A DNA stretch of 64,000 bases, from positions 3,063,501 through 3,127,500 of the forward strand of contig NZ_RBXO01000001.1 of assembly GCF_003634935.1 (NCBI RefSeq), written 5' to 3'. Each line of letters starts with the position of its first letter. The stretch's first letter is position 1. Origin of the DNA: Saccharothrix australiensis (GTDB taxonomy: Bacteria; Actinomycetota; Actinomycetes; Mycobacteriales; Pseudonocardiaceae). Below are positions 1 to 64,000 of the stretch, piece after piece. A program made the translations under genes and the position numbers. The notes under the pieces are model-generated. The model had not been told where the DNA came from. It saw only the letters and a program-made list of their open reading frames with translations, and did not search any database.

Positions 1-539
1 TTCTCGATGATCGCGCCGGCGAGGTAGTAGCCGCTGTTGGAGTAGACGAAGCGCTCGCCGGGCTCGCCGATCGGCGGCTGGGACAGCCCGAGCCGGATCA
101 GGTCGGCGGTGGTCCAGTGGTCGAAGCGGTGCTTCTCCAAGCCCGAGCGGGTGGCGTAGTTGTCCGTCGTCTCCGGCGCGAGACCGGTGGAGAACAGGCC
201 GCCGGTGTTGCTCAGCAGGTGCCGGATGGTGACCTTCCGGCCGTCGTAGCCGTTGACGTCCATCACGCCGGGCAGCCACTTCTCCACCGTGTCGTCGAGG
301 CTCAGCCGGCCCTCGACCTCCAGTTGGAGCACGGTGGCGGCGGTGAACGCCTTGCCGCCGCTGCCCGCGTGGACGTGCTCGCCCCGCTGCCGCGGTGCAC
401 CGGTCCCGAGGTCGGCCACCCCGGCCGTGCCGAACCAGGTCCCGTCGGCGTCGTGCACCTCGGCGATGATGCCGGGCACGCCTGCCTCGGCCACGGCCCA
501 GTCGAGCACCTGCTGAACATCTTCGTGTGACATGGCCAT
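1..539 (-). CDS. Serine hydrolase, beta-lactamase / D-Ala-D-Ala carboxypeptidase family (3' end outside window)
   Basis: Only the N-terminal 179 codons are inside the window; the gene runs off the left edge. The class C beta-lactamase fold family (esterases, carboxypeptidases, penicillin-binding proteins) is indicated by the SxxK motif SGGK at residues 60-63, inside AGSGGKAFTA, which holds the nucleophile, and by a YSN motif near residue 165 in VYSNSGYYLAG. The sequence NTGGLFS between them is also typical. No signal peptide is visible, so it is probably cytoplasmic. The ATG at 539 is chosen because GGAG lies about 7 bases upstream; a second ATG at 533 is also possible. Substrate cannot be predicted. 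Genes of this type are often standalone esterases in actinomycetes. Confidence 0.85.
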   Translation of the reverse strand, partial: MAMSHEDVQQVLDWAVAEAGVPGIIAEVHDADGTWFGTAGVADLGTGAPRQRGEHVHAGSGGKAFTAATVLQLEVEGRLSLDDTVEKWLPGVMDVNGYDGRKVTIRHLLSNTGGLFSTGLAPETTDNYATRSGLEKHRFDHWTTADLIRLGLSQPPIGEPGERFVYSNSGYYLAGAIIE

Positions 540-940
540 CCTTTGCTCCGGAGTCTTTCCGACAACGTGAAAGTTACGTTGCATGCATAAACTCGTCAAA
601 CAGCTCTTCCTGGAGCAACGCGCAAAGCCGCAGGTAGCAAGCTTGTGTTCGTTGCGCGAGGTTGTCGCCTAATGCAATGGCTTTGGTTCGTAAGTGCCGC
701 ACTCGGCAGCGCTGCGGAGCGTTCGGGACGCCGTTGGGCCGCGAAGCGAACCCGCGGCGGCAACGGTCGGGGTCACCCCCGACCCGATCGTGAGGAGTGC
801 TCGACCGGCGGCTCGTCCATCGGCCCAATGGCCGTCAAGTTCACCCGGTTGTCGGGCGTGACGGCTGCTGCGTCCGCGTGCCAGGGTGATCTCTCGTTCA
901 CCGCAAGTGAGCGGGGCGGGCACCCGGGCCCTTCGCGCTC
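540..940. other. Intergenic region between divergent genes, with an operator-like inverted repeat
   Basis: No convincing gene is seen in these 400 bases. The left half (about 560-700) is less GC-rich than its surroundings. Just upstream of the serine hydrolase is a short inverted repeat, AACGT at 564-568 and ACGTT at 576-580, followed by the self-complementary TGCATGCA. These could be a regulator site for the leftward gene. That is inference from symmetry and position only. Confidence 0.35.
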
Positions 941-2602
941 GTGAGCGAGATCCATCGGCCTGGTCCGGGTGGAGGGGCAGAGACGGTGCCGCACGGAACG
1001 CACCCCGCTCGCGTGTCGGCGGCCGACTTCCCGGACGCGCTGGCCAGGATCGCCGAGGACCGCGACTGGGCCGCGCTCGAAGCCCTGTGCGACCAGCACA
1101 TCCTCGCCGTGGAGGGCGACGTCGCCGGTCGGCTGTTCCTGGTGCTGAACCAGGTGCCCGCCGAGGAGCTGCGCGCCCGCCCGCGCCTGATGCTCTCGTG
1201 GATCGGCGCTTACCACGCGATGATCGCGATGAGCCGGCCGCACTCCGGCGAACTCAGGCCGCACCTGCGCCACTACGCGGAACTGGGCACCCGCCTGGCG
1301 GCCACGATGGACCTCGCGGTGGAGACCTCGGCGGCGACGCTCGTCGCGGTCGGGACCGCGGCCATGATCGGGCTGCGGATGCGGGGCGCGAGCGCCGAGG
1401 CCGAGGAACTGGGCGAGCGGCTCGCGGCCCGCGCGGCGCAACTCGGCGCGCTGCCCGGCGGCGACGCCGAAGCGCGCCCCGGGTGGCTTGCCCTGCAACG
1501 GGGTCTGACGCGGTCGCTGATGGACGACTTCCCGGCCGCGGTGGAGCTGTACCGCCAGGCGTACGAGCGCGCGACGGCCGAGCCGGCGACGGCGGCCACC
1601 GCCCTCAACGCCGCCGCGAACCTCGCCATGATCTTCGCGCACCTCGGCCACGCGGCCCTCGCCCACCAGTGGCTGGACCGGATGCGCGGCTTCGAGCCGC
1701 CCTCCGAGCGGGTCCGCTTGCTGCTCACCGTGGGCGGGACGATCGCGCAGGGCTGGCACGCGCTGGACCGCTACGACGAGGCGGACCTCGCGGAGCGCCT
1801 GGCGGTCACCGGCGACGGCACCAGGCCGCTGGAGGTCTGGCCGTTCGTCGCGGCGCTGGTGTTCGCGCACGGGCTGCACCTCGGCGACCCGGCGACGTCG
1901 CTGGCCCACCTGGGCGCGCTCCCGCTCAGCCACGCGCCCGAGCTGGTCGCGCAGGGCACGGCCTTCCGGGTGCTCCGCCGCGCCCACGTCGAGCTGCTGA
2001 TCGCCACCGGCCAGGCCACCCGCGCGCTGCGGTTGATCAAGCAGGCGGACCCGCAGTGCTCGTGGCTGGCGCTGCCCGCCGCCCGGCTCCGCCTGCTCAA
2101 CGGCGAGTACGAGGCGGTCCGCGCGATGGCGTCGCGCACGTCCTGGCACGAGACGACGTCGCGCCGGGACGCCCGGCAGATGTTGCTGCTCAAGGCGATC
2201 GCCGCGCGGCGCATGGGCGACGAGGACGAGGCGCGCCGCTCGCTCGTGCCGGTGCGCCGCGTGCGCACGCCGGACGAGGTGCTCTCGCTCGCCGCGTTGT
2301 CACCGGCCGATCGCGACGAGGTGGTCCGGCTGGGCGACCTGCCCCTGACCGACGAGGCGGCGCAGCGCCTGGCGCGGGCCCGGCCGGTGTTCCCGGAACG
2401 GGTCGAGCTGGTGGAGCTGACCAACCGGGAGCAGGTGGTCCTCGCCGAGCTGGACGCCGGCCTGACCCTCGGTGAGGTCGCGCGCAAGCTCGTCGTGTCC
2501 GTCAACACCGTGCGCACGCAGGTGAAGAGCGCCTACCGCAAGCTCGGCGCGTCCAGCCGGGAGGGCGCGCTGATGCGGGCGCACGAACTCGGTGTCCTCT
2601 GA
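941..2602 (+). CDS. LuxR-type transcriptional regulator with helical-repeat N-terminal region
   Basis: A 553-residue protein. The C-terminal 60 residues form a LuxR/GerE DNA-binding domain: LTNREQVVLAELDAGLTLGE, then a recognition helix with VSVNTVRTQVKSAYRKLGA. The first ~480 residues are Ala/Leu-rich helices resembling the TPR-like middle of MalT/LAL regulators. No Walker A motif is present, so this is not a full LAL ATPase. The start is the GTG at 941; a GTG at 986 is an alternative. The gene is monocistronic and converges on a DyP peroxidase gene. The ligand is unknown. The helical region probably senses a small molecule or partner protein, by analogy with MalT-like regulators. Confidence 0.85.
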   Translation: MSEIHRPGPGGGAETVPHGTHPARVSAADFPDALARIAEDRDWAALEALCDQHILAVEGDVAGRLFLVLNQVPAEELRARPRLMLSWIGAYHAMIAMSRPHSGELRPHLRHYAELGTRLAATMDLAVETSAATLVAVGTAAMIGLRMRGASAEAEELGERLAARAAQLGALPGGDAEARPGWLALQRGLTRSLMDDFPAAVELYRQAYERATAEPATAATALNAAANLAMIFAHLGHAALAHQWLDRMRGFEPPSERVRLLLTVGGTIAQGWHALDRYDEADLAERLAVTGDGTRPLEVWPFVAALVFAHGLHLGDPATSLAHLGALPLSHAPELVAQGTAFRVLRRAHVELLIATGQATRALRLIKQADPQCSWLALPAARLRLLNGEYEAVRAMASRTSWHETTSRRDARQMLLLKAIAARRMGDEDEARRSLVPVRRVRTPDEVLSLAALSPADRDEVVRLGDLPLTDEAAQRLARARPVFPERVELVELTNREQVVLAELDAGLTLGEVARKLVVSVNTVRTQVKSAYRKLGASSREGALMRAHELGVL

Positions 2603-2627
2603 GGGGAAACCGGTGTCCTCTAAGGGA
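2590..2627. repeat. Short direct repeat spanning the junction of two convergent genes
   Basis: The 11-mer CGGTGTCCTCT occurs at 2590-2600 and again at 2611-2621, each followed by a purine-rich GGG tract. The repeat covers the stop codons of the LuxR-type gene and the DyP gene. It looks like a small tandem duplication. No function is implied. Confidence 0.6.
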
Positions 2628-3768
2628 AGAGGGTCGCGCCGAGCGGGCGCTGCTCGTCGAAGCCGGGCAGCACCAGGAAGTTCGCGGCGGCGGTGGTGGT
2701 GGTGAACGGCAGCAGGGCGTCGCCGCCCTCCATCCGGGCGAGGGTGTTGGTGAACGTCCGGAGGTCGTTCTGGAAGCTGATGAACAGCAGGCCGGGCGCG
2801 GGTTCGTCGATGCTGTAGGAGCGGCGCAGCATGAGGCCGACGCCGACCACCGCGGGGTGCGCCCTGCGCAGGTGGGCGTCCGCCGGGACGAGGTAGCGAC
2901 CGTCCGGCGTCTTCGCGCCGAGGTCCGGGTCCGCGGCGATGTCGCCGCCGGAGAGCGGCGCGCCGGTGTCCCGGCGTCGGCCGAAGACCGCCTCCTGGGC
3001 GGCCACGGGCAGCGCGGCGAACCGCGCCAGGTCCACCTCCATGCGCCGGAGCACGGCGATGGTGCCGCCGGCGACCGGGGCGGGCCCGGCCAGCCACAGG
3101 TCCCGTTGCTGCTGGGCGGTCGAGTGCGGGCCGACGACGCCGTCGACGAACCCCATGACGTTGCGCGGCGCGGTGCGGCCCTGGCGCACCGGGACGGCCG
3201 GGCCGCGCCGCCCGGACTGCCGCCAGCGCTCGCGCACCCGGTCGCCCGCCAGGGCCAGCAGCGCCGCGGCGGCGACCGGCGGGACGACCGCGTCACCCGC
3301 GCAGACCTGCACCAGCAGGTCGCCGCCCCGCGCCCGCGGTTCGACCCGCTCGTGGGAGAACGGCGGGAGGTCCGCGCCGCCGGGCAGGCCCGCCCCGGCC
3401 AGGCGCACCAGCCGGGGACCGATCCCGATCGTCACGGTGAGGTCGCCCGCCGGCAGGCCGAGCAGCCGGGCGTCGGCGCCCGAGGCGAGCGCGCGGACGG
3501 CCTCGCCGAGTTCGGCCAGCAGCGGGCCGACGGCCGCGCCCCCGTCGACGTCGGCCACCACCACCAGCAGGTTGGGCTGGGCTTCGGCGGGGAGCGTGAT
3601 GCCCGCCTGGTGCACGCCCGTGGGTGTCACCGGCGCGGCCGTCGCGGGTGCGTCGCGCCCCGGCGGGGAGTCGCCTGCTTCGCAGCCCGCGGTGAGGCCG
3701 GCGGCCAGCGCGGTGGCCCCGGCCCCGAGGAACGCACGGCGTGATGGGTGACCTTCGGCTCGGCGCAC
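2620..3768 (-). CDS. DyP-type haem peroxidase, Tat-exported (EfeB/DyP family)
   Basis: Dye-decolourising peroxidase: haem-dependent oxidation with H2O2, probably exported folded with its haem. The N-terminus SRRAFLGAGATALAAGL, ending in a Cys, is a twin-arginine signal with a possible lipobox. The family signature GxxDG is present as GFVDG near residue 206, giving the distal catalytic Asp. Downstream come the haem-side segment DAHLRRAHP and the typical C-terminal LLFISFQNDL followed by FTNTLARMEGGDALLPF. Length (about 382 residues) is normal. I place the start at GTG 3768, directly before the Tat motif; an in-frame ATG at 3834 would add 22 residues but collides with the divergent lipoprotein start. 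No efeO/efeU iron-uptake partners are adjacent, so it probably acts alone. Confidence 0.9.
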   Translation of the reverse strand: MRRAEGHPSRRAFLGAGATALAAGLTAGCEAGDSPPGRDAPATAAPVTPTGVHQAGITLPAEAQPNLLVVVADVDGGAAVGPLLAELGEAVRALASGADARLLGLPAGDLTVTIGIGPRLVRLAGAGLPGGADLPPFSHERVEPRARGGDLLVQVCAGDAVVPPVAAAALLALAGDRVRERWRQSGRRGPAVPVRQGRTAPRNVMGFVDGVVGPHSTAQQQRDLWLAGPAPVAGGTIAVLRRMEVDLARFAALPVAAQEAVFGRRRDTGAPLSGGDIAADPDLGAKTPDGRYLVPADAHLRRAHPAVVGVGLMLRRSYSIDEPAPGLLFISFQNDLRTFTNTLARMEGGDALLPFTTTTAAANFLVLPGFDEQRPLGATLFP

Positions 3769-3832
3769 GCGGTGGAGGGTGCCAGATTCGCCCTGTCGCG
3801 GGCGAACCCGGCGGTCGTGCCAGACTGGGCCC

Positions 3833-5167
3833 ATGCTTCGTTTCGGCCTTGCCGCGATCGTGGCGGTGCCGGCCCTGGTTCTGGCGGGCTGCGGCGCGGA
3901 CGGCGGCGGCGGATCGGGCCAGGGCAGCCGACCGGACGGCGCGCAGGTGACGATCCGGGTGCCCGCCGACGCCCCGACGATCTCCGCCGCGGTGTCCCTC
4001 GCCCGGCCCGGCGACCTCGTGCTGGTCGCGCCGGGCGTCTACCACGAGTCGGTCAGGGTGGGCACGGCGCGGGTGACGCTGCGCGGCGAGAACCGCGACG
4101 CGGTCGTCATCGACGGGCAGCTTCGTCAGCCGAACGGCGTCGTCGTCACCGCGCCCGGAGTCGCGGTGGAGAACCTGACCGTCCGGAACAACACCCAGAA
4201 CGGGGTGCTGGTCACCGGTTCGGCGTCGGCGGCCACCGGGACACCGGGGCACGGCGGCTACGACACCGGCGACGAGCCGGTCGCCTTCCTGAAGTCGTTC
4301 CTGGTCTCCCACGTGACCGCCACCCGCAACGGGCTGTACGGCATCTACGCGTTCTCCGCCCAGGACGGGGCCATCGAGCACTCGTACGCGTCGGGCTCGG
4401 CCGACTCCGGCATCTACGTCGGGCAGTGCAAGCCCTGCCGCATCGTGGTCCGCGACAACGTCGCGGAGCTGAACGCGGTCGGGTTCGAGGGCACCAACGC
4501 CGGCGGGGAGATGTACGTGGTGGGCAACCGCTTCGTCGGCAACCGGGTCGGGCTCACCACGAACTCCGACCACCAGGAGAAGTTGCTCCCGCAGCAGGGT
4601 TCCCACGTCGTCGGCAACCTGGTCGCGGCCAACCAGCAGGGCGCGACGCCCGAGCAGGCCGACGGCGGGTGGGGCATCGGCGTCGGCATCGACGGCGGCA
4701 GCGACAACCAGGTGGTCCGCAACCGGATCGAGGGCAACGCCAACGCCGGGCTGGTGATCACCGCGACCGCCGACATACCGCCGAACGGCAACCAGGTCGT
4801 GGACAACACCTTCACCGCCAACGGCGTCGACGTCGGCTGGACGTTCCCGACCGCGACCCGCGGGCGGGGGAACTGCTTGCGCGGCAACGAACTCACGACG
4901 ACGGCCCCCGAAGGGCTCGCGACGACCGCGTCCTGCCCGGCCGCCGACCAGCCGGCCACGCCGTCCGGCACGTGGGCGAGCCCGAAGGCGCCTCGCGGCA
5001 TCCCGTTCACCGACGTGGCCGCGCCCGCCGCGCAACCGCAGCTCCCCGACGCCACCACCGCCGGCGCGACCGCCGTCCCGGACGTCCCCGCGCTGCCGGA
5101 CGTCGCGCGGGTCCCGCTGCCGTCGGCGGCGCTGCTGGTCGACCGCGCGCTGGTGCGGACGCCCTGA
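3833..5167 (+). CDS. Right-handed parallel beta-helix lipoprotein (NosD/pectate-lyase-like fold)
   Basis: A 444-residue exported protein. The first 20 residues form a lipoprotein signal ending in VLAGC, so the mature protein should be anchored to the outer face of the membrane. Residues ~40-370 show repeated beta-helix coils rich in Asn and Gly (for example ENLTVRNNTQNGVLV and NRFVGNRVGLTTNS), as in NosD and carbohydrate-processing beta-helix proteins. The opening segment DAPTISAAVSLARPGDLVLV followed by PGVYHESV is typical of the family. The C-terminal ~70 residues are Pro/Ala-rich. The start at 3833 fits the signal peptide. It is divergent from the DyP gene. The ligand is unknown, most likely a polysaccharide. 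Confidence 0.85.
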   Translation: MLRFGLAAIVAVPALVLAGCGADGGGGSGQGSRPDGAQVTIRVPADAPTISAAVSLARPGDLVLVAPGVYHESVRVGTARVTLRGENRDAVVIDGQLRQPNGVVVTAPGVAVENLTVRNNTQNGVLVTGSASAATGTPGHGGYDTGDEPVAFLKSFLVSHVTATRNGLYGIYAFSAQDGAIEHSYASGSADSGIYVGQCKPCRIVVRDNVAELNAVGFEGTNAGGEMYVVGNRFVGNRVGLTTNSDHQEKLLPQQGSHVVGNLVAANQQGATPEQADGGWGIGVGIDGGSDNQVVRNRIEGNANAGLVITATADIPPNGNQVVDNTFTANGVDVGWTFPTATRGRGNCLRGNELTTTAPEGLATTASCPAADQPATPSGTWASPKAPRGIPFTDVAAPAAQPQLPDATTAGATAVPDVPALPDVARVPLPSAALLVDRALVRTP

Positions 5168-5171
5168 GCGG

Positions 5172-5945
5172 CTAGGGCGTCGGCGCGACACCCGGAGCCG
5201 GTTGGACCGGGACGTACTCGCGGGCGTCGAACTCGATGACCACGGGCTGCGGCTCGGACGCGACGTCGGCCCGGACCCGGTGCATGGTGCCGTCCTGGTC
5301 GACCCAGTAGCGGACGTTGCCCGCCGTGCCGGGCCTGCCGCGCGCGGCGGGACCGCTCAGGACGTCGACCCGGTGGCCGCCCACCTCGTCCCGGCCGACC
5401 CAGGCGGCGCCGTTCTGCGGCAGCAGCTCGGCGTTGTCCGGCCGGTCGCTGCCGAGGCCGAGCGCGATGAGCAGCGCGCTGTCCAGCGAGCTGCCCGCCG
5501 TGAGCAGCGACCGGCGGTGCCACCCGGCACCGGGCGGTGACGCCGGGGCCTCCGCCGGCGCGTCCGCCACCGGGTGGACGAACACGGTGGTGGCGTTCCA
5601 CTGGATCAGCCCGTCGCTGGACGTGTCGCGCCCGGTGCCGCGCACCACGCCGTAACCGAGCCCGGCTCGGAAATCCACGGCCCCGGTGACGACCAGCCCG
5701 CCCGCGGTGGTCGGCACGGTGATCGTCACCGCGCGCCCGCCCGCCTCGTAGTTGCGGAACCGCGTGATCGCCAGCCGGTTCGCCTCGTCCGAGGTCAACG
5801 CGCGCGGGCCGGCGGGCTCCGAGCGCGAGTCGACGATCAGGAACGCGGCCACCCCGACCGCGGCGGCGGACGCGACGGCGAGGGCGACCACCCACCGGCG
5901 CGGGCGTGACCACCGCCGTCGTGAGCGGTGCTGCCGGGCTCCCAT
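5172..5945 (-). CDS. Hypothetical membrane-anchored protein, lipoprotein-like C-terminal domain
   Basis: About 257 residues. A basic N-terminus (RQHRSRRRWSRPRR) is followed by one hydrophobic helix (WVVALAVASAAAVGVAAFLI), so the bulk is predicted to lie outside the membrane. The remainder is beta-rich; the ending YWVDQDGTMHRVRADV recalls actinobacterial surface lipoproteins, but I cannot name a family. An upstream ATG would add 33 residues without helping; the ATG at 5945 directly precedes the basic segment. It converges on the beta-helix lipoprotein gene with a 4-base gap and is divergent from the surface protein gene. Function unknown. Confidence 0.7.
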   Translation of the reverse strand: MGARQHRSRRRWSRPRRWVVALAVASAAAVGVAAFLIVDSRSEPAGPRALTSDEANRLAITRFRNYEAGGRAVTITVPTTAGGLVVTGAVDFRAGLGYGVVRGTGRDTSSDGLIQWNATTVFVHPVADAPAEAPASPPGAGWHRRSLLTAGSSLDSALLIALGLGSDRPDNAELLPQNGAAWVGRDEVGGHRVDVLSGPAARGRPGTAGNVRYWVDQDGTMHRVRADVASEPQPVVIEFDAREYVPVQPAPGVAPTP

Positions 5946-6075
5946 GCTGCGCACGCGGCGGGATGCTAACAGGATCGCTGATTCACCCCCTGATTCATCC
6001 GGGCGCGCGGCGCATCCGATGACGGTGTTCTGGTTGTCTGGCACGGTTCACGACGACTTCCACAAGGGGATGGCG

Positions 6076-8583
6076 ATGAGCCGGAGAACCCGGACGCCCG
6101 CGGGCCGCCTGGCGCGGTTGGGACTGGCCGGCCTGCTGCTGGCGGGCAGCGGCACCACCGGGGCGGTGACCGGGACGGCCGCCGCTTCGGCGACGGACGG
6201 CACGGTGACGGTCCAGGTGCTGCGGGACTTCTTCGGCACCGGCGTGATCAACACGGCGATGGACGTGCCGCAGCGCGGCATGCGCGTCGACGTCTCCGAC
6301 CCGGCGGGCCACCACGTCACCGGCACCACGGACGCCACCGGGAAGGTCGTCGTGCCGCCGTCCGAGGCGCTGGTAGGCGGCCACTACCGCGTCGACGTCA
6401 CCATCCCCGAGCCCTACCGCGACTACCTCCAGGCCGCGCCCGCCTCCACGGCGGCCAACCAGTTCGACAGCTTCACCACCTTCGTGGACGTGTCGGAGGG
6501 CAAGGACGCCTCGGTCATCACCGCGGTGTGGAACCCCGCCCACTTCACGCTGCCGGACACCCGGTACTTCGTGCCGATCCAGAGCGGCGCGAGCGGCGCG
6601 GACAACCGAGCGTTGGTCGCGTTCGGGGTGAACACCCGCGGCACCTGCCCCACCGACGTGCGGTGCCCGGACACGCTCGCCACCCAGGAGCAGGTCGGCA
6701 CGACCTTCGGGCTGGCCTACGACAAGTACCGGAAGCGGCTGTTCCAGAGCGCGTTCGCCCGGCGGCACGCGCCGTACGGGCCGGAGGGCGGCGACGCGAT
6801 CTACACCGTCCCGGTCGACGGTGGCGGCACGCCGAGGCTGTTCGCGAAGGTGGCGGGCGCGGCGGTGACGCCCCACGCCACCGGCAACATGATCAAGGAC
6901 GGCGGGTTCACCGACGTGCCGGGCAAGGAGAGCATCGGCGGCCTGGCCCTGTCGGAGGACGGCACGACGCTGTACGCGCTGAACCTGTTGACGCGGAGCC
7001 TGGTGAGCTTCGACGCGACCGGTGCCGCCGTCGTCGCGGCCACCGCCGCGGTGCCGGTGCCGGACCCCGGCTGCGCGGCGGCCACCGACTGGCGGCCGTT
7101 CTCCGTCATCGAGCACGACAGCACCCTGTACGTCGGCGGCGTGTGCAGCGCGGAGAGCACGCAGAACCGCGCGGACCTGAGGGCGGTCGTCTACGCCTAC
7201 GACGGCACGCGGTTCACCACGGTGCTGTCCCAGCCGCTGACCGCCGAGCGCGGTCAGGTCCTCACCGGCCGGACCAACGACCGCACCAACCGCTGGAACC
7301 CGTGGAACACCGACCTGGCCGGCTGGGACCGGCACGACACCGGTGGCGGCGCGCTGATCGACCCGCAGCCGCAGTTGGCGAGCCTGGCCTTCACGCGCGA
7401 CGGTTCGATGGTCCTCGGCTTCCGCGACCGGTTCATGGACGCGGTGGGCTGGAACTCGCTGGACCCGCGGCCGGGTGACGACTCGGTCGAGAACGGCTTC
7501 TCCGGCGGCGACATCAACATGGCCTGCGCCAACCCCGCCGGCGGCTACCTCTGGGAGGGCACCGGCACCTGCCCGGACCACGCGAAGAACACCAACGACG
7601 GCCGCCAGTCCGACGGCGTGGTCGAGTACTTCCCCGGCGAGTACTTCTCGCCGGCGGGCCCGGCGGAGAGCGGGCCGCACCAGGAGACCGCGCAGGGCGC
7701 GGTCGCCTACATCCCGCAGCAGCAGTGGGTGATCAGCACGCAGATGGACCCGACCGTCAACGTCGCCACCGGCGGGACCGGTTACTACGACGTCAACACC
7801 GGCGTGGGACCGGGCAACGCGCCACGGGCCAACGCCTTCCAGTTCGTCGGGGCGAACCAGAACGGGTTCGGCAAGGCGGGCGGGCTCGGTGCCATCGCGT
7901 ACCAGGCGGCGAACGCGCCGATCCAGATCGGCAACCTGGTGTGGTTCGACGGCGACCGCAACGGCGTCCAGGACCCGGCGGACGTGCGGCTGCCGAACGC
8001 GACCATCAACCTGCTGGACGAGTCCGGCAAGCAGGTCGCGACGACGAAGACCGACGCGGCGGGCGAGTACTACTTCGGCGGTGTCGGCGCGGCCTACGAG
8101 CTGACGCCGGGCGCGAAGTACACGGTGCAGTTCGACGTGTGCACCGCGAAGACCGACAGGGTGCCCGGCCGGCCGCCGGCGACCGACCTGCGGTTCACGC
8201 TCCCGCTGACCGGTGACGACCGGGTGCACGACTCCAACGTGGTCCCGCCGACCACCGGGCGGCTGTGCAACGGGTACGCGCCCGTCGTCGCGCCGGACGA
8301 GCCAGGGGAGGTCGACCACACGATCGACGCGGGCGTGCACATCCCCGAGCCGCCGACGACCACGACGACGCCGCCGACGACGGTGCCGCCGACGACGTCC
8401 GAGCCGCCGACGAGCCCGGCCCCGACCACGACGGTGCCGGCCCCGCCCGGCAAGCACCCGCGTTCGCTGGCCTCCACCGGTGTCGGCGGCCTGCCGTGGG
8501 TGGTCCTCGTCGGCGTCCTGGTGCTCGGCGCGGGCGTGGCACTCGCGATCCTGAGCCGGAAGCGCCGCGCCAAGCAGAACTGA
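6076..8583 (+). CDS. Cell-wall surface protein with SdrD B-like domain and LAxTG sortase signal
   Basis: An 835-residue secreted protein. It has a signal peptide (residues ~1-40), a large beta-rich region (~45-600), and an SdrD B-like domain from about residue 616 (IGNLVWFDGDRNGVQD, ATINLLDESG, DAAGEYYF). A Thr/Pro-rich spacer follows, then a sorting signal: LASTG near residue 798, a hydrophobic helix, and the basic tail RKRRAKQN. LAxTG is the motif used by class E sortases of actinobacteria, so the protein should be covalently attached to peptidoglycan. No sortase gene is in this window. The ATG at 6076 is chosen because AAGGGG lies 6 bases upstream; the ATG at 6070 is too close to it. Probably adhesion or envelope structure. 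Confidence 0.87.
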   Translation: MSRRTRTPAGRLARLGLAGLLLAGSGTTGAVTGTAAASATDGTVTVQVLRDFFGTGVINTAMDVPQRGMRVDVSDPAGHHVTGTTDATGKVVVPPSEALVGGHYRVDVTIPEPYRDYLQAAPASTAANQFDSFTTFVDVSEGKDASVITAVWNPAHFTLPDTRYFVPIQSGASGADNRALVAFGVNTRGTCPTDVRCPDTLATQEQVGTTFGLAYDKYRKRLFQSAFARRHAPYGPEGGDAIYTVPVDGGGTPRLFAKVAGAAVTPHATGNMIKDGGFTDVPGKESIGGLALSEDGTTLYALNLLTRSLVSFDATGAAVVAATAAVPVPDPGCAAATDWRPFSVIEHDSTLYVGGVCSAESTQNRADLRAVVYAYDGTRFTTVLSQPLTAERGQVLTGRTNDRTNRWNPWNTDLAGWDRHDTGGGALIDPQPQLASLAFTRDGSMVLGFRDRFMDAVGWNSLDPRPGDDSVENGFSGGDINMACANPAGGYLWEGTGTCPDHAKNTNDGRQSDGVVEYFPGEYFSPAGPAESGPHQETAQGAVAYIPQQQWVISTQMDPTVNVATGGTGYYDVNTGVGPGNAPRANAFQFVGANQNGFGKAGGLGAIAYQAANAPIQIGNLVWFDGDRNGVQDPADVRLPNATINLLDESGKQVATTKTDAAGEYYFGGVGAAYELTPGAKYTVQFDVCTAKTDRVPGRPPATDLRFTLPLTGDDRVHDSNVVPPTTGRLCNGYAPVVAPDEPGEVDHTIDAGVHIPEPPTTTTTPPTTVPPTTSEPPTSPAPTTTVPAPPGKHPRSLASTGVGGLPWVVLVGVLVLGAGVALAILSRKRRAKQN

Positions 8584-8601
8584 CCCCCGCGGGGCCGGAA
8601 C

Positions 8602-8646
8602 CGGTCCGCCCGTCCGCGACGCGGTGCTCCGCGGACGGGCGGACCG
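8602..8646 (+). terminator. Strong hairpin after the surface-protein gene
   Basis: A perfect 17-bp stem: CGGTCCGCCCGTCCGCG at 8602-8618 pairs with 8630-8646, with an 11-base loop. It lies 19 bases after the stop codon. No T-tract follows, as is common in high-GC actinomycetes. Confidence 0.8.
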
Positions 8647-8812
8647 CGTGTTCCGCCACTTCGCGTGGTCCTCGGCCGTGCCAGTGTGGACTTCCCGCAC
8701 GCGGGCGGGCCGTTGAGGAGGATCAGGCGCGGCATCCCCCGCTCCCGGCAACAGGTTCGGCGGCGGGTCGGTCCCGGCCTCGCACCGGGGGACCGCCCGG
8801 TCGGCGGGTGGC

Positions 8813-9469
8813 TCAGGGCTTGCGCATCAACAGGTGGGCCTGCTGGAACCGCTCGCCCTCGCGGGGCTCCCGCAGCAACCGGGCGACCTCGGCGAACCCG
8901 GCCCGGCGCAACAGGTCCGCGAGGGCGTCGGGCGACCACCGGTAGGCGAGCGCGACCTTGTGGTCGAACTCCTGCGGCAGCGGGTCGTCGCCGGCGAAGA
9001 ACCCGAGCAGCAGGTGCCCGCCCGGTGCCAGCACCCGCTGGAACTCGGCGAACACCGCCGGCAGCCGCGCCGGAGGCGTGTGGATGACGGAGTAGAGCGC
9101 GAGGACGCCGCCGAGCGTTCCGTCGGCGAGGTCGAGGTCGGTCATCGACCCTTCGTCGAACCGCAGTTCCGGATGGGCTCGGCGGGCCAGGGCGACCATC
9201 TCGGAGGACAGGTCGATGCCGAAGGTGGTCGGCCCGAGGGCGTGCACGTGCGCCGTGACGTGGCCGGGTCCGCACCCGATGTCGGCGACCGGTCCGGCGT
9301 CGTGGGCCTGCACGAGTTCGGCGAACGCGGCCAGCAGCGCCCGCTCCATCGGCAAGGAGTCGAGCACGTCGCTGAAGAGCTCGGCGTAGAGGGGGGCGAC
9401 GGCGTCGTAGGCCGTCTTGGTGTCGTGCAGGGCGGACGGTCGGTTCACGGTGAAAACCCTATCCCGCAC
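8813..9469 (-). CDS. Class I SAM-dependent methyltransferase
   Basis: A 218-residue protein with the Rossmann-fold methyltransferase order: motif I VADIGCGPGHVTAHV (SAM-binding glycine loop), the acidic GIDLSSEMVALARR after it, motif II-like GGVLALYSVIHT and motif III VLAPGGHLLLGFF. The opening TKTAYDAVAPLYAELF is common among UbiE/YcgJ-type enzymes acting on small molecules. The substrate cannot be read from sequence. Start is GTG 9469 or GTG 9448 (VNRPSALHD); neither has a strong ribosome binding site. It stands alone. Confidence 0.85.
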   Translation of the reverse strand: MRDRVFTVNRPSALHDTKTAYDAVAPLYAELFSDVLDSLPMERALLAAFAELVQAHDAGPVADIGCGPGHVTAHVHALGPTTFGIDLSSEMVALARRAHPELRFDEGSMTDLDLADGTLGGVLALYSVIHTPPARLPAVFAEFQRVLAPGGHLLLGFFAGDDPLPQEFDHKVALAYRWSPDALADLLRRAGFAEVARLLREPREGERFQQAHLLMRKP

Positions 9470-9559
9470 CGGTTCCGCGCCGCCCTTCGACGGTGCCGCC
9501 CGTGTGGGGTTCGCCCGCGCCGAGGCTTGCCCGCGTGGAGGCTTGCCCCCCGCCGGGGG

Positions 9560-9722
9560 CCAGGCGGTGTCGCCGCCGTTGTTGAGAAGGCCCGCATCGC
9601 GCTGTCGTCCGGGTTCACCAGCAGGTAGTCGTCGCGCCGGTCGCCGTTGACGTCGGCGGAGGTGATCTCGAAGCCGGTCGCGCCGACGCCGGAGGCGATG
9701 CGGCGCGGCCTCGGGAGCGGTT
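9560..9722 (-). pseudogene. FG-GAP / VCBS repeat protein remnant
   Basis: Read leftward, this stretch encodes IASGVGATGFEITSADVNGD followed by DDYLLVNPDDSA, the calcium-binding FG-GAP repeat common in secreted actinobacterial proteins (DxNGDxxxD). Near 9588 the frame breaks: the expected next segment LNNGGDTAW continues one frame over, consistent with a 1-base deletion. No start codon or signal peptide is attached. I interpret it as the decayed end of a surface or secreted protein gene. Repeat identification is by eye. Confidence 0.55.
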
Positions 9723-9814
9723 CGGAGGACCTGGTCGATCAGGCCACCGAGCCGGGCAGGCGCGCCGCGAGGATCGGCGTCCGTCGATCCTCGCGACGCG
9801 GCGACCTGCGGTTG

Positions 9815-10927
9815 TCATCGAGAGTCGGGGCGCACCACCAGGTCCAGTGCTCGGAGGACCGTGTCGAGGGCGTCCGGCGCGGTGCTGAAGACCGCGAGTT
9901 CGAACGACGGGTACTTGCGCACCAGTTCGTCGCTGTCACCGGGGAGCAGTTCGGCGAGTACCGGGTTGCCTCGCAGTTCGGTGAGGACGTCGACGGCCAG
10001 TGCCGTGTCCATGTCCTGGACGGACCTGAGGTTGATGGTCAGCTCCGGGCGTTCGGCCGAGATGTACAGCGACACCAGGGAACGCCGCTTGCCGTCGACC
10101 GGGTAGTAGAGGCCCGCCGACGGGTACGCGCCCGCGCCGCCCTTGACGTGCGCGCCGCGTTCGTCGGCGTGGGCCAGCAGACGTCGCCCCGCCGCTCGGA
10201 CGTCGGGATCGGCGATCGCCTCGACGGCGGCGTCGACCTCCGGCCTGGTCCACGCCCGCTTCGTCAGCGCGGGCCGGACGGGCGGTGGGCCGACGACGGC
10301 CGAGATCGCGACGGCAAGCTGCTCCAGCCAGTCGATGGTCTCGGTGGCCTCGTGGTCCTGGATCGGCCTGCGCTCACCGGTCTCCTGGTCGCGGTCGGTG
10401 GCGTGGGCGATCTTGTTCCGCCGGTCCATGATCCGGCTGATCCGCTCCCGCACCGTCTGGTGCGACCACGTGGTGCCGTCGTCCTGGCTGAGGCGTTTCG
10501 CCACGCCGTCCCACAGCGCCACGTCGCTGACGTAGCCGAACGCTTCCTTGATCTTCTCCGGGTTCTGGAAGGACGTGTAGCCGAACAACGACCGCAGGTG
10601 GTCCCGGAACTTCTCCTCCAGTGAACCGGAGTGGTGCAGCACCTCTTCCAGCAGGCTCATCGGGACCTCGATGCGCAGGAACCGCCTCGGCCGCGGCTCG
10701 GAGACCTGGAGCGCGAGCCCCAACGCGCGGTCGTACAGCTCGCTCTTCACCCAGTGGTCCAGCGCCGACACCGCCTGCACCCACGCTGACCGGTACAGGT
10801 CGGTGACGTCGAACGCCCCTACCCGTAACCGTTCCAGGTGCTGTCCACCCCGCACCAATCCGCGTGCGTAGTCCATGTTCGCGCGCAACACGCGCAGAGC
10901 TTCCGTCTCCACCACATCATCGGGCAC
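9815..10927 (-). CDS. HEPN-motif protein of unknown function (possible RNase-type defence gene)
   Basis: About 370 residues. Near residues 170-175 there is RRNKIAH in a helical context (ERISRIMDRRNKIAH), matching the R-x4-H motif of HEPN domains, many of which are metal-independent RNases in toxin-antitoxin and abortive-infection systems. The preceding ~170 residues are helical (DLYRSAWVQAVSALDHWVK), as in RiboL-PSP/MAE_28990-type HEPN proteins. The C-terminal ~150 residues are mixed alpha/beta and unrecognised. The frame is open to GTG 10963, but that codon lies inside a perfect hairpin that ends the upstream gene, so GTG 10927 or 10915 is more likely. No obvious antitoxin is adjacent. The fold assignment is inference from the motif and helical context. 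Confidence 0.65.
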   Translation of the reverse strand: MPDDVVETEALRVLRANMDYARGLVRGGQHLERLRVGAFDVTDLYRSAWVQAVSALDHWVKSELYDRALGLALQVSEPRPRRFLRIEVPMSLLEEVLHHSGSLEEKFRDHLRSLFGYTSFQNPEKIKEAFGYVSDVALWDGVAKRLSQDDGTTWSHQTVRERISRIMDRRNKIAHATDRDQETGERRPIQDHEATETIDWLEQLAVAISAVVGPPPVRPALTKRAWTRPEVDAAVEAIADPDVRAAGRRLLAHADERGAHVKGGAGAYPSAGLYYPVDGKRRSLVSLYISAERPELTINLRSVQDMDTALAVDVLTELRGNPVLAELLPGDSDELVRKYPSFELAVFSTAPDALDTVLRALDLVVRPDSR

Positions 10928-10951
10928 GGGCGTCGAGTATGCCGTGCCACG

Positions 10952-10990
10952 CGGACGGCCCACACGCGCGATCGCGATGTGGGCCGTCCG
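10952..10990 (-). terminator. Hairpin after the metallophosphoesterase gene
   Basis: A perfect 13-bp stem: CGGACGGCCCACA at 10952-10964 pairs with 10978-10990, with a 13-base loop. For leftward transcription it lies 30 bases past the phosphoesterase stop. It overlaps the most upstream possible start of the HEPN gene and so argues for a later start there. Confidence 0.75.
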
Positions 10991-11020
10991 GGTGGGGGAG
11001 AGGACGCGTGGTCCGGCGGG

Positions 11021-12034
11021 TCAGAGGCTGTCGCGCAGCGGCACGGTGATCTGCTTCAGCCACGTGCCGGTGGTGAAGTCGCGTGCCTTGATCACCACGG
11101 CGCGGTGGTACACCTCGACCTGGAGGCCCTGGTTGAAGCTGCCGCCCAGGGAGACCTCGCCGCCCTTGCCGTCGTCCACCCAGCCGGTCTGCACGGCCCC
11201 GGTGTTGACCACGGTGAAGCCTTCGAGGTTGCCGCTGCCCGGCACGACCCGTCGGGTCACCCAGTCGGACAGGTTGAGGTCCCAGTGGGTGTGCCCGGAG
11301 AACAGGAACACGTCCCGGTACCTGCCGAGCACCGAGAGCAGCCGGTCGGCCTGGAGGTAGTCGCTCAGGTAGAGCTTGTTGCGGGTGCCGGACACGGTGT
11401 TCGGCAGCGGGTGGTGGGTCAGCACCATCACCGGCTTGCGCCACCGGTCCCAGTGCGCCAGCCGCCGCTCCAGCCAGGTGAACTGCTGGTCGCTGAGCCA
11501 CACCTCGTCCCACAGCTTCGGGTCGTGGTACTTGGCGTAGCGCTCGGTGCCCAGGCACAGCACCGGCACGCCGCCGAAGGAGGTCTCCGAGTAGACCGTG
11601 TTGCGCCCGGCGAAGTTGTAGAAGCTGCGGAACAGCGAGTCCTCGGTGGTGCCGTTGGGCCAGGTCTCCTGGGCGAGGGTGTCCGGGTCCCGCCACTTCG
11701 GCACGTAGAACTCGTGGTTGCCGATGGCCCAGGCCACGTTCCTCGGGTGCGGGTGCTTGTCCAGCACCGATCGCACCTGGGCGTACTCGAAGTCGTAGCC
11801 GCGCGGGGTGATGTCGCCGGCCACGCCCAACCCGGCGCCCTTGGGGTTGGTGGCGTGGATGTCGTCCAGGGCCTTGCCGAAGTCGGCCAGGTCGCCCTGG
11901 ATGTCGCTGATGATGTTGAACCGCACCGCCGAGCCGTGCGGGTCCCGGCCGGGCGTGGCGTCGGCCTCGACGCCCAGGGCGGCGGTCGTGGCCAACGCGC
12001 CACCCGTGGCCAGCATGAACGACCTGCGATCCAT
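11021..12034 (-). CDS. Tat-exported calcineurin-like metallophosphoesterase
   Basis: A 337-residue protein. The N-terminus MDRRSFMLATGGALATTAAL is a twin-arginine signal, so it is exported folded. The calcineurin-like metal-site order is present: SDIQGD (44-48), AGDI, GNHEF, THHPLP and SGHTHW. The first motif is normally DxH; here it reads DIQ (D44, Q46), so one metal-ligand His is replaced by Gln. It is otherwise complete and of normal length. Members hydrolyse phosphodiesters or phosphomonoesters outside the membrane, for example during phosphate scavenging. No phosphate regulon genes are adjacent, so the substrate is unknown. The start at 12034 fits the signal peptide. Confidence 0.87.
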   Translation of the reverse strand: MDRRSFMLATGGALATTAALGVEADATPGRDPHGSAVRFNIISDIQGDLADFGKALDDIHATNPKGAGLGVAGDITPRGYDFEYAQVRSVLDKHPHPRNVAWAIGNHEFYVPKWRDPDTLAQETWPNGTTEDSLFRSFYNFAGRNTVYSETSFGGVPVLCLGTERYAKYHDPKLWDEVWLSDQQFTWLERRLAHWDRWRKPVMVLTHHPLPNTVSGTRNKLYLSDYLQADRLLSVLGRYRDVFLFSGHTHWDLNLSDWVTRRVVPGSGNLEGFTVVNTGAVQTGWVDDGKGGEVSLGGSFNQGLQVEVYHRAVVIKARDFTTGTWLKQITVPLRDSL

Positions 12035-12182
12035 CGGACACCCACATTCGAGTACACCAGTGCGAACGGGGCGAAGGTAGGACGTGCCGGGTGATCACGG
12101 GTGACGCGGCGTCGGCCTCGGTGTGTACGCGAAGGTAACTTCAGGTTTTTGCCGGGGTCCGACGCCGCTCGTGATCACCTGG

Positions 12183-12608
12183 TCACGCGTCGCCGCCCGC
12201 GTCGTCACGGGTCAGCACCTCCAGTGCGTGGCGTGCCGATTCGATCACCCCCGCCCACCCCGCCAGGCTCAGGTAGCGCTCGTCGGACAGCCCGGTCCCG
12301 TGCACGTCGAACAGCGCCTCCAGCGACGCCTTCAAGGCCCGCAGCGCCTGCGCCTCCGCCTCGCCGCGAAGGATCTGCCCGATCGTCGAGGACGGGTCGT
12401 CGAACACCGGGGTGTCGTCGTAGAGGACGTGGATGTTGTGCGACAACTCGTCGTAGTACTCCGGGTGCGGCAGTTCGCGCCGCACCCAGACCCGTTGCTG
12501 GTACTCCGGGTCGGACAGCGCCCGAACCGCCTCGACGACTTCCGCGCGCATCTCCGGGTACCGGACTCTCGCCGTGGCGCGTTCCGCGCCGGCACCGTGA
12601 TCGTTCAC
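12183..12608 (-). CDS. SCO4402-family protein
   Basis: About 141 residues. I recognise the SCO4402 family of actinobacteria from RYPEMRAEVVEAVRALSDPE, followed by YQQRVWVRRE and then NIHVLYDDTPVFDDP. The domain has no established function. The start is GTG 12608, which overlaps the stop of the upstream small gene in a GTGA overlap, so the two are probably co-translated. No catalytic motif or membrane segment is seen. Confidence 0.75.
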   Translation of the reverse strand: MNDHGAGAERATARVRYPEMRAEVVEAVRALSDPEYQQRVWVRRELPHPEYYDELSHNIHVLYDDTPVFDDPSSTIGQILRGEAEAQALRALKASLEALFDVHGTGLSDERYLSLAGWAGVIESARHALEVLTRDDAGGDA

Positions 12609-12862
12609 CGAGTGGGCCCGATCACGCTGCCACCGACGAGCGCGCCGATGCGGCGCAGTGGCCGCTCGTCGGCGAGCAGTTCCCGGAACAGGTCCCGCAG
12701 CGCTTGGGCGGCGGGGTCGTGCCCGCGCCGCAGCGCCACCTGGGCGCGGGTCCCGATCACCGGGCCGACCGCGCCGGCGTGCGGCACGGGCTCCGGCGCG
12801 TCCGGCATGTTCTTCTGGACGTCGATCAACACCAGCGCGGTACCCACCCGGCCATTCAACAC
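12605..12862 (-). CDS. Short isochorismatase-like N-terminal fragment, coupled to the SCO4402 gene
   Basis: Eighty-five residues. The opening VGTALVLIDVQKNMPD plus EPVPHAGAVGPVIGT matches the first strand and helix of isochorismatase-family hydrolases (VLIDVQ, with the catalytic Asp). After ~40 residues the similarity stops and the rest of the ~180-residue enzyme, including its Lys and Cys catalytic residues, is missing. It is therefore a truncated gene or a small derived protein. Its stop overlaps the start of the next gene by 4 bases, so translation through it may still matter for expression. Start could be ATG 12862 or GTG 12844. Confidence 0.5.
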   Translation of the reverse strand: MLNGRVGTALVLIDVQKNMPDAPEPVPHAGAVGPVIGTRAQVALRRGHDPAAQALRDLFRELLADERPLRRIGALVGGSVIGPTR

Positions 12863-12999
12863 GAGGCCGGTCCGGCCGAGGTGCTGATCGGGCGGACGGA
12901 CCGCCGCGACCGAGCCCGGTGCGCACTCGCGGTGTCCGGTAGCGTCACTCCCCGTGCTCGGACGGGCCGTCCCGTCCCGGACCGCCGGTCACGGGCTTG

Positions 13000-13020
13000 A
13001 CCTTGACACTGTGACAAGGT
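13000..13020 (+). promoter_or_regulatory. MerR-type operator/promoter of the HEAT-MerR operon
   Basis: A 21-bp imperfect inverted repeat, ACCTTGACAC (13000-13009), centre T, GTGACAAGGT (13011-13020). It begins inside TTGACC, a good -35 element at 12997-13002. Its position and symmetry resemble operators that MerR regulators bind in long-spacer promoters. It abuts the start of the HEAT gene, whose downstream partner encodes a MerR protein, so autoregulation is likely. I see no clear -10 element. Confidence 0.6.
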
Positions 13021-13771
13021 GTCCACTGGGCCGCGGGAGGTGGTTTCGATCAACACGACAAACGGAACCCCGCAGAACGCCCGCCTGGCGGACGCCCTGG
13101 GCGCCGAGGCCGCGTCGGTCCGGCTCCAGGCGGCCCTGGCGGTCGGTTCGAACCCCGACGTCGGCCTGCTGGAGGCGCTGGTCGGGCGGTGCGCGGTCGA
13201 GCCGGACTTCTTCGTGCGGGACATGCTGTCCTGGGCGCTGACCCGCCTGCCGTCGGAGGTCACCCTGCCCCGGCTCCGCAGGGAGCTGGACTCCGAGCGC
13301 GCCCAAGCCCGCAGCCAGGCGTTGCACACGCTGTCCAAGATCGGCGACAAGAGCGCGTGGGCGTGGATCACGCGCCCCATGCTGCGCGACGCCGACGACG
13401 AGGTCGCGCGGACCGCGTGGCGCGTCGCGGTCGCCCTCGTGCCCGAGGGCGAGGAGGCGGGCCTGGCCGACGAACTGGTCGGGCAGCTCGGTCGCGGCGG
13501 CCGGTCCGTGCGGCTGAGCCTGAGCCGCGCCCTCGTCGACCTCGGCGACGTCATCCTGCCCGCGCTGGAGAAGGCCGCGGCGAATCCCGACCCGGCGGTC
13601 GCCGGGCACGCCCGCGCCACCGGGTTCCTGCTCAAGAACCCGGAGGCCGGTTTCGACGCGGCCGTCGAAGAGGCCAAGCGGGTCGTCGCGCTCGGTCCGG
13701 AACGGGCCGCCGCCGCCGCTGCCGCCGCCGCGTCGGAAGCCGTCCAGGCCGGGGAGGGCTCGGCTTGCTGA
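13019..13771 (+). CDS. HEAT-repeat protein
   Basis: A 250-residue protein composed of about five helical HEAT/PBS-lyase-like repeats (ASVRLQAALAVGSNPD, DFFVRDMLSWALTRLP, EVARTAWRVAVALVP). Such solenoids usually bind proteins or nucleic acid. No catalytic motif or membrane segment is present. It overlaps the next gene, a MerR-HEAT fusion, by 7 bases, and its promoter carries a MerR-like operator, so the two form one unit. The frame opens at GTG 13019, which falls at the end of the operator; GTG 13040 is an alternative. A good GGGAGG lies at 13034-13039, but no normal start codon follows at ideal spacing, so the start is uncertain. Confidence 0.8.
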   Translation: MSTGPREVVSINTTNGTPQNARLADALGAEAASVRLQAALAVGSNPDVGLLEALVGRCAVEPDFFVRDMLSWALTRLPSEVTLPRLRRELDSERAQARSQALHTLSKIGDKSAWAWITRPMLRDADDEVARTAWRVAVALVPEGEEAGLADELVGQLGRGGRSVRLSLSRALVDLGDVILPALEKAAANPDPAVAGHARATGFLLKNPEAGFDAAVEEAKRVVALGPERAAAAAAAAASEAVQAGEGSAC

Positions 13772-14793
13772 TCGGCGACGTGGCCCGCCAGTCGGGCGTG
13801 AGCGCCCGGATGCTCCGGTACTACGACGCCCTCGGGCTGGTGCGGCCGACCTGCCGCACCGTCGGCGGTTACCGCGAGTACTCCGCCGAGGACGTCCGCA
13901 GGATCTTCCACGTGGAGAGCCTGCGGTCCCTCGGGCTCTCGCTCAAGCAGGTCGCGCGTGCGCTGGACGACCCCGACTTCGCGCCGTCCACCCTGGTCGG
14001 CGAACTCATCCGGTGGGCGGAGGACCGCCTGGCGCGGGAGCAGGAACTGCTCGAACGGCTCCGCGCGATCGACGCGTCCGCGCCCACCGGCTGGCAGGGC
14101 GTCCTGCGCATCGTCGAACTCATGCAGGGGCTCGACTCGACCAGTGCCGCGCGCAGGCAGCAGGCCGTGCTGACCCGGCCGGAGGGCGTGCCCGCGTCCG
14201 GTGAACTGCTGGCCGGTGCGGCCCTGGCCGAGTCCGACCCCCACGTCGCGGGCGCGCTGCGGTGGGCGCTCGCCCGATCGGGCAGCGAGGGCGTGGCGAC
14301 GCTGGCCGAGGGCGTGCGGTCGGAGGACGCGGAAGTCCGGCTGCGGGCGGTGCTGGCGATCGCGGAGATCCCGGATGCGCCGGGGGCGACCGAGGTGCTC
14401 GCGGACGCGCTCGACGACCCGGACGCGACGGTGCGCGGGCAGGCCGCCCTGGCGTTGGGCAGCCGCGGTGTGGCCGCGGCGGTGCCGACGTTGGTCGGCA
14501 TGGTGGTCGAGGGCGTCAACGACGTCGACGCGGCGGAGGTGCTGGGCACGCTGTCGCGGGACCCCGCCTGCGCGGACGAGATCCTGACCGCGTTGGTCGA
14601 CGGGCTCGCCGCGGCCACCGGGGACGCCGCGGCGCGGATACGCCTGGCCCAAGCCCTGGTCGAGCTGTCGGGGACTACGGGGCAGGAGGTGCTGCGCCGC
14701 CTGTCCCACGACGACGACCGGGCGGTGGCCCTCGTCGCCTGGGCCTTCGTCGAGGTTCTGGAGGATCGGTCGGCCGGCGGCGGGGACTCCTGA
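13765..14793 (+). CDS. MerR-family regulator fused to HEAT repeats
   Basis: A 342-residue protein. Residues 1-70 form a MerR winged helix: LIGDVARQSGVSARMLRYYD, then GGYREYSAEDVRRI. A dimerisation helix spans ~75-115 (WAEDRLAREQELLERLRAID). Residues ~130-340 are HEAT repeats (EDAEVRLRAVLAIAEIPDAP, DATVRGQAALALGSRG) like those of the preceding gene. Effector domains of this kind imply a protein partner rather than a metal or drug ligand. Translation begins at TTG 13765, which has GGGGAGGG 6 bases upstream and overlaps the previous stop. Both genes probably arose from one HEAT module. Confidence 0.88.
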   Translation: MLIGDVARQSGVSARMLRYYDALGLVRPTCRTVGGYREYSAEDVRRIFHVESLRSLGLSLKQVARALDDPDFAPSTLVGELIRWAEDRLAREQELLERLRAIDASAPTGWQGVLRIVELMQGLDSTSAARRQQAVLTRPEGVPASGELLAGAALAESDPHVAGALRWALARSGSEGVATLAEGVRSEDAEVRLRAVLAIAEIPDAPGATEVLADALDDPDATVRGQAALALGSRGVAAAVPTLVGMVVEGVNDVDAAEVLGTLSRDPACADEILTALVDGLAAATGDAAARIRLAQALVELSGTTGQEVLRRLSHDDDRAVALVAWAFVEVLEDRSAGGGDS

Positions 14794-14879
14794 AGGCGCG
14801 CGACCAGGGGGCGCTGCTTTCGTCGGGGTGACAGGGCTTCGCCGTCGCATCGAAAACACAGTGCGGGACGGGAACACCC

Positions 14880-15506
14880 GTGGGGCACGATGGCGACGTG
14901 GAACCGACCGAACAGCAGCCCAAGCGCGAGGTACGCGCTCGGTACGACGATGACACCATCAGGGTGTACCAGGCATACCCACCGTCCATCGCGGACGGCG
15001 CTCCAGCGGCCGGCACGTTCGTGTCCCCGTTCAAGCGAGAGCGCATGACGTGGATCAAGCCCTCGTTCCTGTGGATGGCTTATCGCTGCGGTTACGCGGG
15101 CAAGTCCGGGCAGGAGCGGGTGCCGGCCGTCGACATCACGCGCGAGGGGTTCCACTGGGCCTTGGCGCACGCGGTGCTCAGCCGTTTCGTGCCCGCCGTG
15201 CACGGCGACCAGAAGGCGTGGGCCTCGGCGGCGCGGGAGTGCCCCGTGCGGGTGCAGTGGGACCCCGAGCGGGACCTGCGACACCGACCGCTCGACCACC
15301 GGGCCGTCCAGGTCGGTCTGGGCGGCGAGGCGGTGCGGCGCCACGTGGAGGAGTGGATCATTGCCATCACCGACGTCACCGACGTGATGCGCACCGTGGG
15401 AGGTCTGGTCGCGGCCGGCCGGGACGGGGAGGCGAACGACCTCCTGCCGGCGGAACGCCCGTATCAGCTGCCGGCGGACCTCGTCACCCGGCTGCGTGCC
15501 GGCTGA
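14880..15506 (+). CDS. DUF4291-family protein
   Basis: A 208-residue protein recognised as DUF4291 from ARYDDDTIRVYQAYPPSIAD, FVSPFKRERMTWIKPSFLWM (with the conserved RMTWIKPSF core) and the later PVRVQWDPERD and PLDHRAVQVGL. The family is widespread in bacteria and some fungi; I know of no settled biochemical function. No signal peptide or membrane helix. The frame begins at GTG 14880, but GTG 14898 (VEPTEQQ) is equally plausible. It is the last rightward gene before the leftward peptide operon. Confidence 0.83.
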   Translation: MGHDGDVEPTEQQPKREVRARYDDDTIRVYQAYPPSIADGAPAAGTFVSPFKRERMTWIKPSFLWMAYRCGYAGKSGQERVPAVDITREGFHWALAHAVLSRFVPAVHGDQKAWASAARECPVRVQWDPERDLRHRPLDHRAVQVGLGGEAVRRHVEEWIIAITDVTDVMRTVGGLVAAGRDGEANDLLPAERPYQLPADLVTRLRAG

Positions 15507-15604
15507 TCTCGCGCCGAGCCCGGTACCGCACCACGTCCGAGCCGCGCTCCGCCGCCCCTGCCACGAGTCGGGCCGAAGTCGGGCGTCCGGGTTCGGAAGG
15601 GCCG

Positions 15605-16621
15605 TCAGGTAAGCGTTTCTTCCAGTCGGGTGATCTCCTGGTTGACCGCGATCATCGTGCGCACCGTGGAGAACCCCAACTGGTGGTTGACCTGCTGCAT
15701 GTGCACGTTCTCCACACCCGTCCCGGTGTAGACGCGTTCCAGGTTCGGTCGGTCGGCGAGCAGCCAGCGCATCATCCGGGCTTTGACGGATCGGCCCAAC
15801 CCACGGCCCCGGTGCGCGGAAACCACCGCGGTGTCCCGTTGGAAGGCCCAGTTCGGGCGGTGGGGGTGCAGTTCGACCTCGGTGAAGCCCGCCACCACAC
15901 CGGTGGCCTCGTGCTGTGCTACGACGACGCGCAGCTCCACGTCCTGCTCGCGCATCTCCGCCTCACGCGCGCGCAAGTACTCGACGGTCCACTTCGGTGG
16001 CCTGACCGCGAGATCACCGATCGGAGCATCGTGGATCGCCTCGCGTGCGAGCACGTAGGACGCGGTGAGTTCCGCCGGCGCGGCGACGGACCACTGGCGC
16101 AGGCGGTAGCCGGGTGGCACCGGCACGGTCCACGCCGCGGCGTCCCGTTCGGCGACCAGCAGGAGTTGCAGGACCACCGTGTGCACGGTGCGGAAACCCA
16201 GCCCCGCCGCCCAGCGGTCGCCGGCGGAGCCCCGGGTGACCTGCCACCCCTCGACGACGGAACGCCCGCGGGCGCGCAGTTCGGGGAGCACCTCCCGCAG
16301 CAGGGCGGTCCCGATGCCACGCCCGCGGTACCGCGGGTGGACGACGATCTCGGCGAGGGCGGTCGTGGCGGCCGCACCGTCGGGGAAGTAGACGGTGGCC
16401 GAGCCCGCCAACGCCCCGTCGGTCCGGGCCACCCAGTACGCCACCGGACCGAAACCGGGGAACGGCGTGTTCAGCCGCCCCAGGCAGTCGTCGTAGCTCA
16501 ACCGGGGCTCGTCGGGCCGGTCGGTCTCCTGCCGGGCCAGCATGACGTCGTGGTAGCCGATGAGGTCCGCCTCCGTCGCCGCCCCCGGCGTGAACGGTGC
16601 GATCTCCACGCCCTCGGTCAT
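15605..16621 (-). CDS. Tandem GNAT acetyltransferase, last gene of the Sdp-like operon
   Basis: A 338-residue protein with two GNAT folds. The first has the acetyl-CoA loop RYRGRGIGTALLREVL near residue 95-110; the second has HRGRGLGRSVKARMM near residue 280. This double arrangement is common in actinobacteria, as in mycothiol synthase, though this is not recognisably MshD. Its ATG at 16621 overlaps the stop of the SdpB-like gene (ATGA), and a purine-rich GGGGGGAAGGG lies upstream, so it is translationally coupled to the toxin-maturation genes. By context it may acetylate the peptide or confer self-protection; that is inference. It could instead be a detoxifying enzyme that merely shares the operon. 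Confidence 0.87.
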   Translation of the reverse strand: MTEGVEIAPFTPGAATEADLIGYHDVMLARQETDRPDEPRLSYDDCLGRLNTPFPGFGPVAYWVARTDGALAGSATVYFPDGAAATTALAEIVVHPRYRGRGIGTALLREVLPELRARGRSVVEGWQVTRGSAGDRWAAGLGFRTVHTVVLQLLLVAERDAAAWTVPVPPGYRLRQWSVAAPAELTASYVLAREAIHDAPIGDLAVRPPKWTVEYLRAREAEMREQDVELRVVVAQHEATGVVAGFTEVELHPHRPNWAFQRDTAVVSAHRGRGLGRSVKARMMRWLLADRPNLERVYTGTGVENVHMQQVNHQLGFSTVRTMIAVNQEITRLEETLT

Positions 16622-17538
16622 GATTCCCTTCCCCCCTCGGCCGCTCGCGGCCGGAACGCGTGCCTGGACGGCGTCGCGGTCCACGCCATGACCAGCAGCG
16701 CGATCATCACGGTGGCGAACCCGGCCAGGTTCATCAGCACCAGGATCGCCAGGTGCAGGAGGCAGCCGACGACCAGGGCGACCGTCCGCCACCGCCGACT
16801 CCCGAGCACGGTGACCGCGATCAGGAGCTGCGCCGCGATCACGCCCCAGCTCAGCGCGGCCACCGCCGGGAAGGAGCGGAAGACCGGCTCGCCGACGGGC
16901 CCGAGGAGCGATCGGAACCCGTAGTCGGGGTGGTCGGCCACCACTCGCATCGCGCTGCCCTGCCGCCACATGGGATCGCCTACCTTGGTGATGGCCGTGC
17001 TCGCGTAGATGACGCAGAGCTGACCCCGCAACGCCCAGAGCGCGGTGAGCGAGGCGCCGCGCCACTGCGGCGCCAACGGGTGTTCGGGGCGTGACCAGTG
17101 CCAGGTGCGGCTGTCACCGAGGCAGATCGGGATCAGCAGCATCGCCCCGATCTGCCCCGCGCTGTCACCGCCGTTCGGCATGGGCATGGCGGTGAGGCTG
17201 AACGCGACGTACCAGTGGGGCGCGCACGTCCACCGCGGCCGGTAACCCGCCACCACCGCGATCAGGACGATGATCGCGACCGCCCGACCGACCACCATGC
17301 CGGTGTCGGCGGGACCGAGCGCGCACCACAGCGAAACGGCGTGGAAGTCCGTGCAGCGCATACCGGACGGGAACTCCGGTGTGCCGGCGAACAGCGCCGC
17401 GTCCGAGCTGAACAGGATCGTCAGCACCTGCGCCGCGGCGAGCAGGCTCCGGCCGATGGCCAGCGCGGACCTCCTCGGGTCGGCGTCGACGACCACCTCG
17501 GAGAACCGCTGCCTGGAGCGCTCTAACGCCTGTCGCAC
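16618..17538 (-). CDS. SdpB-like (HTTM family) membrane protein of peptide maturation
   Basis: A 306-residue integral membrane protein with roughly six to eight hydrophobic segments, for example VVGRAVAIIVLIAVVAGY, GVIAAQLLIAVTVLG and VALVVGCLLHLAILVLMNLA. The HTTM-like core motif (RGQLCVIYASTAITKVGDPM) matches the SdpB group. In Bacillus subtilis, SdpB with SdpA converts pro-SdpC into the active killing peptide. The GTG start at 17538 overlaps the SdpA-like gene by 16 bases. The pairing with an SdpA-like gene supports the family call; a homologue of the long SdpC precursor is absent. Confidence 0.82.
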   Translation of the reverse strand: MRQALERSRQRFSEVVVDADPRRSALAIGRSLLAAAQVLTILFSSDAALFAGTPEFPSGMRCTDFHAVSLWCALGPADTGMVVGRAVAIIVLIAVVAGYRPRWTCAPHWYVAFSLTAMPMPNGGDSAGQIGAMLLIPICLGDSRTWHWSRPEHPLAPQWRGASLTALWALRGQLCVIYASTAITKVGDPMWRQGSAMRVVADHPDYGFRSLLGPVGEPVFRSFPAVAALSWGVIAAQLLIAVTVLGSRRWRTVALVVGCLLHLAILVLMNLAGFATVMIALLVMAWTATPSRHAFRPRAAEGGRES

Positions 17539-18116
17539 ACGGCATCCACCACCACCGTCCAGCGCGCCGCGGGTGGCGCGGGGATGCTGTTCGGCGGCGG
17601 GACGGCCGTGCGTTCAGCCACCAGCAACACCTTCCCGCACACCGTCGGGGCACGGGACGTGTTCTCCAGTCGGTATGACCACCGCGAACCGGGTTCCTCG
17701 ACGCACTCGGCCGCATCCGGTCGAGCGCACGGCCGCCAGTGCTGCCGGGGAACACCGCGGACGAGCGTGCGCACCTCGCTCGCCTCCGCGTCGACCCGTC
17801 GGTCGAATCCCCACGCGTTGTCCGCCCAGCCCTGGCGCCCGCTCACCGGTCGGAGCGTGCCATCCGGGTTCACCGAGTGCGCCTCCAGCACGTTCCGGTC
17901 CAGGTCCACGAAGAACGACCACTCCTGCGGCCACAATGCTCGATAACCGCTGAGGACGGCACGCGGGTGCGGTCCACCGAATTGACCTGTGAAAGCGAAT
18001 GCGAACGTCGTCAACAGCACGGTGGCGGTGAACACCGAACCTTGTGCGCTGCGTCGCGCGGCAACGTCGTCGGGCCGCGCGCAGGGCCGCGGTGAACGGA
18101 ACTTCCGCATACCCAC
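17523..18116 (-). CDS. SdpA-family antimicrobial-peptide system protein
   Basis: A 197-residue protein with one N-terminal hydrophobic helix (SVFTATVLLTTFAFAFTG). The family hallmark is GYRALWPQEWSFFVDLDRNV, resembling SdpA family proteins. Two Cys lie in CARPDAAECVEE and others near the C-terminus. In B. subtilis SdpA is needed, with SdpB, to mature the SDP toxin. The GTG at 18116 starts 7 bases after the stop of the small secreted peptide gene; an ATG at 18110 is the alternative. Tight packing indicates one operon: peptide, sdpA, sdpB, GNAT. Confidence 0.82.
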   Translation of the reverse strand: MGMRKFRSPRPCARPDDVAARRSAQGSVFTATVLLTTFAFAFTGQFGGPHPRAVLSGYRALWPQEWSFFVDLDRNVLEAHSVNPDGTLRPVSGRQGWADNAWGFDRRVDAEASEVRTLVRGVPRQHWRPCARPDAAECVEEPGSRWSYRLENTSRAPTVCGKVLLVAERTAVPPPNSIPAPPAARWTVVVDAVCDRR

Positions 18117-18123
18117 CGGGGTT

Positions 18124-18276
18124 TCACATGGCCTGCATGCCGGTGCTGTCGACCTGGTTCTCCGATTCGACGACGTTCGCCGTGGGGGGCGTGGTGTCCG
18201 TCGCCGAGCCGGTCGAAACGGCCACGAGCAGCCCTGACGCGGACAGTGCGAGCGCAGCGAAAAGTGCCTTGATCAC
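18124..18276 (-). CDS. Small secreted peptide precursor, 50 residues (candidate toxin of the Sdp-like operon)
   Basis: An unannotated-size ORF: GTG 18276 to TGA 18124. Residues 1-25 form a clear signal peptide: a Lys at position 3, a hydrophobic core (ALFAALALSASGLLVAV), then a polar stretch ending STGSA, a plausible cleavage site. The remaining ~25 residues (TDTTPPTANVVESENQ then VDSTGMQAM) are acidic and contain no Cys. A strong ribosome binding site, GGAGGGGG, lies 5-6 bases upstream. It is the first gene of the operon, 7 bases before the SdpA-like gene, where a peptide precursor would be expected. It shares no recognisable similarity with SdpC, which is about 200 residues with a Cys pair. 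Function is inferred only from position. Confidence 0.72.
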   Translation of the reverse strand: MIKALFAALALSASGLLVAVSTGSATDTTPPTANVVESENQVDSTGMQAM

Positions 18277-18510
18277 AGGTCCCCCTCCTGAGTCAAGTTC
18301 GATGTCCCGGTCGTTTCAAACCTTTATACCACTCGTCCCCGAGCCCGGCACATCGACCGCACGCGTCGACTTCGTTTCATATGCCGTCGACGCGACGTTC
18401 ATCCATTACTGCGTTGGCAGCACCCGGAGCGGGCGATCGGCGCACTTCCGAGCGGCGCGCCGACCCGCCCGAACTCGTAGGCTGGTAGGTCGAGACTGAG
18501 GGAGCACTTC
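18277..18510. promoter_or_regulatory. Divergent promoter region between the Sdp-like operon and the AfsR-type gene
   Basis: A 234-base gap between genes facing away from each other, less GC-rich than its neighbours. Read leftward, TATAAA (on the minus strand, about 18323-18328) is a possible -10 for the peptide operon. The rightward gene has TAGGCT/TAGGTC near 18478-18490. The element CGTTTCA or CGTTCA recurs three times (about 18312, 18371, 18398). None of these was tested for spacing against a known sigma factor. Confidence 0.4.
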
Positions 18511-21500
18511 ATGACCGTGACGTTTCGACTCCTCGGGCCACTGGAAGTGCGCTACTCGGGGGGCCTGGTCCGCATCGCGGGGACGCGTCAGCAGCGGCTG
18601 CTGGTGTTGCTCCTGCTCGAAGTCAATCGGGTCGTCCAGATCACCGCGCTCATCGACCAGTTGTGGGTCGATCCCCCGCCATCGGCTCGACAACAGATTT
18701 ACAAGGCCATCTGCGGGCTCCGCAAGGCACTGGCCCTGCGGATCGACCGGGTGGGGTCGGGGTACCGCCTCCTGCTGCCCGCTCCCGCGATCGACTGGTA
18801 CCAGTTCCTCCGCACCCTGGAGGAAGCCGATCGCGCGGCGGCCCGCGGCGACCTCGCCGAGGCGGCCGACCGGTTGCGCACGGGCCTGGACCTGTGGCGG
18901 GGCAACGCCTTGGCCGGCCTGGCGGGCGACGCGTTCACCAACGCCGCCGTCCGGCTGGAGGAACAGCGGCTCGTCGCGGTGGAGAAGCTCATGTCACTGC
19001 GCATCCGCCTGGGTGACGACAGCGCGGTGGTGGGTGAGCTGCGCGAGCTCGTGGCGGTGCACCCGCTGCGGGAGGCGTTCCGCCTCGGCCTGATGCAGGC
19101 GTTGCACCGCAGCGGCCGGCAGGCCGAAGCGCTGGAGGTCTACGACGAGGGTCGGCGCATCCTCGCCGATGAGCTGGGTCTGGACCCCGGCCCGGACCTG
19201 CGCCGGTACCACCAGGTGATCCTCAGCGGCGAGGGGCTGGAGCCCGCGCCGGCCGGGCGCCGGGTGCCCGACGTCGCCGCCGAACCGGCCGGGCCGCCCG
19301 ACCTCCGGCCGGTCAAGTCCTACCTGCCGCACGACGTGACCGACTTCTCCGGGCGTTGCGCCGAGATCACCAGGCTGACGGCGGCCGTGCGCGACACCGA
19401 CCGGCTGGCCCTGACGATCTCGTCGATCGACGGCATGGGCGGTGTCGGCAAGACCGCCCTGGCGGTCCACTTGGGACACAAGCTCGCCGAGGACTACCCC
19501 GACGGCCAGTACTTCGTCGACCTCCACGGCTTCAGCCTCGGCATCGACCCGGTCACGCCGGCGCAGGCGCTGGACGCGTTGCTGAGCGACAGCGGTCTCC
19601 CCCCGGAACTCGTGCCACCCACCGTGCAGGGCCGCAGTTCGCTCTGGCGCTCCCGCATGGCGGGCAAGAAGGCCCTGCTCGTCCTCGACAACGCCCTCAA
19701 CACCGCCCAGGTCCGGCCGCTGCTGCCCGGCACGTCGGGTGTCCTCGTGCTCATCACCAGCCGCCGGAAGCTGACGGCGCTCGAAGGGGCGATGCCGCTG
19801 TCGCTGGACGTCTTACCGGACGACGACGCCATCCGGCTGTTCACCAAGGTGGCCGGTCCCGAACGCACCGAAGGACAGGAGCAGGCGGTCGCCGTGGTGG
19901 TGCGGATCTGCGGCAACCTGCCGCTGGCCATCCGCGTCGCGGCGGCCCGGTTCCGCGAGCGGACCGGGTGGACGGTCGCGGACCTCGCCCGCCGCCTGCT
20001 CAACCAGGCGGACCGGGCGCGGTTGCTCCGGGTGGAGGACCGCAGCGTCACGGCGGTGCTCAGGCTGTCCTACCGGTACCTCTCCACCGCGCAGCGACGC
20101 GTCTTCCGGCGGCTGAGCCTGCACCCCGGCGTCGACTTCGACGCCTACGTCGTCGCGGCGCTGGTCGGTTGCCAGCCCGGCGAAGCGGAGCAGTGCCTGG
20201 AGGAGTTGGCGGACGACAACCTCGTGCGGAGCGGCGGCGACGGCCGATACCACCTGCACGACCTGGTCCGGGACTGCGCCCAGCTGCTGCTCCGGGAGAA
20301 CGAGGACGAGGCCGAGCGCCGGTCCGCGCTCAGCAGGCTGTTCGACTACTACCTGCACTCGGCGCACGCGTGGTCCGAGCACCTGGTCAACAACCTGTAC
20401 CGCGTGGCACCCGACGCCGGACCGCATCCCGCGCACATCAGAAGACCCCCGGACGTCGTGGCCGCGTCGAAGTTCCTCGACGCGGAGCGCGCCAACCTCG
20501 TCGCGGTGGCGCAGTTGGCCGCGGAGAACGGGTGGTACCGGCACGCCTGGCAGTTGGCGTGCAGCCTCCAACCCATGCTGAAGCTGCGCAACTACGGTGG
20601 CCACGCGCACGCGTTGTTCGAGCGCGGTGTGGACGCCGCCCGCACCGCGGGTGACCCCGATGGGGAATCCCTCTGCCTGCAAGGGCTTTCCGCGGTCTGC
20701 CGCGAGCAGGGGTCGCGCGCCGAGGCGAAGGAGCACCTGGAGCACGCCCTGAAGCTGAGCCGCGACCTCGGCGACCAGGACGCGGTGATCGCGCAGCTCG
20801 TGGACCTGGCCACCCTGTTGCTGGGCGAGGACCGGCCGACCGACGCCCGTAACGTCCTGCGGGACGCCGCGGCGCTGGCGACCGGCGGCCACGGCGCGTT
20901 CCTGCGCGGGGTCATCGCGAACAACACCGGCGCGATCCTGCGGGACCTGGGCGAGTTCGACGAAGCCCTCGAACACCTCCACGCGGCGCTGGCCATGACC
21001 GAGCCGTCGGAACTCGCCCGGTCCGGGCTCATGACGAGGTGGAGCGTCGGCACGATCCACCACCTCCGCGGCGAGCCCGAACGCGCTCTGGCGGAGTTCA
21101 CGGCGATCCTCGAGTCGAGCGGGCACAGCGGGTTCGAGCACGGCCGCGCGCTGGCGCTGCTCGGGCTGTCGGCGGTGCGCCGTTCGCTGGGCGACATCGC
21201 CGAGTCGCTCGACCGCGGTCGTGCGGCGCTCACCCTCGCGCGCGGGCTGGGGCTGCGGACCATCGAGTGCGAGGCGTTGAACTGCGTGGGCGAGGCCGCG
21301 CTCGCGGGCGGGGACCCCGACTGCGCGGAACAGATCTTCGAGCAGGCCGTCGGCCACGCCGAGCGGTACCGGCTGATGCGGTACAAGGCCCGTGGGTTCG
21401 ACGGGCTCGCCCACGTGGCGCTCGCGCGGGGCAACCGGGTCGACGCGGCCCGGCTGTGGCGGGAAGCCGTCAACCTCTACCCGGAGGGCATGGCCGACGC

Positions 21501-21585
21501 GGAGTTCGCCCGCGCGCACCTGTCCCGACCCGACCTCGGCGGGGTCTGCTTCCGCTGTGCGACCAAGAGTTCCGCGGGAGGGTAG
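18511..21585 (+). CDS. AfsR/SARP-family regulator with NB-ARC ATPase and TPR repeats
   Basis: A 1,024-residue regulator. Residues ~1-95 are an OmpR-like winged helix (FRLLGPLEVRYSGG) and ~95-245 the BTAD domain. An NB-ARC ATPase follows at ~270-600 with Walker A GMGGVGKTALAVHLG near residue 308 and Walker B KALLVLDNALN. The last ~400 residues are TPR-like repeats. This is the full AfsR plan; such proteins activate secondary-metabolite genes and respond to nucleotide and signals. GAGGGAG 7 bases before ATG 18511 supports the start. It lies upstream of the NRPS genes on the same strand and is the likeliest pathway activator, though a role in the neighbouring Sdp-like operon is also possible. 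Confidence 0.9.
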   Translation: MTVTFRLLGPLEVRYSGGLVRIAGTRQQRLLVLLLLEVNRVVQITALIDQLWVDPPPSARQQIYKAICGLRKALALRIDRVGSGYRLLLPAPAIDWYQFLRTLEEADRAAARGDLAEAADRLRTGLDLWRGNALAGLAGDAFTNAAVRLEEQRLVAVEKLMSLRIRLGDDSAVVGELRELVAVHPLREAFRLGLMQALHRSGRQAEALEVYDEGRRILADELGLDPGPDLRRYHQVILSGEGLEPAPAGRRVPDVAAEPAGPPDLRPVKSYLPHDVTDFSGRCAEITRLTAAVRDTDRLALTISSIDGMGGVGKTALAVHLGHKLAEDYPDGQYFVDLHGFSLGIDPVTPAQALDALLSDSGLPPELVPPTVQGRSSLWRSRMAGKKALLVLDNALNTAQVRPLLPGTSGVLVLITSRRKLTALEGAMPLSLDVLPDDDAIRLFTKVAGPERTEGQEQAVAVVVRICGNLPLAIRVAAARFRERTGWTVADLARRLLNQADRARLLRVEDRSVTAVLRLSYRYLSTAQRRVFRRLSLHPGVDFDAYVVAALVGCQPGEAEQCLEELADDNLVRSGGDGRYHLHDLVRDCAQLLLRENEDEAERRSALSRLFDYYLHSAHAWSEHLVNNLYRVAPDAGPHPAHIRRPPDVVAASKFLDAERANLVAVAQLAAENGWYRHAWQLACSLQPMLKLRNYGGHAHALFERGVDAARTAGDPDGESLCLQGLSAVCREQGSRAEAKEHLEHALKLSRDLGDQDAVIAQLVDLATLLLGEDRPTDARNVLRDAAALATGGHGAFLRGVIANNTGAILRDLGEFDEALEHLHAALAMTEPSELARSGLMTRWSVGTIHHLRGEPERALAEFTAILESSGHSGFEHGRALALLGLSAVRRSLGDIAESLDRGRAALTLARGLGLRTIECEALNCVGEAALAGGDPDCAEQIFEQAVGHAERYRLMRYKARGFDGLAHVALARGNRVDAARLWREAVNLYPEGMADAEFARAHLSRPDLGGVCFRCATKSSAGG

Positions 21586-22040
21586 CCGGGGTGCGGGGAT
21601 CGCGTCGTGCCGGGTCGCCGCACGACCGGCTCCACGTGCCGTCGACGTCGAGCGCGTGACGAACCGGCGGGGTCGGTGCCGCCCCCCGGTTCTCCTGTGT
21701 CGGTCCCGGAGGGGGAGCCCGCGGGTACACCACCGGTAGGAACCGCCGGCAACGTCGGACACGCCGGTATCGCGGGCGACGACGCCCGTGGCACGAGCGC
21801 GCGGGACGGGGCGGATCGCGTCCGGTCACCACGAGGGACGCGGAAAGAGCTGCGGGTGCGTCGTCGGGGTGAACGCGACCGATTCAGCCCGCTCCCGTGC
21901 TCTTGTCGGGCGAAATCCGACTCCATTCCGTCTTCGCACGAATCCGTGCGTCGAACCCATGCCGCGCCGGTGCCCTGGGGAACGACTGGTCGCCCAGTGG
22001 CGCTCCGGCGTGGTCGCGAGCAACCACGTGAGGGGACCGA
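21586..22040. other. Intergenic region, no gene recognised
   Basis: 455 bases between two regulators on the same strand. Several open frames cross it, but none has a credible start, ribosome binding site or protein-like composition. The stretch 21,870-21,960 is relatively AT-rich and may hold the promoter of the XRE-STAND gene. Nothing else is seen. Confidence 0.5.
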
Positions 22041-23285
22041 GTGGCCGATCAGTACGAGTTCGCGTCATTGCTGACCGCGTTCCGCCGGGAAGCGGGACTC
22101 ACCCAACGGCAGTTGGCCGAATCGTCGCAACTGAGCGAGCGTGCCTTGCGCGACCTGGAACGGGGGCGCGTGCACCGGCCGCGGCAGAGCACGCTGAACC
22201 TGCTCGCGGACGCGTTGGGCCTCGACGACGCGCGCGAACGCCGGTTCAAGGCCGCGGCCGTGACGCCGCGGCGGGCGGCGGAGTGCACGGCGTCGCGGCC
22301 GGGCAACGGCCTGGTCGGGCGGCGCGCCGAGCTGGACGCGCTGATCGGGCTCCTGAGATCGGGGGAGGAGCGGCTGATCTCCGTGATCGGGATGGCGGGA
22401 GCGGGGAAGAGCAGGTTGCTCCGCGAAGTGGCGACCGCGTTCGAGCGGGACCCGGAGTGGTCGGTCGTGCGGTATCCGGTCGACGCCCCCGCTGGAGCGG
22501 TCGGGCGCGTGCCGGCGGAGCGACCGGGGACGCCCGGCGGTGTCCCGGCCGCCGCACGCCCGGCGGCGCTCGGTCCCGAGGGCGGGCCCGACGAGGGCCA
22601 CCACGCGCTGCTGGTCGTCGACAAGGCCGAGGAGGCGGCGCGGGACTACGACTTCGCCGCCATGTTGCGCCGGGCACCGCGCCTGCGGGTGATCGCGGCC
22701 GAGCGGATGCCTGCCGTGCGCAGCGGTCGGTACCTGTTCCCCCTGGCGCCCCTGCGCGTCCCGGACGCCGCGGACGAGGTCGTTCCGTGTGACGTGACGC
22801 GGGTCGAGTCGGTGCGGCTGTTCCTCGACGCCGCCAAGCGGGCGGGCGGACCCGACCGGCCGTTCCCCGACGACCTCGCCGCGGTCGTCGAGCTGTGCGC
22901 GGAACTCGACGGCCTGCCGGGCGCGCTGGCCGCCGCGGCGGCCTGGTCGCCGGTGTACACGCCGAGGCGGATGCTCGCCCTGCTGCGGCGGGACCCTGGT
23001 GCGCTGCTGGAGTCGCCGGGTGGCGACGGCGGCCTCTGGAACAGCATGGTGGAGGCGGTGCTGGCCCTGCACGGGGACGACCGCGCCGCGCTGGCGAGAC
23101 TCGCCACGACCGGCGGTTGCTGGTCGATCGACGCGGGCGCCGCGCTGCTCGACCACGACGCCCACCGGTTCGCCCGCCTCGTCCACTGCCTGCTCTCCCT
23201 GGGGTTCGTCCGCCCGTGCCGCCGCGGCGGGAACCGCTTCTCCGTGCTGAACACGGTCCGCGGTGCCCTGACGGCCGCCGCGTAG
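22041..23285 (+). CDS. XRE-family HTH regulator fused to a STAND-type ATPase
   Basis: A 414-residue protein. Residues ~5-70 form an XRE helix-turn-helix (FRREAGLTQRQLAESSQLSE then RALRDLERGR). Residues ~90-300 form a nucleotide-binding domain with Walker A GMAGAGKSRLL at about 117 and a Walker B-like HALLVVDKAEEA. It lacks the long TPR tail usual in this group, so it is short. GTG 22041 has GAGGGG about 7 bases upstream. It directly precedes the NRPS genes and is probably a second pathway regulator; the ligand is unknown. Confidence 0.82.
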   Translation: MADQYEFASLLTAFRREAGLTQRQLAESSQLSERALRDLERGRVHRPRQSTLNLLADALGLDDARERRFKAAAVTPRRAAECTASRPGNGLVGRRAELDALIGLLRSGEERLISVIGMAGAGKSRLLREVATAFERDPEWSVVRYPVDAPAGAVGRVPAERPGTPGGVPAAARPAALGPEGGPDEGHHALLVVDKAEEAARDYDFAAMLRRAPRLRVIAAERMPAVRSGRYLFPLAPLRVPDAADEVVPCDVTRVESVRLFLDAAKRAGGPDRPFPDDLAAVVELCAELDGLPGALAAAAAWSPVYTPRRMLALLRRDPGALLESPGGDGGLWNSMVEAVLALHGDDRAALARLATTGGCWSIDAGAALLDHDAHRFARLVHCLLSLGFVRPCRRGGNRFSVLNTVRGALTAAA

Positions 23286-23422
23286 CCGTTCCCCGACCGG
23301 TTCCGCCCGTGCCGGACGGCTTCGGCCGAATGGCCGGTGCGGCATTTTCGGCACGCGGCGGCGGACGCGCAACTGCCGCTCATCTGCCGGATCACCCCGG
23401 TGTCAACAGGCTTAGGCTCGAT

Positions 23423-23436
23423 ATCGGCCGGCCGAT
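23423..23436. promoter_or_regulatory. Perfect 14-bp palindrome upstream of the NRPS operon
   Basis: ATCGGCCGGCCGAT, a perfect palindrome 45 bases before the mbtH start, in the 196-base gap after the XRE-STAND gene. A TAGGCT hexamer at 23413-23418 just upstream could be a -10 element. The palindrome would then overlap the transcription start and could serve as an operator. Assignment is by symmetry alone. Confidence 0.4.
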
Positions 23437-23481
23437 CCCGGAGTTCTCGCGGAATTATTCACGCATTGATCGGAGCAGACC

Positions 23482-23679
23482 GTGGAAAACCCTTTCGATG
23501 ACGACAACGCGGAGTACGTCGTGCTCGTCAACGACGCGCGGCAGCACTCCCTCTGGCCCGCGACCATGACCGTGCCCGGTGGCTGGAGTCGGGTGTTCGG
23601 CCCGGCCGAGCGGGCCGAATGCCTCGACCACGTCGAGCGGAACTGGACCGACATCCGGCCGGTTCGGGCGCGGGCCTGA
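23482..23679 (+). CDS. mbtH: MbtH-family NRPS accessory protein
   Basis: A 65-residue MbtH-like protein, which binds and activates or stabilises NRPS adenylation domains. Family landmarks are present: [27 protein letters not shown], and the C-terminal [14 protein letters not shown] with conserved Trp. The usual NDExQ is changed to NDARQ. GTG 23482 has GGAG upstream. It opens the NRPS operon 56 bases before the main synthetase and probably serves several of the four A domains encoded here. Confidence 0.95.
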
Positions 23680-23735
23680 GCCGCCGCCGGCCCGACCGGC
23701 AGTCGCCGTCGTTCACACCGACCAGGGAGACACGC

Positions 23736-26700
23736 GTGCGCGGTGCCGTCATCCAAGATGTGTTCCCGCTCACCGCGGTGCAGGAAGCGATGCTGTTCGA
23801 GTCGCTACAGGGCACGGCGGGGAGCAATACCTACACCCTGCAGGTGGTCGTCCACCTCGACCGGCCACTCGACCCGGTCGGGCTGAGAGCCGCTGCCGAG
23901 CGCGTGGTGCGGCGTCACCCCGCGCTGCGTACGCGCATCTTCACCAGGGCGGGCGGCCGGCCCGTCCAGGTCGTCCAGCACGAGGTCGCGCTGCGGTGGG
24001 CGGAGCACGACGTCCAGGGCGTCGACGAAGCGGAGCGCGACGAGACCGCCCGGAGGCTGGCGGAGGAGGACTGGCGTCGCGGCGTGCCGATCGACGCGCC
24101 CGCGCTGATCCGCTTCACGCTGCTGAAGCTGGGCGGGGAGCGCCACCGGCTGGTCGTCACCGCCCAGCACGCCCTGGTCGACGGCACCTCGCTCGACCGG
24201 ATCGTCGCCGAGGTGCTGGGCGGCACCGGAGCCGTGCCCGATGGGGTCGAGGAAAACCCTTACGCGCCCTACTTCTCCTGGCTTCGCGGGCAGGACGCGG
24301 AAGGGGCGCTCGCGGCCTGGCGGCCGCAGGTCGAGGGGTACGTGCCCAGGCTGTTCCTCGATCACGGCGGCGAGAACGCGGCGTCGGACCTGCTCCGGCA
24401 CGAGTTGTCGACCGAGTGGACGGGCCGGCTGCTGGATCGCTGCCGGGAGTGGGGCGTGACGCCCGGCACCGCGTTCCACCTCGCGTGGGGCCTGGTGCTG
24501 GCGTCCCGGCTCGACCGCGACGACGTGATGTTCGGGATGGTCGTCGACGCCCGTCCCACGGAGGTCCCGGCACTGGATGACGGTGTGGGCCTGTTCGTCA
24601 ACACCTCGCCGGTCAGGCTGCGCCTGAGGCCCGAGGACGACGCGGCGGCCGTGCTGGTCGGGATGCAGCGCACGCGTGCCGCGCTGCACCGGCACAACTG
24701 GGTCCCGTTGGCGGAGCTGCACCGCGCGGTGAACGCGCGCACGGGTCTGTTCGACACCTCCATCAACGTCGACGACCTGCGCTCGCGCCCGCGGTGGCCG
24801 GAGGGCGTGCGGAACGTGGAGTACTTCGACTCCACCGGCTACCCGCTCGCCATGAACGTGGAGCTGCGCGACACCACCCGACTGGCGCTGGAGTTCCGCT
24901 CCGACATCTTCGACCGGGACACGGCGGCGGCGGTGCTGGCCGAGTTCACCGGCCACCTCACCGCGCTCGTCGCGGCACCGCGGGCCCGCATCGCCGAGCT
25001 GCGGGCGGCCGTGCCCGCGCCGCCGCGCCGCTTCGACTGGACGGGCGGGCGGCGGGCGAACGCCCAGACCGGCGACCGGCGTGGCCGCACGCAGCGCGAG
25101 GAGATCCTGCGCGGCCTGTTCGCCGAGGTCCTCGACCTGCCCTCGGTCGGGGTGGACGACAACTTCTTCGCGGTCGGCGGCTACTCGCTGCCGGCCACCA
25201 GGCTGATCGGGCGGATGCGGTCCGTGCTCGGCGTGGAGCTGAGCCTGCGCGCCTTGTTCGAGGCGCCGACGGCCGCCGCGCTGGCCGCCCGGCTCGACGG
25301 CGGCTCCGCCGTCCGCCCGCCGGTGACGAGGGCGGCGCGGCGGCCCGAGCGGCTGCCGCTGTCGCCGGGCCAGGAGCGACTGTGGTTCCTCGACCAGCTC
25401 GAAGGACCCACGTCCACCTACAACGTGCCGTTCGCGATCCGGCTGTCCGGTGCGCTGGACGTACCGGCGCTGGAGTCGGCGGTCCGGGACCTGGTGGGCA
25501 GGCACGAGATCCTGCGCACGGTGTTCGACGACGACGAAGGCGTGCCCTTCCAACGGGTGCTGGCTGCCGAGGACGACCCGGTCGCGTTGGAGCGGGAGAC
25601 CTGCGACCGGGCGGAGCTGCCCGGACGGCTGCGCGCGGTGGCGAACTCGGTGTTCCGGATCGCCGAGCGGCCACCGGTCCGGGCGGTGTTGTTCGCGGTG
25701 GCCGACGACGAGCACGTACTGTTGTTGTCGCTGCACCACATGATCACCGATGGGTGGTCGCTGGGTCCGCTGGCCCGCGACCTGAGCACGGCCTACCGGG
25801 CTCGCTCGGTGGGCGGGAGCCCGGACTGGGTCGAGCTGCCCGTGCAGTACGCGGACTACGCGTTGTGGCAGCACGAGCTGATGGGTCCGCACCGGCGGGA
25901 CCAGGTCGAGTACTGGCGCGATGCGCTGGCGGGCCTGCCGGCCCGTACCGAGCTGCCGGCGGACCGGCCGCGTCCCGCCACGTCCACCGGTCGCGGCGAC
26001 TACGTGCACGCGCACGTCCCGGCGGAGCTGCACGCGGAGCTGTTGCGACTGGCCCGCGACCACGACGTCACGTTGTTCATGGTGTTGCAGGCGGCGCTCG
26101 CCGTGCTCATGACGAAGCTGGGCGCGGGAACCGACCTGCCGATCGGCACACCGGTGGCCGGGCGCTCGGACGAGAACCTCGACGAACTCGTCGGGTTCTT
26201 CGCCAACACCGTGGTCCTGCGCACCGACACCTCGGGCGACCCGACCTTCGGCGAGCTGCTGACGCGGGTCCGCGAAGCCGACCTGGACGCCTTCGCCCAC
26301 CAGGACGTGCCGTTCGAGCGCTTGGTCGAGGCGCTCCGCCCGGACCGCTCGGCCTCCGGCCACCCGCTGTTCCAGGTCATGCTCGCCGACGAGACCGACG
26401 CGGGCGCGCACCTCGACCTGCCGGGACTGGTGACCGAGGTGCTGCCGGTCGACCTGGACGCGGCGAAGTTCGACCTGTCCGTCGGCTACCAGGCCGCGGT
26501 GGACGAGCGGGGCGGTGCCGCCGGCATCACCGCCGCGGTCGAGTACTCGACCGACCTGTTCGACCGCTCCTCCGTGGCGACGATGATGGCCAGGTTCGTG
26601 CGGGTGCTCGCGGCCGTGGCGGCCGACGCGGGCGCGCGGGTGGGCGGGATCGACGTCCTGGCCGCCGACGAGCGCGCCAAGCTGCTGTCCGGCTGGTTCG

Positions 26701-29700
26701 ACGAGCCGGCCGCGGCGACGCTCGCCACGGCGGCCTCCGAGGTGGTGACGACCCGTGCCCGACTGGTGGGTCGGGCCGGGCGCCGCACCGGACGGCCGGA
26801 CGAGCTGCCGGCGGACAACCCGGATGTCGCGCGGGTGATCCGCGGTTTGGCCGCGATCCGCGCCGGCGGGGGAGACCCGGCAGCGGTCGGGTTCGTCGTG
26901 CTGGACCGGACGCTGCAACCGGTGCCCCTCGGCGTGCCGGGTGAGCTGTACCTCGTGGGCGCTGCCGCCCCGTCGTCCGACCGCCTCGTGGCCAACCCCT
27001 TCGACCACGGCGGCCTGATGTACCGCACCGGTGCGACCGTTCGTCGCGGACCAGGCGGCGCGCTGCGCTTCGCGCACCGACCGACGCCGGCGGGAGCGAG
27101 CCCCGCGCCGTCGTCCGATCGGCCGCTCACCCCGCAGGAGGAGATCCTGTGCTCGCTGTTCGCCGACGTGCTCGGCCTGCCCTCGATCGGCCCGGACGAC
27201 AACTTCTTCGCGGCAGGCGGCTATTCGCTGCTGGCGGTCCGTCTGGTGAGTCGGGTGCAGTCGGCCTTCGGTGTGAGTGTGGGTGTGCGGGATTTGTTCG
27301 AGGCGCCGTCGGTTCGGGGTTTGGTGGGGCGTTTTTCGGGTGGTGGTGGTGTGGTTGGTCCGCGGGCGGTGGTTCGGTCGGGTCGGGTGCCGTTGTCGTT
27401 CGCTCAGCAGCGTTTGTGGTTGTTGGATCAGTTCGAGGGTCCGAGTGCGGTGTACAACGTGCCGTTCGCGGTGCGGTTGCGCGGCGGGTTGGATGCGGGG
27501 GCGTTGGCGCGGGCGGTCAACGATGTGGTGGTACGCCACGAAAGCCTGCGCACGATGTGCGACTCCGTCGACGGCGTCCCGTTCCAGCGGGTGGTCGAAG
27601 CGGCCGACGTGCCGTTGACCCTGGTGCGGTGCGACGAAGCGGCGTTGCCGGGCCTGCTGCGGACGGCTGCGGAGGAACCCTTCCGGTTGGGTGCGGACCT
27701 GCCGATCCGAACGGTGTTGTTCGAGGTGGGCGCGCGGGAGCACGTGCTGCTGTTGTCGTTGCACCACAGTGTCTGTGACGGCGGGTCGCTCGGTCCCCTG
27801 ACCCGTGACCTGGCCTTCGCGTACCGCGCGCGACTGGCGGGAGGGGCACCGGATTGGGCGCCGCTGCCGTTGCAGTACGCGGACTACACGCTGTGGCAGC
27901 GCGACGCGCTCGGCTCGGCGGGCGACGACACGAGCGCGTTGGCCCGCCAACTCGCCTACTGGCGCGAAACCCTGGCCGGGTTGCCCGACCGTGTGGAGCT
28001 GCCGACCGACCGGCCGCGCCCCAACCGGCCAAGCGGTCGCGGTGGGCAGGTCGACCTGCTGTTCCCTTCGTCGTTGCACGGTGGGTTGGTGGGGTTGGCG
28101 CGTGATTGTGGTGTGACGGTGTTCATGGTGTTGCAGGCGGGGTTGGCGGTGTTGTTGGCGCGGTTGGGCGCGGGTGATGACGTGGTGGTGGGTGCTCCGG
28201 TGGCGGGGCGTGGTGATGAGGTGTTGGACGGGTTGGTGGGGTTTTTCGCCAATACGGTGGTGTTGCGGACGGATGTGGGTGGTGATCCGAGTTTTCGGGA
28301 GTTGTTGTCCAGGGTGCGTGAGGTGGCGCTGGGGGCGTACGCCAACCAGGACGTCCCCTTCGAGCGCCTGGTCGAAGAGTTGAACCCGGCGCGCTCCACC
28401 GCCCACCACCCCCTGTTCCAGGTGGCACTCGCGGCCGAGAGCGACGTCGGGCAGCAGCTGGAATTCCCGGACCTTCTCGCGTCCGAGGAGGTGGTGGACC
28501 TCGGCGTCGCCAAGTTCGACCTCTCGCTCGGGTACCGCGCCCGGCAGGACGCGGACGGGCGGCCCGCCGGGATCGCCGGCCAGGTGGAGTACTCCTCCGA
28601 CCTGTTCGACCGGACCACGGTCGAGCGCATGGTCCGCGCGCTGGCACGCCTGCTCACCGCCGCCGTGGCCGACCCGGACACCGCCGTCCGCGACCTCGAC
28701 ATCCTCGACGAGCACGAGCGCACGACGCTGGTCGAGACGTGGAACAGCACCGACGCGGACTACCCGGCGACGTCGTCGGTGGACGCGCTGTTCCGCCGAC
28801 AGGTGGACCGCGCGCCCGACGCGGTCGCGGTCGTGGAGGGCGCGCGCGAGGTGACCTACCGGCGGCTGGACGACCGGGCCGCGCGACTCGCCGCCGTCCT
28901 CGCCGAGCACGGCATCCGTGCCGGCGACGGCGTCGCGGTCCTCGTGGAGCACTCCGCCGAGTTCATCGCCACGGTGCTCGCGACCTGGCGGCTCGGGGCG
29001 TACTACGTGCCGCTGGACCACCGGTACCCGGCCGAGCGGATTCGCCTGATGCTGGCGGAGAACGAAGTCACCGCCCTGGTCACCAGCGGGCGGAACGCGC
29101 CGCAACACCCGATCGACGTGCCGGCGCACATCGTGGTCGACGACGTTCGGGACGGCCCCGGCATCGGTGCCCACCCGGAGGTGGACCCCGACGCCATCGC
29201 CTACGTCATGTACACGTCCGGCTCCAGCGGTCGGCCCAAGGGCGTCGCCGTGTCACACCGCAACATCACCGCACTGGTCAGCGATCGCATGTTCGCGAAC
29301 GGCAACCACGACGCGGTCCTGGTGCACTCCCCACAAGCGTTCGACGCGTCCACCTACGAACTGTGGGTCCCACTGACGAGCGGCGGGCGTTGCGTCGTCG
29401 TGCCGGATGCCGAAGACCGCCGCCAAGCCGTCGCGACGGCGCTGCGAACCCACGAGGTCACCGCCGCGTGGTTGACCGCGACCTTGTTCGCCGTGCTCTC
29501 CGACGAGGACCTCGACGCCTTGCGGGGACTGCGCGAGATCATCACCGGGGGCGAGCCGCCCTCCGTGGACGCGGTGCGCTCGGTGCTGGAGGGCTGCCCC
29601 GACACCGCGTTGGTCAACGGTTACGGACCGACCGAGGTCACTACGTTCACGACCTCGCACGTGATGGGCGAGGACGACCGGACCTCGGTGCCGATCGGGA

Positions 29701-31859
29701 GGCCGCTGGACAACACCCGCGTCTACGTGTTGGACCGCCGGCTGCGACCCGTCCCGGTCGGCGTGGCGGGTGAGCTGTACGCGGCGGGCGCGGGTGTGGC
29801 GTTGGGGTACGTGGGTGATCCGCGCCTGACGGCGAGCCGGTTCGTCGCGAACCCCTTCACCCAGGGCACCCGGATGTACCGCACGGGCGATGTGGCGCGC
29901 CGGCGTCCGGACGGGGAACTGGAGTACCTCGGCCGGGCCGACGACCAGGTGAAGATCCGCGGTTTCCGCATCGAGCCGGGTGAGGTCGAGGCGGTGGTCG
30001 CGAGCGGTCCGGGTGTCGCGCGGGTCGCCGTCGTCCCGCGCACCCGCGCGAGCGGCGGGGTGACGCTGGTGGCCTACGTCGTCGCCGACGCGCCGGGCGC
30101 GGTCGACGTGCCCCGGCTGCGGCACCTCGTCGCGGAGGTGCTGCCCGACTACCTGGTGCCTGGGGCGTTCGTCCTGCTCGACGAACTGCCGATGACCGCC
30201 AACGGCAAGCTGGACCACCGGGGGCTGCCGGACCCCGAGGTCGCCGCGGGCGGCTACCAGGCGCCGCGCACCGCGCAGGAGGAGATCCTGTGCTCGCTGT
30301 TCGCCGAGGTGCTCGGTCGTCCGCGGGTCGGCGTCGACGACGACTTCTTCGACCTGGGTGGGCATTCGCTCCTCGCGACCCGCCTGGTGAGTCGGGTGCG
30401 GTCGGCGCTGGGTGTCGGTGTGGGTGTGCGGGATTTGTTCGAGGCGCCGTCGGTTCGGGGTTTGGTGGGGCGTTTTTCGGGTGGTGGTGGTGTGGTTGGT
30501 CCGCGGGCGGTGGTTCGGTCGGGTCGGGTGCCGTTGTCGTTCGCTCAGCAGCGTTTGTGGTTGTTGGATCAGTTCGAGGGTCCGAGTGCGGTGTACAACG
30601 TGCCGTTCGCGGTGCGGTTGCGTGGCGGGTTGGATGCGGGGGCGTTGGCGCGGGCGGTCAACGATGTGGTGGTACGCCACGAAAGCCTGCGCACAGTGCT
30701 GGAGTCGTCGGGCGGAAAGGCTTTCCAGCACGTGATCGGGGCTTCGGACGCACAGGTGCCGCTGCGCCGCGTCGGCTGCTCGGAGTCCACTGTGGACGAC
30801 GCGGTGCTCGCGGCGGCGAGCGAGGTGTTCCGGTTGGGTGTGGACCTGCCGATCCGATCGGTGTTGTTCGAGGTGGGGCCGCAGGACCACGTGCTGCTGT
30901 TGTCCCTGCACCACAGCGCCTGTGACGGCTGGTCGCTGGGACCGCTGGCCGACGACCTGGCGCGGGCATACGCGGCACGCTCGGAGGGCAGGGCGCCGGA
31001 TTGGGCGCCGCTGCCGTTGCAGTACGCGGACTACGCGCTGTGGCAGCGTGAGCGGCTGGCGTCCGTGCTCGACGGCCAGCTGGACTACTGGCGCGAGGCG
31101 TTGGCCGGGCTCCCGCCCTTGAGCACCATCCGCTCCGACCGGCCGCGCCCTGCCCGGCCGAGTCGGCGCAGCGGCTACGTGGACGTGGTGTTCCCTTCGT
31201 CGTTGCACGGTGGGTTGGTGGGGTTGGCGCGTGATTGTGGTGTGACGGTGTTCATGGTGTTGCAGGCGGGGTTGGCGGTGTTGTTGGCGCGGTTGGGCGC
31301 GGGTGATGACGTGGTGGTGGGTGCTCCGGTGGCGGGGCGTGGTGATGAGGTGTTGGACGGGTTGGTGGGGTTTTTCGCCAATACGGTGGTGTTGCGGACG
31401 GATGTGGGTGGTGATCCGAGTTTTCGGGAGTTGTTGTCCAGGGTGCGTGAGGTGGCGCTGGGGGCGTACGCCAACCAGGACGTCCCCTTCGAGCGCCTGG
31501 TCAAGGAGTTGAACCCGGCGCGCTCCACCGCCCACCACCCCCTGTTCCAGGTCATGCTGGCCCACTCCGCGGACCTGGCCACCGACATCCCGCTGCGCGG
31601 CCTCTCGACGGAGCCGCTGGAGATCGACCTGGCCGACGCGCTCAAGTTCGACCTGCTGTTCTCGTTCCGCGCGAGCACCGACGACGGCGGTGCGCCGCAG
31701 GGGCTCACCGGCTCGTTGCAGTACTCGACCGAGCTGTTCGACCGGGCCACGGCCGAACGGATGATGGGTTCGCTCGGCGAGATCCTCGAATCGGCGGCGA
31801 CCGACGCCGACATCCCGATCGGCGTCGCGGCGTCGTCGATCGCATCAGGTGGGGAGTAG
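23736..31859 (+). CDS. Nonribosomal peptide synthetase, C-PCP-C-(A remnant)-PCP-C-A-PCP-C
   Basis: A 2,707-residue NRPS. Approximate residues: C1 1-430 (active-site HHxxxDG reads QHALVDG); PCP1 450-520 (GGYSL); C2 539-970 (HHMITDG); a collapsed A segment 985-1118; PCP2 1129-1199 (GGYSL); C3 1212-1650 (HHSVCDG); A 1662-2168; PCP3 2178-2245 (GGHSL); C4 2258-2698 (HHSACDG). Only one A domain is complete ([28 protein letters not shown]). My alignment to GrsA gives the code D-A-Y-W-I-G-G-T-F-K, valine-like. PCP1 has no A domain and PCP2 only a remnant, so both need loading in trans. The protein starts and ends with C domains and has no thioesterase. GTG 23736 is preceded by AGGGAG. Two regions of modules 3 and 4 are almost identical in DNA. 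Confidence 0.93.
26690..27090 (+). pseudogene. Collapsed adenylation domain within the NRPS
   Basis: Between C2 and PCP2, where an A domain of ~500 residues should sit, there are only ~135. They keep the end of the fold: [19 protein letters not shown] (core A6) and [14 protein letters not shown] (core A7, with the ribose-binding Asp of YRTGD replaced by Ala). The ATP loop, specificity-pocket strands and catalytic Lys are missing. The reading frame stays open, so this is an in-frame internal deletion and not a frameshift. The segment cannot activate an amino acid. Confidence 0.8.
27279..27553 (+). repeat. NRPS repeat block 1, copy A (copy B at 30420-30694)
   Basis: A 275-bp block covering the end of PCP2 and the start of C3. 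It is repeated at an offset of 3,141 bases in PCP3/C4, with one mismatch that I could find by reading. Codons here use T and G at third positions much more than the flanks (for example gatttgttcg, gggtggtggt), so both copies share an atypical composition. Confidence 0.88.
28061..28423 (+). repeat. NRPS repeat block 2, copy A (copy B at 31190-31552)
   Basis: A 363-bp block in the second half of C3, repeated at an offset of 3,129 bases in C4 with about two mismatches (VEELNP versus VKELNP). Most of it has the same T-rich codon usage as block 1. The intervening C-domain sequence between blocks is clearly diverged. Confidence 0.88.
30420..30694 (+). repeat. NRPS repeat block 1, copy B
   Basis: Second copy of the 275-bp block at 27279-27553, at the PCP3/C4 boundary. 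Near-identity at synonymous sites indicates recent duplication or gene conversion and not just selection on the protein. Confidence 0.88.
31190..31552 (+). repeat. NRPS repeat block 2, copy B
   Basis: Second copy of the 363-bp block at 28061-28423, in the later half of C4. It returns to normal GC-rich codon choice only near its end, where the two copies nevertheless remain identical. Confidence 0.88.
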
Positions 31860-31863
31860 CGAC

Positions 31864-33417
31864 ATGGCGACGGACATCCGCCGCACCGAGGACCTGCTGG
31901 TCGACATCTGGTCGGAGGTGCTCGGCGTCGAGGTGACCCGCTCGGACAACTTCTTCGACCTCGGTGGGGACTCGATCCTGGCCATCCAGGTCGTGGCCAA
32001 GGCCGCGGCCGCGGGGCTGGCCGTGGGGCCCACCCAGCTGATCAGCCACCAGACGGTGGCCGAGCTGGCGCTCGTGACGTCCGAAGTGGACGGTGGCGCG
32101 CGAGTGCCCCTCCCCGAGGGATCACTGCCGCTCACCGCCATCCAACGCGAACTGCTGCGGCGGCAACCACACCCGGAGCACTACAACCAGTCGGTGCTGC
32201 TGGCGTGCGAACAGCCGGACGTCGAAGCGCTGCGAGCGGCGTTCCACGCGGTGGTGGCCCACCACGACGCGTTCGCGCTGCGATTCGGCGTGACGGACGG
32301 GGAACCGGCCTGGCAGTGGTACGAGCGGGACACGGAGCCACCACCCTTCGACGTCGTGACCACCCGGGTGGGAGAGGACCCGGCCACGCTGCTGCAACGG
32401 TGTACCGCGCGGTCGCAAGCGACCCTGGACCCCGGCGCGGGCCCGGTCGTGCGGGCCACCCTGCTCGACCTCGGTCCGGCCGGCCACCGGCTGTTCCTCG
32501 TGGCACACCACCTGGTCGTCGACAGCGTGTCCTGGCGCATCCTCATCGACGACCTGACCACGGCGTACCGGCAGCTGCGCGCCGGCCGCCCGGTGGCGCT
32601 ACCCCCGCCGGGCACGCCGTTCGGCACCTGGGCGCGCCTGATGGCCGAGCACGCGGGGGACCCGGACTGCGGCGGTGAGCTGGACCTGTGGCGCGACCGC
32701 GCCGCGCGCTCCTCGGCGCTGCCGTGGGCGGACCACAGCCGGGACCGGTGGCCGGCCCAGCGGATCGACGAGGCGACCACCTGGTCGGCCGAACTCGACG
32801 AGGACACCACCTCGCTGCTGCTCGCGCGCGTCCGCCGCCTCCCCGATGTACCGGTCGAAGCGGTCCTGCTCGGTGCGGTGGCCACCGCCGCGGGCCGGTG
32901 CGCGGACGCTGGGTCGGTCACGATCGACGTGGAGCGCCACGGCCGCGAACCGCTCTTCCCCGAGGTCGACGTGAGCCGGACCGTCGGCTGGTTCACCCAG
33001 GTCCACCCGGTCGTCGTACCGGTGTCCGGAGGCACGGGGCGAGCCGCCGAGGCGGCGGCGCGCGAACTGCGGAGCACCCCGTGCGGTGGCGTGCGCTTCG
33101 GCCTGCTGGCGGCCCGCGACGAGGTCCTGGCGGGCGCGCCGCTGCCGGGCGTGCTGTTCAACTACCTGGGACGAGCCACCGGGGGCCAGGCCGGTCCGCT
33201 GACCGAGGTCGCCGAGCCGGTCGGACCGGACCGCGAGCCGGCCAACCTGCTGACGCACCCCGTGGAGTTCATCGCGGCCATCGACGGCGGCCGGCTGCAC
33301 ATCACGGTCACCTGCGCGGGCATGGCCCCGGAGCGGTCACGGGCGGAGCCGCTCGGCCGCGCCTGCGTGGCGGCGCTGGCGGAACTGGTGGAACCGGCCA
33401 CCGGCGTGCGGTCGTGA
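31864..33417 (+). CDS. NRPS PCP-epimerisation didomain protein
   Basis: A 517-residue protein. Residues ~5-75 are a carrier domain with FFDLGGDSILAIQVV; GGDSI is the form typical of PCPs that feed an epimerase. Residues ~85-510 are an epimerisation domain: LTAIQRELL, the catalytic HHLVVDSVSWRIL (HHxxxDxxSW), DVERHGRE and TVGWFTQVHP. It should convert the bound L-aminoacyl or peptidyl unit to the D form. The NRPS upstream ends with a C domain and this protein has no A domain, so a separate A protein must load it. GGGGAG lies 7 bases before ATG 31864, 4 bases after the NRPS stop. Confidence 0.92.
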   Translation: MATDIRRTEDLLVDIWSEVLGVEVTRSDNFFDLGGDSILAIQVVAKAAAAGLAVGPTQLISHQTVAELALVTSEVDGGARVPLPEGSLPLTAIQRELLRRQPHPEHYNQSVLLACEQPDVEALRAAFHAVVAHHDAFALRFGVTDGEPAWQWYERDTEPPPFDVVTTRVGEDPATLLQRCTARSQATLDPGAGPVVRATLLDLGPAGHRLFLVAHHLVVDSVSWRILIDDLTTAYRQLRAGRPVALPPPGTPFGTWARLMAEHAGDPDCGGELDLWRDRAARSSALPWADHSRDRWPAQRIDEATTWSAELDEDTTSLLLARVRRLPDVPVEAVLLGAVATAAGRCADAGSVTIDVERHGREPLFPEVDVSRTVGWFTQVHPVVVPVSGGTGRAAEAAARELRSTPCGGVRFGLLAARDEVLAGAPLPGVLFNYLGRATGGQAGPLTEVAEPVGPDREPANLLTHPVEFIAAIDGGRLHITVTCAGMAPERSRAEPLGRACVAALAELVEPATGVRS

Positions 33418-34151
33418 CGGCACCCGGCCACCGCCTCGGCGTGACCCTCAGCCCGCGCGCGTCGTTGGACACCGAGTGCGCCGTGGTGCTCCTGCCCGGC
33501 ATCGGCGTCCCGGCGCGGACGGCGACGCCACTGGCCGAGCACCTGCCGGGCGTGCGGGTCGTCACGGTGGGGCTGCGGCCGACGACCGCGGCCGGCCTCG
33601 CCGACGTCCGCACGAGGGCCGAGTCCTTCGCCGAGGCCCTCCTGCCCGGTCGGACGGCGGAACGGCTGCTCGTCGTCGGGCACAGCATGGGCGCGGTCGT
33701 CGGCCTGGAGTTGGCGCACGTCCTGCACCGAAGCGCGCCGGGCCTGGTCCGCGGCCTGGTGGTAGCCGCCCAGGTCGCTCCCCACCGGCTGCCGCGCCAC
33801 GGACCGGACCACTACACCGACGACGCGGTGCTGGGCCACGTCCTGGGCGACCGACCGCTACCGCCCGACCTCGCCGCCGCGCCGGACTTCACGAGCGCGC
33901 TGGTGAGCCGTTGGCGAGCGGACTACCTGGCGCTCGACGCCTACCGCCCGGAGCGCGGGCGTCGGGTGCCGGCGGACCTGCACGTGTGGACCGGCGCGGA
34001 CGACCCGGTCACCGCCGATCCCGACGACACCACTGCGTGGTCGGAGTACGGCTCGGCGCGGGTGACCACGCGCGAGTTCCCCGGCGCGCACGACTTCCTG
34101 TTCGACGATCCGGCCCGGACGGCCCGCGAGCTGTCCCTGTTGCTCGGGTGA
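33414..34151 (+). CDS. NRPS-associated thioesterase / alpha-beta hydrolase
   Basis: A 245-residue alpha/beta hydrolase. The nucleophile elbow is GHSMGA (in LLVVGHSMGAVVGLEL); the Asp is probably in WTGADDPVT and the His in FPGAHDFLF. This resembles type II thioesterases that clear misacylated carrier proteins. Because none of the NRPS proteins carries a terminal thioesterase, it could also be the releasing enzyme. The GTG start overlaps the stop of the PCP-E gene in GTGA, so it is translationally coupled. Confidence 0.85.
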   Translation: MTAPGHRLGVTLSPRASLDTECAVVLLPGIGVPARTATPLAEHLPGVRVVTVGLRPTTAAGLADVRTRAESFAEALLPGRTAERLLVVGHSMGAVVGLELAHVLHRSAPGLVRGLVVAAQVAPHRLPRHGPDHYTDDAVLGHVLGDRPLPPDLAAAPDFTSALVSRWRADYLALDAYRPERGRRVPADLHVWTGADDPVTADPDDTTAWSEYGSARVTTREFPGAHDFLFDDPARTARELSLLLG

Positions 34152-34161
34152 GGTGCCCACC

Positions 34162-36294
34162 ATGACCACGCACGTACCACCTGCGACCCCGGTCGGCGAC
34201 CCGCTGCCGGCCGTCGACCGGACCACCCGCGACACCACGAAGCACCTGCACGCCGTGCACGTGCGGGTGCCACCGCCACCCGGAGACGACTTGGCCGCGG
34301 TGGTCGCGGTGGTGGCGGCACTCGTGGCCGGCTACCGCGGGGACGACACGATCGTGCTCGCCTGCCCCGACCCCGACCCGCGCGCCACCGGGCTCCGCCT
34401 GGTCCGGTGCGCGCCGGACCTCGACGCGCCGTTCGGCGAACTCGCCGGCGCGGTCGGGGCAGCCCTCGCGGTCGCGCCGCGCGTCGCGCCGCGGGACTGG
34501 GCGGACGCCACGTGGCTGTGCCTGCCCGAGGTGTCGCGGTCGGTCGACGGCTGGGACGTCGAGATCCGGTACGACGGCCGGCGGTGGGAGCCGACGGTCG
34601 CCGAGCGGGCGTTCGCGCGCTCGGCCGAGGTCGCGGCCTCGGTCCGCCGGTCGACGCCCCGGCGGGCGATCGGCGTCCCGACGGCGGCCGACCTGCGCCT
34701 GATCGCCGAGGTGAACGACACCGCCGCGCCGTTCGACGGCGAGGTCCGGCTGGACGGGTTGTTCGATCGCCGGGCACGACACGCGCCGGACGCGCCGGCC
34801 CTGGTCCACGACGGCGGCGTGCTCACCTACCGCGACCTGGACGAGCGGGTCGAACGCCTGGCCCACGCGCTGCGCGAGCGCGGCGTCGGTCCCGGCGACG
34901 TCGTCGGCGTGCTGCTGCGGCGCGGTGTCCCGTCCATCACCGCGATCATGGCGGTCCTGCGCGTCGGCGCGGCCTACCTGCCGCTCGACCCCGCCAACCC
35001 GCCGGGCCGCACCCACCACATCCTCACCGACGCGCGAGCGCGGCTGCTGCTCACCGACGGCGATGTGGTCCCTCCCGCGTCGTGCGCGGTGCTGGACCCC
35101 GCGACGGCCGACTCGACGGCCACGGGCGACCCCCGTCCGGGGCGCGGTAGCGGCGACCCCGCCTACGTCATCTACACCTCGGGTTCGACGGGGCGGCCCA
35201 AGGGGGTGGTGGTCGGGCACCGGGCAGTGGTCAACCGGCTGTCCTGGATGCAGCGGGCCTATCCGATCGGCGTCGATGACGTGTTGCTGCACAAGACACC
35301 CGTGTCGTTCGACGTCTCGGTGTGGGAGCTGTTCTGGTGGACGGCGCACGGAGCCTCGCTGTGCCTGTTGGCACCCGGCGGCGAGAAGGACCCCGCCGCC
35401 ATCACGACCGCCATCGGCAGGCATGGCGTGACCGTGGTGCACTTCGTGCCCTCCATGTTGGACGCCTTCCTCGATCACGTGGACCGCGTGCGCCCCTTGG
35501 CCCAGCTCCGCTCCCTGCGCACGGTGTTCACCAGTGGCGAGGCCCTCACCCCGGAACAGGTCGGCCGGTTCCACCGGTTGCTCGCCGAGGAGACCGGTGC
35601 CCGCCTGGTGAACCTCTACGGACCGACCGAGGCGACCGTGGACGTCAGTCACTTCCCATGCGTGGAGCCGGAACCGCACCGGGTGCCCATCGGGCGGCCG
35701 ATCGACAACACGCGCCTCTACGTCCTCGACGACCGGTTGGCGGTGCGGCCGGTCGGTGCCGTGGGTGAACTGGGCATCGCGGGCGTCTGCCTGGCCGCCG
35801 GGTACCTCGACCGCCCCGCGCTCACCGCGGAGCGCTTCCCGGCGGACGTGGCGGGCGAGGAGCGGGTCTACCTCACCGGGGACCTCGCCCGGCTGCTGCC
35901 CTCGGGCGAGTTCGAGTACCTGGGCCGGGTCGACCACCAGGTCAAGATCCGCGGTATGCGGGTCGAGCCCGGTGAGGTCGAAGCCATGCTGCGCGAGCAC
36001 GACGACGTCGGGGACGCCGTGGTGGTGCCGTTCCGGCACGCCGGCGGAGGGGACAAGCTGTGCGGCTTCGTCACCCTGTCCCGACCGGTCCGGGTGGCGG
36101 AGTTGAAGCGGTTCCTGCGGGCCCGCCTGCCCGAGCACATGGTGCCGACCTGTTTCGCCGCGGTGGAGTCGTTCCCCCTGTCCGCCAACGGGAAGCTCGA
36201 CCGGAAGGCGCTACCGCCGGTGGACCTGGCCCGGTTCGCCAGGTCCGAGGACGTCGCCTTCGCCGATCCGGCCGCTCCCGACGCGCGACGATGA
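34162..36294 (+). CDS. Free-standing NRPS adenylation domain, serine-type code
   Basis: A 710-residue protein. Residues ~1-190 resemble a truncated half of a condensation domain with no HHxxxDG. Residues ~195-690 are a complete A domain: YTSGSTGRPKG, SFDVSVWELFW, NLYGPTE, YLTGD, VKIRGMRVEPGE and ANGKLDRKAL. My alignment to GrsA gives D-V-W-H-F-S-L-V-D-K, the known serine code. No carrier domain is attached, so seryl-AMP must be transferred in trans to an A-less PCP (PCP1, PCP2 or the PCP-E protein). ATG 34162 is preferred over GTG 34153 because GGTGAGG lies at suitable spacing. It sits 10 bases after the thioesterase gene. Confidence 0.92.
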   Translation: MTTHVPPATPVGDPLPAVDRTTRDTTKHLHAVHVRVPPPPGDDLAAVVAVVAALVAGYRGDDTIVLACPDPDPRATGLRLVRCAPDLDAPFGELAGAVGAALAVAPRVAPRDWADATWLCLPEVSRSVDGWDVEIRYDGRRWEPTVAERAFARSAEVAASVRRSTPRRAIGVPTAADLRLIAEVNDTAAPFDGEVRLDGLFDRRARHAPDAPALVHDGGVLTYRDLDERVERLAHALRERGVGPGDVVGVLLRRGVPSITAIMAVLRVGAAYLPLDPANPPGRTHHILTDARARLLLTDGDVVPPASCAVLDPATADSTATGDPRPGRGSGDPAYVIYTSGSTGRPKGVVVGHRAVVNRLSWMQRAYPIGVDDVLLHKTPVSFDVSVWELFWWTAHGASLCLLAPGGEKDPAAITTAIGRHGVTVVHFVPSMLDAFLDHVDRVRPLAQLRSLRTVFTSGEALTPEQVGRFHRLLAEETGARLVNLYGPTEATVDVSHFPCVEPEPHRVPIGRPIDNTRLYVLDDRLAVRPVGAVGELGIAGVCLAAGYLDRPALTAERFPADVAGEERVYLTGDLARLLPSGEFEYLGRVDHQVKIRGMRVEPGEVEAMLREHDDVGDAVVVPFRHAGGGDKLCGFVTLSRPVRVAELKRFLRARLPEHMVPTCFAAVESFPLSANGKLDRKALPPVDLARFARSEDVAFADPAAPDARR

Positions 36295-36397
36295 GATCAT
36301 CAACGGCGGCGCTGCTCGCCGGCGGTGGTGGACCGCGCCGGGCGCGCCCACCGGTCGGCGCCCCGCCGCCGGCCGAACTCGGGGGGATGCGAACTTC

Positions 36398-37645
36398 ATG
36401 ATCCGACTGGTGCGTGGCGTCGGCCTGCTCGCGGAGCGGAACTTCCGGCTGTTGTGGTTCGGTGAGACGATCAGCCAGTTGGGCACCGCGGTCACGACCG
36501 TGGCCATGCCGCTGCTGGCCGTGCTCGCGCTGGACGCGAGCACGTTCGTCGTCGGCCTGCTCAACGCCGCGGTGTGGCTGCCCTGGGTGCTGGTCGGGCT
36601 GCCCGCGGGCGCGGTGGTGGACCGCCTGCCCAGCAGGCTCGTGATGATCCTCGCCGACGCGATCTCGGTGCTGTTGCTGCTCAGCGTCCCGGTGGCCGCG
36701 CACTTCGGCCTGCTGACCGTTCCCCTGCTGCTCGCGGTCGCGTTCGGCGTCGGCGTCGCGGCGGTCTTCCTCCTGACCGCCTACCAGGTGCTGCTGCCCT
36801 CCCTGGTCGAGGCGGAGCACCTGCCCGAGGCCAACTCCAAGCTGCTGGGCAGCGAGGCCGCCGCGCGGATCGTCGGTCCCGGTTTGGGCGGTGTGCTGAC
36901 CCAGCTCGTCGGCGCGGTCACCGGGCTGGTGGTCAACGCCGCGGGCTTCCTGGTGTCGCTGGTCTGCCTGTCGACCATCCGCGTGCGGGAGGAGGCCGGC
37001 CGGCGGGTCGAGCGCGGCGGGTCGCTGCTGCGCGACGTCGCGGTCGGGGTGCGGCACGTGGTGGTGGACCCGTACCTGCGCCCGCTCACGCTCTACGCCG
37101 CCGTGTCCAACCTGGCCGCCGCCGCCTTGCAGGCGCTGCAGGTGGTGTTCCTGGTGCGCGCGGTCGGGGTCGGCTCGGCCGAGGTCGGGCTGGTGCTGGC
37201 GTTGGCGGGCAGCGGAGCGGTCCTGGGCGCGTTGGCGGTGCGGCGGTTCACCGCCAGGACCGGGACGGCGCGCGGCCTGCTGCTCATCGCGCTGTGCACC
37301 GCGCCGTTCGCGCTGCTGATGCCGCTGAGCACCGGTGGCGTCGGTCTGCTGTGGTTCGTCGTGGGCGGTTTCGTGCTGGACGCGGGCATCGCCGCGGTGA
37401 ACGTGATCATCGGCAGCTTCCGGCAGCGCTACTGCCCGCGGGAGGTGCTCGGCCGGGTCACCGCCAGCATGCGGACCGTCTCCAACGGGGCACTGCCGCT
37501 GGGCGCGTTGCTGGGCGGCGCGCTCGGCACGTTCCTCGACCTGCGCGCGGCGATGTGGGTGGCCGCCGCCTCCCAGCTGGTGTGCGTCGTGTTCCTGTTG
37601 ACCCGACACCTGCGCCGCCTGCGGGACCTGCCGGTCGCCGCCTGA
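36398..37645 (+). CDS. MFS transporter, probable peptide exporter
   Basis: A 415-residue major-facilitator protein with about 12 hydrophobic segments. It begins RNFRLLWFGETISQLGTAVT, as in the EntS/tetracycline-type drug exporters, with the loop GLPAGAVVDRLPSR after helix 2. By context it exports the NRPS product or gives self-resistance. GGGGG lies upstream of ATG 36398. The 103-base gap after the serine A gene contains no convincing gene. It is the last gene before a hairpin terminator. Confidence 0.9.
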   Translation: MIRLVRGVGLLAERNFRLLWFGETISQLGTAVTTVAMPLLAVLALDASTFVVGLLNAAVWLPWVLVGLPAGAVVDRLPSRLVMILADAISVLLLLSVPVAAHFGLLTVPLLLAVAFGVGVAAVFLLTAYQVLLPSLVEAEHLPEANSKLLGSEAAARIVGPGLGGVLTQLVGAVTGLVVNAAGFLVSLVCLSTIRVREEAGRRVERGGSLLRDVAVGVRHVVVDPYLRPLTLYAAVSNLAAAALQALQVVFLVRAVGVGSAEVGLVLALAGSGAVLGALAVRRFTARTGTARGLLLIALCTAPFALLMPLSTGGVGLLWFVVGGFVLDAGIAAVNVIIGSFRQRYCPREVLGRVTASMRTVSNGALPLGALLGGALGTFLDLRAAMWVAAASQLVCVVFLLTRHLRRLRDLPVAA

Positions 37646-37663
37646 CCCGACCCGCGTCGTGAA

Positions 37664-37691
37664 AGCACCCGCACACCGCCGTGCGGGTGCT
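37664..37691 (+). terminator. Hairpin ending the first NRPS transcription unit
   Basis: AGCACCCGCAC at 37664-37674 pairs perfectly with 37681-37691 around a 6-base loop, 19 bases after the MFS stop. It separates the synthetase-exporter unit from the oxygenase-to-EctC unit, which must then have its own promoter in 37692-37836. Confidence 0.78.
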
Positions 37692-37836
37692 GCCCGGCGT
37701 GCCCGCGGCCCGGTGTGCGGAGGTGCGGATCTGCCGCCGGGAGAATGAAAACTTCCGGTCGGCGCAACGCATTCGGCCAGTAGAGTCGGTGGTGGTCGGG
37801 AATTCGACCACGAGTTCCGGAGAAAGGTTGGAAGGT

Positions 37837-38859
37837 ATGACCGCGCCAAAAAAGACCGCTGTCGCACCCGCTCTGGACTGGACGTTCGACCCCGGCTCGC
37901 CCGCCGTCGTCACCGCTCCGCCGCTGGCCGACGCCCCTGCGGCGCGCGCCTGGATCGAGAGCGTCGCGGACGACCTGCGAGCGGGTCTCGACCAGTACGG
38001 TGCGCTTTACCTGAGGAACCTCCCCGTGCGCGACGTGGACGATTTCGCCCACGTCCGCGACGCCTTCATCCGTCGGGAAACGCCGTACCGCGAGAAGGCG
38101 ACCAAGCGCAGTGACTTCGGCAATTCCGTGTACTCCTCGACCGACCTGCCCGCCGCGCAACGAATCCGAATGCACAACGAGAACAGCTACACGATGACTT
38201 TTCCGGGGCTGCTCCTGTTCGGTTGCCTCGTGGCGCCGGGAAGCGGTGGCGCGACCCCGGTCGCCGACTGCCGCGAGGTGCTGTCCCACCTCCCGGAGGA
38301 CCTGGTGCGACGTGGTCGCGACACCGGCTGGCTGCTGTGGCGCACCTACTCCGACGACATCTCCCTGGGGTGGCGCACCGCGTTCAACACCACCTCCCCG
38401 GACGAGGTCGCCCGGTACTGCGGTGAGAACGGCATCGACCACGAGTGGCTGCCCGACGGGAGGCTGCGCACGCGCCAGCACCGCTCGGCGATCATCCGGC
38501 ACCCGCGCACCGGGCAGGAGATCTGGTTCAACCACCTGGCGTTCTGGAACCAGTGGTCCTTGGAGCCGGCGGTCCGGGAGACGCTCGTCGACGAGCTGGG
38601 CGCCGAGAACCTCCCGTTCAACACCACCTTCGGGGACGGCGAACCCATCGACGAGGCGGACGCCCGCCTGATCAACGCGGCCTACGACGCGGCGACCACG
38701 CGCCGTCCCTGGTCGCCGGGTGACCTCCTCGTGGTGGACAACCTGCTCGCCGCCCACGGCCGGGACGCGTTCCGCGGCGACCGCCGGATCGTGGTGGCGA
38801 TGGGGGAACCGGTGGACCTGGCCGACTGCGCGCCGACCGTCGCGGTCGGCGCGCGCTGA
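37837..38859 (+). CDS. Fe(II)/2-oxoglutarate-dependent oxygenase, TauD/SyrP-like amino-acid hydroxylase
   Basis: A 340-residue TauD-superfamily enzyme. The iron site HxE is at H113/E115 in MHNENSYTM; the distal His and 2-oxoglutarate-binding Arg are in LLAAHGRDAFRGDRRIVVAM. The sequence EIWFNHLAFWNQW resembles SyrP-type enzymes, which hydroxylate the beta carbon of carrier-bound amino acids. It lies 27 bases before an A-PCP gene with a glutamine-like code, so a beta-hydroxylated glutamine-derived residue on that PCP is a reasonable proposal. ATG 37837 is chosen because conserved sequence begins soon after and AGAAAGG lies upstream. Substrate is inference. Confidence 0.9.
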   Translation: MTAPKKTAVAPALDWTFDPGSPAVVTAPPLADAPAARAWIESVADDLRAGLDQYGALYLRNLPVRDVDDFAHVRDAFIRRETPYREKATKRSDFGNSVYSSTDLPAAQRIRMHNENSYTMTFPGLLLFGCLVAPGSGGATPVADCREVLSHLPEDLVRRGRDTGWLLWRTYSDDISLGWRTAFNTTSPDEVARYCGENGIDHEWLPDGRLRTRQHRSAIIRHPRTGQEIWFNHLAFWNQWSLEPAVRETLVDELGAENLPFNTTFGDGEPIDEADARLINAAYDAATTRRPWSPGDLLVVDNLLAAHGRDAFRGDRRIVVAMGEPVDLADCAPTVAVGAR

Positions 38860-38886
38860 CGTCGACGCACGAAGGAGGAGCGTTCA

Positions 38887-40671
38887 GTGACGAGTACAGA
38901 CCTCCGGCCCGGCGACCTGACGGACCGGTTCCGACGCGTCGTGCGGCAGTTCCCCGACCGCGTCGCGGTGCGCGCCGTCGACGGCGCGCTCGACTTCGCC
39001 GCGCTCGACCACCGATCCCGCCGCCTGGCGGGCGCGCTGGCCGCCGCCGGCGTCGGTCCGGGCACCCGCGTCGGCATCCACCTCGGCCGGACCTCGCGGC
39101 TCGTCGTCGCCCTCGTCGCCGTCTGGCGGGCGGGCGGGGCGTACGTGCCGTTGGACCCGTCCTACCCGGCGGACCGCCTCGCCTTCATGATGGCCGACTC
39201 CGGCCTGGTCGCGGTCATCGCGGACGAACCCGTGCCCGGTCGACCCGACGGAGTCGCGCTGGTGCCGGTCGATCCGCCCACCACGACCGTCGCGCCGCTC
39301 GACGTGGACCGCGACCCGGACGACGCCGCGTACGTGATCTACACCTCCGGCACCACCGGCAAGCCCAAGGGTGTCCAGGTCGGCGTGGGCGGCGTCGAGC
39401 AGCTCGTCCACGCCCTCGAAGCCGACGACGTGTACCCGTCGGAGCACCGCACGGTCGCGTGGAACGCCAGCATCTCGTTCGACGCCTCGGTGCAGCAGTG
39501 GATCAGGGTGCTGCGCGGCGACACCCTGGTGCTGCTCGACGACGAGGCGCGCACCGAACCCGAGGCGCTGGTCGCGCTGCTGGAGGACCACGCGGTCACC
39601 GACATCGACTTCACCCCCACCCACGTCCTCGCCGTGCGGGAGCACCTCGACCACCTCGCGGAGCGGAGGGTCGCGTCGGGCGGGTCGCCGCTGCGCCTGC
39701 TGGTCGGCGGCGAGGCGATACCCGGGGCGCTGTGGGAGGGCCTGGTGGCGCGCGGGCTCGCCGGCGGGCTGGAAGCGGTCAACCTCTACGGCCCCACCGA
39801 GTGCGGCGTCGACGCCACGGCCGCGTGGATCGGTGGGGCGACTCCGCACATCGGGACCCCGTTGAGCGGCGTCAAGGGCTACGTCCTCGACGAGCGACTG
39901 CGGCCAACGCCGCCCGACGAGCCCGGCCACCTCTACCTGTCCGGCCCCGGTCTCGCCCACGGCTACGTCGGGAGGTCGGCGCTGACCGCACAGCGGTTCG
40001 TCGCCGACCCCTTCGACGACGGCGGCGCCCGCATGTACCGCACGGGCGACCGGGTGCGCGAGCGCCCGGACGGCACCCTGGAGTTCCTGGGGCGCACCGA
40101 CCGGCAGGCCAAGCTGCGGGGCTTCCGCATCGAGCTGGACGAGGTCGGCCACGTCCTGGCGGAGCACCCCCGGGTGGCTTCGGCCGCGGTCGTGCTGAGC
40201 GGTGGACGGGAGCTGGTGGCCTACGTGACGGGGTCCGCGACCGAGGGCGAGGAGTTGCGGGCGTGGTGCGCGACCCGGCTGCCACCGCACATGGTGCCCG
40301 GTCGGGTGGCACACCTCGACCGGATGCCCACCACCGCCGGCGGCAAGGTCGACTTCGCCGACCTCGAAGGTCGTGCGCCCCGGTCGCCGGCCGGACCGGA
40401 GGCGCGCCGGGAGGGCGGGGGAGTGGAGGACCTGCTGTGCGCGGTGTGGGGTGACATCCTCGGCCTGGACGCGATCGACGCCGAGGACAACTTCTTCGCC
40501 CTCGGCGGTCACTCCCTGCTGGCGATCACCGTGGTGAGCGAGGTCAAGAAGACCTTCGCGGTGCGCATCAAGACCGCGGACGTATACCGGTTCCCCCGAC
40601 TCGGCGACCTGGCCGGCCACATCCGGCAGGTCGCGGCGGAGACGGCGCGACCCGCGGTGCCGGCGTCGTGA
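38887..40671 (+). CDS. NRPS A-PCP didomain, glutamine-like code
   Basis: A 594-residue protein. The A domain spans ~10-500: YTSGTTGKPKG, SFDASVQQWIR, NLYGPTE, YRTGD, AKLRGFRIELDE and GGKVDF with the catalytic Lys. The PCP is at ~515-585 with [12 protein letters not shown]. My GrsA alignment gives D-A-Q-D-L-G-L-V-D-K, one change from the glutamine code DAQDLGVVDK. It has no C domain, so it supplies an aminoacyl-PCP for in-trans modification or as a starter for C1 of the large NRPS. GTG 38887 has AGGAGG at good spacing. The oxygenase upstream and thioesterase downstream (4-base overlap) form one operon with it. Confidence 0.92.
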   Translation: MTSTDLRPGDLTDRFRRVVRQFPDRVAVRAVDGALDFAALDHRSRRLAGALAAAGVGPGTRVGIHLGRTSRLVVALVAVWRAGGAYVPLDPSYPADRLAFMMADSGLVAVIADEPVPGRPDGVALVPVDPPTTTVAPLDVDRDPDDAAYVIYTSGTTGKPKGVQVGVGGVEQLVHALEADDVYPSEHRTVAWNASISFDASVQQWIRVLRGDTLVLLDDEARTEPEALVALLEDHAVTDIDFTPTHVLAVREHLDHLAERRVASGGSPLRLLVGGEAIPGALWEGLVARGLAGGLEAVNLYGPTECGVDATAAWIGGATPHIGTPLSGVKGYVLDERLRPTPPDEPGHLYLSGPGLAHGYVGRSALTAQRFVADPFDDGGARMYRTGDRVRERPDGTLEFLGRTDRQAKLRGFRIELDEVGHVLAEHPRVASAAVVLSGGRELVAYVTGSATEGEELRAWCATRLPPHMVPGRVAHLDRMPTTAGGKVDFADLEGRAPRSPAGPEARREGGGVEDLLCAVWGDILGLDAIDAEDNFFALGGHSLLAITVVSEVKKTFAVRIKTADVYRFPRLGDLAGHIRQVAAETARPAVPAS

Positions 40672-41465
40672 GCACCACGACGGCGCAGGGGCACGCGACG
40701 CCCCACGACGACACGTCGATCATCCGGCCGCTGCGGCGGGACTCGGCCGAGCGGGTGCTGGTGTGCTTCGGCTTCTGCGGCGGGGGAACCGCGCCCTACC
40801 GCCCGTGGGCCTCCCTGCTCCCCGACGACCTCGACCTGGCGCTGATCTGCTACCCCGGTCGGGAAGGGCGCTTCCTGGAAGGACAGGTCGACTCGTGGGA
40901 CGCGCTGGCCGCGGACGCCGCGGCGCTGACGCGCCAGGTCGCCGAGCGCCCGTACCTGCTCTTCGGGCACAGCATGGGCGGTTGGATGGCCTACGACGTC
41001 GCCACCCGCCTCCAGGACCAGGGCGTCCGCGTCGCCGAGTCGGTGATCATCTCCTCCTGCAACGCGCCGTACGCGTCCGTGCGGGAGCGGGACAAGTTCC
41101 CCGCGCAGAACGACACCGACGAGCAACTGATGGCCTGGATGCGCAACTTCGGCGCGCTACCCGACTACGTGCTCGAAGACCCCGACCTCACCGCGATGGC
41201 ACTCGACCTCATGCGAGCCGACATCAAGGTCCGCGACTCCTTCCACTGCGACGACACCAAAACCCTGCTCAGCCCGCTGACCGTGCTGCTGGGCGAGACC
41301 GACGAGGTGATCGAGGACAACGCCGAGGTGCGGTGGGCCGAGGTGGCCGCCGCCGGCTTCTCCGCGCGGCACCTGCCCGGCGGGCACTTCTACACACCCG
41401 AGGTGTGGTCCGTCCTGCCGCGGTACTTCCCGTGGGACGCCGAGCAAGGGGGTTCCGTCGCATGA
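40668..41465 (+). CDS. Type II thioesterase
   Basis: A 265-residue type II thioesterase with the catalytic triad in LLFGHSMGGWMAYDV (Ser), LLGETDEV (Asp) and LPGGHFYTPE (His), plus the family opening CFGFCGGGTAPYRPWASLLP. It removes misprimed acyl groups from carrier proteins, or releases a modified amino acid from the standalone A-PCP proteins on either side of it. Its GTG overlaps the preceding stop (GTGA) and its stop overlaps the next ATG (ATGA), so three genes are translationally coupled. Confidence 0.92.
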   Translation: MSTTTAQGHATPHDDTSIIRPLRRDSAERVLVCFGFCGGGTAPYRPWASLLPDDLDLALICYPGREGRFLEGQVDSWDALAADAAALTRQVAERPYLLFGHSMGGWMAYDVATRLQDQGVRVAESVIISSCNAPYASVRERDKFPAQNDTDEQLMAWMRNFGALPDYVLEDPDLTAMALDLMRADIKVRDSFHCDDTKTLLSPLTVLLGETDEVIEDNAEVRWAEVAAAGFSARHLPGGHFYTPEVWSVLPRYFPWDAEQGGSVA

Positions 41466-43315
41466 GGACCGGAGAACCGACCGACGTCCGATCGGTCGTG
41501 GCGATGTTCGAGTCCCGGGTGGAACGCTCGCCGCAAGCCGTCGCGGTGGTCGACGGCGAGGACGAGTGGACCTACGGCCGGATCGCCGGCGTGGCCGACG
41601 CCATCGCCGCGGGCTTGCGGGGGCACGACATCGGCGTGGGCGACGTCGTGGGCGTGCACCTGCCGCGATCGGCGATCGGTGTCGCGACCGCGTTCGCCGT
41701 GCTCAAGGTCGGCGGTGTCCACTTCCCCCTGGACACGGCGTTCCCGGACGAGTACGTCCGTTCGCTCGTCACGGACTGCGCGCCGCGGGCGGTCGTGACG
41801 ACCGCCGACCTGGACCTGCACGGCACGGTCGCCCTGCGGGTGGACGCGCTCGCGACGACACCCGTCGAGAAGGCGGTCGCCCCGCCCACGCCCACCGGCG
41901 ACACCCCCGCCTACGTCGTGTACACGTCGGGCTCGACCGGCCCGCCGAAGGGCGTCCTCGTGCCGATGGCCGCGCTGACGGGGTACGTGCGCTGGCACGA
42001 GGAGAACCTGGTGTGCCGGCCCGGTATCCGGGTCGCGCAGACCGCCCCGGTGTGCTTCGACGTCTCGCTCCAGGAGATCGTGGCGAGCCTCGCCCTGGGC
42101 AAGACCCTGGTGATCGCCCCGGAAGGGCTGCGGGCGCGACCGGAGGAGTTCGTGCGGTGGCTGGCCGACCACCGGGTCGGTCAGCTCCTGCTGCCGAACG
42201 TGTTGCTGGAGGCGGTAGCGGAGGCCGCGCGGCAGCTCGGTACCACGCTGCCCGACCTGTGCGACCTGGTCCAAGCCGGTGAGCAGCTCACCCTGTCGCC
42301 GGCGGTGCGGGAACTGGTGACCGCCGAGCCGGGACGGGCGCTGCGCAACAGCTACGGCGCGAGCGAGGTGCAGGACGTCACCTCGTACCTGGTGCGAGCG
42401 GATGACCTGTCCGGCGGCGGGCCGTGCCCGATCGGCTCGCCGATCGGCGGCCACGGCGTGCTGGTGCTGGACGAGGCGCTCCGCGAGACGGAGTCGGGCG
42501 AGTTGTACGTCACCGGTGCGGTGGCCCACGGCTACCCGGGCCGACCGGCGTTGACCGCGGCGCGCTTCGTCGCCGATCCGTTCGCCGCCGACGGTTCCCG
42601 GATGTACCGCACCGGTGACCTCGTTCGGCGCGACGCGCGCGGTGACCTCGTCTTCCTGGGCCGCGCGGACGGCCTGGTGAAGGTCGGCGGGGTGCGCGTC
42701 GCCCCTTCCGAGGTGGAGGCGGCGCTGTTGGCGCACCCGGAGGTCACCCGGGCCGCCGTGGTCGCCCGTGCCCGTTCGAGCGGGGTGACGACGCTGGCGG
42801 CTTTCGCGGTCGCCGCGGGTGCGACCGCCACCGCGCTGCGCGCCCACCTGACGGCCGTGCTGCCCGCACACGCCGTTCCCGCGCAGATCACCGTCGTCGA
42901 CACCCTGCCGCTGACGGTGACCGGGAAGGTGGACCGGGCGGCCCTGGCCGCGCCGGCGGACGCCGGGGTGCGGTCCACCGGGGCCACCGCGCGGGAACTC
43001 GTGCTCCTCGAAATCCTCGCTGAGGTGTTGGCGGTGCCCGACCTGGGGCTCGACGACGGGTTCATCGCCAGGGGCGGAAGCAGCCTGCTGGCGATCACGG
43101 CCGAGCGCGCCGCCCGCCGGAAGGGTGTCCGGCTCCCCGCCGGTGAGCTGCTGCGGCCGCGGACGGTCGGGGAACTGGCCGCCCTGGTCGAGTTCGAGCA
43201 GGGCGGGGTCCCGCCGGCGGCCGGGGCGGCGGAGCACGACGTCGACCCGTACGGCCTGGCCCTGTCCGCCGACGAGGTGGAGGCCATCACCCGAGCAGTC
43301 CACTCCGGACAGTGA
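41462..43315 (+). CDS. NRPS A-PCP didomain with an unusual specificity code
   Basis: A 617-residue protein. The A domain covers ~5-490 (YTSGSTGPPKG, YRTGD, TGKVDRAAL) and the PCP ~510-580 (GFIARGGSSLLAI). Core A5 reads NSYGASE in place of the usual YGPTE, and core A8 is VKVGGVRVAPSEVE. My alignment gives D-V-Q-L-V-A-S-D-V-K. The first part resembles proline codes (DVQLIAHVVK) but the end does not, so a proline-like or otherwise cyclic or nonproteinogenic amino acid is possible. Asp235 is present, so an alpha-amino acid is likely. ATG 41462 overlaps the thioesterase stop. It directly precedes the ectoine-synthase homologue. Confidence 0.9.
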   Translation: MRTGEPTDVRSVVAMFESRVERSPQAVAVVDGEDEWTYGRIAGVADAIAAGLRGHDIGVGDVVGVHLPRSAIGVATAFAVLKVGGVHFPLDTAFPDEYVRSLVTDCAPRAVVTTADLDLHGTVALRVDALATTPVEKAVAPPTPTGDTPAYVVYTSGSTGPPKGVLVPMAALTGYVRWHEENLVCRPGIRVAQTAPVCFDVSLQEIVASLALGKTLVIAPEGLRARPEEFVRWLADHRVGQLLLPNVLLEAVAEAARQLGTTLPDLCDLVQAGEQLTLSPAVRELVTAEPGRALRNSYGASEVQDVTSYLVRADDLSGGGPCPIGSPIGGHGVLVLDEALRETESGELYVTGAVAHGYPGRPALTAARFVADPFAADGSRMYRTGDLVRRDARGDLVFLGRADGLVKVGGVRVAPSEVEAALLAHPEVTRAAVVARARSSGVTTLAAFAVAAGATATALRAHLTAVLPAHAVPAQITVVDTLPLTVTGKVDRAALAAPADAGVRSTGATARELVLLEILAEVLAVPDLGLDDGFIARGGSSLLAITAERAARRKGVRLPAGELLRPRTVGELAALVEFEQGGVPPAAGAAEHDVDPYGLALSADEVEAITRAVHSGQ

Positions 43316-43370
43316 GCATTCACCGGCCCGGTCCCGGATTTCCAACCCTAGAGACGAAAGAGCCGTGGAG

Positions 43371-43748
43371 ATGATCGTTCGCACCAGGGAAAACCTCACG
43401 CCCGTCGACTGGGGCAACGGGTTGAGCTACCGGCTGCTCGTGCAGTCCGACGGAATGGGCTTCACCCTCGCCGAGACGGTGGTGCGCGCGGGGACCAGCT
43501 CGCGCTTGCAGTACCGCAGGCACTTGGAGGCGTGCTACTGCACGAGCGGCTCGGGGGCCGTCGTGTCCGCCGACGGCCAGGTCCGCCACGAGCTGCGCCC
43601 CGGGGTGCTCTACGCCCTCGACGAGCACGACGCCCATCACCTGATCGCCGACGAGGGCAGCGACCTCGTGCTGATCAGCGTGTTCAACCCCCCGCTCTCC
43701 GGCAGCGAGAAGCACGTGGTCGCCGGTCCCGGGTTCTCCAGCTACTGA
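43371..43748 (+). CDS. Ectoine-synthase (EctC) homologue in the NRPS cluster
   Basis: A 125-residue cupin matching L-ectoine synthase along its length: MIVRTRENL, GMGFTLAETVV, RRHLEACYCTSGSG, RPGVLYALDEHDAHHL and SVFNPPLSG. The iron ligands of EctC are conserved (Glu53, Tyr81, His89 here). EctC closes an amidine ring by dehydration of gamma-N-acetyl-diaminobutyrate, and is reported also to cyclise glutamine to 5-amino-3,4-dihydro-2H-pyrrole-2-carboxylate (ADPC). No ectA, ectB or ectD is nearby, so an osmolyte role is unlikely. Beside a glutamine-type A-PCP and a hydroxylase it may form a cyclic amidine residue. ATG 43371 is chosen by homology; GTG 43365 is the alternative. Confidence 0.9.
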   Translation: MIVRTRENLTPVDWGNGLSYRLLVQSDGMGFTLAETVVRAGTSSRLQYRRHLEACYCTSGSGAVVSADGQVRHELRPGVLYALDEHDAHHLIADEGSDLVLISVFNPPLSGSEKHVVAGPGFSSY

Positions 43749-43948
43749 CGGCCGCGTCGCTGCACGGTGTTCTCCGGACTCGTCCGGGGGCTGGGCACCG
43801 TCCAGGCTCCCCTCAGCGGAGCGGGACGGTGCCCACGCGGCTGTGGCAGGCGGCTGGCTCGTGTCGATCGGTGCCGCTCGGCGTGGGCGACGGCGTCCGC
43901 CAGGTGTTGGTGTACCAGTGCTCGGATCGTCTCGACGTGGTCGTGCAC
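43742..43948 (-). CDS. Possible small protein downstream of the ArsR-type gene
   Basis: Sixty-eight residues, read leftward from GTG 43948, which has GAGGGGG about 7 bases upstream. The first half (HDHVETIRALVHQHLADAVA) looks helical and protein-like; the second half is Pro/Arg-rich and unconvincing. It starts 16 bases after the ArsR-type stop and overlaps the EctC 3' end by 7 bases. It may be real and co-transcribed with the regulator, or chance. Confidence 0.3.
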   Translation of the reverse strand: MHDHVETIRALVHQHLADAVAHAERHRSTRASRLPQPRGHRPAPLRGAWTVPSPRTSPENTVQRRGRQ

Positions 43949-43964
43949 GGGTGCCCCCTCGGCT

Positions 43965-44549
43965 TCAGGAAACGCGGTCGGTCGGCGGCGCCACGGTGAT
44001 GGCGAGGAACAGCCGGACCGGACGGGCGTCCGGTGGGCGCAGTTCGGGTCGTGCGGTGCGCTCCTGGTAGCGGGCCATGACGGCGGCCAGCTCCTCCGCC
44101 AGCCGGCCCGTCTCGGCCGCGGTCAGGAACGCGTGTTGACCGGTCACGCCGGTGGCGGCGCGCCAGTCCTCGGGCTCCAGGGCCTTGAGGCGCACCCGGT
44201 CCTTCAGCTGCGCCGCCTCGTGGTCGAGGAACGCCTCGGCGGCGGCCTCGGCGGCCAGCGTGCCCTCCTGGCTCAGCCCCTCGGTGGTCCAGCTCTGCTC
44301 GCGGCTGGTCAGCCGCCACCGCTTCTCGCGGCCGACCCCGCCCGGCGCGTGCTCGACGAAGCCGTACTTGGCCAGCAGGTTCAGGTGGTAGGAGCAGCCG
44401 GCCACGCTCTCGCCGAGGGCCCGCGCGCACCGGGTGGCGGTGGCCGTGTCCTCGTTGCGGATCAGCTCGATCAGCTGCCACCGGAGCGGGTGCGCCAACG
44501 CCCGTAGCGCCTTGGGGTCGCGGATGTACCCGGAGTGCTCTTCGGTCAC
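43965..44549 (-). CDS. ArsR-type winged-helix transcriptional regulator
   Basis: About 195 residues. Residues ~8-90 form an ArsR-like winged helix (IRDPKALRALAHPLRWQLIE then SVAGCSYHLNLLAKYGFVEH). No metal-binding Cys cluster of ArsR/SmtB type is seen, so it probably senses an organic ligand or protein. A longer frame opens at 44585, but that start would lie inside the operator. GTG 44549 is preferred: it follows a -35 TTGCTA and a -10 TACGTT by 6 bases, which suggests a leaderless transcript. It lies divergent from the antiporter gene. Confidence 0.85.
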   Translation of the reverse strand: MTEEHSGYIRDPKALRALAHPLRWQLIELIRNEDTATATRCARALGESVAGCSYHLNLLAKYGFVEHAPGGVGREKRWRLTSREQSWTTEGLSQEGTLAAEAAAEAFLDHEAAQLKDRVRLKALEPEDWRAATGVTGQHAFLTAAETGRLAEELAAVMARYQERTARPELRPPDARPVRLFLAITVAPPTDRVS

Positions 44550-44559
44550 GTTAACAACG

Positions 44560-44589
44560 TATCTTGCTAAAGGGTTGTTTAGCAAGGTA
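44560..44589. promoter_or_regulatory. Operator-like inverted repeat upstream of the ArsR-type gene
   Basis: Arms TATCTTGCTAAA (44560-44571) and TTTAGCAAGGTA (44578-44589) are complementary over 12 bases with one mismatch, around a 6-base centre. It is AT-rich in a GC-rich genome and covers the -35 and spacer of the leftward promoter. Size and symmetry suit a dimeric ArsR-type repressor, so autoregulation is likely. Confidence 0.75.
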
Positions 44590-44905
44590 TCTTTAGATGG
44601 CTGTGGGTTGCCAGGTGACCGCTATTCCTCGGTGGGCTTGACAAGCCACCGCCCTCGCGACCGACCGCCCGGTTACCCGCCGGTGGTAGCGGGACATCGC
44701 CCGCCGTCCCCGGCCGCGGCTAGCGTCCGCCGTCGACTGCCCGTCCCGGACGCCGGCCGGGTGAGCGGGCAGCAGGACGGGGGCGCAGCGTGGACGACGA
44801 ACCGATCGGGCACACCACCCGCCGCACCGGGAAGACCGCGTGCCGCGCTGCCGGCCCCCGGTCGTGGCGGGCGGCGTCGCACCACGCCCGTGCGGTGGGT
44901 GAGCG
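44590..44905. other. Divergent intergenic region before the antiporter
   Basis: About 316 bases. TTGACA occurs near 44638 but no matching -10 is evident. A 39-codon frame at 44790-44909 ends in a GTGA overlap with the antiporter start; its Arg/Ala-rich composition makes it doubtful. Nothing else is seen. Confidence 0.4.
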
Positions 44906-46192
44906 GTGACCGAGCACCAGGCGGTCCTCCTGCTGGTGGACCTGGCGTTGATCGTCGCCCTGGCGGGCGCGGCGGGCGCGGTGGCGCGTCGGCTCGGGCA
45001 GCCCGCCGTGCTCGGCGAGATCGCGGTGGGCGTCCTGCTCGGGCCGACGCTGTTCGACGGCGCGGTGCCGGACGCGCTGTTCCCGCCGGACGTGCGCCCG
45101 CTGCTGTCGGCGGTCGGCAACCTCGGCGTGCTGCTGTTCATGTTCGTCGTCGGCTACGAGTTCGACCGCTCCCGGTTGCGCGGCTCCGGCCGCCCGGCGA
45201 CGGCCGCGGCGCTGGGGTCGGCGGTCGTGCCGTTCGCGCTGGGCGTGCTGCTGGCGCTGTGGCTGGTGGGGCGCCACCAGACGGTGCACCGGGTGGGGTT
45301 CGCGCTCTTCCTGGGCTTGGCGCTCGCGGTGACCGCGTTCCCGGTGCTCGCCCGGATCATCGCGGACCGGGGGATGGGCTCGTCCCGCATCGGCGCGATC
45401 GCGCTGTCCGCGGCGGCGGTGTGCGACGTCGCCGCGTGGTCGGCGCTGGCGCTGGTGCAGGCCGTCGTCGGGCGGGACGGCGTGCCGCACTGGCAGGTGC
45501 TGCTGGCGGTGCCCTACGTGGTGCTCATGTTCGTCGTGGTCCGCCCGCTGCTGGCGAAGGCGCTCGTGCCGAGCGCGCCGCTGACGCCGGGGAGGTTCGG
45601 GGTCGTGCTCGTCGGCCTGCTGGCCTCCGCCGCCGCCACGCAGCTCATCGGCCTGCACTTCCTGTTCGGCGCGTTCCTGTTCGGGCTGGTGATGCCGAGG
45701 CCGCCCGACGCCGCCGGGCGCGAGGACCTCCTGCACCGCACGCAGGTCGGCACGGCGCTGTGCCTGCCGGTCTACTTCGTGGTCGCCGGCCTGAACGTCG
45801 ACCTGTCCGGCCTCCGCTGGGGCGGCGCGCTCGACCTGGCGCTGATCGTGGTCACGGCGGTGGTGGGCAAGATGGCGGGCACGTTCCTCGGCGCGCGCTC
45901 GCAGGGGATGCCGGGCCACGACGCCGCGGTGCTCGCCGCGCTGATGAACACCAGGGGGCTCACCGAGCTGATCGTGCTGGGTGTCGGCCTCCAGATCGGC
46001 CTGCTCGACGACCGGCTGTACTCGCTCCTGGTGGTGATGGCCGTGGTCACCACCGCCATGTCCGGGCCCCTGCTGAGCTGGCTGACGGCGCGGGGCAGGC
46101 GGGGCGCGGGTGTCGCCGACCCGCACCGGGCCGGGGCCGGTCCCGGCGGGTCCGACCCCGCCGAGCGGTGCCGCGCCGACCGGGCGGGCTGA
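44906..46192 (+). CDS. Cation/proton antiporter, CPA2 (KefB-type) family
   Basis: A 428-residue membrane protein with about 12 hydrophobic helices. CPA2 features include RLGQPAVLGEIAVGVLLGPT, the core LALAVTAFPVLARII, FLFGAFLFGLVMPR and MNTRGLTELIVLGVG. It lacks the C-terminal TrkA-N domain of KefB. Such transporters occur at the edge of many actinomycete antibiotic clusters, where they may exchange H+ for Na+/K+ or take part in export. The GTG at 44906 has GGTGAG upstream. The C-terminal ~40 residues are Pro/Arg-rich and unstructured. Confidence 0.87.
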   Translation: MTEHQAVLLLVDLALIVALAGAAGAVARRLGQPAVLGEIAVGVLLGPTLFDGAVPDALFPPDVRPLLSAVGNLGVLLFMFVVGYEFDRSRLRGSGRPATAAALGSAVVPFALGVLLALWLVGRHQTVHRVGFALFLGLALAVTAFPVLARIIADRGMGSSRIGAIALSAAAVCDVAAWSALALVQAVVGRDGVPHWQVLLAVPYVVLMFVVVRPLLAKALVPSAPLTPGRFGVVLVGLLASAAATQLIGLHFLFGAFLFGLVMPRPPDAAGREDLLHRTQVGTALCLPVYFVVAGLNVDLSGLRWGGALDLALIVVTAVVGKMAGTFLGARSQGMPGHDAAVLAALMNTRGLTELIVLGVGLQIGLLDDRLYSLLVVMAVVTTAMSGPLLSWLTARGRRGAGVADPHRAGAGPGGSDPAERCRADRAG

Positions 46193-46231
46193 CCGGGCGG
46201 GCCGACCGGCCGCGTTGATCCGCGGTTCGCA

Positions 46232-46313
46232 GGGCCGGGCGGGCCGGGCGGGCCGCGCCGAGGAGCGCGGCAGGGCAGCGGGGCAGGGCAGCGGGGGAGG
46301 GCAGCGGGGCCGG
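46232..46313. repeat. G-rich short tandem repeats between convergent genes
   Basis: GGGCCGGGC/GGGCCGGGC units (46232-46254) are followed by three copies of a GGGCAGCGGG-like unit (about 46273-46310). The G-runs on one strand could form quadruplex structures. The tract lies between the convergent antiporter and SARP-AAA genes and may assist termination. It is not a CRISPR array. Confidence 0.6.
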
Positions 46314-46333
46314 GTGAGTCCGCGCCGGCCGGG

Positions 46334-48913
46334 TCACGCCGCCGCCGACGGGTGCTCCAGCGCCGCGGCCAGCCGCCGGTGGTCGGCCGACAGGTCGGGC
46401 AGGTCCCGCGCCGCGTCGTCCAGCCACGCGGCGGCCAGCCGGTGCTTGCGCACCCGCACCGACCGCGGCAGCCGCAGGTAGGCGGCCTCCCGTTCGAGCG
46501 GGTGGCGGAAGGCGTAGGCGGGCCGCCCCGCCACCGCCCGGCGGCGCCCGCGGAGGAACCCGCGGCGCTCCAGCTGGGCGAGCCGGCGCGCGGCCTCCTC
46601 GGCGGTGCACCCGCCCAGCGCCGCGACGGCCTCGTCGCACACCGCGTCACCCAGCACCGCCGCGTCGAGCAGCACGGCCTTCACCGGCGCGCCCAGGTCG
46701 TCCAGCCGCGCGGCCAGGGCGGCGCGCACCCGGTGCGGCACCGGCCAGGGCCCCGTCGGCACCGGTCCACCCGACGCGCCGCGCAGCGCCCGCGCGTACT
46801 CGACCGCGAACAGCGGGTTCCCGCCCACCAGCGCGACGAGCCGGTCCCGCGTCGGCGGCGCGGCGCGGTCGGCCGTCGGGCGCGCCGCGCCGCCCGGCCC
46901 GAGGAGCGGGTCGAGCACCGTCGCGATGTCGGCGTCCGCGAGCGGTTCCAGCGTGGTGGTGCAGGTGTGCGGCTTGCCGCCGCCCCAGCCGGGTCGCCGC
47001 TCGTGCAGCTCCGGCCGCGCGGTCACCACGACGAGCAGCGGGACCCTGGCCGCGTCCTCGACGAGGTCGCTCAGGAAGCCCAGCACCGGCTCCGCCGCCC
47101 GGTGCGCGTCCTCGACGACCACCACCAGGGGCCGTCCCGCCGCGATCCCGGTGAGGAACCGCCGCACCGAGGGCCACGGGTCGGGCGGTCCTCCGCCGTC
47201 GACCGCGGCGCGCAGGTCGTCGAGCACCGCGGCGGCCCGGTCGCCAGGGCCGGGCAGCCGGGCCGCGGCCCGCCGGAGGGCGCGCTCCACCTCGTCGGCG
47301 TCCGCGCCCGGCGGGACGCCCGCCGCGCCGAGGACGAGGTCCGCCGGCAGGGAGCACCGCGTCGCCTCGGCGGGCCACGCCGGGACGCGGCCCACGACGC
47401 ACCGCACGTCGCGCCGCGCGGAGGCGAGGGCGTCCGCGAACTCCCGCACCAGGCGGCTCTTGCCGATGCCGACGTCGCCGAGCACGGTGGTCAGGTGGCC
47501 GCGCGCGCACCGGACCGCCTCGTCCACCTGCCCCAGCAGCATCCCCAGTTCGTGGTCGCGACCCACGAACGGCGTCCGCGCCACGGGGCCGCCCTCCGGG
47601 CGCCCGGTGATCCGCTCGGTCGCCGCGCACCGCGCCACCTCGCCGGGCGCGGCCGACAGCAGCAGCCGCAGACCCGTGTCCAGCACCCCGCCGCTGATCC
47701 GGGGCGGGTCGTCCGGCCGGTCAGGGTGCGGCCGGACCAGCACCTCGCCGGTCGCGACCGCGGCGACCGCCTCCAGGCCGGCCGTGAGCACGCCGTCGGC
47801 GCGCAACCGGTCCACGACGGCACGGGCCGCCGGCACGGCGCGCCGCGCGTCGTCGTCCCGCGCCCTCGGCACGCCGAACACCGCGAGCCACACCGGGCCG
47901 AGCGCGCCCGCGACCGTGCCGCCCCACCGCGCCACCTCCCGTGCCAGCACGTCGTCGGAGCGGCGGCGGGCGCGGTCCACCTGGTCCGGGTCGACGTCGG
48001 CCCCCGCCGCCGGCCGGACCGCCAGGAACACGGCGGTGACCTGCTTGACCTCGGGGTCGTGCCCCGCCGCGCGCCGCGCGGGCACGGCCGCCACCGGCTC
48101 CGGGCCGCGCAGGACCACCGCCCCTCCGGAGTCGCCCGGCCGCGACGCGGCGACCCCGTGCGGCCCGAGGTCGTGGTTGAGGATGGCGCGGTGCAGCTCC
48201 TGGAGCTCGCCGCCGGGTTCGAGGCCGAGCCGGTCGATCAGCGCGGCCCTGGTCCTGCGGTAGAGGCCGAGCGCGTCGGCCTGCCGCCCGCAGTGGTAGA
48301 GCGCCCGCATGAGCTGCCCGCACAGCCGCTCCCGCAGCGGCTCGGCCTCGACCGCCTGCTCCAGCTCGGCGACGACCTCGGCGTGCCGCCCGCAGGCGAG
48401 GTCGGCTTCGACGCAGTCCTCCAGCGCGTCGGTCCGGGCGCGCTGCGCCGTGGTGATCTCGGGCCACGAGATGCCCCGCTCGACCAGGTCCGCGAGGACC
48501 GGCCCGCGCCACAGGCCCAGCGCCTCGTGCAGGGTGCGGGAGGCGCGCAGGGGGTCGCCCGCCAGCAGCTCGGCGCGCCCCCGGTCGGCGAGTGCCGCGA
48601 AGGTGGCGAGGTCGATGCGGCCGCGGTCGGTGTGCAGCAGGTAGCCGGGCGCGTGGGTGATCAACCGGGGCGGGTCCTCGACACCGGTCTCGGACAGCGT
48701 CGCCCGGATGCGGGACACGGCGTTGTGGAGCATCTTGCGCGCGGTCGGCGGCGCCCCCTTCGGCCACACCGCCCGGATCAGCGCGCTGGCCGGCACGAAC
48801 GCGTTGTCGTGCAGCAGCAGGAAGGCGAGCGTGGCGCGCTGCTTGATGCCCCCGAGGGGGACCTGCCGGGCGTCGTCGAGGACGGTCAACTCTCCCAGGA
48901 CGCTGAACCGCAT
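46334..48913 (-). CDS. SARP-type regulator with cyclase-like and AAA ATPase domains
   Basis: An 859-residue regulator. Residues ~1-90 form an OmpR-type winged helix (MRFSVLGELTVLDD); ~95-245 the BTAD domain (EADLACGRHAEVVAELEQ, ALGLYRRTRAALIDRLGLEP). Residues ~300-440 look like a degenerate class III cyclase domain (KQVTAVFLAVRP, then GGTVAGALGPVWLAVFG). Residues ~455-850 are an AAA ATPase with Walker A VLGDVGIGKSRLV and Walker B GRPLVVVVEDAHRA. ATG 48913 is preferred over the longer frame because GAGGGGCAG precedes it and conserved sequence begins there. It stands alone, so the regulon is unknown; it could act on the NRPS cluster next door. Confidence 0.88.
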   Translation of the reverse strand: MRFSVLGELTVLDDARQVPLGGIKQRATLAFLLLHDNAFVPASALIRAVWPKGAPPTARKMLHNAVSRIRATLSETGVEDPPRLITHAPGYLLHTDRGRIDLATFAALADRGRAELLAGDPLRASRTLHEALGLWRGPVLADLVERGISWPEITTAQRARTDALEDCVEADLACGRHAEVVAELEQAVEAEPLRERLCGQLMRALYHCGRQADALGLYRRTRAALIDRLGLEPGGELQELHRAILNHDLGPHGVAASRPGDSGGAVVLRGPEPVAAVPARRAAGHDPEVKQVTAVFLAVRPAAGADVDPDQVDRARRRSDDVLAREVARWGGTVAGALGPVWLAVFGVPRARDDDARRAVPAARAVVDRLRADGVLTAGLEAVAAVATGEVLVRPHPDRPDDPPRISGGVLDTGLRLLLSAAPGEVARCAATERITGRPEGGPVARTPFVGRDHELGMLLGQVDEAVRCARGHLTTVLGDVGIGKSRLVREFADALASARRDVRCVVGRVPAWPAEATRCSLPADLVLGAAGVPPGADADEVERALRRAAARLPGPGDRAAAVLDDLRAAVDGGGPPDPWPSVRRFLTGIAAGRPLVVVVEDAHRAAEPVLGFLSDLVEDAARVPLLVVVTARPELHERRPGWGGGKPHTCTTTLEPLADADIATVLDPLLGPGGAARPTADRAAPPTRDRLVALVGGNPLFAVEYARALRGASGGPVPTGPWPVPHRVRAALAARLDDLGAPVKAVLLDAAVLGDAVCDEAVAALGGCTAEEAARRLAQLERRGFLRGRRRAVAGRPAYAFRHPLEREAAYLRLPRSVRVRKHRLAAAWLDDAARDLPDLSADHRRLAAALEHPSAAA

Positions 48914-49114
48914 CTGCCCCTCGCACCCGCGGTGGTCGAATCGACACGCCAAGTCACCATTATAGGTGGCTGATGCACGAGTGCGGCGTCGCGGACGAGT
49001 GCGCTGCCGCGCCCCAGGGTGACGTCCTGTGACCGCGAGTGACGAGTGTGGTGCTCCGCGTCCAGCCGCACCGACCCCGGTGGCCGAGTCGCCGGCCACC
49101 GGGCACACCCCGTG

Positions 49115-50353
49115 TCACCAGTACCGGTGCCGCGTCCCGTCGGTGTCGGCGATGAAGATGACCGCGTCGGCGCCCTCCGGCCCCGACGCCGTCGGGTGCA
49201 GGGGCAGGTGGCCGGGCAGGAACGGCTCGTCCGCGCCGACCGACGGGGGCAGCGCGGCGCGCAGTTCCCGCGTCGGGAACAGGGAGCGGCGGGTGGTCGC
49301 CTCGGCCAGCGCGCCCTGGAGCGTGCCGGGGGCGGGCCGCGGGTTGGCGTCGGACGCCAGGAACAGGTAGCGCTCGCCGAGCGCGAGCCCGACCAGCGCG
49401 CCGGCGCTCCACCAGCTCGCCCGCCCCTCACCCATCGGCGCGTGGCTCAACGCCATGTGGGACCGCGTCCGCTGGAGGTGCGCGTTGTGCGCGAACACCA
49501 GGCCGGGTCCGCGCCCCTGTTCCCGGTCGACGATCGCGAGCAGGTTGTCCGCCTGCATCTCGTCGCGCAGGCCGAGCATGGTCGAGACGCGGTCGGGCGC
49601 GCTGCTCGCCAAGGCCGCGTGGTAGCGCAGCAGGCCCTGCGCGGTGCGCGCGTGTGCGAGGGCGTCGGCGTGGCCGGCGGGGTCGGCGGTGCGCAGTTCG
49701 GGCGCGGCGCGGCGCAGCGCGCTGACGAGGTCGTCGGCGACGAGGCGCAGGGCGCGGGCGCGGTCGGAGCCGCCGATGGAGGTCGACGGGTCGTACATGA
49801 CCCGCGGGTCGGTCCAGTCGGCGTCGTCGCCGAGCAGCGCGTCGAGGTCGCGGGCCGACTCCGGCCGCAGCGCGGCGGGCAGGTGGTCGACGGCCGCGGC
49901 CAGTGCCCGTCGCGGGCTGGGCGCGCCGGAGATCTCCAGCGGCGCGTCGAAGCCGTGGAAGTGGACCCGGTCCTCCGGCGCGCGGTCGGCGTTGTGCGCG
50001 CGGAGCCACTCGACCAGGTCCCGGTTGGACGGCAGGTTGCCGAACCCGTGGCTGAACCCGGTCGCGAGCACCGCGTCGAGGTCACCGGTTCCCCCGCGCA
50101 CGTAGTCGTCCACGACGGCCGCGGCGAAGAAGTCGGTCTCCAGCGCGATCGACCGGTACCCCCGTTCGACGAGGTGGCGGAGGACTTCGTTGCGCAACAA
50201 CGGGAACGCCTCGACCCCGTGGGTCGGCTCGCCGAGGGCGAGCAGGGTCGGCGGCTCGGGCCGCGCGGTCAGCAGCTCGTCGAGGGCGCGACCCAGGCTC
50301 GCCGCGTCGTCGAGCGGGCGGCCGATGCCGCGCAGCGCGGTGGCGGTGGACAT
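49115..50353 (-). CDS. Erythromycin-esterase-family protein
   Basis: A 412-residue protein of the erythromycin esterase / succinoglycan-biosynthesis family: LLALGEPTHGVEAFPLLRNE (GExxHG at 41-46), ALETDFFAA, VHFHGFDAP and LVFAHNAHLQRTRSHMAL. The paired His/Glu motifs form the catalytic centre in EreA/EreB-type enzymes, which open macrolide lactones. Whether this one acts on macrolides is unknown; many family members do not. ATG 50353 has GGAAGGAG upstream. It is divergent from a MerR-type regulator (TioE-like), which probably controls it. Confidence 0.85.
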   Translation of the reverse strand: MSTATALRGIGRPLDDAASLGRALDELLTARPEPPTLLALGEPTHGVEAFPLLRNEVLRHLVERGYRSIALETDFFAAAVVDDYVRGGTGDLDAVLATGFSHGFGNLPSNRDLVEWLRAHNADRAPEDRVHFHGFDAPLEISGAPSPRRALAAAVDHLPAALRPESARDLDALLGDDADWTDPRVMYDPSTSIGGSDRARALRLVADDLVSALRRAAPELRTADPAGHADALAHARTAQGLLRYHAALASSAPDRVSTMLGLRDEMQADNLLAIVDREQGRGPGLVFAHNAHLQRTRSHMALSHAPMGEGRASWWSAGALVGLALGERYLFLASDANPRPAPGTLQGALAEATTRRSLFPTRELRAALPPSVGADEPFLPGHLPLHPTASGPEGADAVIFIADTDGTRHRYW

Positions 50354-50379
50354 GGATACTCCTTCCGGAAGGGACTGCC

Positions 50380-50411
50380 ATCGAAGCTATCGTTGAAGGA
50401 TCGATTGAAGG
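50380..50411. promoter_or_regulatory. Direct repeats in the esterase/MerR divergent promoter
   Basis: ATCGTTGAAGG (50389-50399) is followed directly by ATCGATTGAAGG (50400-50411), with a further ATCGAAG at 50380-50386. They lie between the divergent esterase and MerR genes. A palindrome, CTTCCGGAAG, occurs at 50362-50371. These are candidate MerR binding sites by position. Confidence 0.5.
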
Positions 50412-50465
50412 TTGGGCACTGCTCGCCCATTTCAGACGGCTGAAAACCTCAACCGGAGGTGCACG

Positions 50466-51176
50466 CTGCGACCCATCGACCTGGCTCGGGAGCACGGGTT
50501 GTCCGCGCAGGCGGTCCGCAACTACGACGACGCCGGCGTCTTCCCGCCGACCGAGCGCGGCGAGACCGGCCACCGGCGCTACACACCCCTGCACGCGCAG
50601 GCGTTGCGCGCCTTCCTCGCGCTGCGCCGCGGCCACGGGCACCAGCGGGCCGTCGAGATCATGCGCGCGACCAACCGGGGCGACGTCGAGTCCGCCTACC
50701 GGCTCATCGACGCCGCGCACGCCGAGCTGCTCGCCGAGCGCGACACCCGCCGCGAGGTCGCGGCGGCCCTCGACACCCTGTCCACCACCGCTCCGCGACC
50801 GGTCGGCGGTCGGCCGCTGACCGTGGGCGAACTCGGGCGTCGGCTCGGCGTGCACCCCGCGACGCTGCGCGGCTGGGAGGCCGAGGGCATCCTGCGCCCC
50901 GTGCGCGACCGGGCGACGGGGTACCGCGTGTACGGACCGGACTGCGTGCGCGACGCCGAGATCGCGCGCCAACTGCGCCGGGGCGGGTACTTGCTGCACC
51001 AGGTCGCCCGGTTCCTCGAATCCCTGCGCGCGGCGGGCGGTGCGGACGCGTTGACCGCCTTCCTCGGCGCCTGGCAGGACCGCCTGACCGCCCGCAGCCG
51101 CGCGCTCCTCGCCGGCGCGGCCCACTTCGACGCCTACCTCACCCTGCTCGACCGCGCGCGGCCGACGGAGGGCTGA
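50466..51176 (+). CDS. Two-HTH MerR-family regulator (TioE-like)
   Basis: About 236 residues with two MerR-type helix-turn-helices. The first begins LRPIDLAREHGLSAQAVRNY; the second, from about residue 117, is LTVGELGRRLGVHPATLRGW followed by GYRVYGPDCVRD. This double layout matches the TioE family of actinobacteria. No ATG or GTG lies at a suitable place. CTG 50466 has CGGAGG 6 bases upstream and is the best start; TTG 50412 is an alternative. Divergent orientation suggests control of the esterase-family gene. Confidence 0.8.
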   Translation: MRPIDLAREHGLSAQAVRNYDDAGVFPPTERGETGHRRYTPLHAQALRAFLALRRGHGHQRAVEIMRATNRGDVESAYRLIDAAHAELLAERDTRREVAAALDTLSTTAPRPVGGRPLTVGELGRRLGVHPATLRGWEAEGILRPVRDRATGYRVYGPDCVRDAEIARQLRRGGYLLHQVARFLESLRAAGGADALTAFLGAWQDRLTARSRALLAGAAHFDAYLTLLDRARPTEG

Positions 51177-51349
51177 GCGCGCGCCGGCCCGGCGCGGCGG
51201 CGTGTCAGGGGCCGTGTCAGCGCGATGACCGCCCGGTGTCAGGACCGGCGGTGATCGTAGTCGTCGTGGCCGGTTCGGGGATCGCGGTCTCGGGCCGTGG
51301 GAAGGCCGCCACGAACGGGGTTTCCGAGAGCTTCCAGGAGGAGAGCGAC

Positions 51350-52594
51350 ATGGTGGGCACGACGGGTGCGGCGACCGTGCAGGGTCACGTCGCGGAGGGC
51401 TGGGGGAAGGTCGCCGACGCGTTCCGCGCGAACTTCGAGGGCGACCCCGGTGAGATCGGCGCGGCGTGCGGCGTCTACGTGGACGGCCGCCCGGTCGTCG
51501 ACCTGTGGGGCGGCTTCGCCGACCGCGAGGCGAACCGGCCGTGGACCGAGGACACCATCGTCCAGGTGGCGTCGACGACGAAGGGCGCGACGGCGATCTG
51601 CGCGCACCTGTTGGCGCGGCGCGGCGAGTTGGACCTGGACGCGCCGGTGGCGCGGTACTGGCCGGAGTTCGGCGCGGCGGGCAAGGAGGACATCCCGGTG
51701 CGGTGGCTGCTGTCGCACCAGGCGGGCCTGCCGGTGGTGGACGGGCCGTTGACGTTCGAGCAGGCGTGTGAGTGGGACCCGGTGATCCGGGCGTTGGAAG
51801 CCCAGCCACCGCTGTGGGCGCCGGGCACCGAGCACGTCTACCACAGCGTCACCTTCGGGTACCTGGTCGGCGAGGTGGTGCGGCGGATCTCCGGCAGGTC
51901 GCTGGGCACGTTCTTCGCCGACGAGGTGGTGCGCCCGCTGGGGTTGAGCGCGTGGATCGGGCTGCCCGAGGAGCAGGAGCCGCGGGTGGCGCGGATCGGG
52001 TACGCCGCGCCGTTCACCCTGGAGGAGCTGACCGCCGGGATGATCGAGACGACCGGGTTGGACGCGGGCACGGTGAACGCGTGGATCAGCGCCGTGTGGG
52101 GCGCGGACTCGGTGCAGGCCCGCGCCGCCGAACTGGGCGGCGCGTTCGACCCCACGACCGAGATCCACACCACGCGCGCCTACCGCGCGGCGGAGATCCC
52201 GGCCGCGAACATGGTCGCGGACGCCCGTTCGGTGGCCCGGATGTACGCCGCCACCGTCAGCGAGGTCGACGGCGTGCGGCTGCTCGACCCCGCGACCGTC
52301 GAGCGGGCCACGGCCGTGCAGACCGACCGGACACGGATGCACGGGCTGCCGCCGGAGCTGGACATCCCGGCCGACCGCTCGTTCTACCTGTCGCTGGGGT
52401 TCTGGCGGTCCTGCCCGCCGATGCCGCTGCTCGGGCCCGGTTCGTTCGGCCACCCCGGTTCCGGCGGGTCGATCGGCTTCGCCGACCCGGACGCCGGCGT
52501 CGGCTTCGGCTACGTCACCAACCACTGGTCCTTCCGGGTCGGCGAGCCGCGGGCGTCGAACCTGGCCGAGGCCGTGGGCGCCTGCCTCGGCTGA
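51350..52594 (+). CDS. Serine hydrolase, beta-lactamase (EstB-like esterase) family
   Basis: A 414-residue protein of the class C beta-lactamase fold. SxxK is STTK at 75-78 (VQVASTTKGA). The usual YxN is YHS in EHVYHSVTFGY, and the third motif region reads GHPGSGGSIG. Non-standard second and third motifs are common in EstB-type esterases of this family, so an esterase or lactonase is more likely than a beta-lactamase. No signal peptide. AGGAGG lies 8 bases before ATG 51350. It is probably monocistronic and is closed by a long hairpin. Confidence 0.87.
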   Translation: MVGTTGAATVQGHVAEGWGKVADAFRANFEGDPGEIGAACGVYVDGRPVVDLWGGFADREANRPWTEDTIVQVASTTKGATAICAHLLARRGELDLDAPVARYWPEFGAAGKEDIPVRWLLSHQAGLPVVDGPLTFEQACEWDPVIRALEAQPPLWAPGTEHVYHSVTFGYLVGEVVRRISGRSLGTFFADEVVRPLGLSAWIGLPEEQEPRVARIGYAAPFTLEELTAGMIETTGLDAGTVNAWISAVWGADSVQARAAELGGAFDPTTEIHTTRAYRAAEIPAANMVADARSVARMYAATVSEVDGVRLLDPATVERATAVQTDRTRMHGLPPELDIPADRSFYLSLGFWRSCPPMPLLGPGSFGHPGSGGSIGFADPDAGVGFGYVTNHWSFRVGEPRASNLAEAVGACLG

Positions 52595-52610
52595 CCGCCG
52601 CGCCGAGCCG

Positions 52611-52684
52611 GCCGAAGGCCGGGTGGGCGGCACCGACCGACTCCGTGGGAGTCGGCCGATGTGCCGGCCACCCGGCCTTTCGGC
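52611..52684. terminator. Long bidirectional hairpin between convergent genes
   Basis: A ~23-bp near-perfect stem: GCCGAAGGCCGGGTGG begins the left arm at 52611 and its complement ends at 52684, with one bulged base and one or two mismatches. A smaller inner hairpin, CGACTCC/GGAGTCG, forms in the loop. It follows the hydrolase stop by 16 bases and lies 41 bases past the end of the leftward cyclase-like gene. Confidence 0.8.
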
Positions 52685-52724
52685 GTGCGTGGGCGGGCGA
52701 CGCCCACCCGTGCCTTCCGGGGTC

Positions 52725-53348
52725 TCAGCGCAGGCGGTCGCCTTCGCGATCGCGCACGAGGACGGGCAGGTGGGTCCACCCGGCGGGCCCGAGCGGGTCG
52801 CGGAGCGGTTCGAAGGCGGTGGCGTCGATCCCGTCGTAGCCGTGCCGCACCACGGAGCGGTGGATCTCGTCCGACACGACGAGCACCAGCGCGCCGGCGG
52901 ACGTGCGCAGCCGCTCCTTCGTCGCGGGCGCGTTCAGCAGCCGGAACGCGACGTCGAGCGCCTCGCCGAACCACCCGTACCGGTCCCGGTGCACCTCGCC
53001 CGCGTGCACGACCACGCGGAGCCGGAACCCCTCGTCGGGCACCATGACCCGGTGATCGTCCAGGAGGCGGGAGAGCGTCGGCACCACCCGGCCCAGCAAC
53101 CGCGCCTTCGACGCGGCCTCCACCGGGCGGAGGAGCGCGAGCACCCCGTCGCCGGTGTCGACCAGCCCCTCGTGGTGCTCGGCGCCCACCCCGCCCGCGG
53201 CGAGCGCCCGGACGAGCAGGTCGTGGACCGAGTGCCGCATCCGCGCGCGGCCCGGATTGGTGAGGGCGGTCGACCGCTCGACGTCGACCGCGAGGATCGC
53301 GCGGTGGTGCGCGGGCGGCACGACGGAACGTCGGGGTACCGGCAGCAT
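52725..53348 (-). CDS. Class III nucleotide-cyclase-like domain protein
   Basis: About 207 residues. The segment RAILAVDVERSTALTNPGRA carries the metal-binding Asp typical of class III cyclases, and GLVDTGDGVLALLRP is the DxGDG-like hairpin. The C-terminal residues needed for adenine and transition-state binding are not evident, so activity is doubtful. Similar domains are linked to STAND and conflict proteins in actinobacteria. AAGGAG precedes ATG 53348; the longer open frame upstream has no support. Confidence 0.72.
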   Translation of the reverse strand: MLPVPRRSVVPPAHHRAILAVDVERSTALTNPGRARMRHSVHDLLVRALAAGGVGAEHHEGLVDTGDGVLALLRPVEAASKARLLGRVVPTLSRLLDDHRVMVPDEGFRLRVVVHAGEVHRDRYGWFGEALDVAFRLLNAPATKERLRTSAGALVLVVSDEIHRSVVRHGYDGIDATAFEPLRDPLGPAGWTHLPVLVRDREGDRLR

Positions 53349-53380
53349 GGGGTGCTCCTTCGCGTGCAACGGGAGGTTGA

Positions 53381-53410
53381 TGAATCGCTGTGAATCAGAT
53401 TGAATCAGAG
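53381..53410. promoter_or_regulatory. Three tandem 10-bp repeats in a divergent promoter region
   Basis: TGAATCGCTG, TGAATCAGAT and TGAATCAGAG follow one another with exact 10-bp phasing, about one helical turn. They are AT-rich and lie 33 bases upstream of the cyclase-like gene, between it and the XRE gene. This looks like an array of protein-binding half-sites on one DNA face. Confidence 0.65.
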
Positions 53411-53589
53411 GTGACGCCGAGTCAAGGGCGTTGGCACCAGATGGGGCGGCTGACTCGAACGGATGGCGCACGATCCAGTGCTTGATCAAGTTGACAGTTG
53501 CCGACAGTGATGCGACTCTCGGCATCGGCACGAATCATGATGGGTCGATCGGAGTTGGGGCCGATCGACCCAGGGAAGTTGTGGCAACG

Positions 53590-54471
53590 ATGGTCATCGC
53601 CGCAGTAGGACCCGAGCCGCCGCCGTCCGGACGCGAGCTGCTCGCGGCGGAGTTGCGGCGGCTGCGCGAGCTGTCGGGTTGGTCGGGCCGCCGACTGGCC
53701 GAGCGGATCGGGATCAGCCAGTCCAAGGTGTCGAGGATCGAGTCGGGCAGCGCGATCCCGTCACTCCCGGAGGTCAAGAGGTGGGGAAAGGCGCTCGAGG
53801 TGTCCGTGGAGACGCAGGAACGACTGGTCTCGTTGGCCGAGGCCGCGTTCACCGAGGTGCACCCGTACCGAGCCGCCTTGCAGCGGCGGGGGCACCTGCA
53901 GGATTACGTGCACGAGGGGGAGCAGCGGGCGGACTGGGTGCGCACCTTCCAGTCGGAGGTCGTGCCCGGCCTGCTCCAGATCCCCGATTACACGCGGTCG
54001 GTGCTGGCCCTGGGCGAGACCGAGTACTCGCCCGAGGACCTCGCGGCGGCGATCGGCGGTCGGCTGCACCGGCAGCTCGACCTCTACGACCCGACCCGCA
54101 GGTTCGACTTCCTGATCACCGAGTCGGCGCTGCGGTGGCGGCCCGGCTCGGTCGACCTCCAGGTGGCCCAGCTCGACCGGCTGTCGAACGTCGCGACGCT
54201 GGAGAACGTGTCGGTCGGGCTCGTCCCGCTCGACCGGCAGGCGACCGCGCAGCTCTCGCACAGCTTCGTCCTGCGCGACCACCGGGACGAGGAGCAGGAG
54301 GACTCGGTCGTGGTCGAGCTGGTCCACGGCCTGGTCACCCTCGTCGGGGCGGCCAACCGCGAACCGTACGAGGCCAGGTGGGCGAAGCTGGCCGGGATGG
54401 CCCTCCACGGCGACGAGGCGCGCGACTTCCTCGCCGAGTCCATCGCCCACCTGCGGCGGTCGCGCGCCTGA
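53590..54471 (+). CDS. XRE-family regulator with DUF5753
   Basis: About 293 residues. The N-terminal helix-turn-helix is LRRLRELSGWSGRRLAERIG followed by ISQSKVSRIESG. The remainder (~105-285) is DUF5753: QTFQSEVVPGLLQIPDYTRS-like sequence (here WVRTFQSEVVPGLLQIPDYT) and later ALRWRPGS and NVSVGLVPL. These regulators are usually paired with DUF397 proteins and affect development or secondary metabolism in Streptomyces-like bacteria. Here a DUF397 gene lies just beyond but convergent. ATG 53590 is the best start; the frame is open further upstream. A TTGACA near 53491 may be its -35. Confidence 0.88.
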   Translation: MVIAAVGPEPPPSGRELLAAELRRLRELSGWSGRRLAERIGISQSKVSRIESGSAIPSLPEVKRWGKALEVSVETQERLVSLAEAAFTEVHPYRAALQRRGHLQDYVHEGEQRADWVRTFQSEVVPGLLQIPDYTRSVLALGETEYSPEDLAAAIGGRLHRQLDLYDPTRRFDFLITESALRWRPGSVDLQVAQLDRLSNVATLENVSVGLVPLDRQATAQLSHSFVLRDHRDEEQEDSVVVELVHGLVTLVGAANREPYEARWAKLAGMALHGDEARDFLAESIAHLRRSRA

Positions 54472-54477
54472 CCGGGC

Positions 54478-54510
54478 GCGGTCGGGGCGCCGTCGTGGCG
54501 CCCCGACCGC
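54478..54510. terminator. Hairpin between the convergent XRE and DUF397 genes
   Basis: GCGGTCGGGGCGCC at 54478-54491 pairs perfectly with 54497-54510 around a 5-base loop. It lies 7 bases past each stop codon and can terminate both genes. Confidence 0.8.
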
Positions 54511-54516
54511 ACCGGG

Positions 54517-54744
54517 TCAGAACAGGTCGAACTCCCCGTCCCGCACGCCGAGCACGAACGCCTTCCACTCCGCACGCGTGAACCGCAGCACCGGCCCGTC
54601 GACGTCCTTGGAGTCGCGCACGGCGGGACCGTCGGCCGTGTCGGCCACCTCGACGCAGGGCCCGTCCTTGCAGTGGCTGCTGCGGAAGAACGACCCGGTC
54701 CGCCGCGGGGCCGCGTCGCCGGTGAAATCGTTGAGATCGGGCAT
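54517..54744 (-). CDS. DUF397-family small protein
   Basis: Seventy-five residues with the DUF397 core SFFRSSHCKDGPCVEVAD and the C-terminal LRFTRAEWKAFVLGVRDGEF. DUF397 proteins act with DUF5753 XRE regulators, possibly like an antitoxin-toxin or antagonist pair. Here its partner is convergent and not co-directional, which is unusual. AAGGAG precedes ATG 54744. The 177 bases to the right hold the promoters for this gene and for the SARP operon. Confidence 0.9.
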   Translation of the reverse strand: MPDLNDFTGDAAPRRTGSFFRSSHCKDGPCVEVADTADGPAVRDSKDVDGPVLRFTRAEWKAFVLGVRDGEFDLF

Positions 54745-54921
54745 TGTCGACTCCTTGTGATCCGGCCGGCCGACCCGGTGTCGGTCCGGCGGGAACAAAA
54801 CTGTCGAATGCGGCCGGGTGTACCACGGGGCGCCGCGCCGGCTATTGCGCGGGGTGTCGCGGGGTCACCGGCCGGCGACTCGGCACGGACTGATCCGCAA
54901 AATTCGGGAAGTGGTATTCCA

Positions 54922-55845
54922 GTGACAGTTCCGGCACGTAGAGAAATTCGGTTCCGATTGCTCGGCCGGCCGACCCTGGAGGTCGGCGGCCGACCGGTCG
55001 ACTTCGGCACGCCGCGCTCCAGGCGACTGCTGGCGGCGCTGCTGCTGGAGGCGGGCAGGCAGGTCGGCCACGACCGGCTGCTCTCCTGGGTGTGGGACAC
55101 CGACAAGTCGCGCGAGGCGCTGTACGAGGTCGTCAGCGACCTCCGAGCGGCCCTGCGGCCCTACGGGATCGCCCTGACCAGCCGCGACGGCTGGGCCCGC
55201 CTGGAGGTCGACCCGAACTCCGTCGACCTGCACCGCCTGACCGCGCTGGTGGAGCGGGCGCGGGACTGCGACGGCCCCCGGCGGGCGGAGCTGCTGGGCG
55301 AGGCGGTGCGGCTGGGTTCCGGCGAGCCGCTGGAAGGGCTCGACGGGGTCAAGGCCGAGAGCTGTCGGCAGGGACTCCGGGCCAAGCTCGAATCCGTGGC
55401 GCTGGACCACCTCGGCGAACAACTCCGGGCGGGGCGGTCCGCGGATTGCCTGGACCGCCTGCACCAACTGTTCGCGGAGAAGCCGGAACACACGCGAATT
55501 ACGGCTCTCTTCATGTACGCGTTGCACATCGCCGGCGACACCATGAGCGCCCTGGACGTCCACCGGCGCCACTACCGGGCGCTCAAGGAGTCCGGTCTGA
55601 CAATGTCCGAGGGTATCGAGCAGTTGCGGCGCAGGATCGCGGAGGAAGGCCCCGACGTCGACGCGGGCGCGGCCGACTTCCTCGGCGGCGAGCCGTACCG
55701 GGACGCCGAGCCAGTGCCGCCCGCGGCGGCGAACACCGAGGCGATGGTCATCAGCCACAACCGCGGCAACTTCGTCTTCGGCTCCGGCCCCACCACGTAC
55801 GCCGGGGACATCCACTACGAGCCGCGCGACCGGGGGCGGTCGTGA
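54922..55845 (+). CDS. SARP-family regulator, first gene of a five-gene coupled operon
   Basis: A 307-residue SARP: winged helix at ~8-95 (FRLLGRPTLEVGGRPVDFG, LLEAGRQVGHDRLLSWVW), BTAD at ~100-245 (DCLDRLHQLFAEKPEHTR, ALDVHRRHYRALKESG). A ~50-residue tail ends FVFGSGPTTYAGDIHYEP, a motif echoed at the start of the next protein. GTG 54922 is the probable start (GGGAAG upstream). Its stop overlaps the next GTG by 4 bases. Being embedded in the operon and not divergent from it, it probably regulates its own system. Confidence 0.85.
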   Translation: MTVPARREIRFRLLGRPTLEVGGRPVDFGTPRSRRLLAALLLEAGRQVGHDRLLSWVWDTDKSREALYEVVSDLRAALRPYGIALTSRDGWARLEVDPNSVDLHRLTALVERARDCDGPRRAELLGEAVRLGSGEPLEGLDGVKAESCRQGLRAKLESVALDHLGEQLRAGRSADCLDRLHQLFAEKPEHTRITALFMYALHIAGDTMSALDVHRRHYRALKESGLTMSEGIEQLRRRIAEEGPDVDAGAADFLGGEPYRDAEPVPPAAANTEAMVISHNRGNFVFGSGPTTYAGDIHYEPRDRGRS

Positions 55846-57965
55846 GCGCCGAGGAGGAGCGGGCGGAGGAACCCGCCGGGGAGCAAGGGGCGGAGGAGCG
55901 CGAGGGCGCGAAGTCCGAACCGGACACCGCCGAGTCCTACGCGGACATCCAGGAGCTGCGCAGCCAGGGCCGGGCGCACCTCGACGGCGACTTCGACGGC
56001 ATCATGGTCAACGGCGACGGCCCGTCGACCTACATCGAGAAGTTCGTGGTGTCCGGCGGTCGGCGGGCGCGCGTCGTCGAGGTGGTGGTCGGCGGCGACC
56101 GCGTCCGGGCCGAGCAGCGGACGTACCACCGGGTCGACCACTACGCGGACATCGCGAGCGGCCTCAAGGCCGACCACGTCGTCGGCATCTTCGACGCGCC
56201 CGGCCAGGGCAGGCGCACCACCGCGGTCAACCTGCTCGCCGAGCGCGTCGACCCGGACCGGGTCCGGCTGCTCGTGCCGGGCGAGGGCATCCAGCCGGCG
56301 GACCTGTGCGACGAGCGGGCCGAGCTGTTCGAGAGCGGCCGGGGCTACCTGCTCGACCTCACCGGCTGGCCGGTCGACCCGCTGGTCGTGGACGCGCTGG
56401 TGGAGCTGCTGGCCAAGCTCCAGGCGTACCTCGTCGTGCTCGGCGACCGCGGGCACGCGGCGCACCACCAGGGGCCGAACGTCTTCCGGCACCCGCCGCC
56501 GAACCCGCTCGACGTGCTGCACACCAGGCTCGGCGTGCTGGCCGAGCGGCACGTCGCCGAGTGCGTCGGCGGGTGCACGCCGGACCGCGTCTTCGCCTAC
56601 CTCGAACGGTGCCTGGCCGACGCGGACCTGGCCCGCGAGCTGGAGTTCCGGGCGTCGCCGCGGGTGGTCGTGCAGTTCGCGCAGACCGTCGTCCACGGCG
56701 CGTGCGGCAACCGGGAGCCGGCGGAGCTGACCGCGAAGCTGCCCGACCGGCTGCGGCAGGCCGCGGTCGAGGCGCTGCGCGAACCGGGCGCCGCACCGGA
56801 CGAGCCGCACCGCGCGCCGCTGCGGCAGGCGGTGCTGGCGGGGTACGCGGTGTTCCACGGCCGACCGCTCGCCGAGGCGTTCGAGGCGAGCACCCTGCTG
56901 TGCCACGAGATCCTGCCGCGCTTCGAGACCCGCGCGCCGGGGCTCGACCGGGCGGTGTTCGACAGCAATTTGAGCGAGCTGATCAGCCACATCATCGTGC
57001 AGGACGGACCGGACGGGTCGGAGGGGCCGAAGCTCGCCGAGTTCGTCGCGCCCTCGTTCAGCCGGATCGTGCTCGACGTCGTCTGGCACGACTTCGTCAG
57101 CACCCGCGCGCCGGTCGTGGCCTGGCTCGACGTGCTGGCCGGGCATGACCGCGAGCCCATGCGGGTGCGCGCGGCCCAGGCGGCGGGACTGCTGGCCCGC
57201 TACGACTTCGACGAGATCCACCGCAGGCTGCTCAGGCACTGGGCCAGGGGCAACGCCCGCTACCGCGACTCGACGGCGCTGGCGCTGGAGATGACCGCGT
57301 CGAGCGAGCGGCTGTTCGGGCGGGTGTGCGACCTGATCCGGAGCTGGGCGGAGGAGAGCGCCGACAGCAGGCTCCAGGACTGCGCCGCCCGCGCGTACGG
57401 CACGGTCATCGGCGCCCGGCTGCCGTCCGACGCGCTGCGGGCCCTGCGCAGGCTGGCGGCGAAGCCCGACCTCGCCCGCAGCGCCGCGATCTCGGTCGCC
57501 CTGGCCCGGCTGTTCGCCGCGAGCGCCCACGAGCAGGTGCTCGACGCCCTCGGCGACTGGCGCGCGGCTCGGGACCGCACCGTCCGGCTGCACGCCGTGC
57601 GGGCCATGCTGATCCTCACCAGGGCGTACCTCGGCAGCGACGAGCAGCAGGCGCTGCCCGCCCTCGTCGCCGCCCGCGAGGACTGGCAGGACACCCTCGT
57701 CGAACTGTGGCGGGTGGCCCTGATCGGCCGCGAGACCGCGGGCCGGGCGTGGCAGGCGCTGCACCGCTGGCTGCTCGACGCCGAGGACGGCGGGCGCCGC
57801 GACCTGGTCGAGTCGCTCGCCGCGCGCGTGTTCGCGCCGCCGGTGGCCGTCCGCGCGGCGTTCCACCTCGACCTCTGGTCCGCGCGGGACCGCCGGTCCG
57901 CGCTGCTCGCCCGCCTGCGGGCGCAGATCCGCTCCACCGACAAGGGAAGGACCGACCGCTCATGA
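55842..57965 (+). CDS. P-loop-like/HEAT-like protein of unknown function
   Basis: A 707-residue protein. A charged N-terminus (~1-45) is followed by GIMVNGDGPSTYIEKFVV (~50-70), resembling the tail of the SARP. At ~108-130 is a Walker A-like loop, GIFDAPGQGRRTTAVNLL, with Arg where the catalytic Lys should be. A strand AYLVVLGD near 195 is a weak Walker B. From ~370 to 690 the sequence is helical and repetitive (REPMRVRAAQAAGLLARYDF, RTVRLHAVRAMLILTRAYLG), suggesting HEAT-like repeats. This resembles STAND-type sensors but with an impaired nucleotide site. The GTGA start overlap couples it to the SARP. Confidence 0.65.
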   Translation: MSAEEERAEEPAGEQGAEEREGAKSEPDTAESYADIQELRSQGRAHLDGDFDGIMVNGDGPSTYIEKFVVSGGRRARVVEVVVGGDRVRAEQRTYHRVDHYADIASGLKADHVVGIFDAPGQGRRTTAVNLLAERVDPDRVRLLVPGEGIQPADLCDERAELFESGRGYLLDLTGWPVDPLVVDALVELLAKLQAYLVVLGDRGHAAHHQGPNVFRHPPPNPLDVLHTRLGVLAERHVAECVGGCTPDRVFAYLERCLADADLARELEFRASPRVVVQFAQTVVHGACGNREPAELTAKLPDRLRQAAVEALREPGAAPDEPHRAPLRQAVLAGYAVFHGRPLAEAFEASTLLCHEILPRFETRAPGLDRAVFDSNLSELISHIIVQDGPDGSEGPKLAEFVAPSFSRIVLDVVWHDFVSTRAPVVAWLDVLAGHDREPMRVRAAQAAGLLARYDFDEIHRRLLRHWARGNARYRDSTALALEMTASSERLFGRVCDLIRSWAEESADSRLQDCAARAYGTVIGARLPSDALRALRRLAAKPDLARSAAISVALARLFAASAHEQVLDALGDWRAARDRTVRLHAVRAMLILTRAYLGSDEQQALPALVAAREDWQDTLVELWRVALIGRETAGRAWQALHRWLLDAEDGGRRDLVESLAARVFAPPVAVRAAFHLDLWSARDRRSALLARLRAQIRSTDKGRTDRS

Positions 57966-58801
57966 CCGCCAGGCGCGGGATCATCCGCAGGGCGTTCGAC
58001 TGGATGTTCGGCACGGGGGAGACCGCTCCCGCACCGCCGATGCGGACCGTCGAGTACGCGCCGCCCGCCGACGAGGAACCGGTCGTCGTCTACGCCGAGG
58101 GTGGCATCCTCACGTTCCGGCTGCTGCCGACGTTCCGCTGGTCCAGCAGCGCGGTGGGCTACGACGAGCTGGTCGGCCTGGCGGCCCGGTACCACGGCGC
58201 CGCGCGCAGCACGCTCCTCGACCGCGTGTGGACGACCGCCCGCGGGCACCGCCCCGACGACCTCGCCGCCGCCGAGGACGCGATCAACGAGGTGCTCGCG
58301 CGGGAGTGGTGCTTCGACGACGAGCACCACGGCCGGATCGGCTACCGCTCGTCGGTCCGCGCGCTGCTCGACCCGCAGCTGCGCGAGCACATCCTGCCCG
58401 CCGAGAAGCGCCGGCTCGACCTCGTCTTCGACCACGACCTGGCGATGCTGCGCGCCGACCACGTCGAGGAGCGCACCGCGCGGTGGTTGGCGGCGATCGC
58501 CCGGCTGGAGGACGCCGGCCCGCTGGACGGCCACGCCCGGCAGCTGCTCGTGCCGTTCGCGGCGAACCTCGCCGACCAGCAGTTCGCCGAGGTCATGCAC
58601 GCGTTGGGCGCCAAACGCGGCCAGCTCGCCCGCGACCTCGTCTCGGTGCTGCGCCTGGCCCGCACCGACCACGAGGGCGTCGGCCTCTACGAGTTCGCGA
58701 ACGCCTACGACAAGGCGGTGCGGGCGTTCTGCCGGCAGATGGGGCTGGACCCGTACGGGTGGACGGCGGGCGTGTCCTCGGTCGAGGGCGGTGAGTCGTG
58801 A
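57962..58801 (+). CDS. Unknown protein in the five-gene operon
   Basis: A 279-residue soluble protein I do not recognise. It begins with a basic amphipathic segment (RRGIIRRAFDWMFG) that might touch a membrane. A beta strand-like region follows (PVVVYAEGGILTFRLLPTFR), then a helical C-terminal half (DEHHGRIGYRSSVRALLDPQ, LREHILPAEKRRLDLVFDHD). No catalytic signature is evident. ATG 57962 overlaps the previous stop and its own stop overlaps the next GTG, so its product is probably made in fixed ratio with its neighbours. Confidence 0.6.
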   Translation: MTARRGIIRRAFDWMFGTGETAPAPPMRTVEYAPPADEEPVVVYAEGGILTFRLLPTFRWSSSAVGYDELVGLAARYHGAARSTLLDRVWTTARGHRPDDLAAAEDAINEVLAREWCFDDEHHGRIGYRSSVRALLDPQLREHILPAEKRRLDLVFDHDLAMLRADHVEERTARWLAAIARLEDAGPLDGHARQLLVPFAANLADQQFAEVMHALGAKRGQLARDLVSVLRLARTDHEGVGLYEFANAYDKAVRAFCRQMGLDPYGWTAGVSSVEGGES

Positions 58802-60012
58802 AGCGGCTGCTCGTGGTGCTGCTGTGCGCGCTGACGCCGGCGGTGCCCGCCTGCGTGCCCGAGCCGGCGGCGTCCGACAAGTGCTCCTGGATGACCGACG
58901 CGCCCTTGCGGCCGGACCAGGGCCGCACGTCGGTCCTGGTCGACGTGTCCAACTCGACCCGCGCGTCGGCGCGCCGTCCCGGCGCACCGGACCTCGCGGG
59001 CGCCGTGCGGGAGCAGCTCGCCCGCGCGGTGGAGCGCAAGGACGCGGTGTCGATCGGCAGCTTCAGCGGTCCGGGCGCGGAGCCGGTGTCGGCGGGCGGG
59101 CCCCTGAACGCCGACTACACGACCGACAACGACCGGAACGAGGCGCAGCGCCGCGAGGACGCCGTCGCGTGCCTGTCCGAGCGGTTCGCCGACGCCGTCC
59201 GCGCCGCTCCGGCCGCGGCGGGCACGGACGTCCTCGGCGCGCTGCGCGGCGCGGCGCGGTGGGTGCGCGAGGGCGGCGGGGCCCGGACCGTGGTGCTGGC
59301 GACCGACGGGCTCCAGACCACCGGCTGCGCCGACCTCACGCGCGCCGGGTTCGAGGGGCAGGGCGAGATCGACGACATCACGGCGGTGTGCGCCGAGCGC
59401 AAGGAGGTGACGCCGGACCTGCTCCGCGACGCCGAGCTGGTGCTGCGCGGCGTCGGCCAACCCGCGGTGGAGCACCCGCGGCCCGACGCGGCGCAGCAGG
59501 CGTGGCTGGAGGACCTGTGGCGGAGCCTGTGCCGGGCCACCGGCGTGGCGGCGGAGCGGTGCGGCGTCGCCGCCACCACGGCGACCGGCGGCGACGAGCC
59601 CACCGCGGTGGCCGCGGACGTGGCCGACCCGCCGGTCTCGTTCTCGGCGCGGACGCTCCGCTACGAGGTGCCGGGCGACGTCCTGTTCGACACCGGCCTG
59701 GCCGACCTGCGCCCGGAGGCGCAGGCGACGCTCACCCGGATCGCGGTGGGCATCCGGACCCGCGCGTACCGGTCGATCGAGGTGGGCGGCCACACCGACT
59801 CCCGCGCCGAACCGGCGTTCAGCGTCGAGCTGGGTCAGCGCCGTGCCGATCGGGTCGCGGAGTTCCTCCAGCGCAACGGGCTGTCGGACATCACCCCGGT
59901 GTCGTACGGCCGCACGAAGCTCAAGTGCCCCTTCGAGTACCCCGGCGGGGTCGAGGACCCGGTCGCGCTCCAGTGCAACCGGCGGGTGGAGATCGTGGTG
60001 ACGCTGCGATGA
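58798..60012 (+). CDS. Exported vWA-OmpA fusion protein (probable lipoprotein)
   Basis: A 404-residue exported protein. A short signal peptide ends near PAVPAC, a possible lipobox. Residues ~42-250 resemble a von Willebrand A domain: the MIDAS motif DVSNST near 49, GTDVLGAL and VVLATDGLQTTG. Residues ~296-404 are an OmpA-like peptidoglycan-binding domain (VLFDTGLADLRPEAQATL, IEVGGHTDSR, RRADRVAEFLQRNG, NRRVEIVVT). It should lie outside the membrane and hold the cell wall while its vWA domain binds a partner through a metal ion. The GTG overlaps the preceding stop and the stop overlaps the next ATG. Confidence 0.82.
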   Translation: MKRLLVVLLCALTPAVPACVPEPAASDKCSWMTDAPLRPDQGRTSVLVDVSNSTRASARRPGAPDLAGAVREQLARAVERKDAVSIGSFSGPGAEPVSAGGPLNADYTTDNDRNEAQRREDAVACLSERFADAVRAAPAAAGTDVLGALRGAARWVREGGGARTVVLATDGLQTTGCADLTRAGFEGQGEIDDITAVCAERKEVTPDLLRDAELVLRGVGQPAVEHPRPDAAQQAWLEDLWRSLCRATGVAAERCGVAATTATGGDEPTAVAADVADPPVSFSARTLRYEVPGDVLFDTGLADLRPEAQATLTRIAVGIRTRAYRSIEVGGHTDSRAEPAFSVELGQRRADRVAEFLQRNGLSDITPVSYGRTKLKCPFEYPGGVEDPVALQCNRRVEIVVTLR

Positions 60013-61295
60013 CGGCGACCGACGGCAACGGGGTGGTCGGTGAGGTCTGGGTCCCCTCCCGGCCGTGCGGCGACTGCGCGCCGGAACACCTGCCGGCCGG
60101 GTCGGTCGAGGAGTCGGAGATCACCGCGCTCGTCCGGGCGTACAGCGCGGGGAACGCGGTGCTGGTGGAGGAGAAGCAGGCGCTGGCGTCCGCGTCCGCG
60201 GCGGTGGTGCGCACATTCCGGCAGGTGCAGGACGCCGCCGACCGCATCCGGGTGTTCGCCGGCGTCGGCGAGGTCGTCGAGGCGGGGGACGCCCGGCGGG
60301 CCGTCGTGGCGCGGCACGCGGCGGACGGGCCCGAGGACCGTCGGCGGGTCGTGCGGTGGGCGCGCCGGCTGCTGTGGCCGGCGGTCGTCCTGAGCGGCCT
60401 TTACGACGCCGTCTACCTGGGCGACATCCTGCAACGGCTCACGTCGGCCGACGAGGGGTCGTTCGAGTACTGGGCGGCGTACCTGCCCGCGGTGGGGTTG
60501 ACGCTGGCGCTGCTGGTCGCCGGCGCGTTGGTGGCGCAGGCGCTGGTCCGGGCACGCGGTCGCGCGGAACGCGCCACCACGCGGGACGCCCTCGGCGTGC
60601 GGCTGGTGCTCCGGCGGCTCGTGACGTGGCGGGACGCGGGCCGGCGCGAGCACGACGACCTGCCGTGGCCGGTGTGGCCGCTCGCGGTGCTGTTCACCGT
60701 CGCGGTGTTCACCGTGCTGGGCAGCTGGGCGGCCATCCGCGCGAAGATGTCCGGTGCGGAGTTCGCGGCGCTGAAACCGTACGAGCCCTACGCCGCGCTG
60801 CTGATCCTGCTGTCCGCGGCGGCGGTGGTGATGCTCAAGGTGTTGGGGCACAACCCGTTCGCCGACGAGGCGGCCACCGTGGCGAAGGACTTCGCCGCCG
60901 TGCGCGACCGGGCGGAGGCGCTCGTCGCACGCGCGCGCGAGCTGACCGTGGCGCACTGGCAGGCGTGGCTCGACCTGGAGGCGCGCTGGGAGACCGCGCG
61001 GTCCCGCGCGTGCCGGGTGGTGGAACTCGCGATCGTCGAGCTGCGCGAGCGGCGGTCGGCGAGCGGCGCCGCGTCACCGCTGCAACCGCCCGGTCTCGCG
61101 GTGACCGACTCGGTCCCGGAGCTGCTGGTCGGCACGCACGCGGGCGTCGTCCACCTCCGCCTGGACTTCTCCGTGCTCGACCAGGTCGGCGTGGTGGCCG
61201 GGACGTACTCGCCCGAGGCGGCGGAGCAGCGGGTGGAGGAGCGGGTCGCGGAGCTGCTCGGTCAGTTCGGCGACCCGACCCGCCGGGCCGGGTGA
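60009..61295 (+). CDS. Four-helix membrane protein of the five-gene operon
   Basis: A 428-residue protein with four predicted transmembrane segments near 124-142, 156-182, 222-242 and 260-280. The N-terminus begins with a CGDC pair (SRPCGDCAPEH) and a long helix (~35-75). A C-terminal coiled-coil-like stretch (~290-350, EARWETARSRACRVVELAIV) follows. No known family is recognised. Being coupled (ATGA) to the vWA-OmpA gene, it may connect the exported component with the cytoplasmic NTPase-like protein. A hairpin ends the operon 6 bases downstream. Confidence 0.68.
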   Translation: MTATDGNGVVGEVWVPSRPCGDCAPEHLPAGSVEESEITALVRAYSAGNAVLVEEKQALASASAAVVRTFRQVQDAADRIRVFAGVGEVVEAGDARRAVVARHAADGPEDRRRVVRWARRLLWPAVVLSGLYDAVYLGDILQRLTSADEGSFEYWAAYLPAVGLTLALLVAGALVAQALVRARGRAERATTRDALGVRLVLRRLVTWRDAGRREHDDLPWPVWPLAVLFTVAVFTVLGSWAAIRAKMSGAEFAALKPYEPYAALLILLSAAAVVMLKVLGHNPFADEAATVAKDFAAVRDRAEALVARARELTVAHWQAWLDLEARWETARSRACRVVELAIVELRERRSASGAASPLQPPGLAVTDSVPELLVGTHAGVVHLRLDFSVLDQVGVVAGTYSPEAAEQRVEERVAELLGQFGDPTRRAG

Positions 61296-61301
61296 GGTCG
61301 C

Positions 61302-61330
61302 GGGACCGGGCGCGCGCCGCGCCCGGTCCC
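61302..61330 (+). terminator. Hairpin closing the five-gene operon
   Basis: GGGACCGGGCGCG at 61302-61314 pairs perfectly with 61318-61330 (13 bp, 3-base loop). It separates the five coupled genes from the pseudokinase gene, which has its own ribosome binding site. Confidence 0.78.
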
Positions 61331-61408
61331 CGCGGTGGCCCGGCGTTTGCGAGCCGCGGTTCCGGGCAACCCGTGGTGAGCCGCCAGAACCGACGGGAAG
61401 GTGCGACG

Positions 61409-62677
61409 GTGTCACGGTCGCTCGACACAGATCTGCTGGCAGGTCGGTACCGGCTCCTGGAACGGATCGGGGCCGACGGCACGGTGAGAGCGCACCGCGC
61501 CTGGGACGTGCTGCTGCGCCGGCGGGTGGCCGTCAAGCTGTTCGAGCCGATGACCGAGGAGGCGGGCCTGCGGTTCGACCGGGAGGTCGGCGCGCTCGCC
61601 AGGCTGTCGCACCCCGGGCTGGTCACGGTCTACGACTGCGACGTGCACGACGGCGTCAGGTTCGTCGTCCTGCGGCTGGTCGAGGGCCGCACCCTGCGCG
61701 AGCTGGTCGACCAGGGTCCGCTCCCGCCGGACCACGTGTGCCACCTCGGCGCGGGGCTCGCCGACGCGCTCGCCCACGTGCACGCGCACCGCCTGGTGCA
61801 CGGCGAGGTGCACGCGTCGAACGTGCTCCTGGACGACGAGGGCGCCGCCTGCCTCGCCGACTTCGGCCTGGGCGACTCGACCCGCGCGGTGGACCCGGAC
61901 CGGTCGACGAGCGGCGCGACCGACGTGCTCGCCCTCGGCCTGGTCCTCCTGGAGTGCCTGACCGGGCACGCCACCGACCCGACCCGCCGCCCGCCGGCGA
62001 TCCCCGAGGACCTGCCGGCCGGGCTCAAGAGCCTGCTGGCGCGCATGACCGCCCCCTCGCCGCGGGACCGACCGGCGGCCGACGCCTGCGCGTCCGCCCT
62101 GACCGGCCTCGCGTCGGACGTCACCGCTCCCCGGGTGCAGGCGGCCGGCGCGGACATCCCCGCCGCCCGGCGACCGGCGGACGTGCCCGCCCCTCGGCCG
62201 GCGGTCGGCGCGGACACCCCGGACCGCTCGAAGCGGCACCACTCGAGGGGGACGCTCGCCGCGTCCGCGGGTGTGCTGGTCGGCGCGCTCGCCATCACTG
62301 CCGCCATGACCGCCGACCTCCGCCCGGCGGCGTCCGACCCGCCCGGCACGTCCGCCCCGCCCGCCGCGCCGCAGGCGACGGGGGACGCCCGGCCGGACGA
62401 GGCGCGACCCCAGCTCGTGGGCGTCACGCGCCCGGCGGACGTGCCGCCGCCGCCCGCCGCGTCGACGACGGCGCCGCCCGCGCCCGCGGAGCCGGAGGCC
62501 GGGCCGTCCGCCACCTCCGCGCCCACGACCACCCCGACCACCTCGGCCGCGACGCCGACCACCACCGCGGTCACCACCACGCCCGGCACGTCGTCGTCGG
62601 CGCCACCGACCACCGCGACGTCGTCGGAGAGCAGCGCCTCGCCCGACGTGCCGACCCCGTCCGTCGACGGCGACTGA
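61409..62677 (+). CDS. Membrane serine/threonine pseudokinase (PASTA-less PknB-like)
   Basis: A 422-residue protein with an N-terminal protein-kinase fold (~10-230), one transmembrane helix (~282-302) and a Pro/Thr/Ser-rich outer tail. The VAVK Lys (~41) and DFG (~151) are present, but the catalytic HRDxKPxN is HGEVHASN, so the catalytic Asp is missing. The glycine loop is IGADGTVRAH with only one Gly of GxGxxG in place. The activation segment and APE motif are deleted: DFGLGDSTRAVDPDRSTSGA runs straight into TDVLALGLVLLECLTG. It is therefore predicted to be inactive, possibly a scaffold or ATP sensor. GGGAAGG precedes GTG 61409. Confidence 0.82.
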   Translation: MSRSLDTDLLAGRYRLLERIGADGTVRAHRAWDVLLRRRVAVKLFEPMTEEAGLRFDREVGALARLSHPGLVTVYDCDVHDGVRFVVLRLVEGRTLRELVDQGPLPPDHVCHLGAGLADALAHVHAHRLVHGEVHASNVLLDDEGAACLADFGLGDSTRAVDPDRSTSGATDVLALGLVLLECLTGHATDPTRRPPAIPEDLPAGLKSLLARMTAPSPRDRPAADACASALTGLASDVTAPRVQAAGADIPAARRPADVPAPRPAVGADTPDRSKRHHSRGTLAASAGVLVGALAITAAMTADLRPAASDPPGTSAPPAAPQATGDARPDEARPQLVGVTRPADVPPPPAASTTAPPAPAEPEAGPSATSAPTTTPTTSAATPTTTAVTTTPGTSSSAPPTTATSSESSASPDVPTPSVDGD

Positions 62678-62696
62678 GCGCGCCTCCCACGCCGGC

Positions 62697-63533
62697 TCAG
62701 ACGGTCGTGCGGTGCAGGACGATGTCGTCGAGCCGCGTGCGGGCGTGGACCTTGACCCGCTCGGTGGACGGGCTGGGGTCGCTCCACGCGGACACGGAGT
62801 CGTGCACCGCGCCCTTCGTGCTCTCGGCGTCCACGTCGACGGCGGTGCCCGCGCTGACGCCGACCGCGATGCCGCCGGAGGCGTTCCTCAGCTCGGCCTG
62901 ACCCCGCGACAGCCGGCCGATCCGGATGGGGCAGTCCGCCGCGTCGGCGTGGACGCTGCCCTCGGCGCGGCCGATGTCGAGACCACCGCTCGAGCTGGTG
63001 AACGCCACGTCGGCGAAGGCGTGCCCGATCCGGACCTCGCCGGTCGAGCCGTGGTACCGGACGATGCCCTCGACCTCGCCGATGGTCACCGCGGCCGCGC
63101 CGCCGTCGAGTTCGACGGCCCCGGCGACGTGCCCGACCTCGACCACGCCCGCCGCGAGGTGCCCCCGAAGCGTTGCGACGCGGTCGAGCCGGACCTGCCC
63201 CGACGACACCGCCAGCCGGCAGTCGCCGAGCGGGCCCTCCGCGTCCACGTCCGACCACGCGGTGTGCAGGACCAGCCGCGACGCGACCGGCAGCTCGACC
63301 GTGATGGCGACCGAGGCGGTCCGACCACCGGACTTGGTCATCTTGACCGTCAGCTCGCCGTCGGCGAAGTCGACCTTGGTGTGCTCGGCGGCCTTGAGGT
63401 CCGACTTGTCGGCCTTGTTGACGGGCTCGACCAGCACCACCGTGTCCGTCTGGTCGGTCGCGACGACCCGCACCCGCGCGCCCGCGGTGGTCAGCGTGGC
63501 CGTGATCGGCTCCGGCGTGGCGAATGCAGGCAT
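62697..63533 (-). CDS. DUF4097-like beta-repeat protein
   Basis: A 278-residue protein made of repeated short beta-strand units (GQVRLDRVATLRGHLAAGVV, GEVRIGHAFADVAFTSSSGG, GGLDIGRAEGSVHADAA) as in DUF4097 adhesin-like proteins. No signal peptide is seen, so it is probably cytoplasmic, as are several actinobacterial relatives. GGGGAG lies 7 bases before ATG 63533; the longer upstream frame is not supported. It converges on the pseudokinase gene with a 19-base gap. Function unknown. Confidence 0.82.
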   Translation of the reverse strand: MPAFATPEPITATLTTAGARVRVVATDQTDTVVLVEPVNKADKSDLKAAEHTKVDFADGELTVKMTKSGGRTASVAITVELPVASRLVLHTAWSDVDAEGPLGDCRLAVSSGQVRLDRVATLRGHLAAGVVEVGHVAGAVELDGGAAAVTIGEVEGIVRYHGSTGEVRIGHAFADVAFTSSSGGLDIGRAEGSVHADAADCPIRIGRLSRGQAELRNASGGIAVGVSAGTAVDVDAESTKGAVHDSVSAWSDPSPSTERVKVHARTRLDDIVLHRTTV

Positions 63534-63643
63534 GGCGATTCTCCCCTTGGTCCCGTGCTGGTGTTCTTCGTGCTCCGCGGACGCGACCGGGAGGTCGGGC
63601 CGTCCGCGTGGCGGTTCGTTGCGACAGATGTTCAACGATCAAT

Positions 63644-63672
63644 CTGACACACGGCTGACACGGCTCTGACAC
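63644..63672. promoter_or_regulatory. Three CTGACAC direct repeats at exact 11-bp spacing
   Basis: The heptamer CTGACAC starts at 63644, 63655 and 63666. Heptamers repeated every 11 bp are the known binding pattern of SARP and PhoP-type OmpR-family regulators. The site lies between the DUF4097-like gene and the next rightward gene. The window encodes two compact SARP-type regulators and an AfsR-type one; which factor binds is not known. Confidence 0.65.
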
Positions 63673-63814
63673 CGGTGAGGTGATCACCGGCCGACCGTCG
63701 CGGAGCGGTCCGGCCACTCACGACGGTCGGCGTCGGTACCTGGCGCAGGCAACTCCGGGGGCCGCCGCGGCGTCTTGGGGTGGTGGCGTGCGCCACCCGG
63801 AGCAGAGGGGACCG

Positions 63815-64000
63815 ATGATCATCAGCGAACGGCGGTCCGGCCCGCCCTGGAAGGCGGTCGTCGGACGACTGTGCTCGGCGGTGTCGAGCCTCGGCCTCGG
63901 CTACCTCGCCGTGGTGCCCCTGCTCCTGGTCCACTACGTGATCCACAACAGCTTGTTCGCGGCGTTGGGCTGGGTCGAGCCGGACACGAAGTTCGCCCGC
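63815..64000 (+). CDS. Partial gene, probable membrane protein (continues beyond window)
   Basis: The first 62 codons only. ATG 63815 is preceded by AGAGGGG at good spacing. A basic N-terminus (ISERRSGPPWK) leads into a long hydrophobic stretch (LGLGYLAVVPLLLVHYVIHN), so a membrane protein is likely. Too little is visible to name a family. Confidence 0.7.
   Translation, partial: MIISERRSGPPWKAVVGRLCSAVSSLGLGYLAVVPLLLVHYVIHNSLFAALGWVEPDTKFAR

Follow-up and report, generated by a model that had tools for sequence, protein, structure and literature searches.

Five clustered genes of Saccharothrix australiensis may build a hydroxylated cyclic-amidine amino acid with an EctC-like cupin

Five genes beside an NRPS assembly line of Saccharothrix australiensis would, in our favoured though still tentative reading of their sequences, make a cyclic-amidine building block for that assembly line, most likely beta-hydroxylated 2-amino-1-pyrroline-5-carboxylate (ADPC). 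The window, that is, the whole stretch of 64,000 nucleotides analysed (contig NZ_RBXO01000001.1, positions 3,063,501 to 3,127,500), carries all five on one strand (+) in the order oxygenase, A-PCP1, type II thioesterase (TEII), A-PCP2 and cupin. An earlier sequence-only reading of this DNA had described an Fe(II)/2-oxoglutarate oxygenase, a first A-PCP, a TEII, a second A-PCP and an ectoine-synthase homologue in one operon. Each was found, and the layout agrees with an operon, as the middle three genes overlap by 4 bases (A-PCP1/TEII and TEII/A-PCP2). The genes and their motifs, the grouping of the cupin and the recurrence of both sub-cassettes at other loci are direct observations. The features, in window positions, are:

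23485..23637, + strand: MbtH-like protein (PF03621 89 bits)
23619..31859, + strand: large NRPS with four C domains, three PCPs and one complete A domain, start not fixed (Pfam stretches, motifs)
26877..27080 (contig 3090377-3090580), + strand: A-domain remnant inside the large NRPS (partial match, TIGR01733 positions 298-377)
31849..33417, + strand: PCP and epimerisation-type condensation domain, HHLVVDSVSW (PF00550 52 bits, PF00668 136 bits; TIGR01720 under cut-off)
33390..34151, + strand: thioesterase-domain protein, GHSMGA, start not fixed, probable peptide release (PF00975 61 bits)
34153..36294, + strand: adenylation protein without carrier domain, code DVWHFSLVDK, which we take to be a Ser code (PF00501 297 bits, no PF00550)
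36398..37645, + strand: MFS exporter, probable product export (PF07690 117 bits, PF05977 113 bits)
37837..38859, + strand: TauD-family Fe(II)/2-oxoglutarate oxygenase, proposed to beta-hydroxylate the residue on PCP1 (PF02668 148 bits)
38887..40671, + strand: A-PCP1, adenylation-carrier didomain, proposed L-Gln loading (PF00501 246 bits, PF00550 57 bits)
40668..41465, + strand: TEII, proposed to free the hydroxylated amino acid (PF00975 135 bits)
41462..43315, + strand: A-PCP2, adenylation-carrier didomain, proposed (hydroxy-)ADPC activator (PF00501 167 bits, PF00550 30 bits)
43365..43748, + strand: EctC-like cupin, proposed to turn Gln or beta-hydroxy-Gln into a cyclic amidine (PF06339 116 bits)

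Judged by its sequence and genomic context, the cupin is no ordinary ectoine synthase. It scores above the family thresholds (PF06339, 116 bits against a cut-off of 27; NF009806, 130 against 128) and shares with EctC the predicted fold, the iron ligands and most substrate-pocket residues. Its AlphaFold2 model has a pLDDT of 91.4, with the ectoine synthases 5BXX and 5ONM as top PDB matches at 40% identity. The ligands E55, Y83 and H91, reported as intact by the earlier reading, align with Glu57, Tyr84 and His92 of P. lautus EctC and are conserved in 92 of 92 clade rows. In contrast, Asn38, Trp51 and Cys104 of EctC are replaced by Ala, Gln and Ser, and a WGxGxS insertion is found in 92 of 92 clade rows against 0 of 14 lower-identity relatives. 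Trp21 of the clade rows aligned into a different column, and the shifted Trp was taken from the WGxGxS pattern. The description of this EctC as isolated holds: it is the single ectC match in its own genome (99% complete), where neither ectA nor ectB has a match over cut-off (TIGR02406/TIGR02407 profiles), and hence no such genes over cut-off depend on it from elsewhere in that genome. Since ectA and ectB are missing over cut-off and the cupin lies off the 5ONN branch, we reject ectoine synthesis.

In a cupin tree built on a short alignment and rooted for drawing only, the window's protein falls in a 64-row group (98/91) inside a 93-row clade (96/85), which lies apart from 5ONN and 14 relatives (100/99; L018-L031) classed as canonical by lower identity alone. 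The window is placed to group level only, and of the other 63 rows in the group, 40 have both A gene and dehydrogenase, whereas 23 lack this pair. These neighbours recall showdomycin biosynthesis, for which a review proposes that SdmE, called a cyclase there, converts L-Gln to ADPC and that SdmC activates the product (PMC8724604). Among the matches listed, 65 of the 90 distinct other clade loci (the best 80 of the genome scan plus 12, minus 2 identical) combine an acyl-CoA dehydrogenase gene with an A gene of the SdmC type, 64 of the 65 also with a carrier match. Of the 90 loci, 68 cover almost all of the 20 kb, and 7 of the 25 that lack the A gene and dehydrogenase are shorter than 15 kb. A PsuG/indigoidine_A-family protein and a HAD phosphatase, the gene types of the showdomycin C-glycosynthase and phosphatase, occur in 11 of the 90, again among the matches listed; S. 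showdoensis is absent from the best 80 cupin loci. From the gene content of the clade loci we infer that SdmE is itself EctC-like, and the 65 loci with A domain and dehydrogenase suggest that such cupins probably make cyclic-amidine amino acids.

Showdomycin (SdmE, SdmC, SdmD) likewise combines a Gln cyclase, an A domain and a carrier for an ADPC block, and the window's cupin groups with proteins that have showdomycin gene types as neighbours. The earlier suggestion that a Gln-type residue is cyclised to an ADPC-like amidine is thereby strengthened in part, Gln cyclisation being itself a proposal for showdomycin (PMC8724604). The two systems also differ: the window adds a hydroxylation set and, at E<=1e-4, contains no homologue of the dehydrogenase, transglutaminase-like, PsuG (C-glycosynthase), phosphatase or Trp-type proteins, so that nothing seen there would aromatise the ring. 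An aromatised aminopyrrole as in showdomycin is rejected for the window because the dehydrogenase, C-glycosynthase and Trp-type homologues are absent at that threshold.

The oxygenase, whose presence was confirmed, retains its complete 2-His-1-carboxylate site (H113, E115, H307) together with R316, has 9YUT and At3g21360 as the closest solved relatives found, and is proposed to hydroxylate a PCP-bound amino acid. A-PCP1 has the code DAQDLGLVDK, exactly as read before, one change from DAQDLGVVDK. The previous assignment to glutamine has to be widened to glutamine or glutamate, because a survey gives DAQDLGVVDK as serving both (PMC12283262). The TEII is a stand-alone PF00975 protein with Ser102 in GHSMGG. 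At E<=1e-50, the oxygenase has matches in 44 of 394 class-level genomes, its own included, and ten neighbourhoods from nine of these 44 were fetched. An A domain of the type DAQD[LF]G[LV]VD lies by oxygenases 51-66% identical to the window's in 8 of 9 fetched loci (7 adjacent, and 1, L158, nearby), and a TEII 48-52% identical to that of the window adjoins the pair in L155, L156 and L157, gene calls at the fetched loci being crude GC-frame predictions. L155 holds oxygenase, A-PCP and TEII with no other NRPS domain across the fetched 20 kb, so that a free product is probable there. A PF10014 2OG-Fe dioxygenase is encoded by the gene that follows downstream.

These recurrent sets support the interpretation of oxygenase, Gln/Glu-type A domain and TEII as a candidate load-hydroxylate-release set, and lend some weight to the earlier proposal of that sequence, thioesterase included. 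Hydroxylation of a residue tethered to a stand-alone A-PCP is known from nikkomycin (NikP1/NikP2) and echinomycin (Qui18/Qui15). NikP2, a TEII, is reported to release beta-hydroxy-His (PMC4147253), while the cited part of the echinomycin literature presents TEII release as proposed but not studied (PMC3578932). The echinomycin hydroxylase is a P450, whereas the window's is of the TauD family; the window's substrate would also differ in being of Gln/Glu type, as would the proposed fate of the amino acid after release, namely cyclisation and renewed activation.

The sequence-only reading gave A-PCP2 no role. Its code, taken from motifs and alignment to the proline ligase 6O6E, is the proline-like DVQLVASDVK, in which positions 322 and 330 are Ser and Asp. 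Compared with the published proline codes DVQYIAHVTK and DVQFIAHVXK (PMC2866473), Asp235, Val236, Gln239 and Ala301 are in common, and Ser322 and Asp330 replace His and Val. The top PDB matches of the A2 pocket region are CmnG, with the cyclic guanidine capreomycidine as its listed ligand (PMC11253843), and then proline ligase; full-length A2, however, is closer to other NRPS A domains, its top matches being linear gramicidin synthetase chains and not CmnG. A2 scores 308, just below the NCBIfam amino-acid adenylation cut-off of 317, and a scan of 394 genomes, scoring 3 candidates in each, found no close relative at E<=1e-130.

All 65 of the 65 A domains that homology places in the SdmC type carry Asp330, two chance motif matches (L060, L078) having been set aside, and in its own genome A2 is the 1 readable A domain of 21 that has it. 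It also occurs in 7 of 52 other A domains (A2 set aside), all of one family (L144, L149-L154) with a code of about DIWQSTADDK, lying beside 44-47% identical relatives of the oxygenase and having no cupin link. Because of these seven, Asp330 is not peculiar to cupin-linked A domains, and the residue may mark cationic substrates in general. By overall similarity A2 is not SdmC-type: an SdmC-type query prefers the window's Ser-type A domain (139 bits) to A2 (124 bits). A2 is thus not supported as an SdmC orthologue, and the case for it rests on its pocket residues. With its proline-like pocket and Asp330, A2 is a likely activator of the amidine ring.

The route that we favour would begin with L-glutamine being activated and tethered by A-PCP1. 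The TauD-family oxygenase would then hydroxylate the tethered residue and the TEII would free it, after which the EctC-like cupin would form the amidine ring by condensing the alpha-amine with the side-chain carboxamide and expelling water. A precedent for this fourth step is the side reaction of H. elongata EctC, which converts free Gln to ADPC (PMC6344544, PMC5924519) in an equilibrium lying towards Gln (PMC5924519). In the fifth step A-PCP2 would activate the ring with ATP, its pocket placing the Asp to meet the amidinium, and this use of ATP would also draw the unfavourable cyclisation forward. The block would finally join the assembly line, where several carriers have no A domain of their own. 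All substrates, the order of the second to fifth steps and the identity of the hydroxylated with the cyclised residue are deductions from gene content and motifs. The block would be a proline-like, hydroxylated 5-amino-3,4-dihydro-2H-pyrrole-2-carboxylate. We hold more loosely the broader proposition that this route is new: Gln would be hydroxylated on one carrier and freed, an EctC-like cupin would close the ring, and a proline-type A domain, having acquired Asp where SdmC-type A domains also carry it, would activate the ring again. Under that proposition many cupins of the clade would be amidine-block cyclases of specialised metabolism, not ectoine synthases.

The main rival to a single route is that the genes make two separate blocks, with A-PCP1, oxygenase and TEII supplying beta-hydroxy-Gln (or hydroxy-Glu) and the cupin turning free Gln into plain ADPC for activation by A-PCP2. 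We regard this as rather unlikely, and it is raised by the finding of the two sub-cassettes apart from each other. The ten oxygenase neighbourhoods fetched (nine of 44 genomes), those with a Gln/Glu-type A domain included, contain no cupin match at E<=1e-4. Conversely, cupin, A gene and carrier occur elsewhere without the oxygenase, which was found in 0 of 95 scanned cupin loci at a threshold of at least 60 bits (50 bits for the 90 clade loci); these are the best 80 plus 15, of which 93 are distinct and three are intermediates. The link between hydroxylase and cupin thus rests on one cluster, the window's own. Two blocks would also fit the assembly line, whose three A-less carriers equal in number the in-trans A domains (Ser-type, A1 and A2). 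Against them stand the grouping of the five genes with 4-base overlaps in the middle, as a single pathway would give, and L155, where the probably free product of the release set has no NRPS partner within 20 kb.

It is improbable that cyclisation by the cupin takes place on the PCP, with a carrier-bound amidine as its product and a purely editing role left for the TEII. Asn38 of P. lautus EctC contacts the substrate carboxylate (PMC6344544); the window's cupin has Ala there, and 92 of 92 clade rows have Cys, Ala or Thr, which might suit a thioester. However, His rather than Asn occupies the aligned column in the 14 lower-identity relatives, making the position weak evidence; moreover, the known EctC side reaction takes free Gln, and the second, proline-like A domain would be left without a role.

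Marginally less probable again are other substrates, Glu for A1 or a different cationic amino acid for A2, with incorporation of the hydroxylated residue into the peptide and another task for the cupin, for example late ring closure of the peptide. The use of DAQDLGVVDK for Glu too (PMC12283262) and the Asp330 family without a cupin link would accommodate this; the A gene and dehydrogenase beside 65 of 90 clade cupins (among the matches listed) and the otherwise proline-like pocket of A2 argue against it. A role for the cupin as a relic or an additional ectoine synthase, as its PF06339 and NF009806 scores would allow, is already largely refuted and very improbable, given a 99% complete genome without ectA or ectB over cut-off and a cupin off the 5ONN branch and beside an NRPS.

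Cyclisation of Gln to ADPC is itself already in print. The combination of hydroxylase and cupin was seen in the window only, among the cupin and oxygenase loci examined (best 80 of the cupin scan included), and neither a hydroxylated ADPC residue nor an NRPS cluster that pairs an EctC homologue with a hydroxylase was found in titles and abstract openings of the openly licensed PMC literature. The function of orphan EctC proteins has been described as unresolved (PMC6344544, PMC5924519). The clade provides a testable answer for part of them, and to this the window adds a possible hydroxylated version of the cyclic-amidine amino acid. A clade cupin adjoining a proline-like A domain with Asp330 could serve as a search rule for amidine-bearing peptides.

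The five genes that the sequence-only reading had singled out were all located where it placed them, each on the plus strand, with 4-base overlaps at the A-PCP1/thioesterase and thioesterase/A-PCP2 borders. They lie downstream of a nonribosomal peptide synthetase (NRPS) region.

Genes of the five-gene set and the neighbouring NRPS (window positions)
23485-23637, plus strand, MbtH protein, upstream of the five genes
23619-31859, plus strand, large NRPS: four condensation domains, three carriers, one complete adenylation (A) domain and an A-domain remnant
37837-38859, plus strand, TauD-family oxygenase, catalytic motif intact
38887-40671, plus strand, A-PCP1, carrier serine motif present
40668-41465, plus strand, type II thioesterase (TEII), catalytic motif intact
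41462-43315, plus strand, A-PCP2, carrier serine motif present
43365-43748, plus strand, EctC homologue (cupin) of 127 residues, catalytic motif intact

Further upstream genes, also on the plus strand, encode a PCP-epimerisation protein, a thioesterase, an MFS exporter and a lone A domain with a Ser-like code. The decayed A domain of the large NRPS (26877-27080) is consistent with loading in trans. An erythromycin-esterase family gene (PF05139) lies near the cluster at 49115-50353 on the minus strand, and more adenylation-domain matches are found to the right of the window in the same genome (G000:C1:3129961-3138930), about 23-32 kb past the cupin.

The best explanation takes the five genes to supply one building block, in a route by which A-PCP1 would load Gln, the loaded residue would be hydroxylated, released and cyclised, and the ring would be re-activated on A-PCP2 and then passed on. 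The EctC reaction that forms the cyclic amidine 2-amino-1-pyrroline-5-carboxylate (ADPC) reportedly runs in both directions and lies towards Gln at equilibrium (PMC5924519), which makes an ATP-using A domain acting after the cupin chemically sensible. The cyclisation of Gln to ADPC is known, being in print both as a side reaction of an EctC (PMC6344544; PMC5924519) and as a proposed step towards showdomycin (PMC8724604). The new element is the cupin joined with a carrier-bound hydroxylation set, a combination not found in the 95 cupin loci and 10 oxygenase loci that the analysis covered, and without a match in the literature searched by titles and abstract openings.

The main new argument comes from the pocket residues of A-PCP2. 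Its code, D-V-Q-L-V-A-S-D-V-K, looks proline-like, but with Ser for His322 and Asp for Val330. Printed proline codes include DVQYIAHVTK and DVQFIAHVXK (PMC2866473), and the pairing of Val236 and Gln239 is reported to be common among proline domains (PMC12283262); in the printed alignment of the A-PCP2 adenylation domain (A2) with the proline ligase 6O6E, the A2 Asp stands opposite the 6O6E Val. A proline-like pocket bearing a cation-facing Asp would match the needs of an amidine ring such as ADPC. For an SdmC-type A domain, as found in showdomycin-type cassettes, 6O6E was the best-scoring single-domain chain, behind multi-domain chains. Among the loci listed, Asp330 is present in 65/65 A domains classed as SdmC-type by homology. 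Among the 53 remaining A domains and related ligases that were read, 8 carry it, namely A2 and seven with DIWQSTADDK-like codes (L144, L149-L154). Similar codes belong to diaminobutyrate domains, so that Asp330 may mark cationic side chains generally. Within its own genome, A2 is the single bearer of Asp330 among 21 readable A domains. Among solved structures, CmnG matches the pocket region of A2 best (E 5e-12), and its listed ligand is capreomycidine (PMC11253843); when A2 is compared over its full length, chains of linear gramicidin synthetase come first. Classing A2 as SdmC-type by overall similarity is not supported, as the two are not otherwise close.

Oxygenase matches at E<=1e-50 occur in 44 of 394 genomes of the class, own included, and ten oxygenase neighbourhoods were fetched from nine genomes. 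In nine of the ten, the enzyme is 51-66% identical to that of the window. An A domain coded DAQD[LF]G[LV]VD adjoins it in seven of these nine loci (L155-L157, L160-L163) and lies about 2 kb away in L158, and none of this type is found by the oxygenase in L159. The tenth neighbourhood, L164 (46% identity), is the same place as L144; here and in L149-L154 (44-47%) the oxygenase lies by an A domain coded approximately DIWQSTADDK, with Asp330. These genes may form a related cassette whose substrate for hydroxylation is a cationic amino acid. The proposal that A-PCP1 is of Gln type calls for caution: its code is better described as Gln/Glu-type, since the near-identical DAQDLGVVDK is reported for both (PMC12283262).

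A TEII 48-52% identical to that of the window comes next in L155, L156 and L157, with weaker matches (28-33%) nearby in L160, L162 and L163. Two of the A domains, those of L161 and L163, seem continuous with further NRPS domains. L155 (8988-14669) comprises the oxygenase, a Gln/Glu-type A-PCP and the TEII, followed downstream by a PF10014 2OG-Fe dioxygenase gene. No additional NRPS domain was found within the 20 kb fetched, even at E<=1e-4, which speaks for a hydroxylated amino acid being set free by hydrolysis. Such a role has a reported precedent in NikP2, which frees beta-hydroxy-His (PMC4147253). The echinomycin hydroxylase is described as active solely on the loaded residue, and release in that system is proposed but was not studied there (PMC3578932). 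A DDAH-like gene also adjoins the L155 set.

The strongest rival holds that the two halves supply two residues, beta-hydroxy-Gln and plain ADPC, an arrangement that would fit the count of three carriers lacking an A domain and three A domains acting in trans; the contiguity of the genes, like the example of L155, speaks for a single block instead, though not decisively.

The cupin had been called isolated, and a PF06339 search of the whole genome returned one match, the window gene itself. Dependence of ectA and ectB elsewhere on this gene is disfavoured: their matches in the genome (TIGR02406 and TIGR02407) were all sub-threshold, with similar ones in control genomes. Across the order, 143 of 397 genomes, own included, hold a cupin match, at 54-65% identity in 12 others, 47-52% in three and no more than 44% in the remainder; five of the 12 close genomes carry a second, at 37-39%.

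An alignment of 13 close proteins was scanned against a named genome collection, and the best 80 loci kept (50-67% identity) extend from Streptomyces, Lentzea and Actinokineospora through Vibrio, Alteromonas, Bradyrhizobium and Mesorhizobium. In a 111-row tree, built on few alignment columns and with a root that serves drawing only, the ectoine synthase structure 5ONN and 14 lower-identity relatives (L018-L031) split off (support 100/99), and the window cupin falls in a 64-row group (98/91) nested in a 93-row clade (96/85). Forty of the other 63 rows in that group come from loci with an A gene and a dehydrogenase, the remaining 23 cluster in a single subgroup (93/89), and the tree gives the window cupin no firm place among these subgroups. 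Iron ligands are kept in 92/92 clade rows, and a WGxGxS insertion is present in all 92 versus 0/14 lower-identity relatives. The Asn38 position holds Cys (35/92), Ala (29/92) or Thr (28/92), a column that taken alone is weak evidence because the 14 relatives carry His there.

Neighbourhoods were tallied for 90 distinct other clade loci, including the best 80 of the scan; Pfam names were given to representatives, and the carrier, lacking a Pfam match, was named from its DSLG/NSLG motif. Among the loci listed, 65 of 90 hold an SdmC-type A gene together with an acyl-CoA dehydrogenase (64 of them with a carrier match), 50 a transglutaminase-like protein, 11 a PsuG-like protein with a HAD phosphatase, and none a window-type oxygenase; 23 are without all six tallied genes (A, dehydrogenase, transglutaminase-like, PsuG, TrpD, oxygenase). 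In the showdomycin proposal, the cyclase SdmE converts L-Gln to 2-amino-1-pyrroline-5-carboxylate, the NRPS SdmC activates it and the carrier SdmD holds the product, with oxidation and then a C-glycosynthase and phosphatase following (PMC8724604). These gene types are present in the 11 loci, where the cupin is the cyclase candidate; we infer from gene content that SdmE belongs to the clade, S. showdoensis being absent among the loci listed. Homologues of ring-oxidising or glycosylating genes were not found in the window.

Several clade cupins have no A-domain match nearby (L091, L093, L095, L097-L100, L109, L110, L113, L118, L125), in Mesorhizobium, Corynebacterium and others. The neighbours in L093 appear catabolic or transport-related by eye, and part of the clade may thus have another function. 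In two Bradyrhizobium genomes the cupin lies upstream of an NRPS gene, directly (L134) or by about 1.5 kb (L124), whose A domain is not SdmC-type. Trp-type proteins surround other clade cupins (L038, L040, L041, L043 and others listed), TrpD-like phosphoribosyltransferases in 24/90 and TrpA-like and TrpF-like proteins in 22/90 each; we know of no pathway that explains them, and they possibly point to a phosphoribosylation route on an amidine or aminopyrrole. The cassette of A domain, carrier, cupin, dehydrogenase and transglutaminase-like protein also occurs in Pseudomonadota (L061, L064, L065, L068, L075, L085, L086), among them Vibrio coralliilyticus, Grimontia, Alteromonas and Pseudovibrio, with an Amdase/racemase-like gene alongside.
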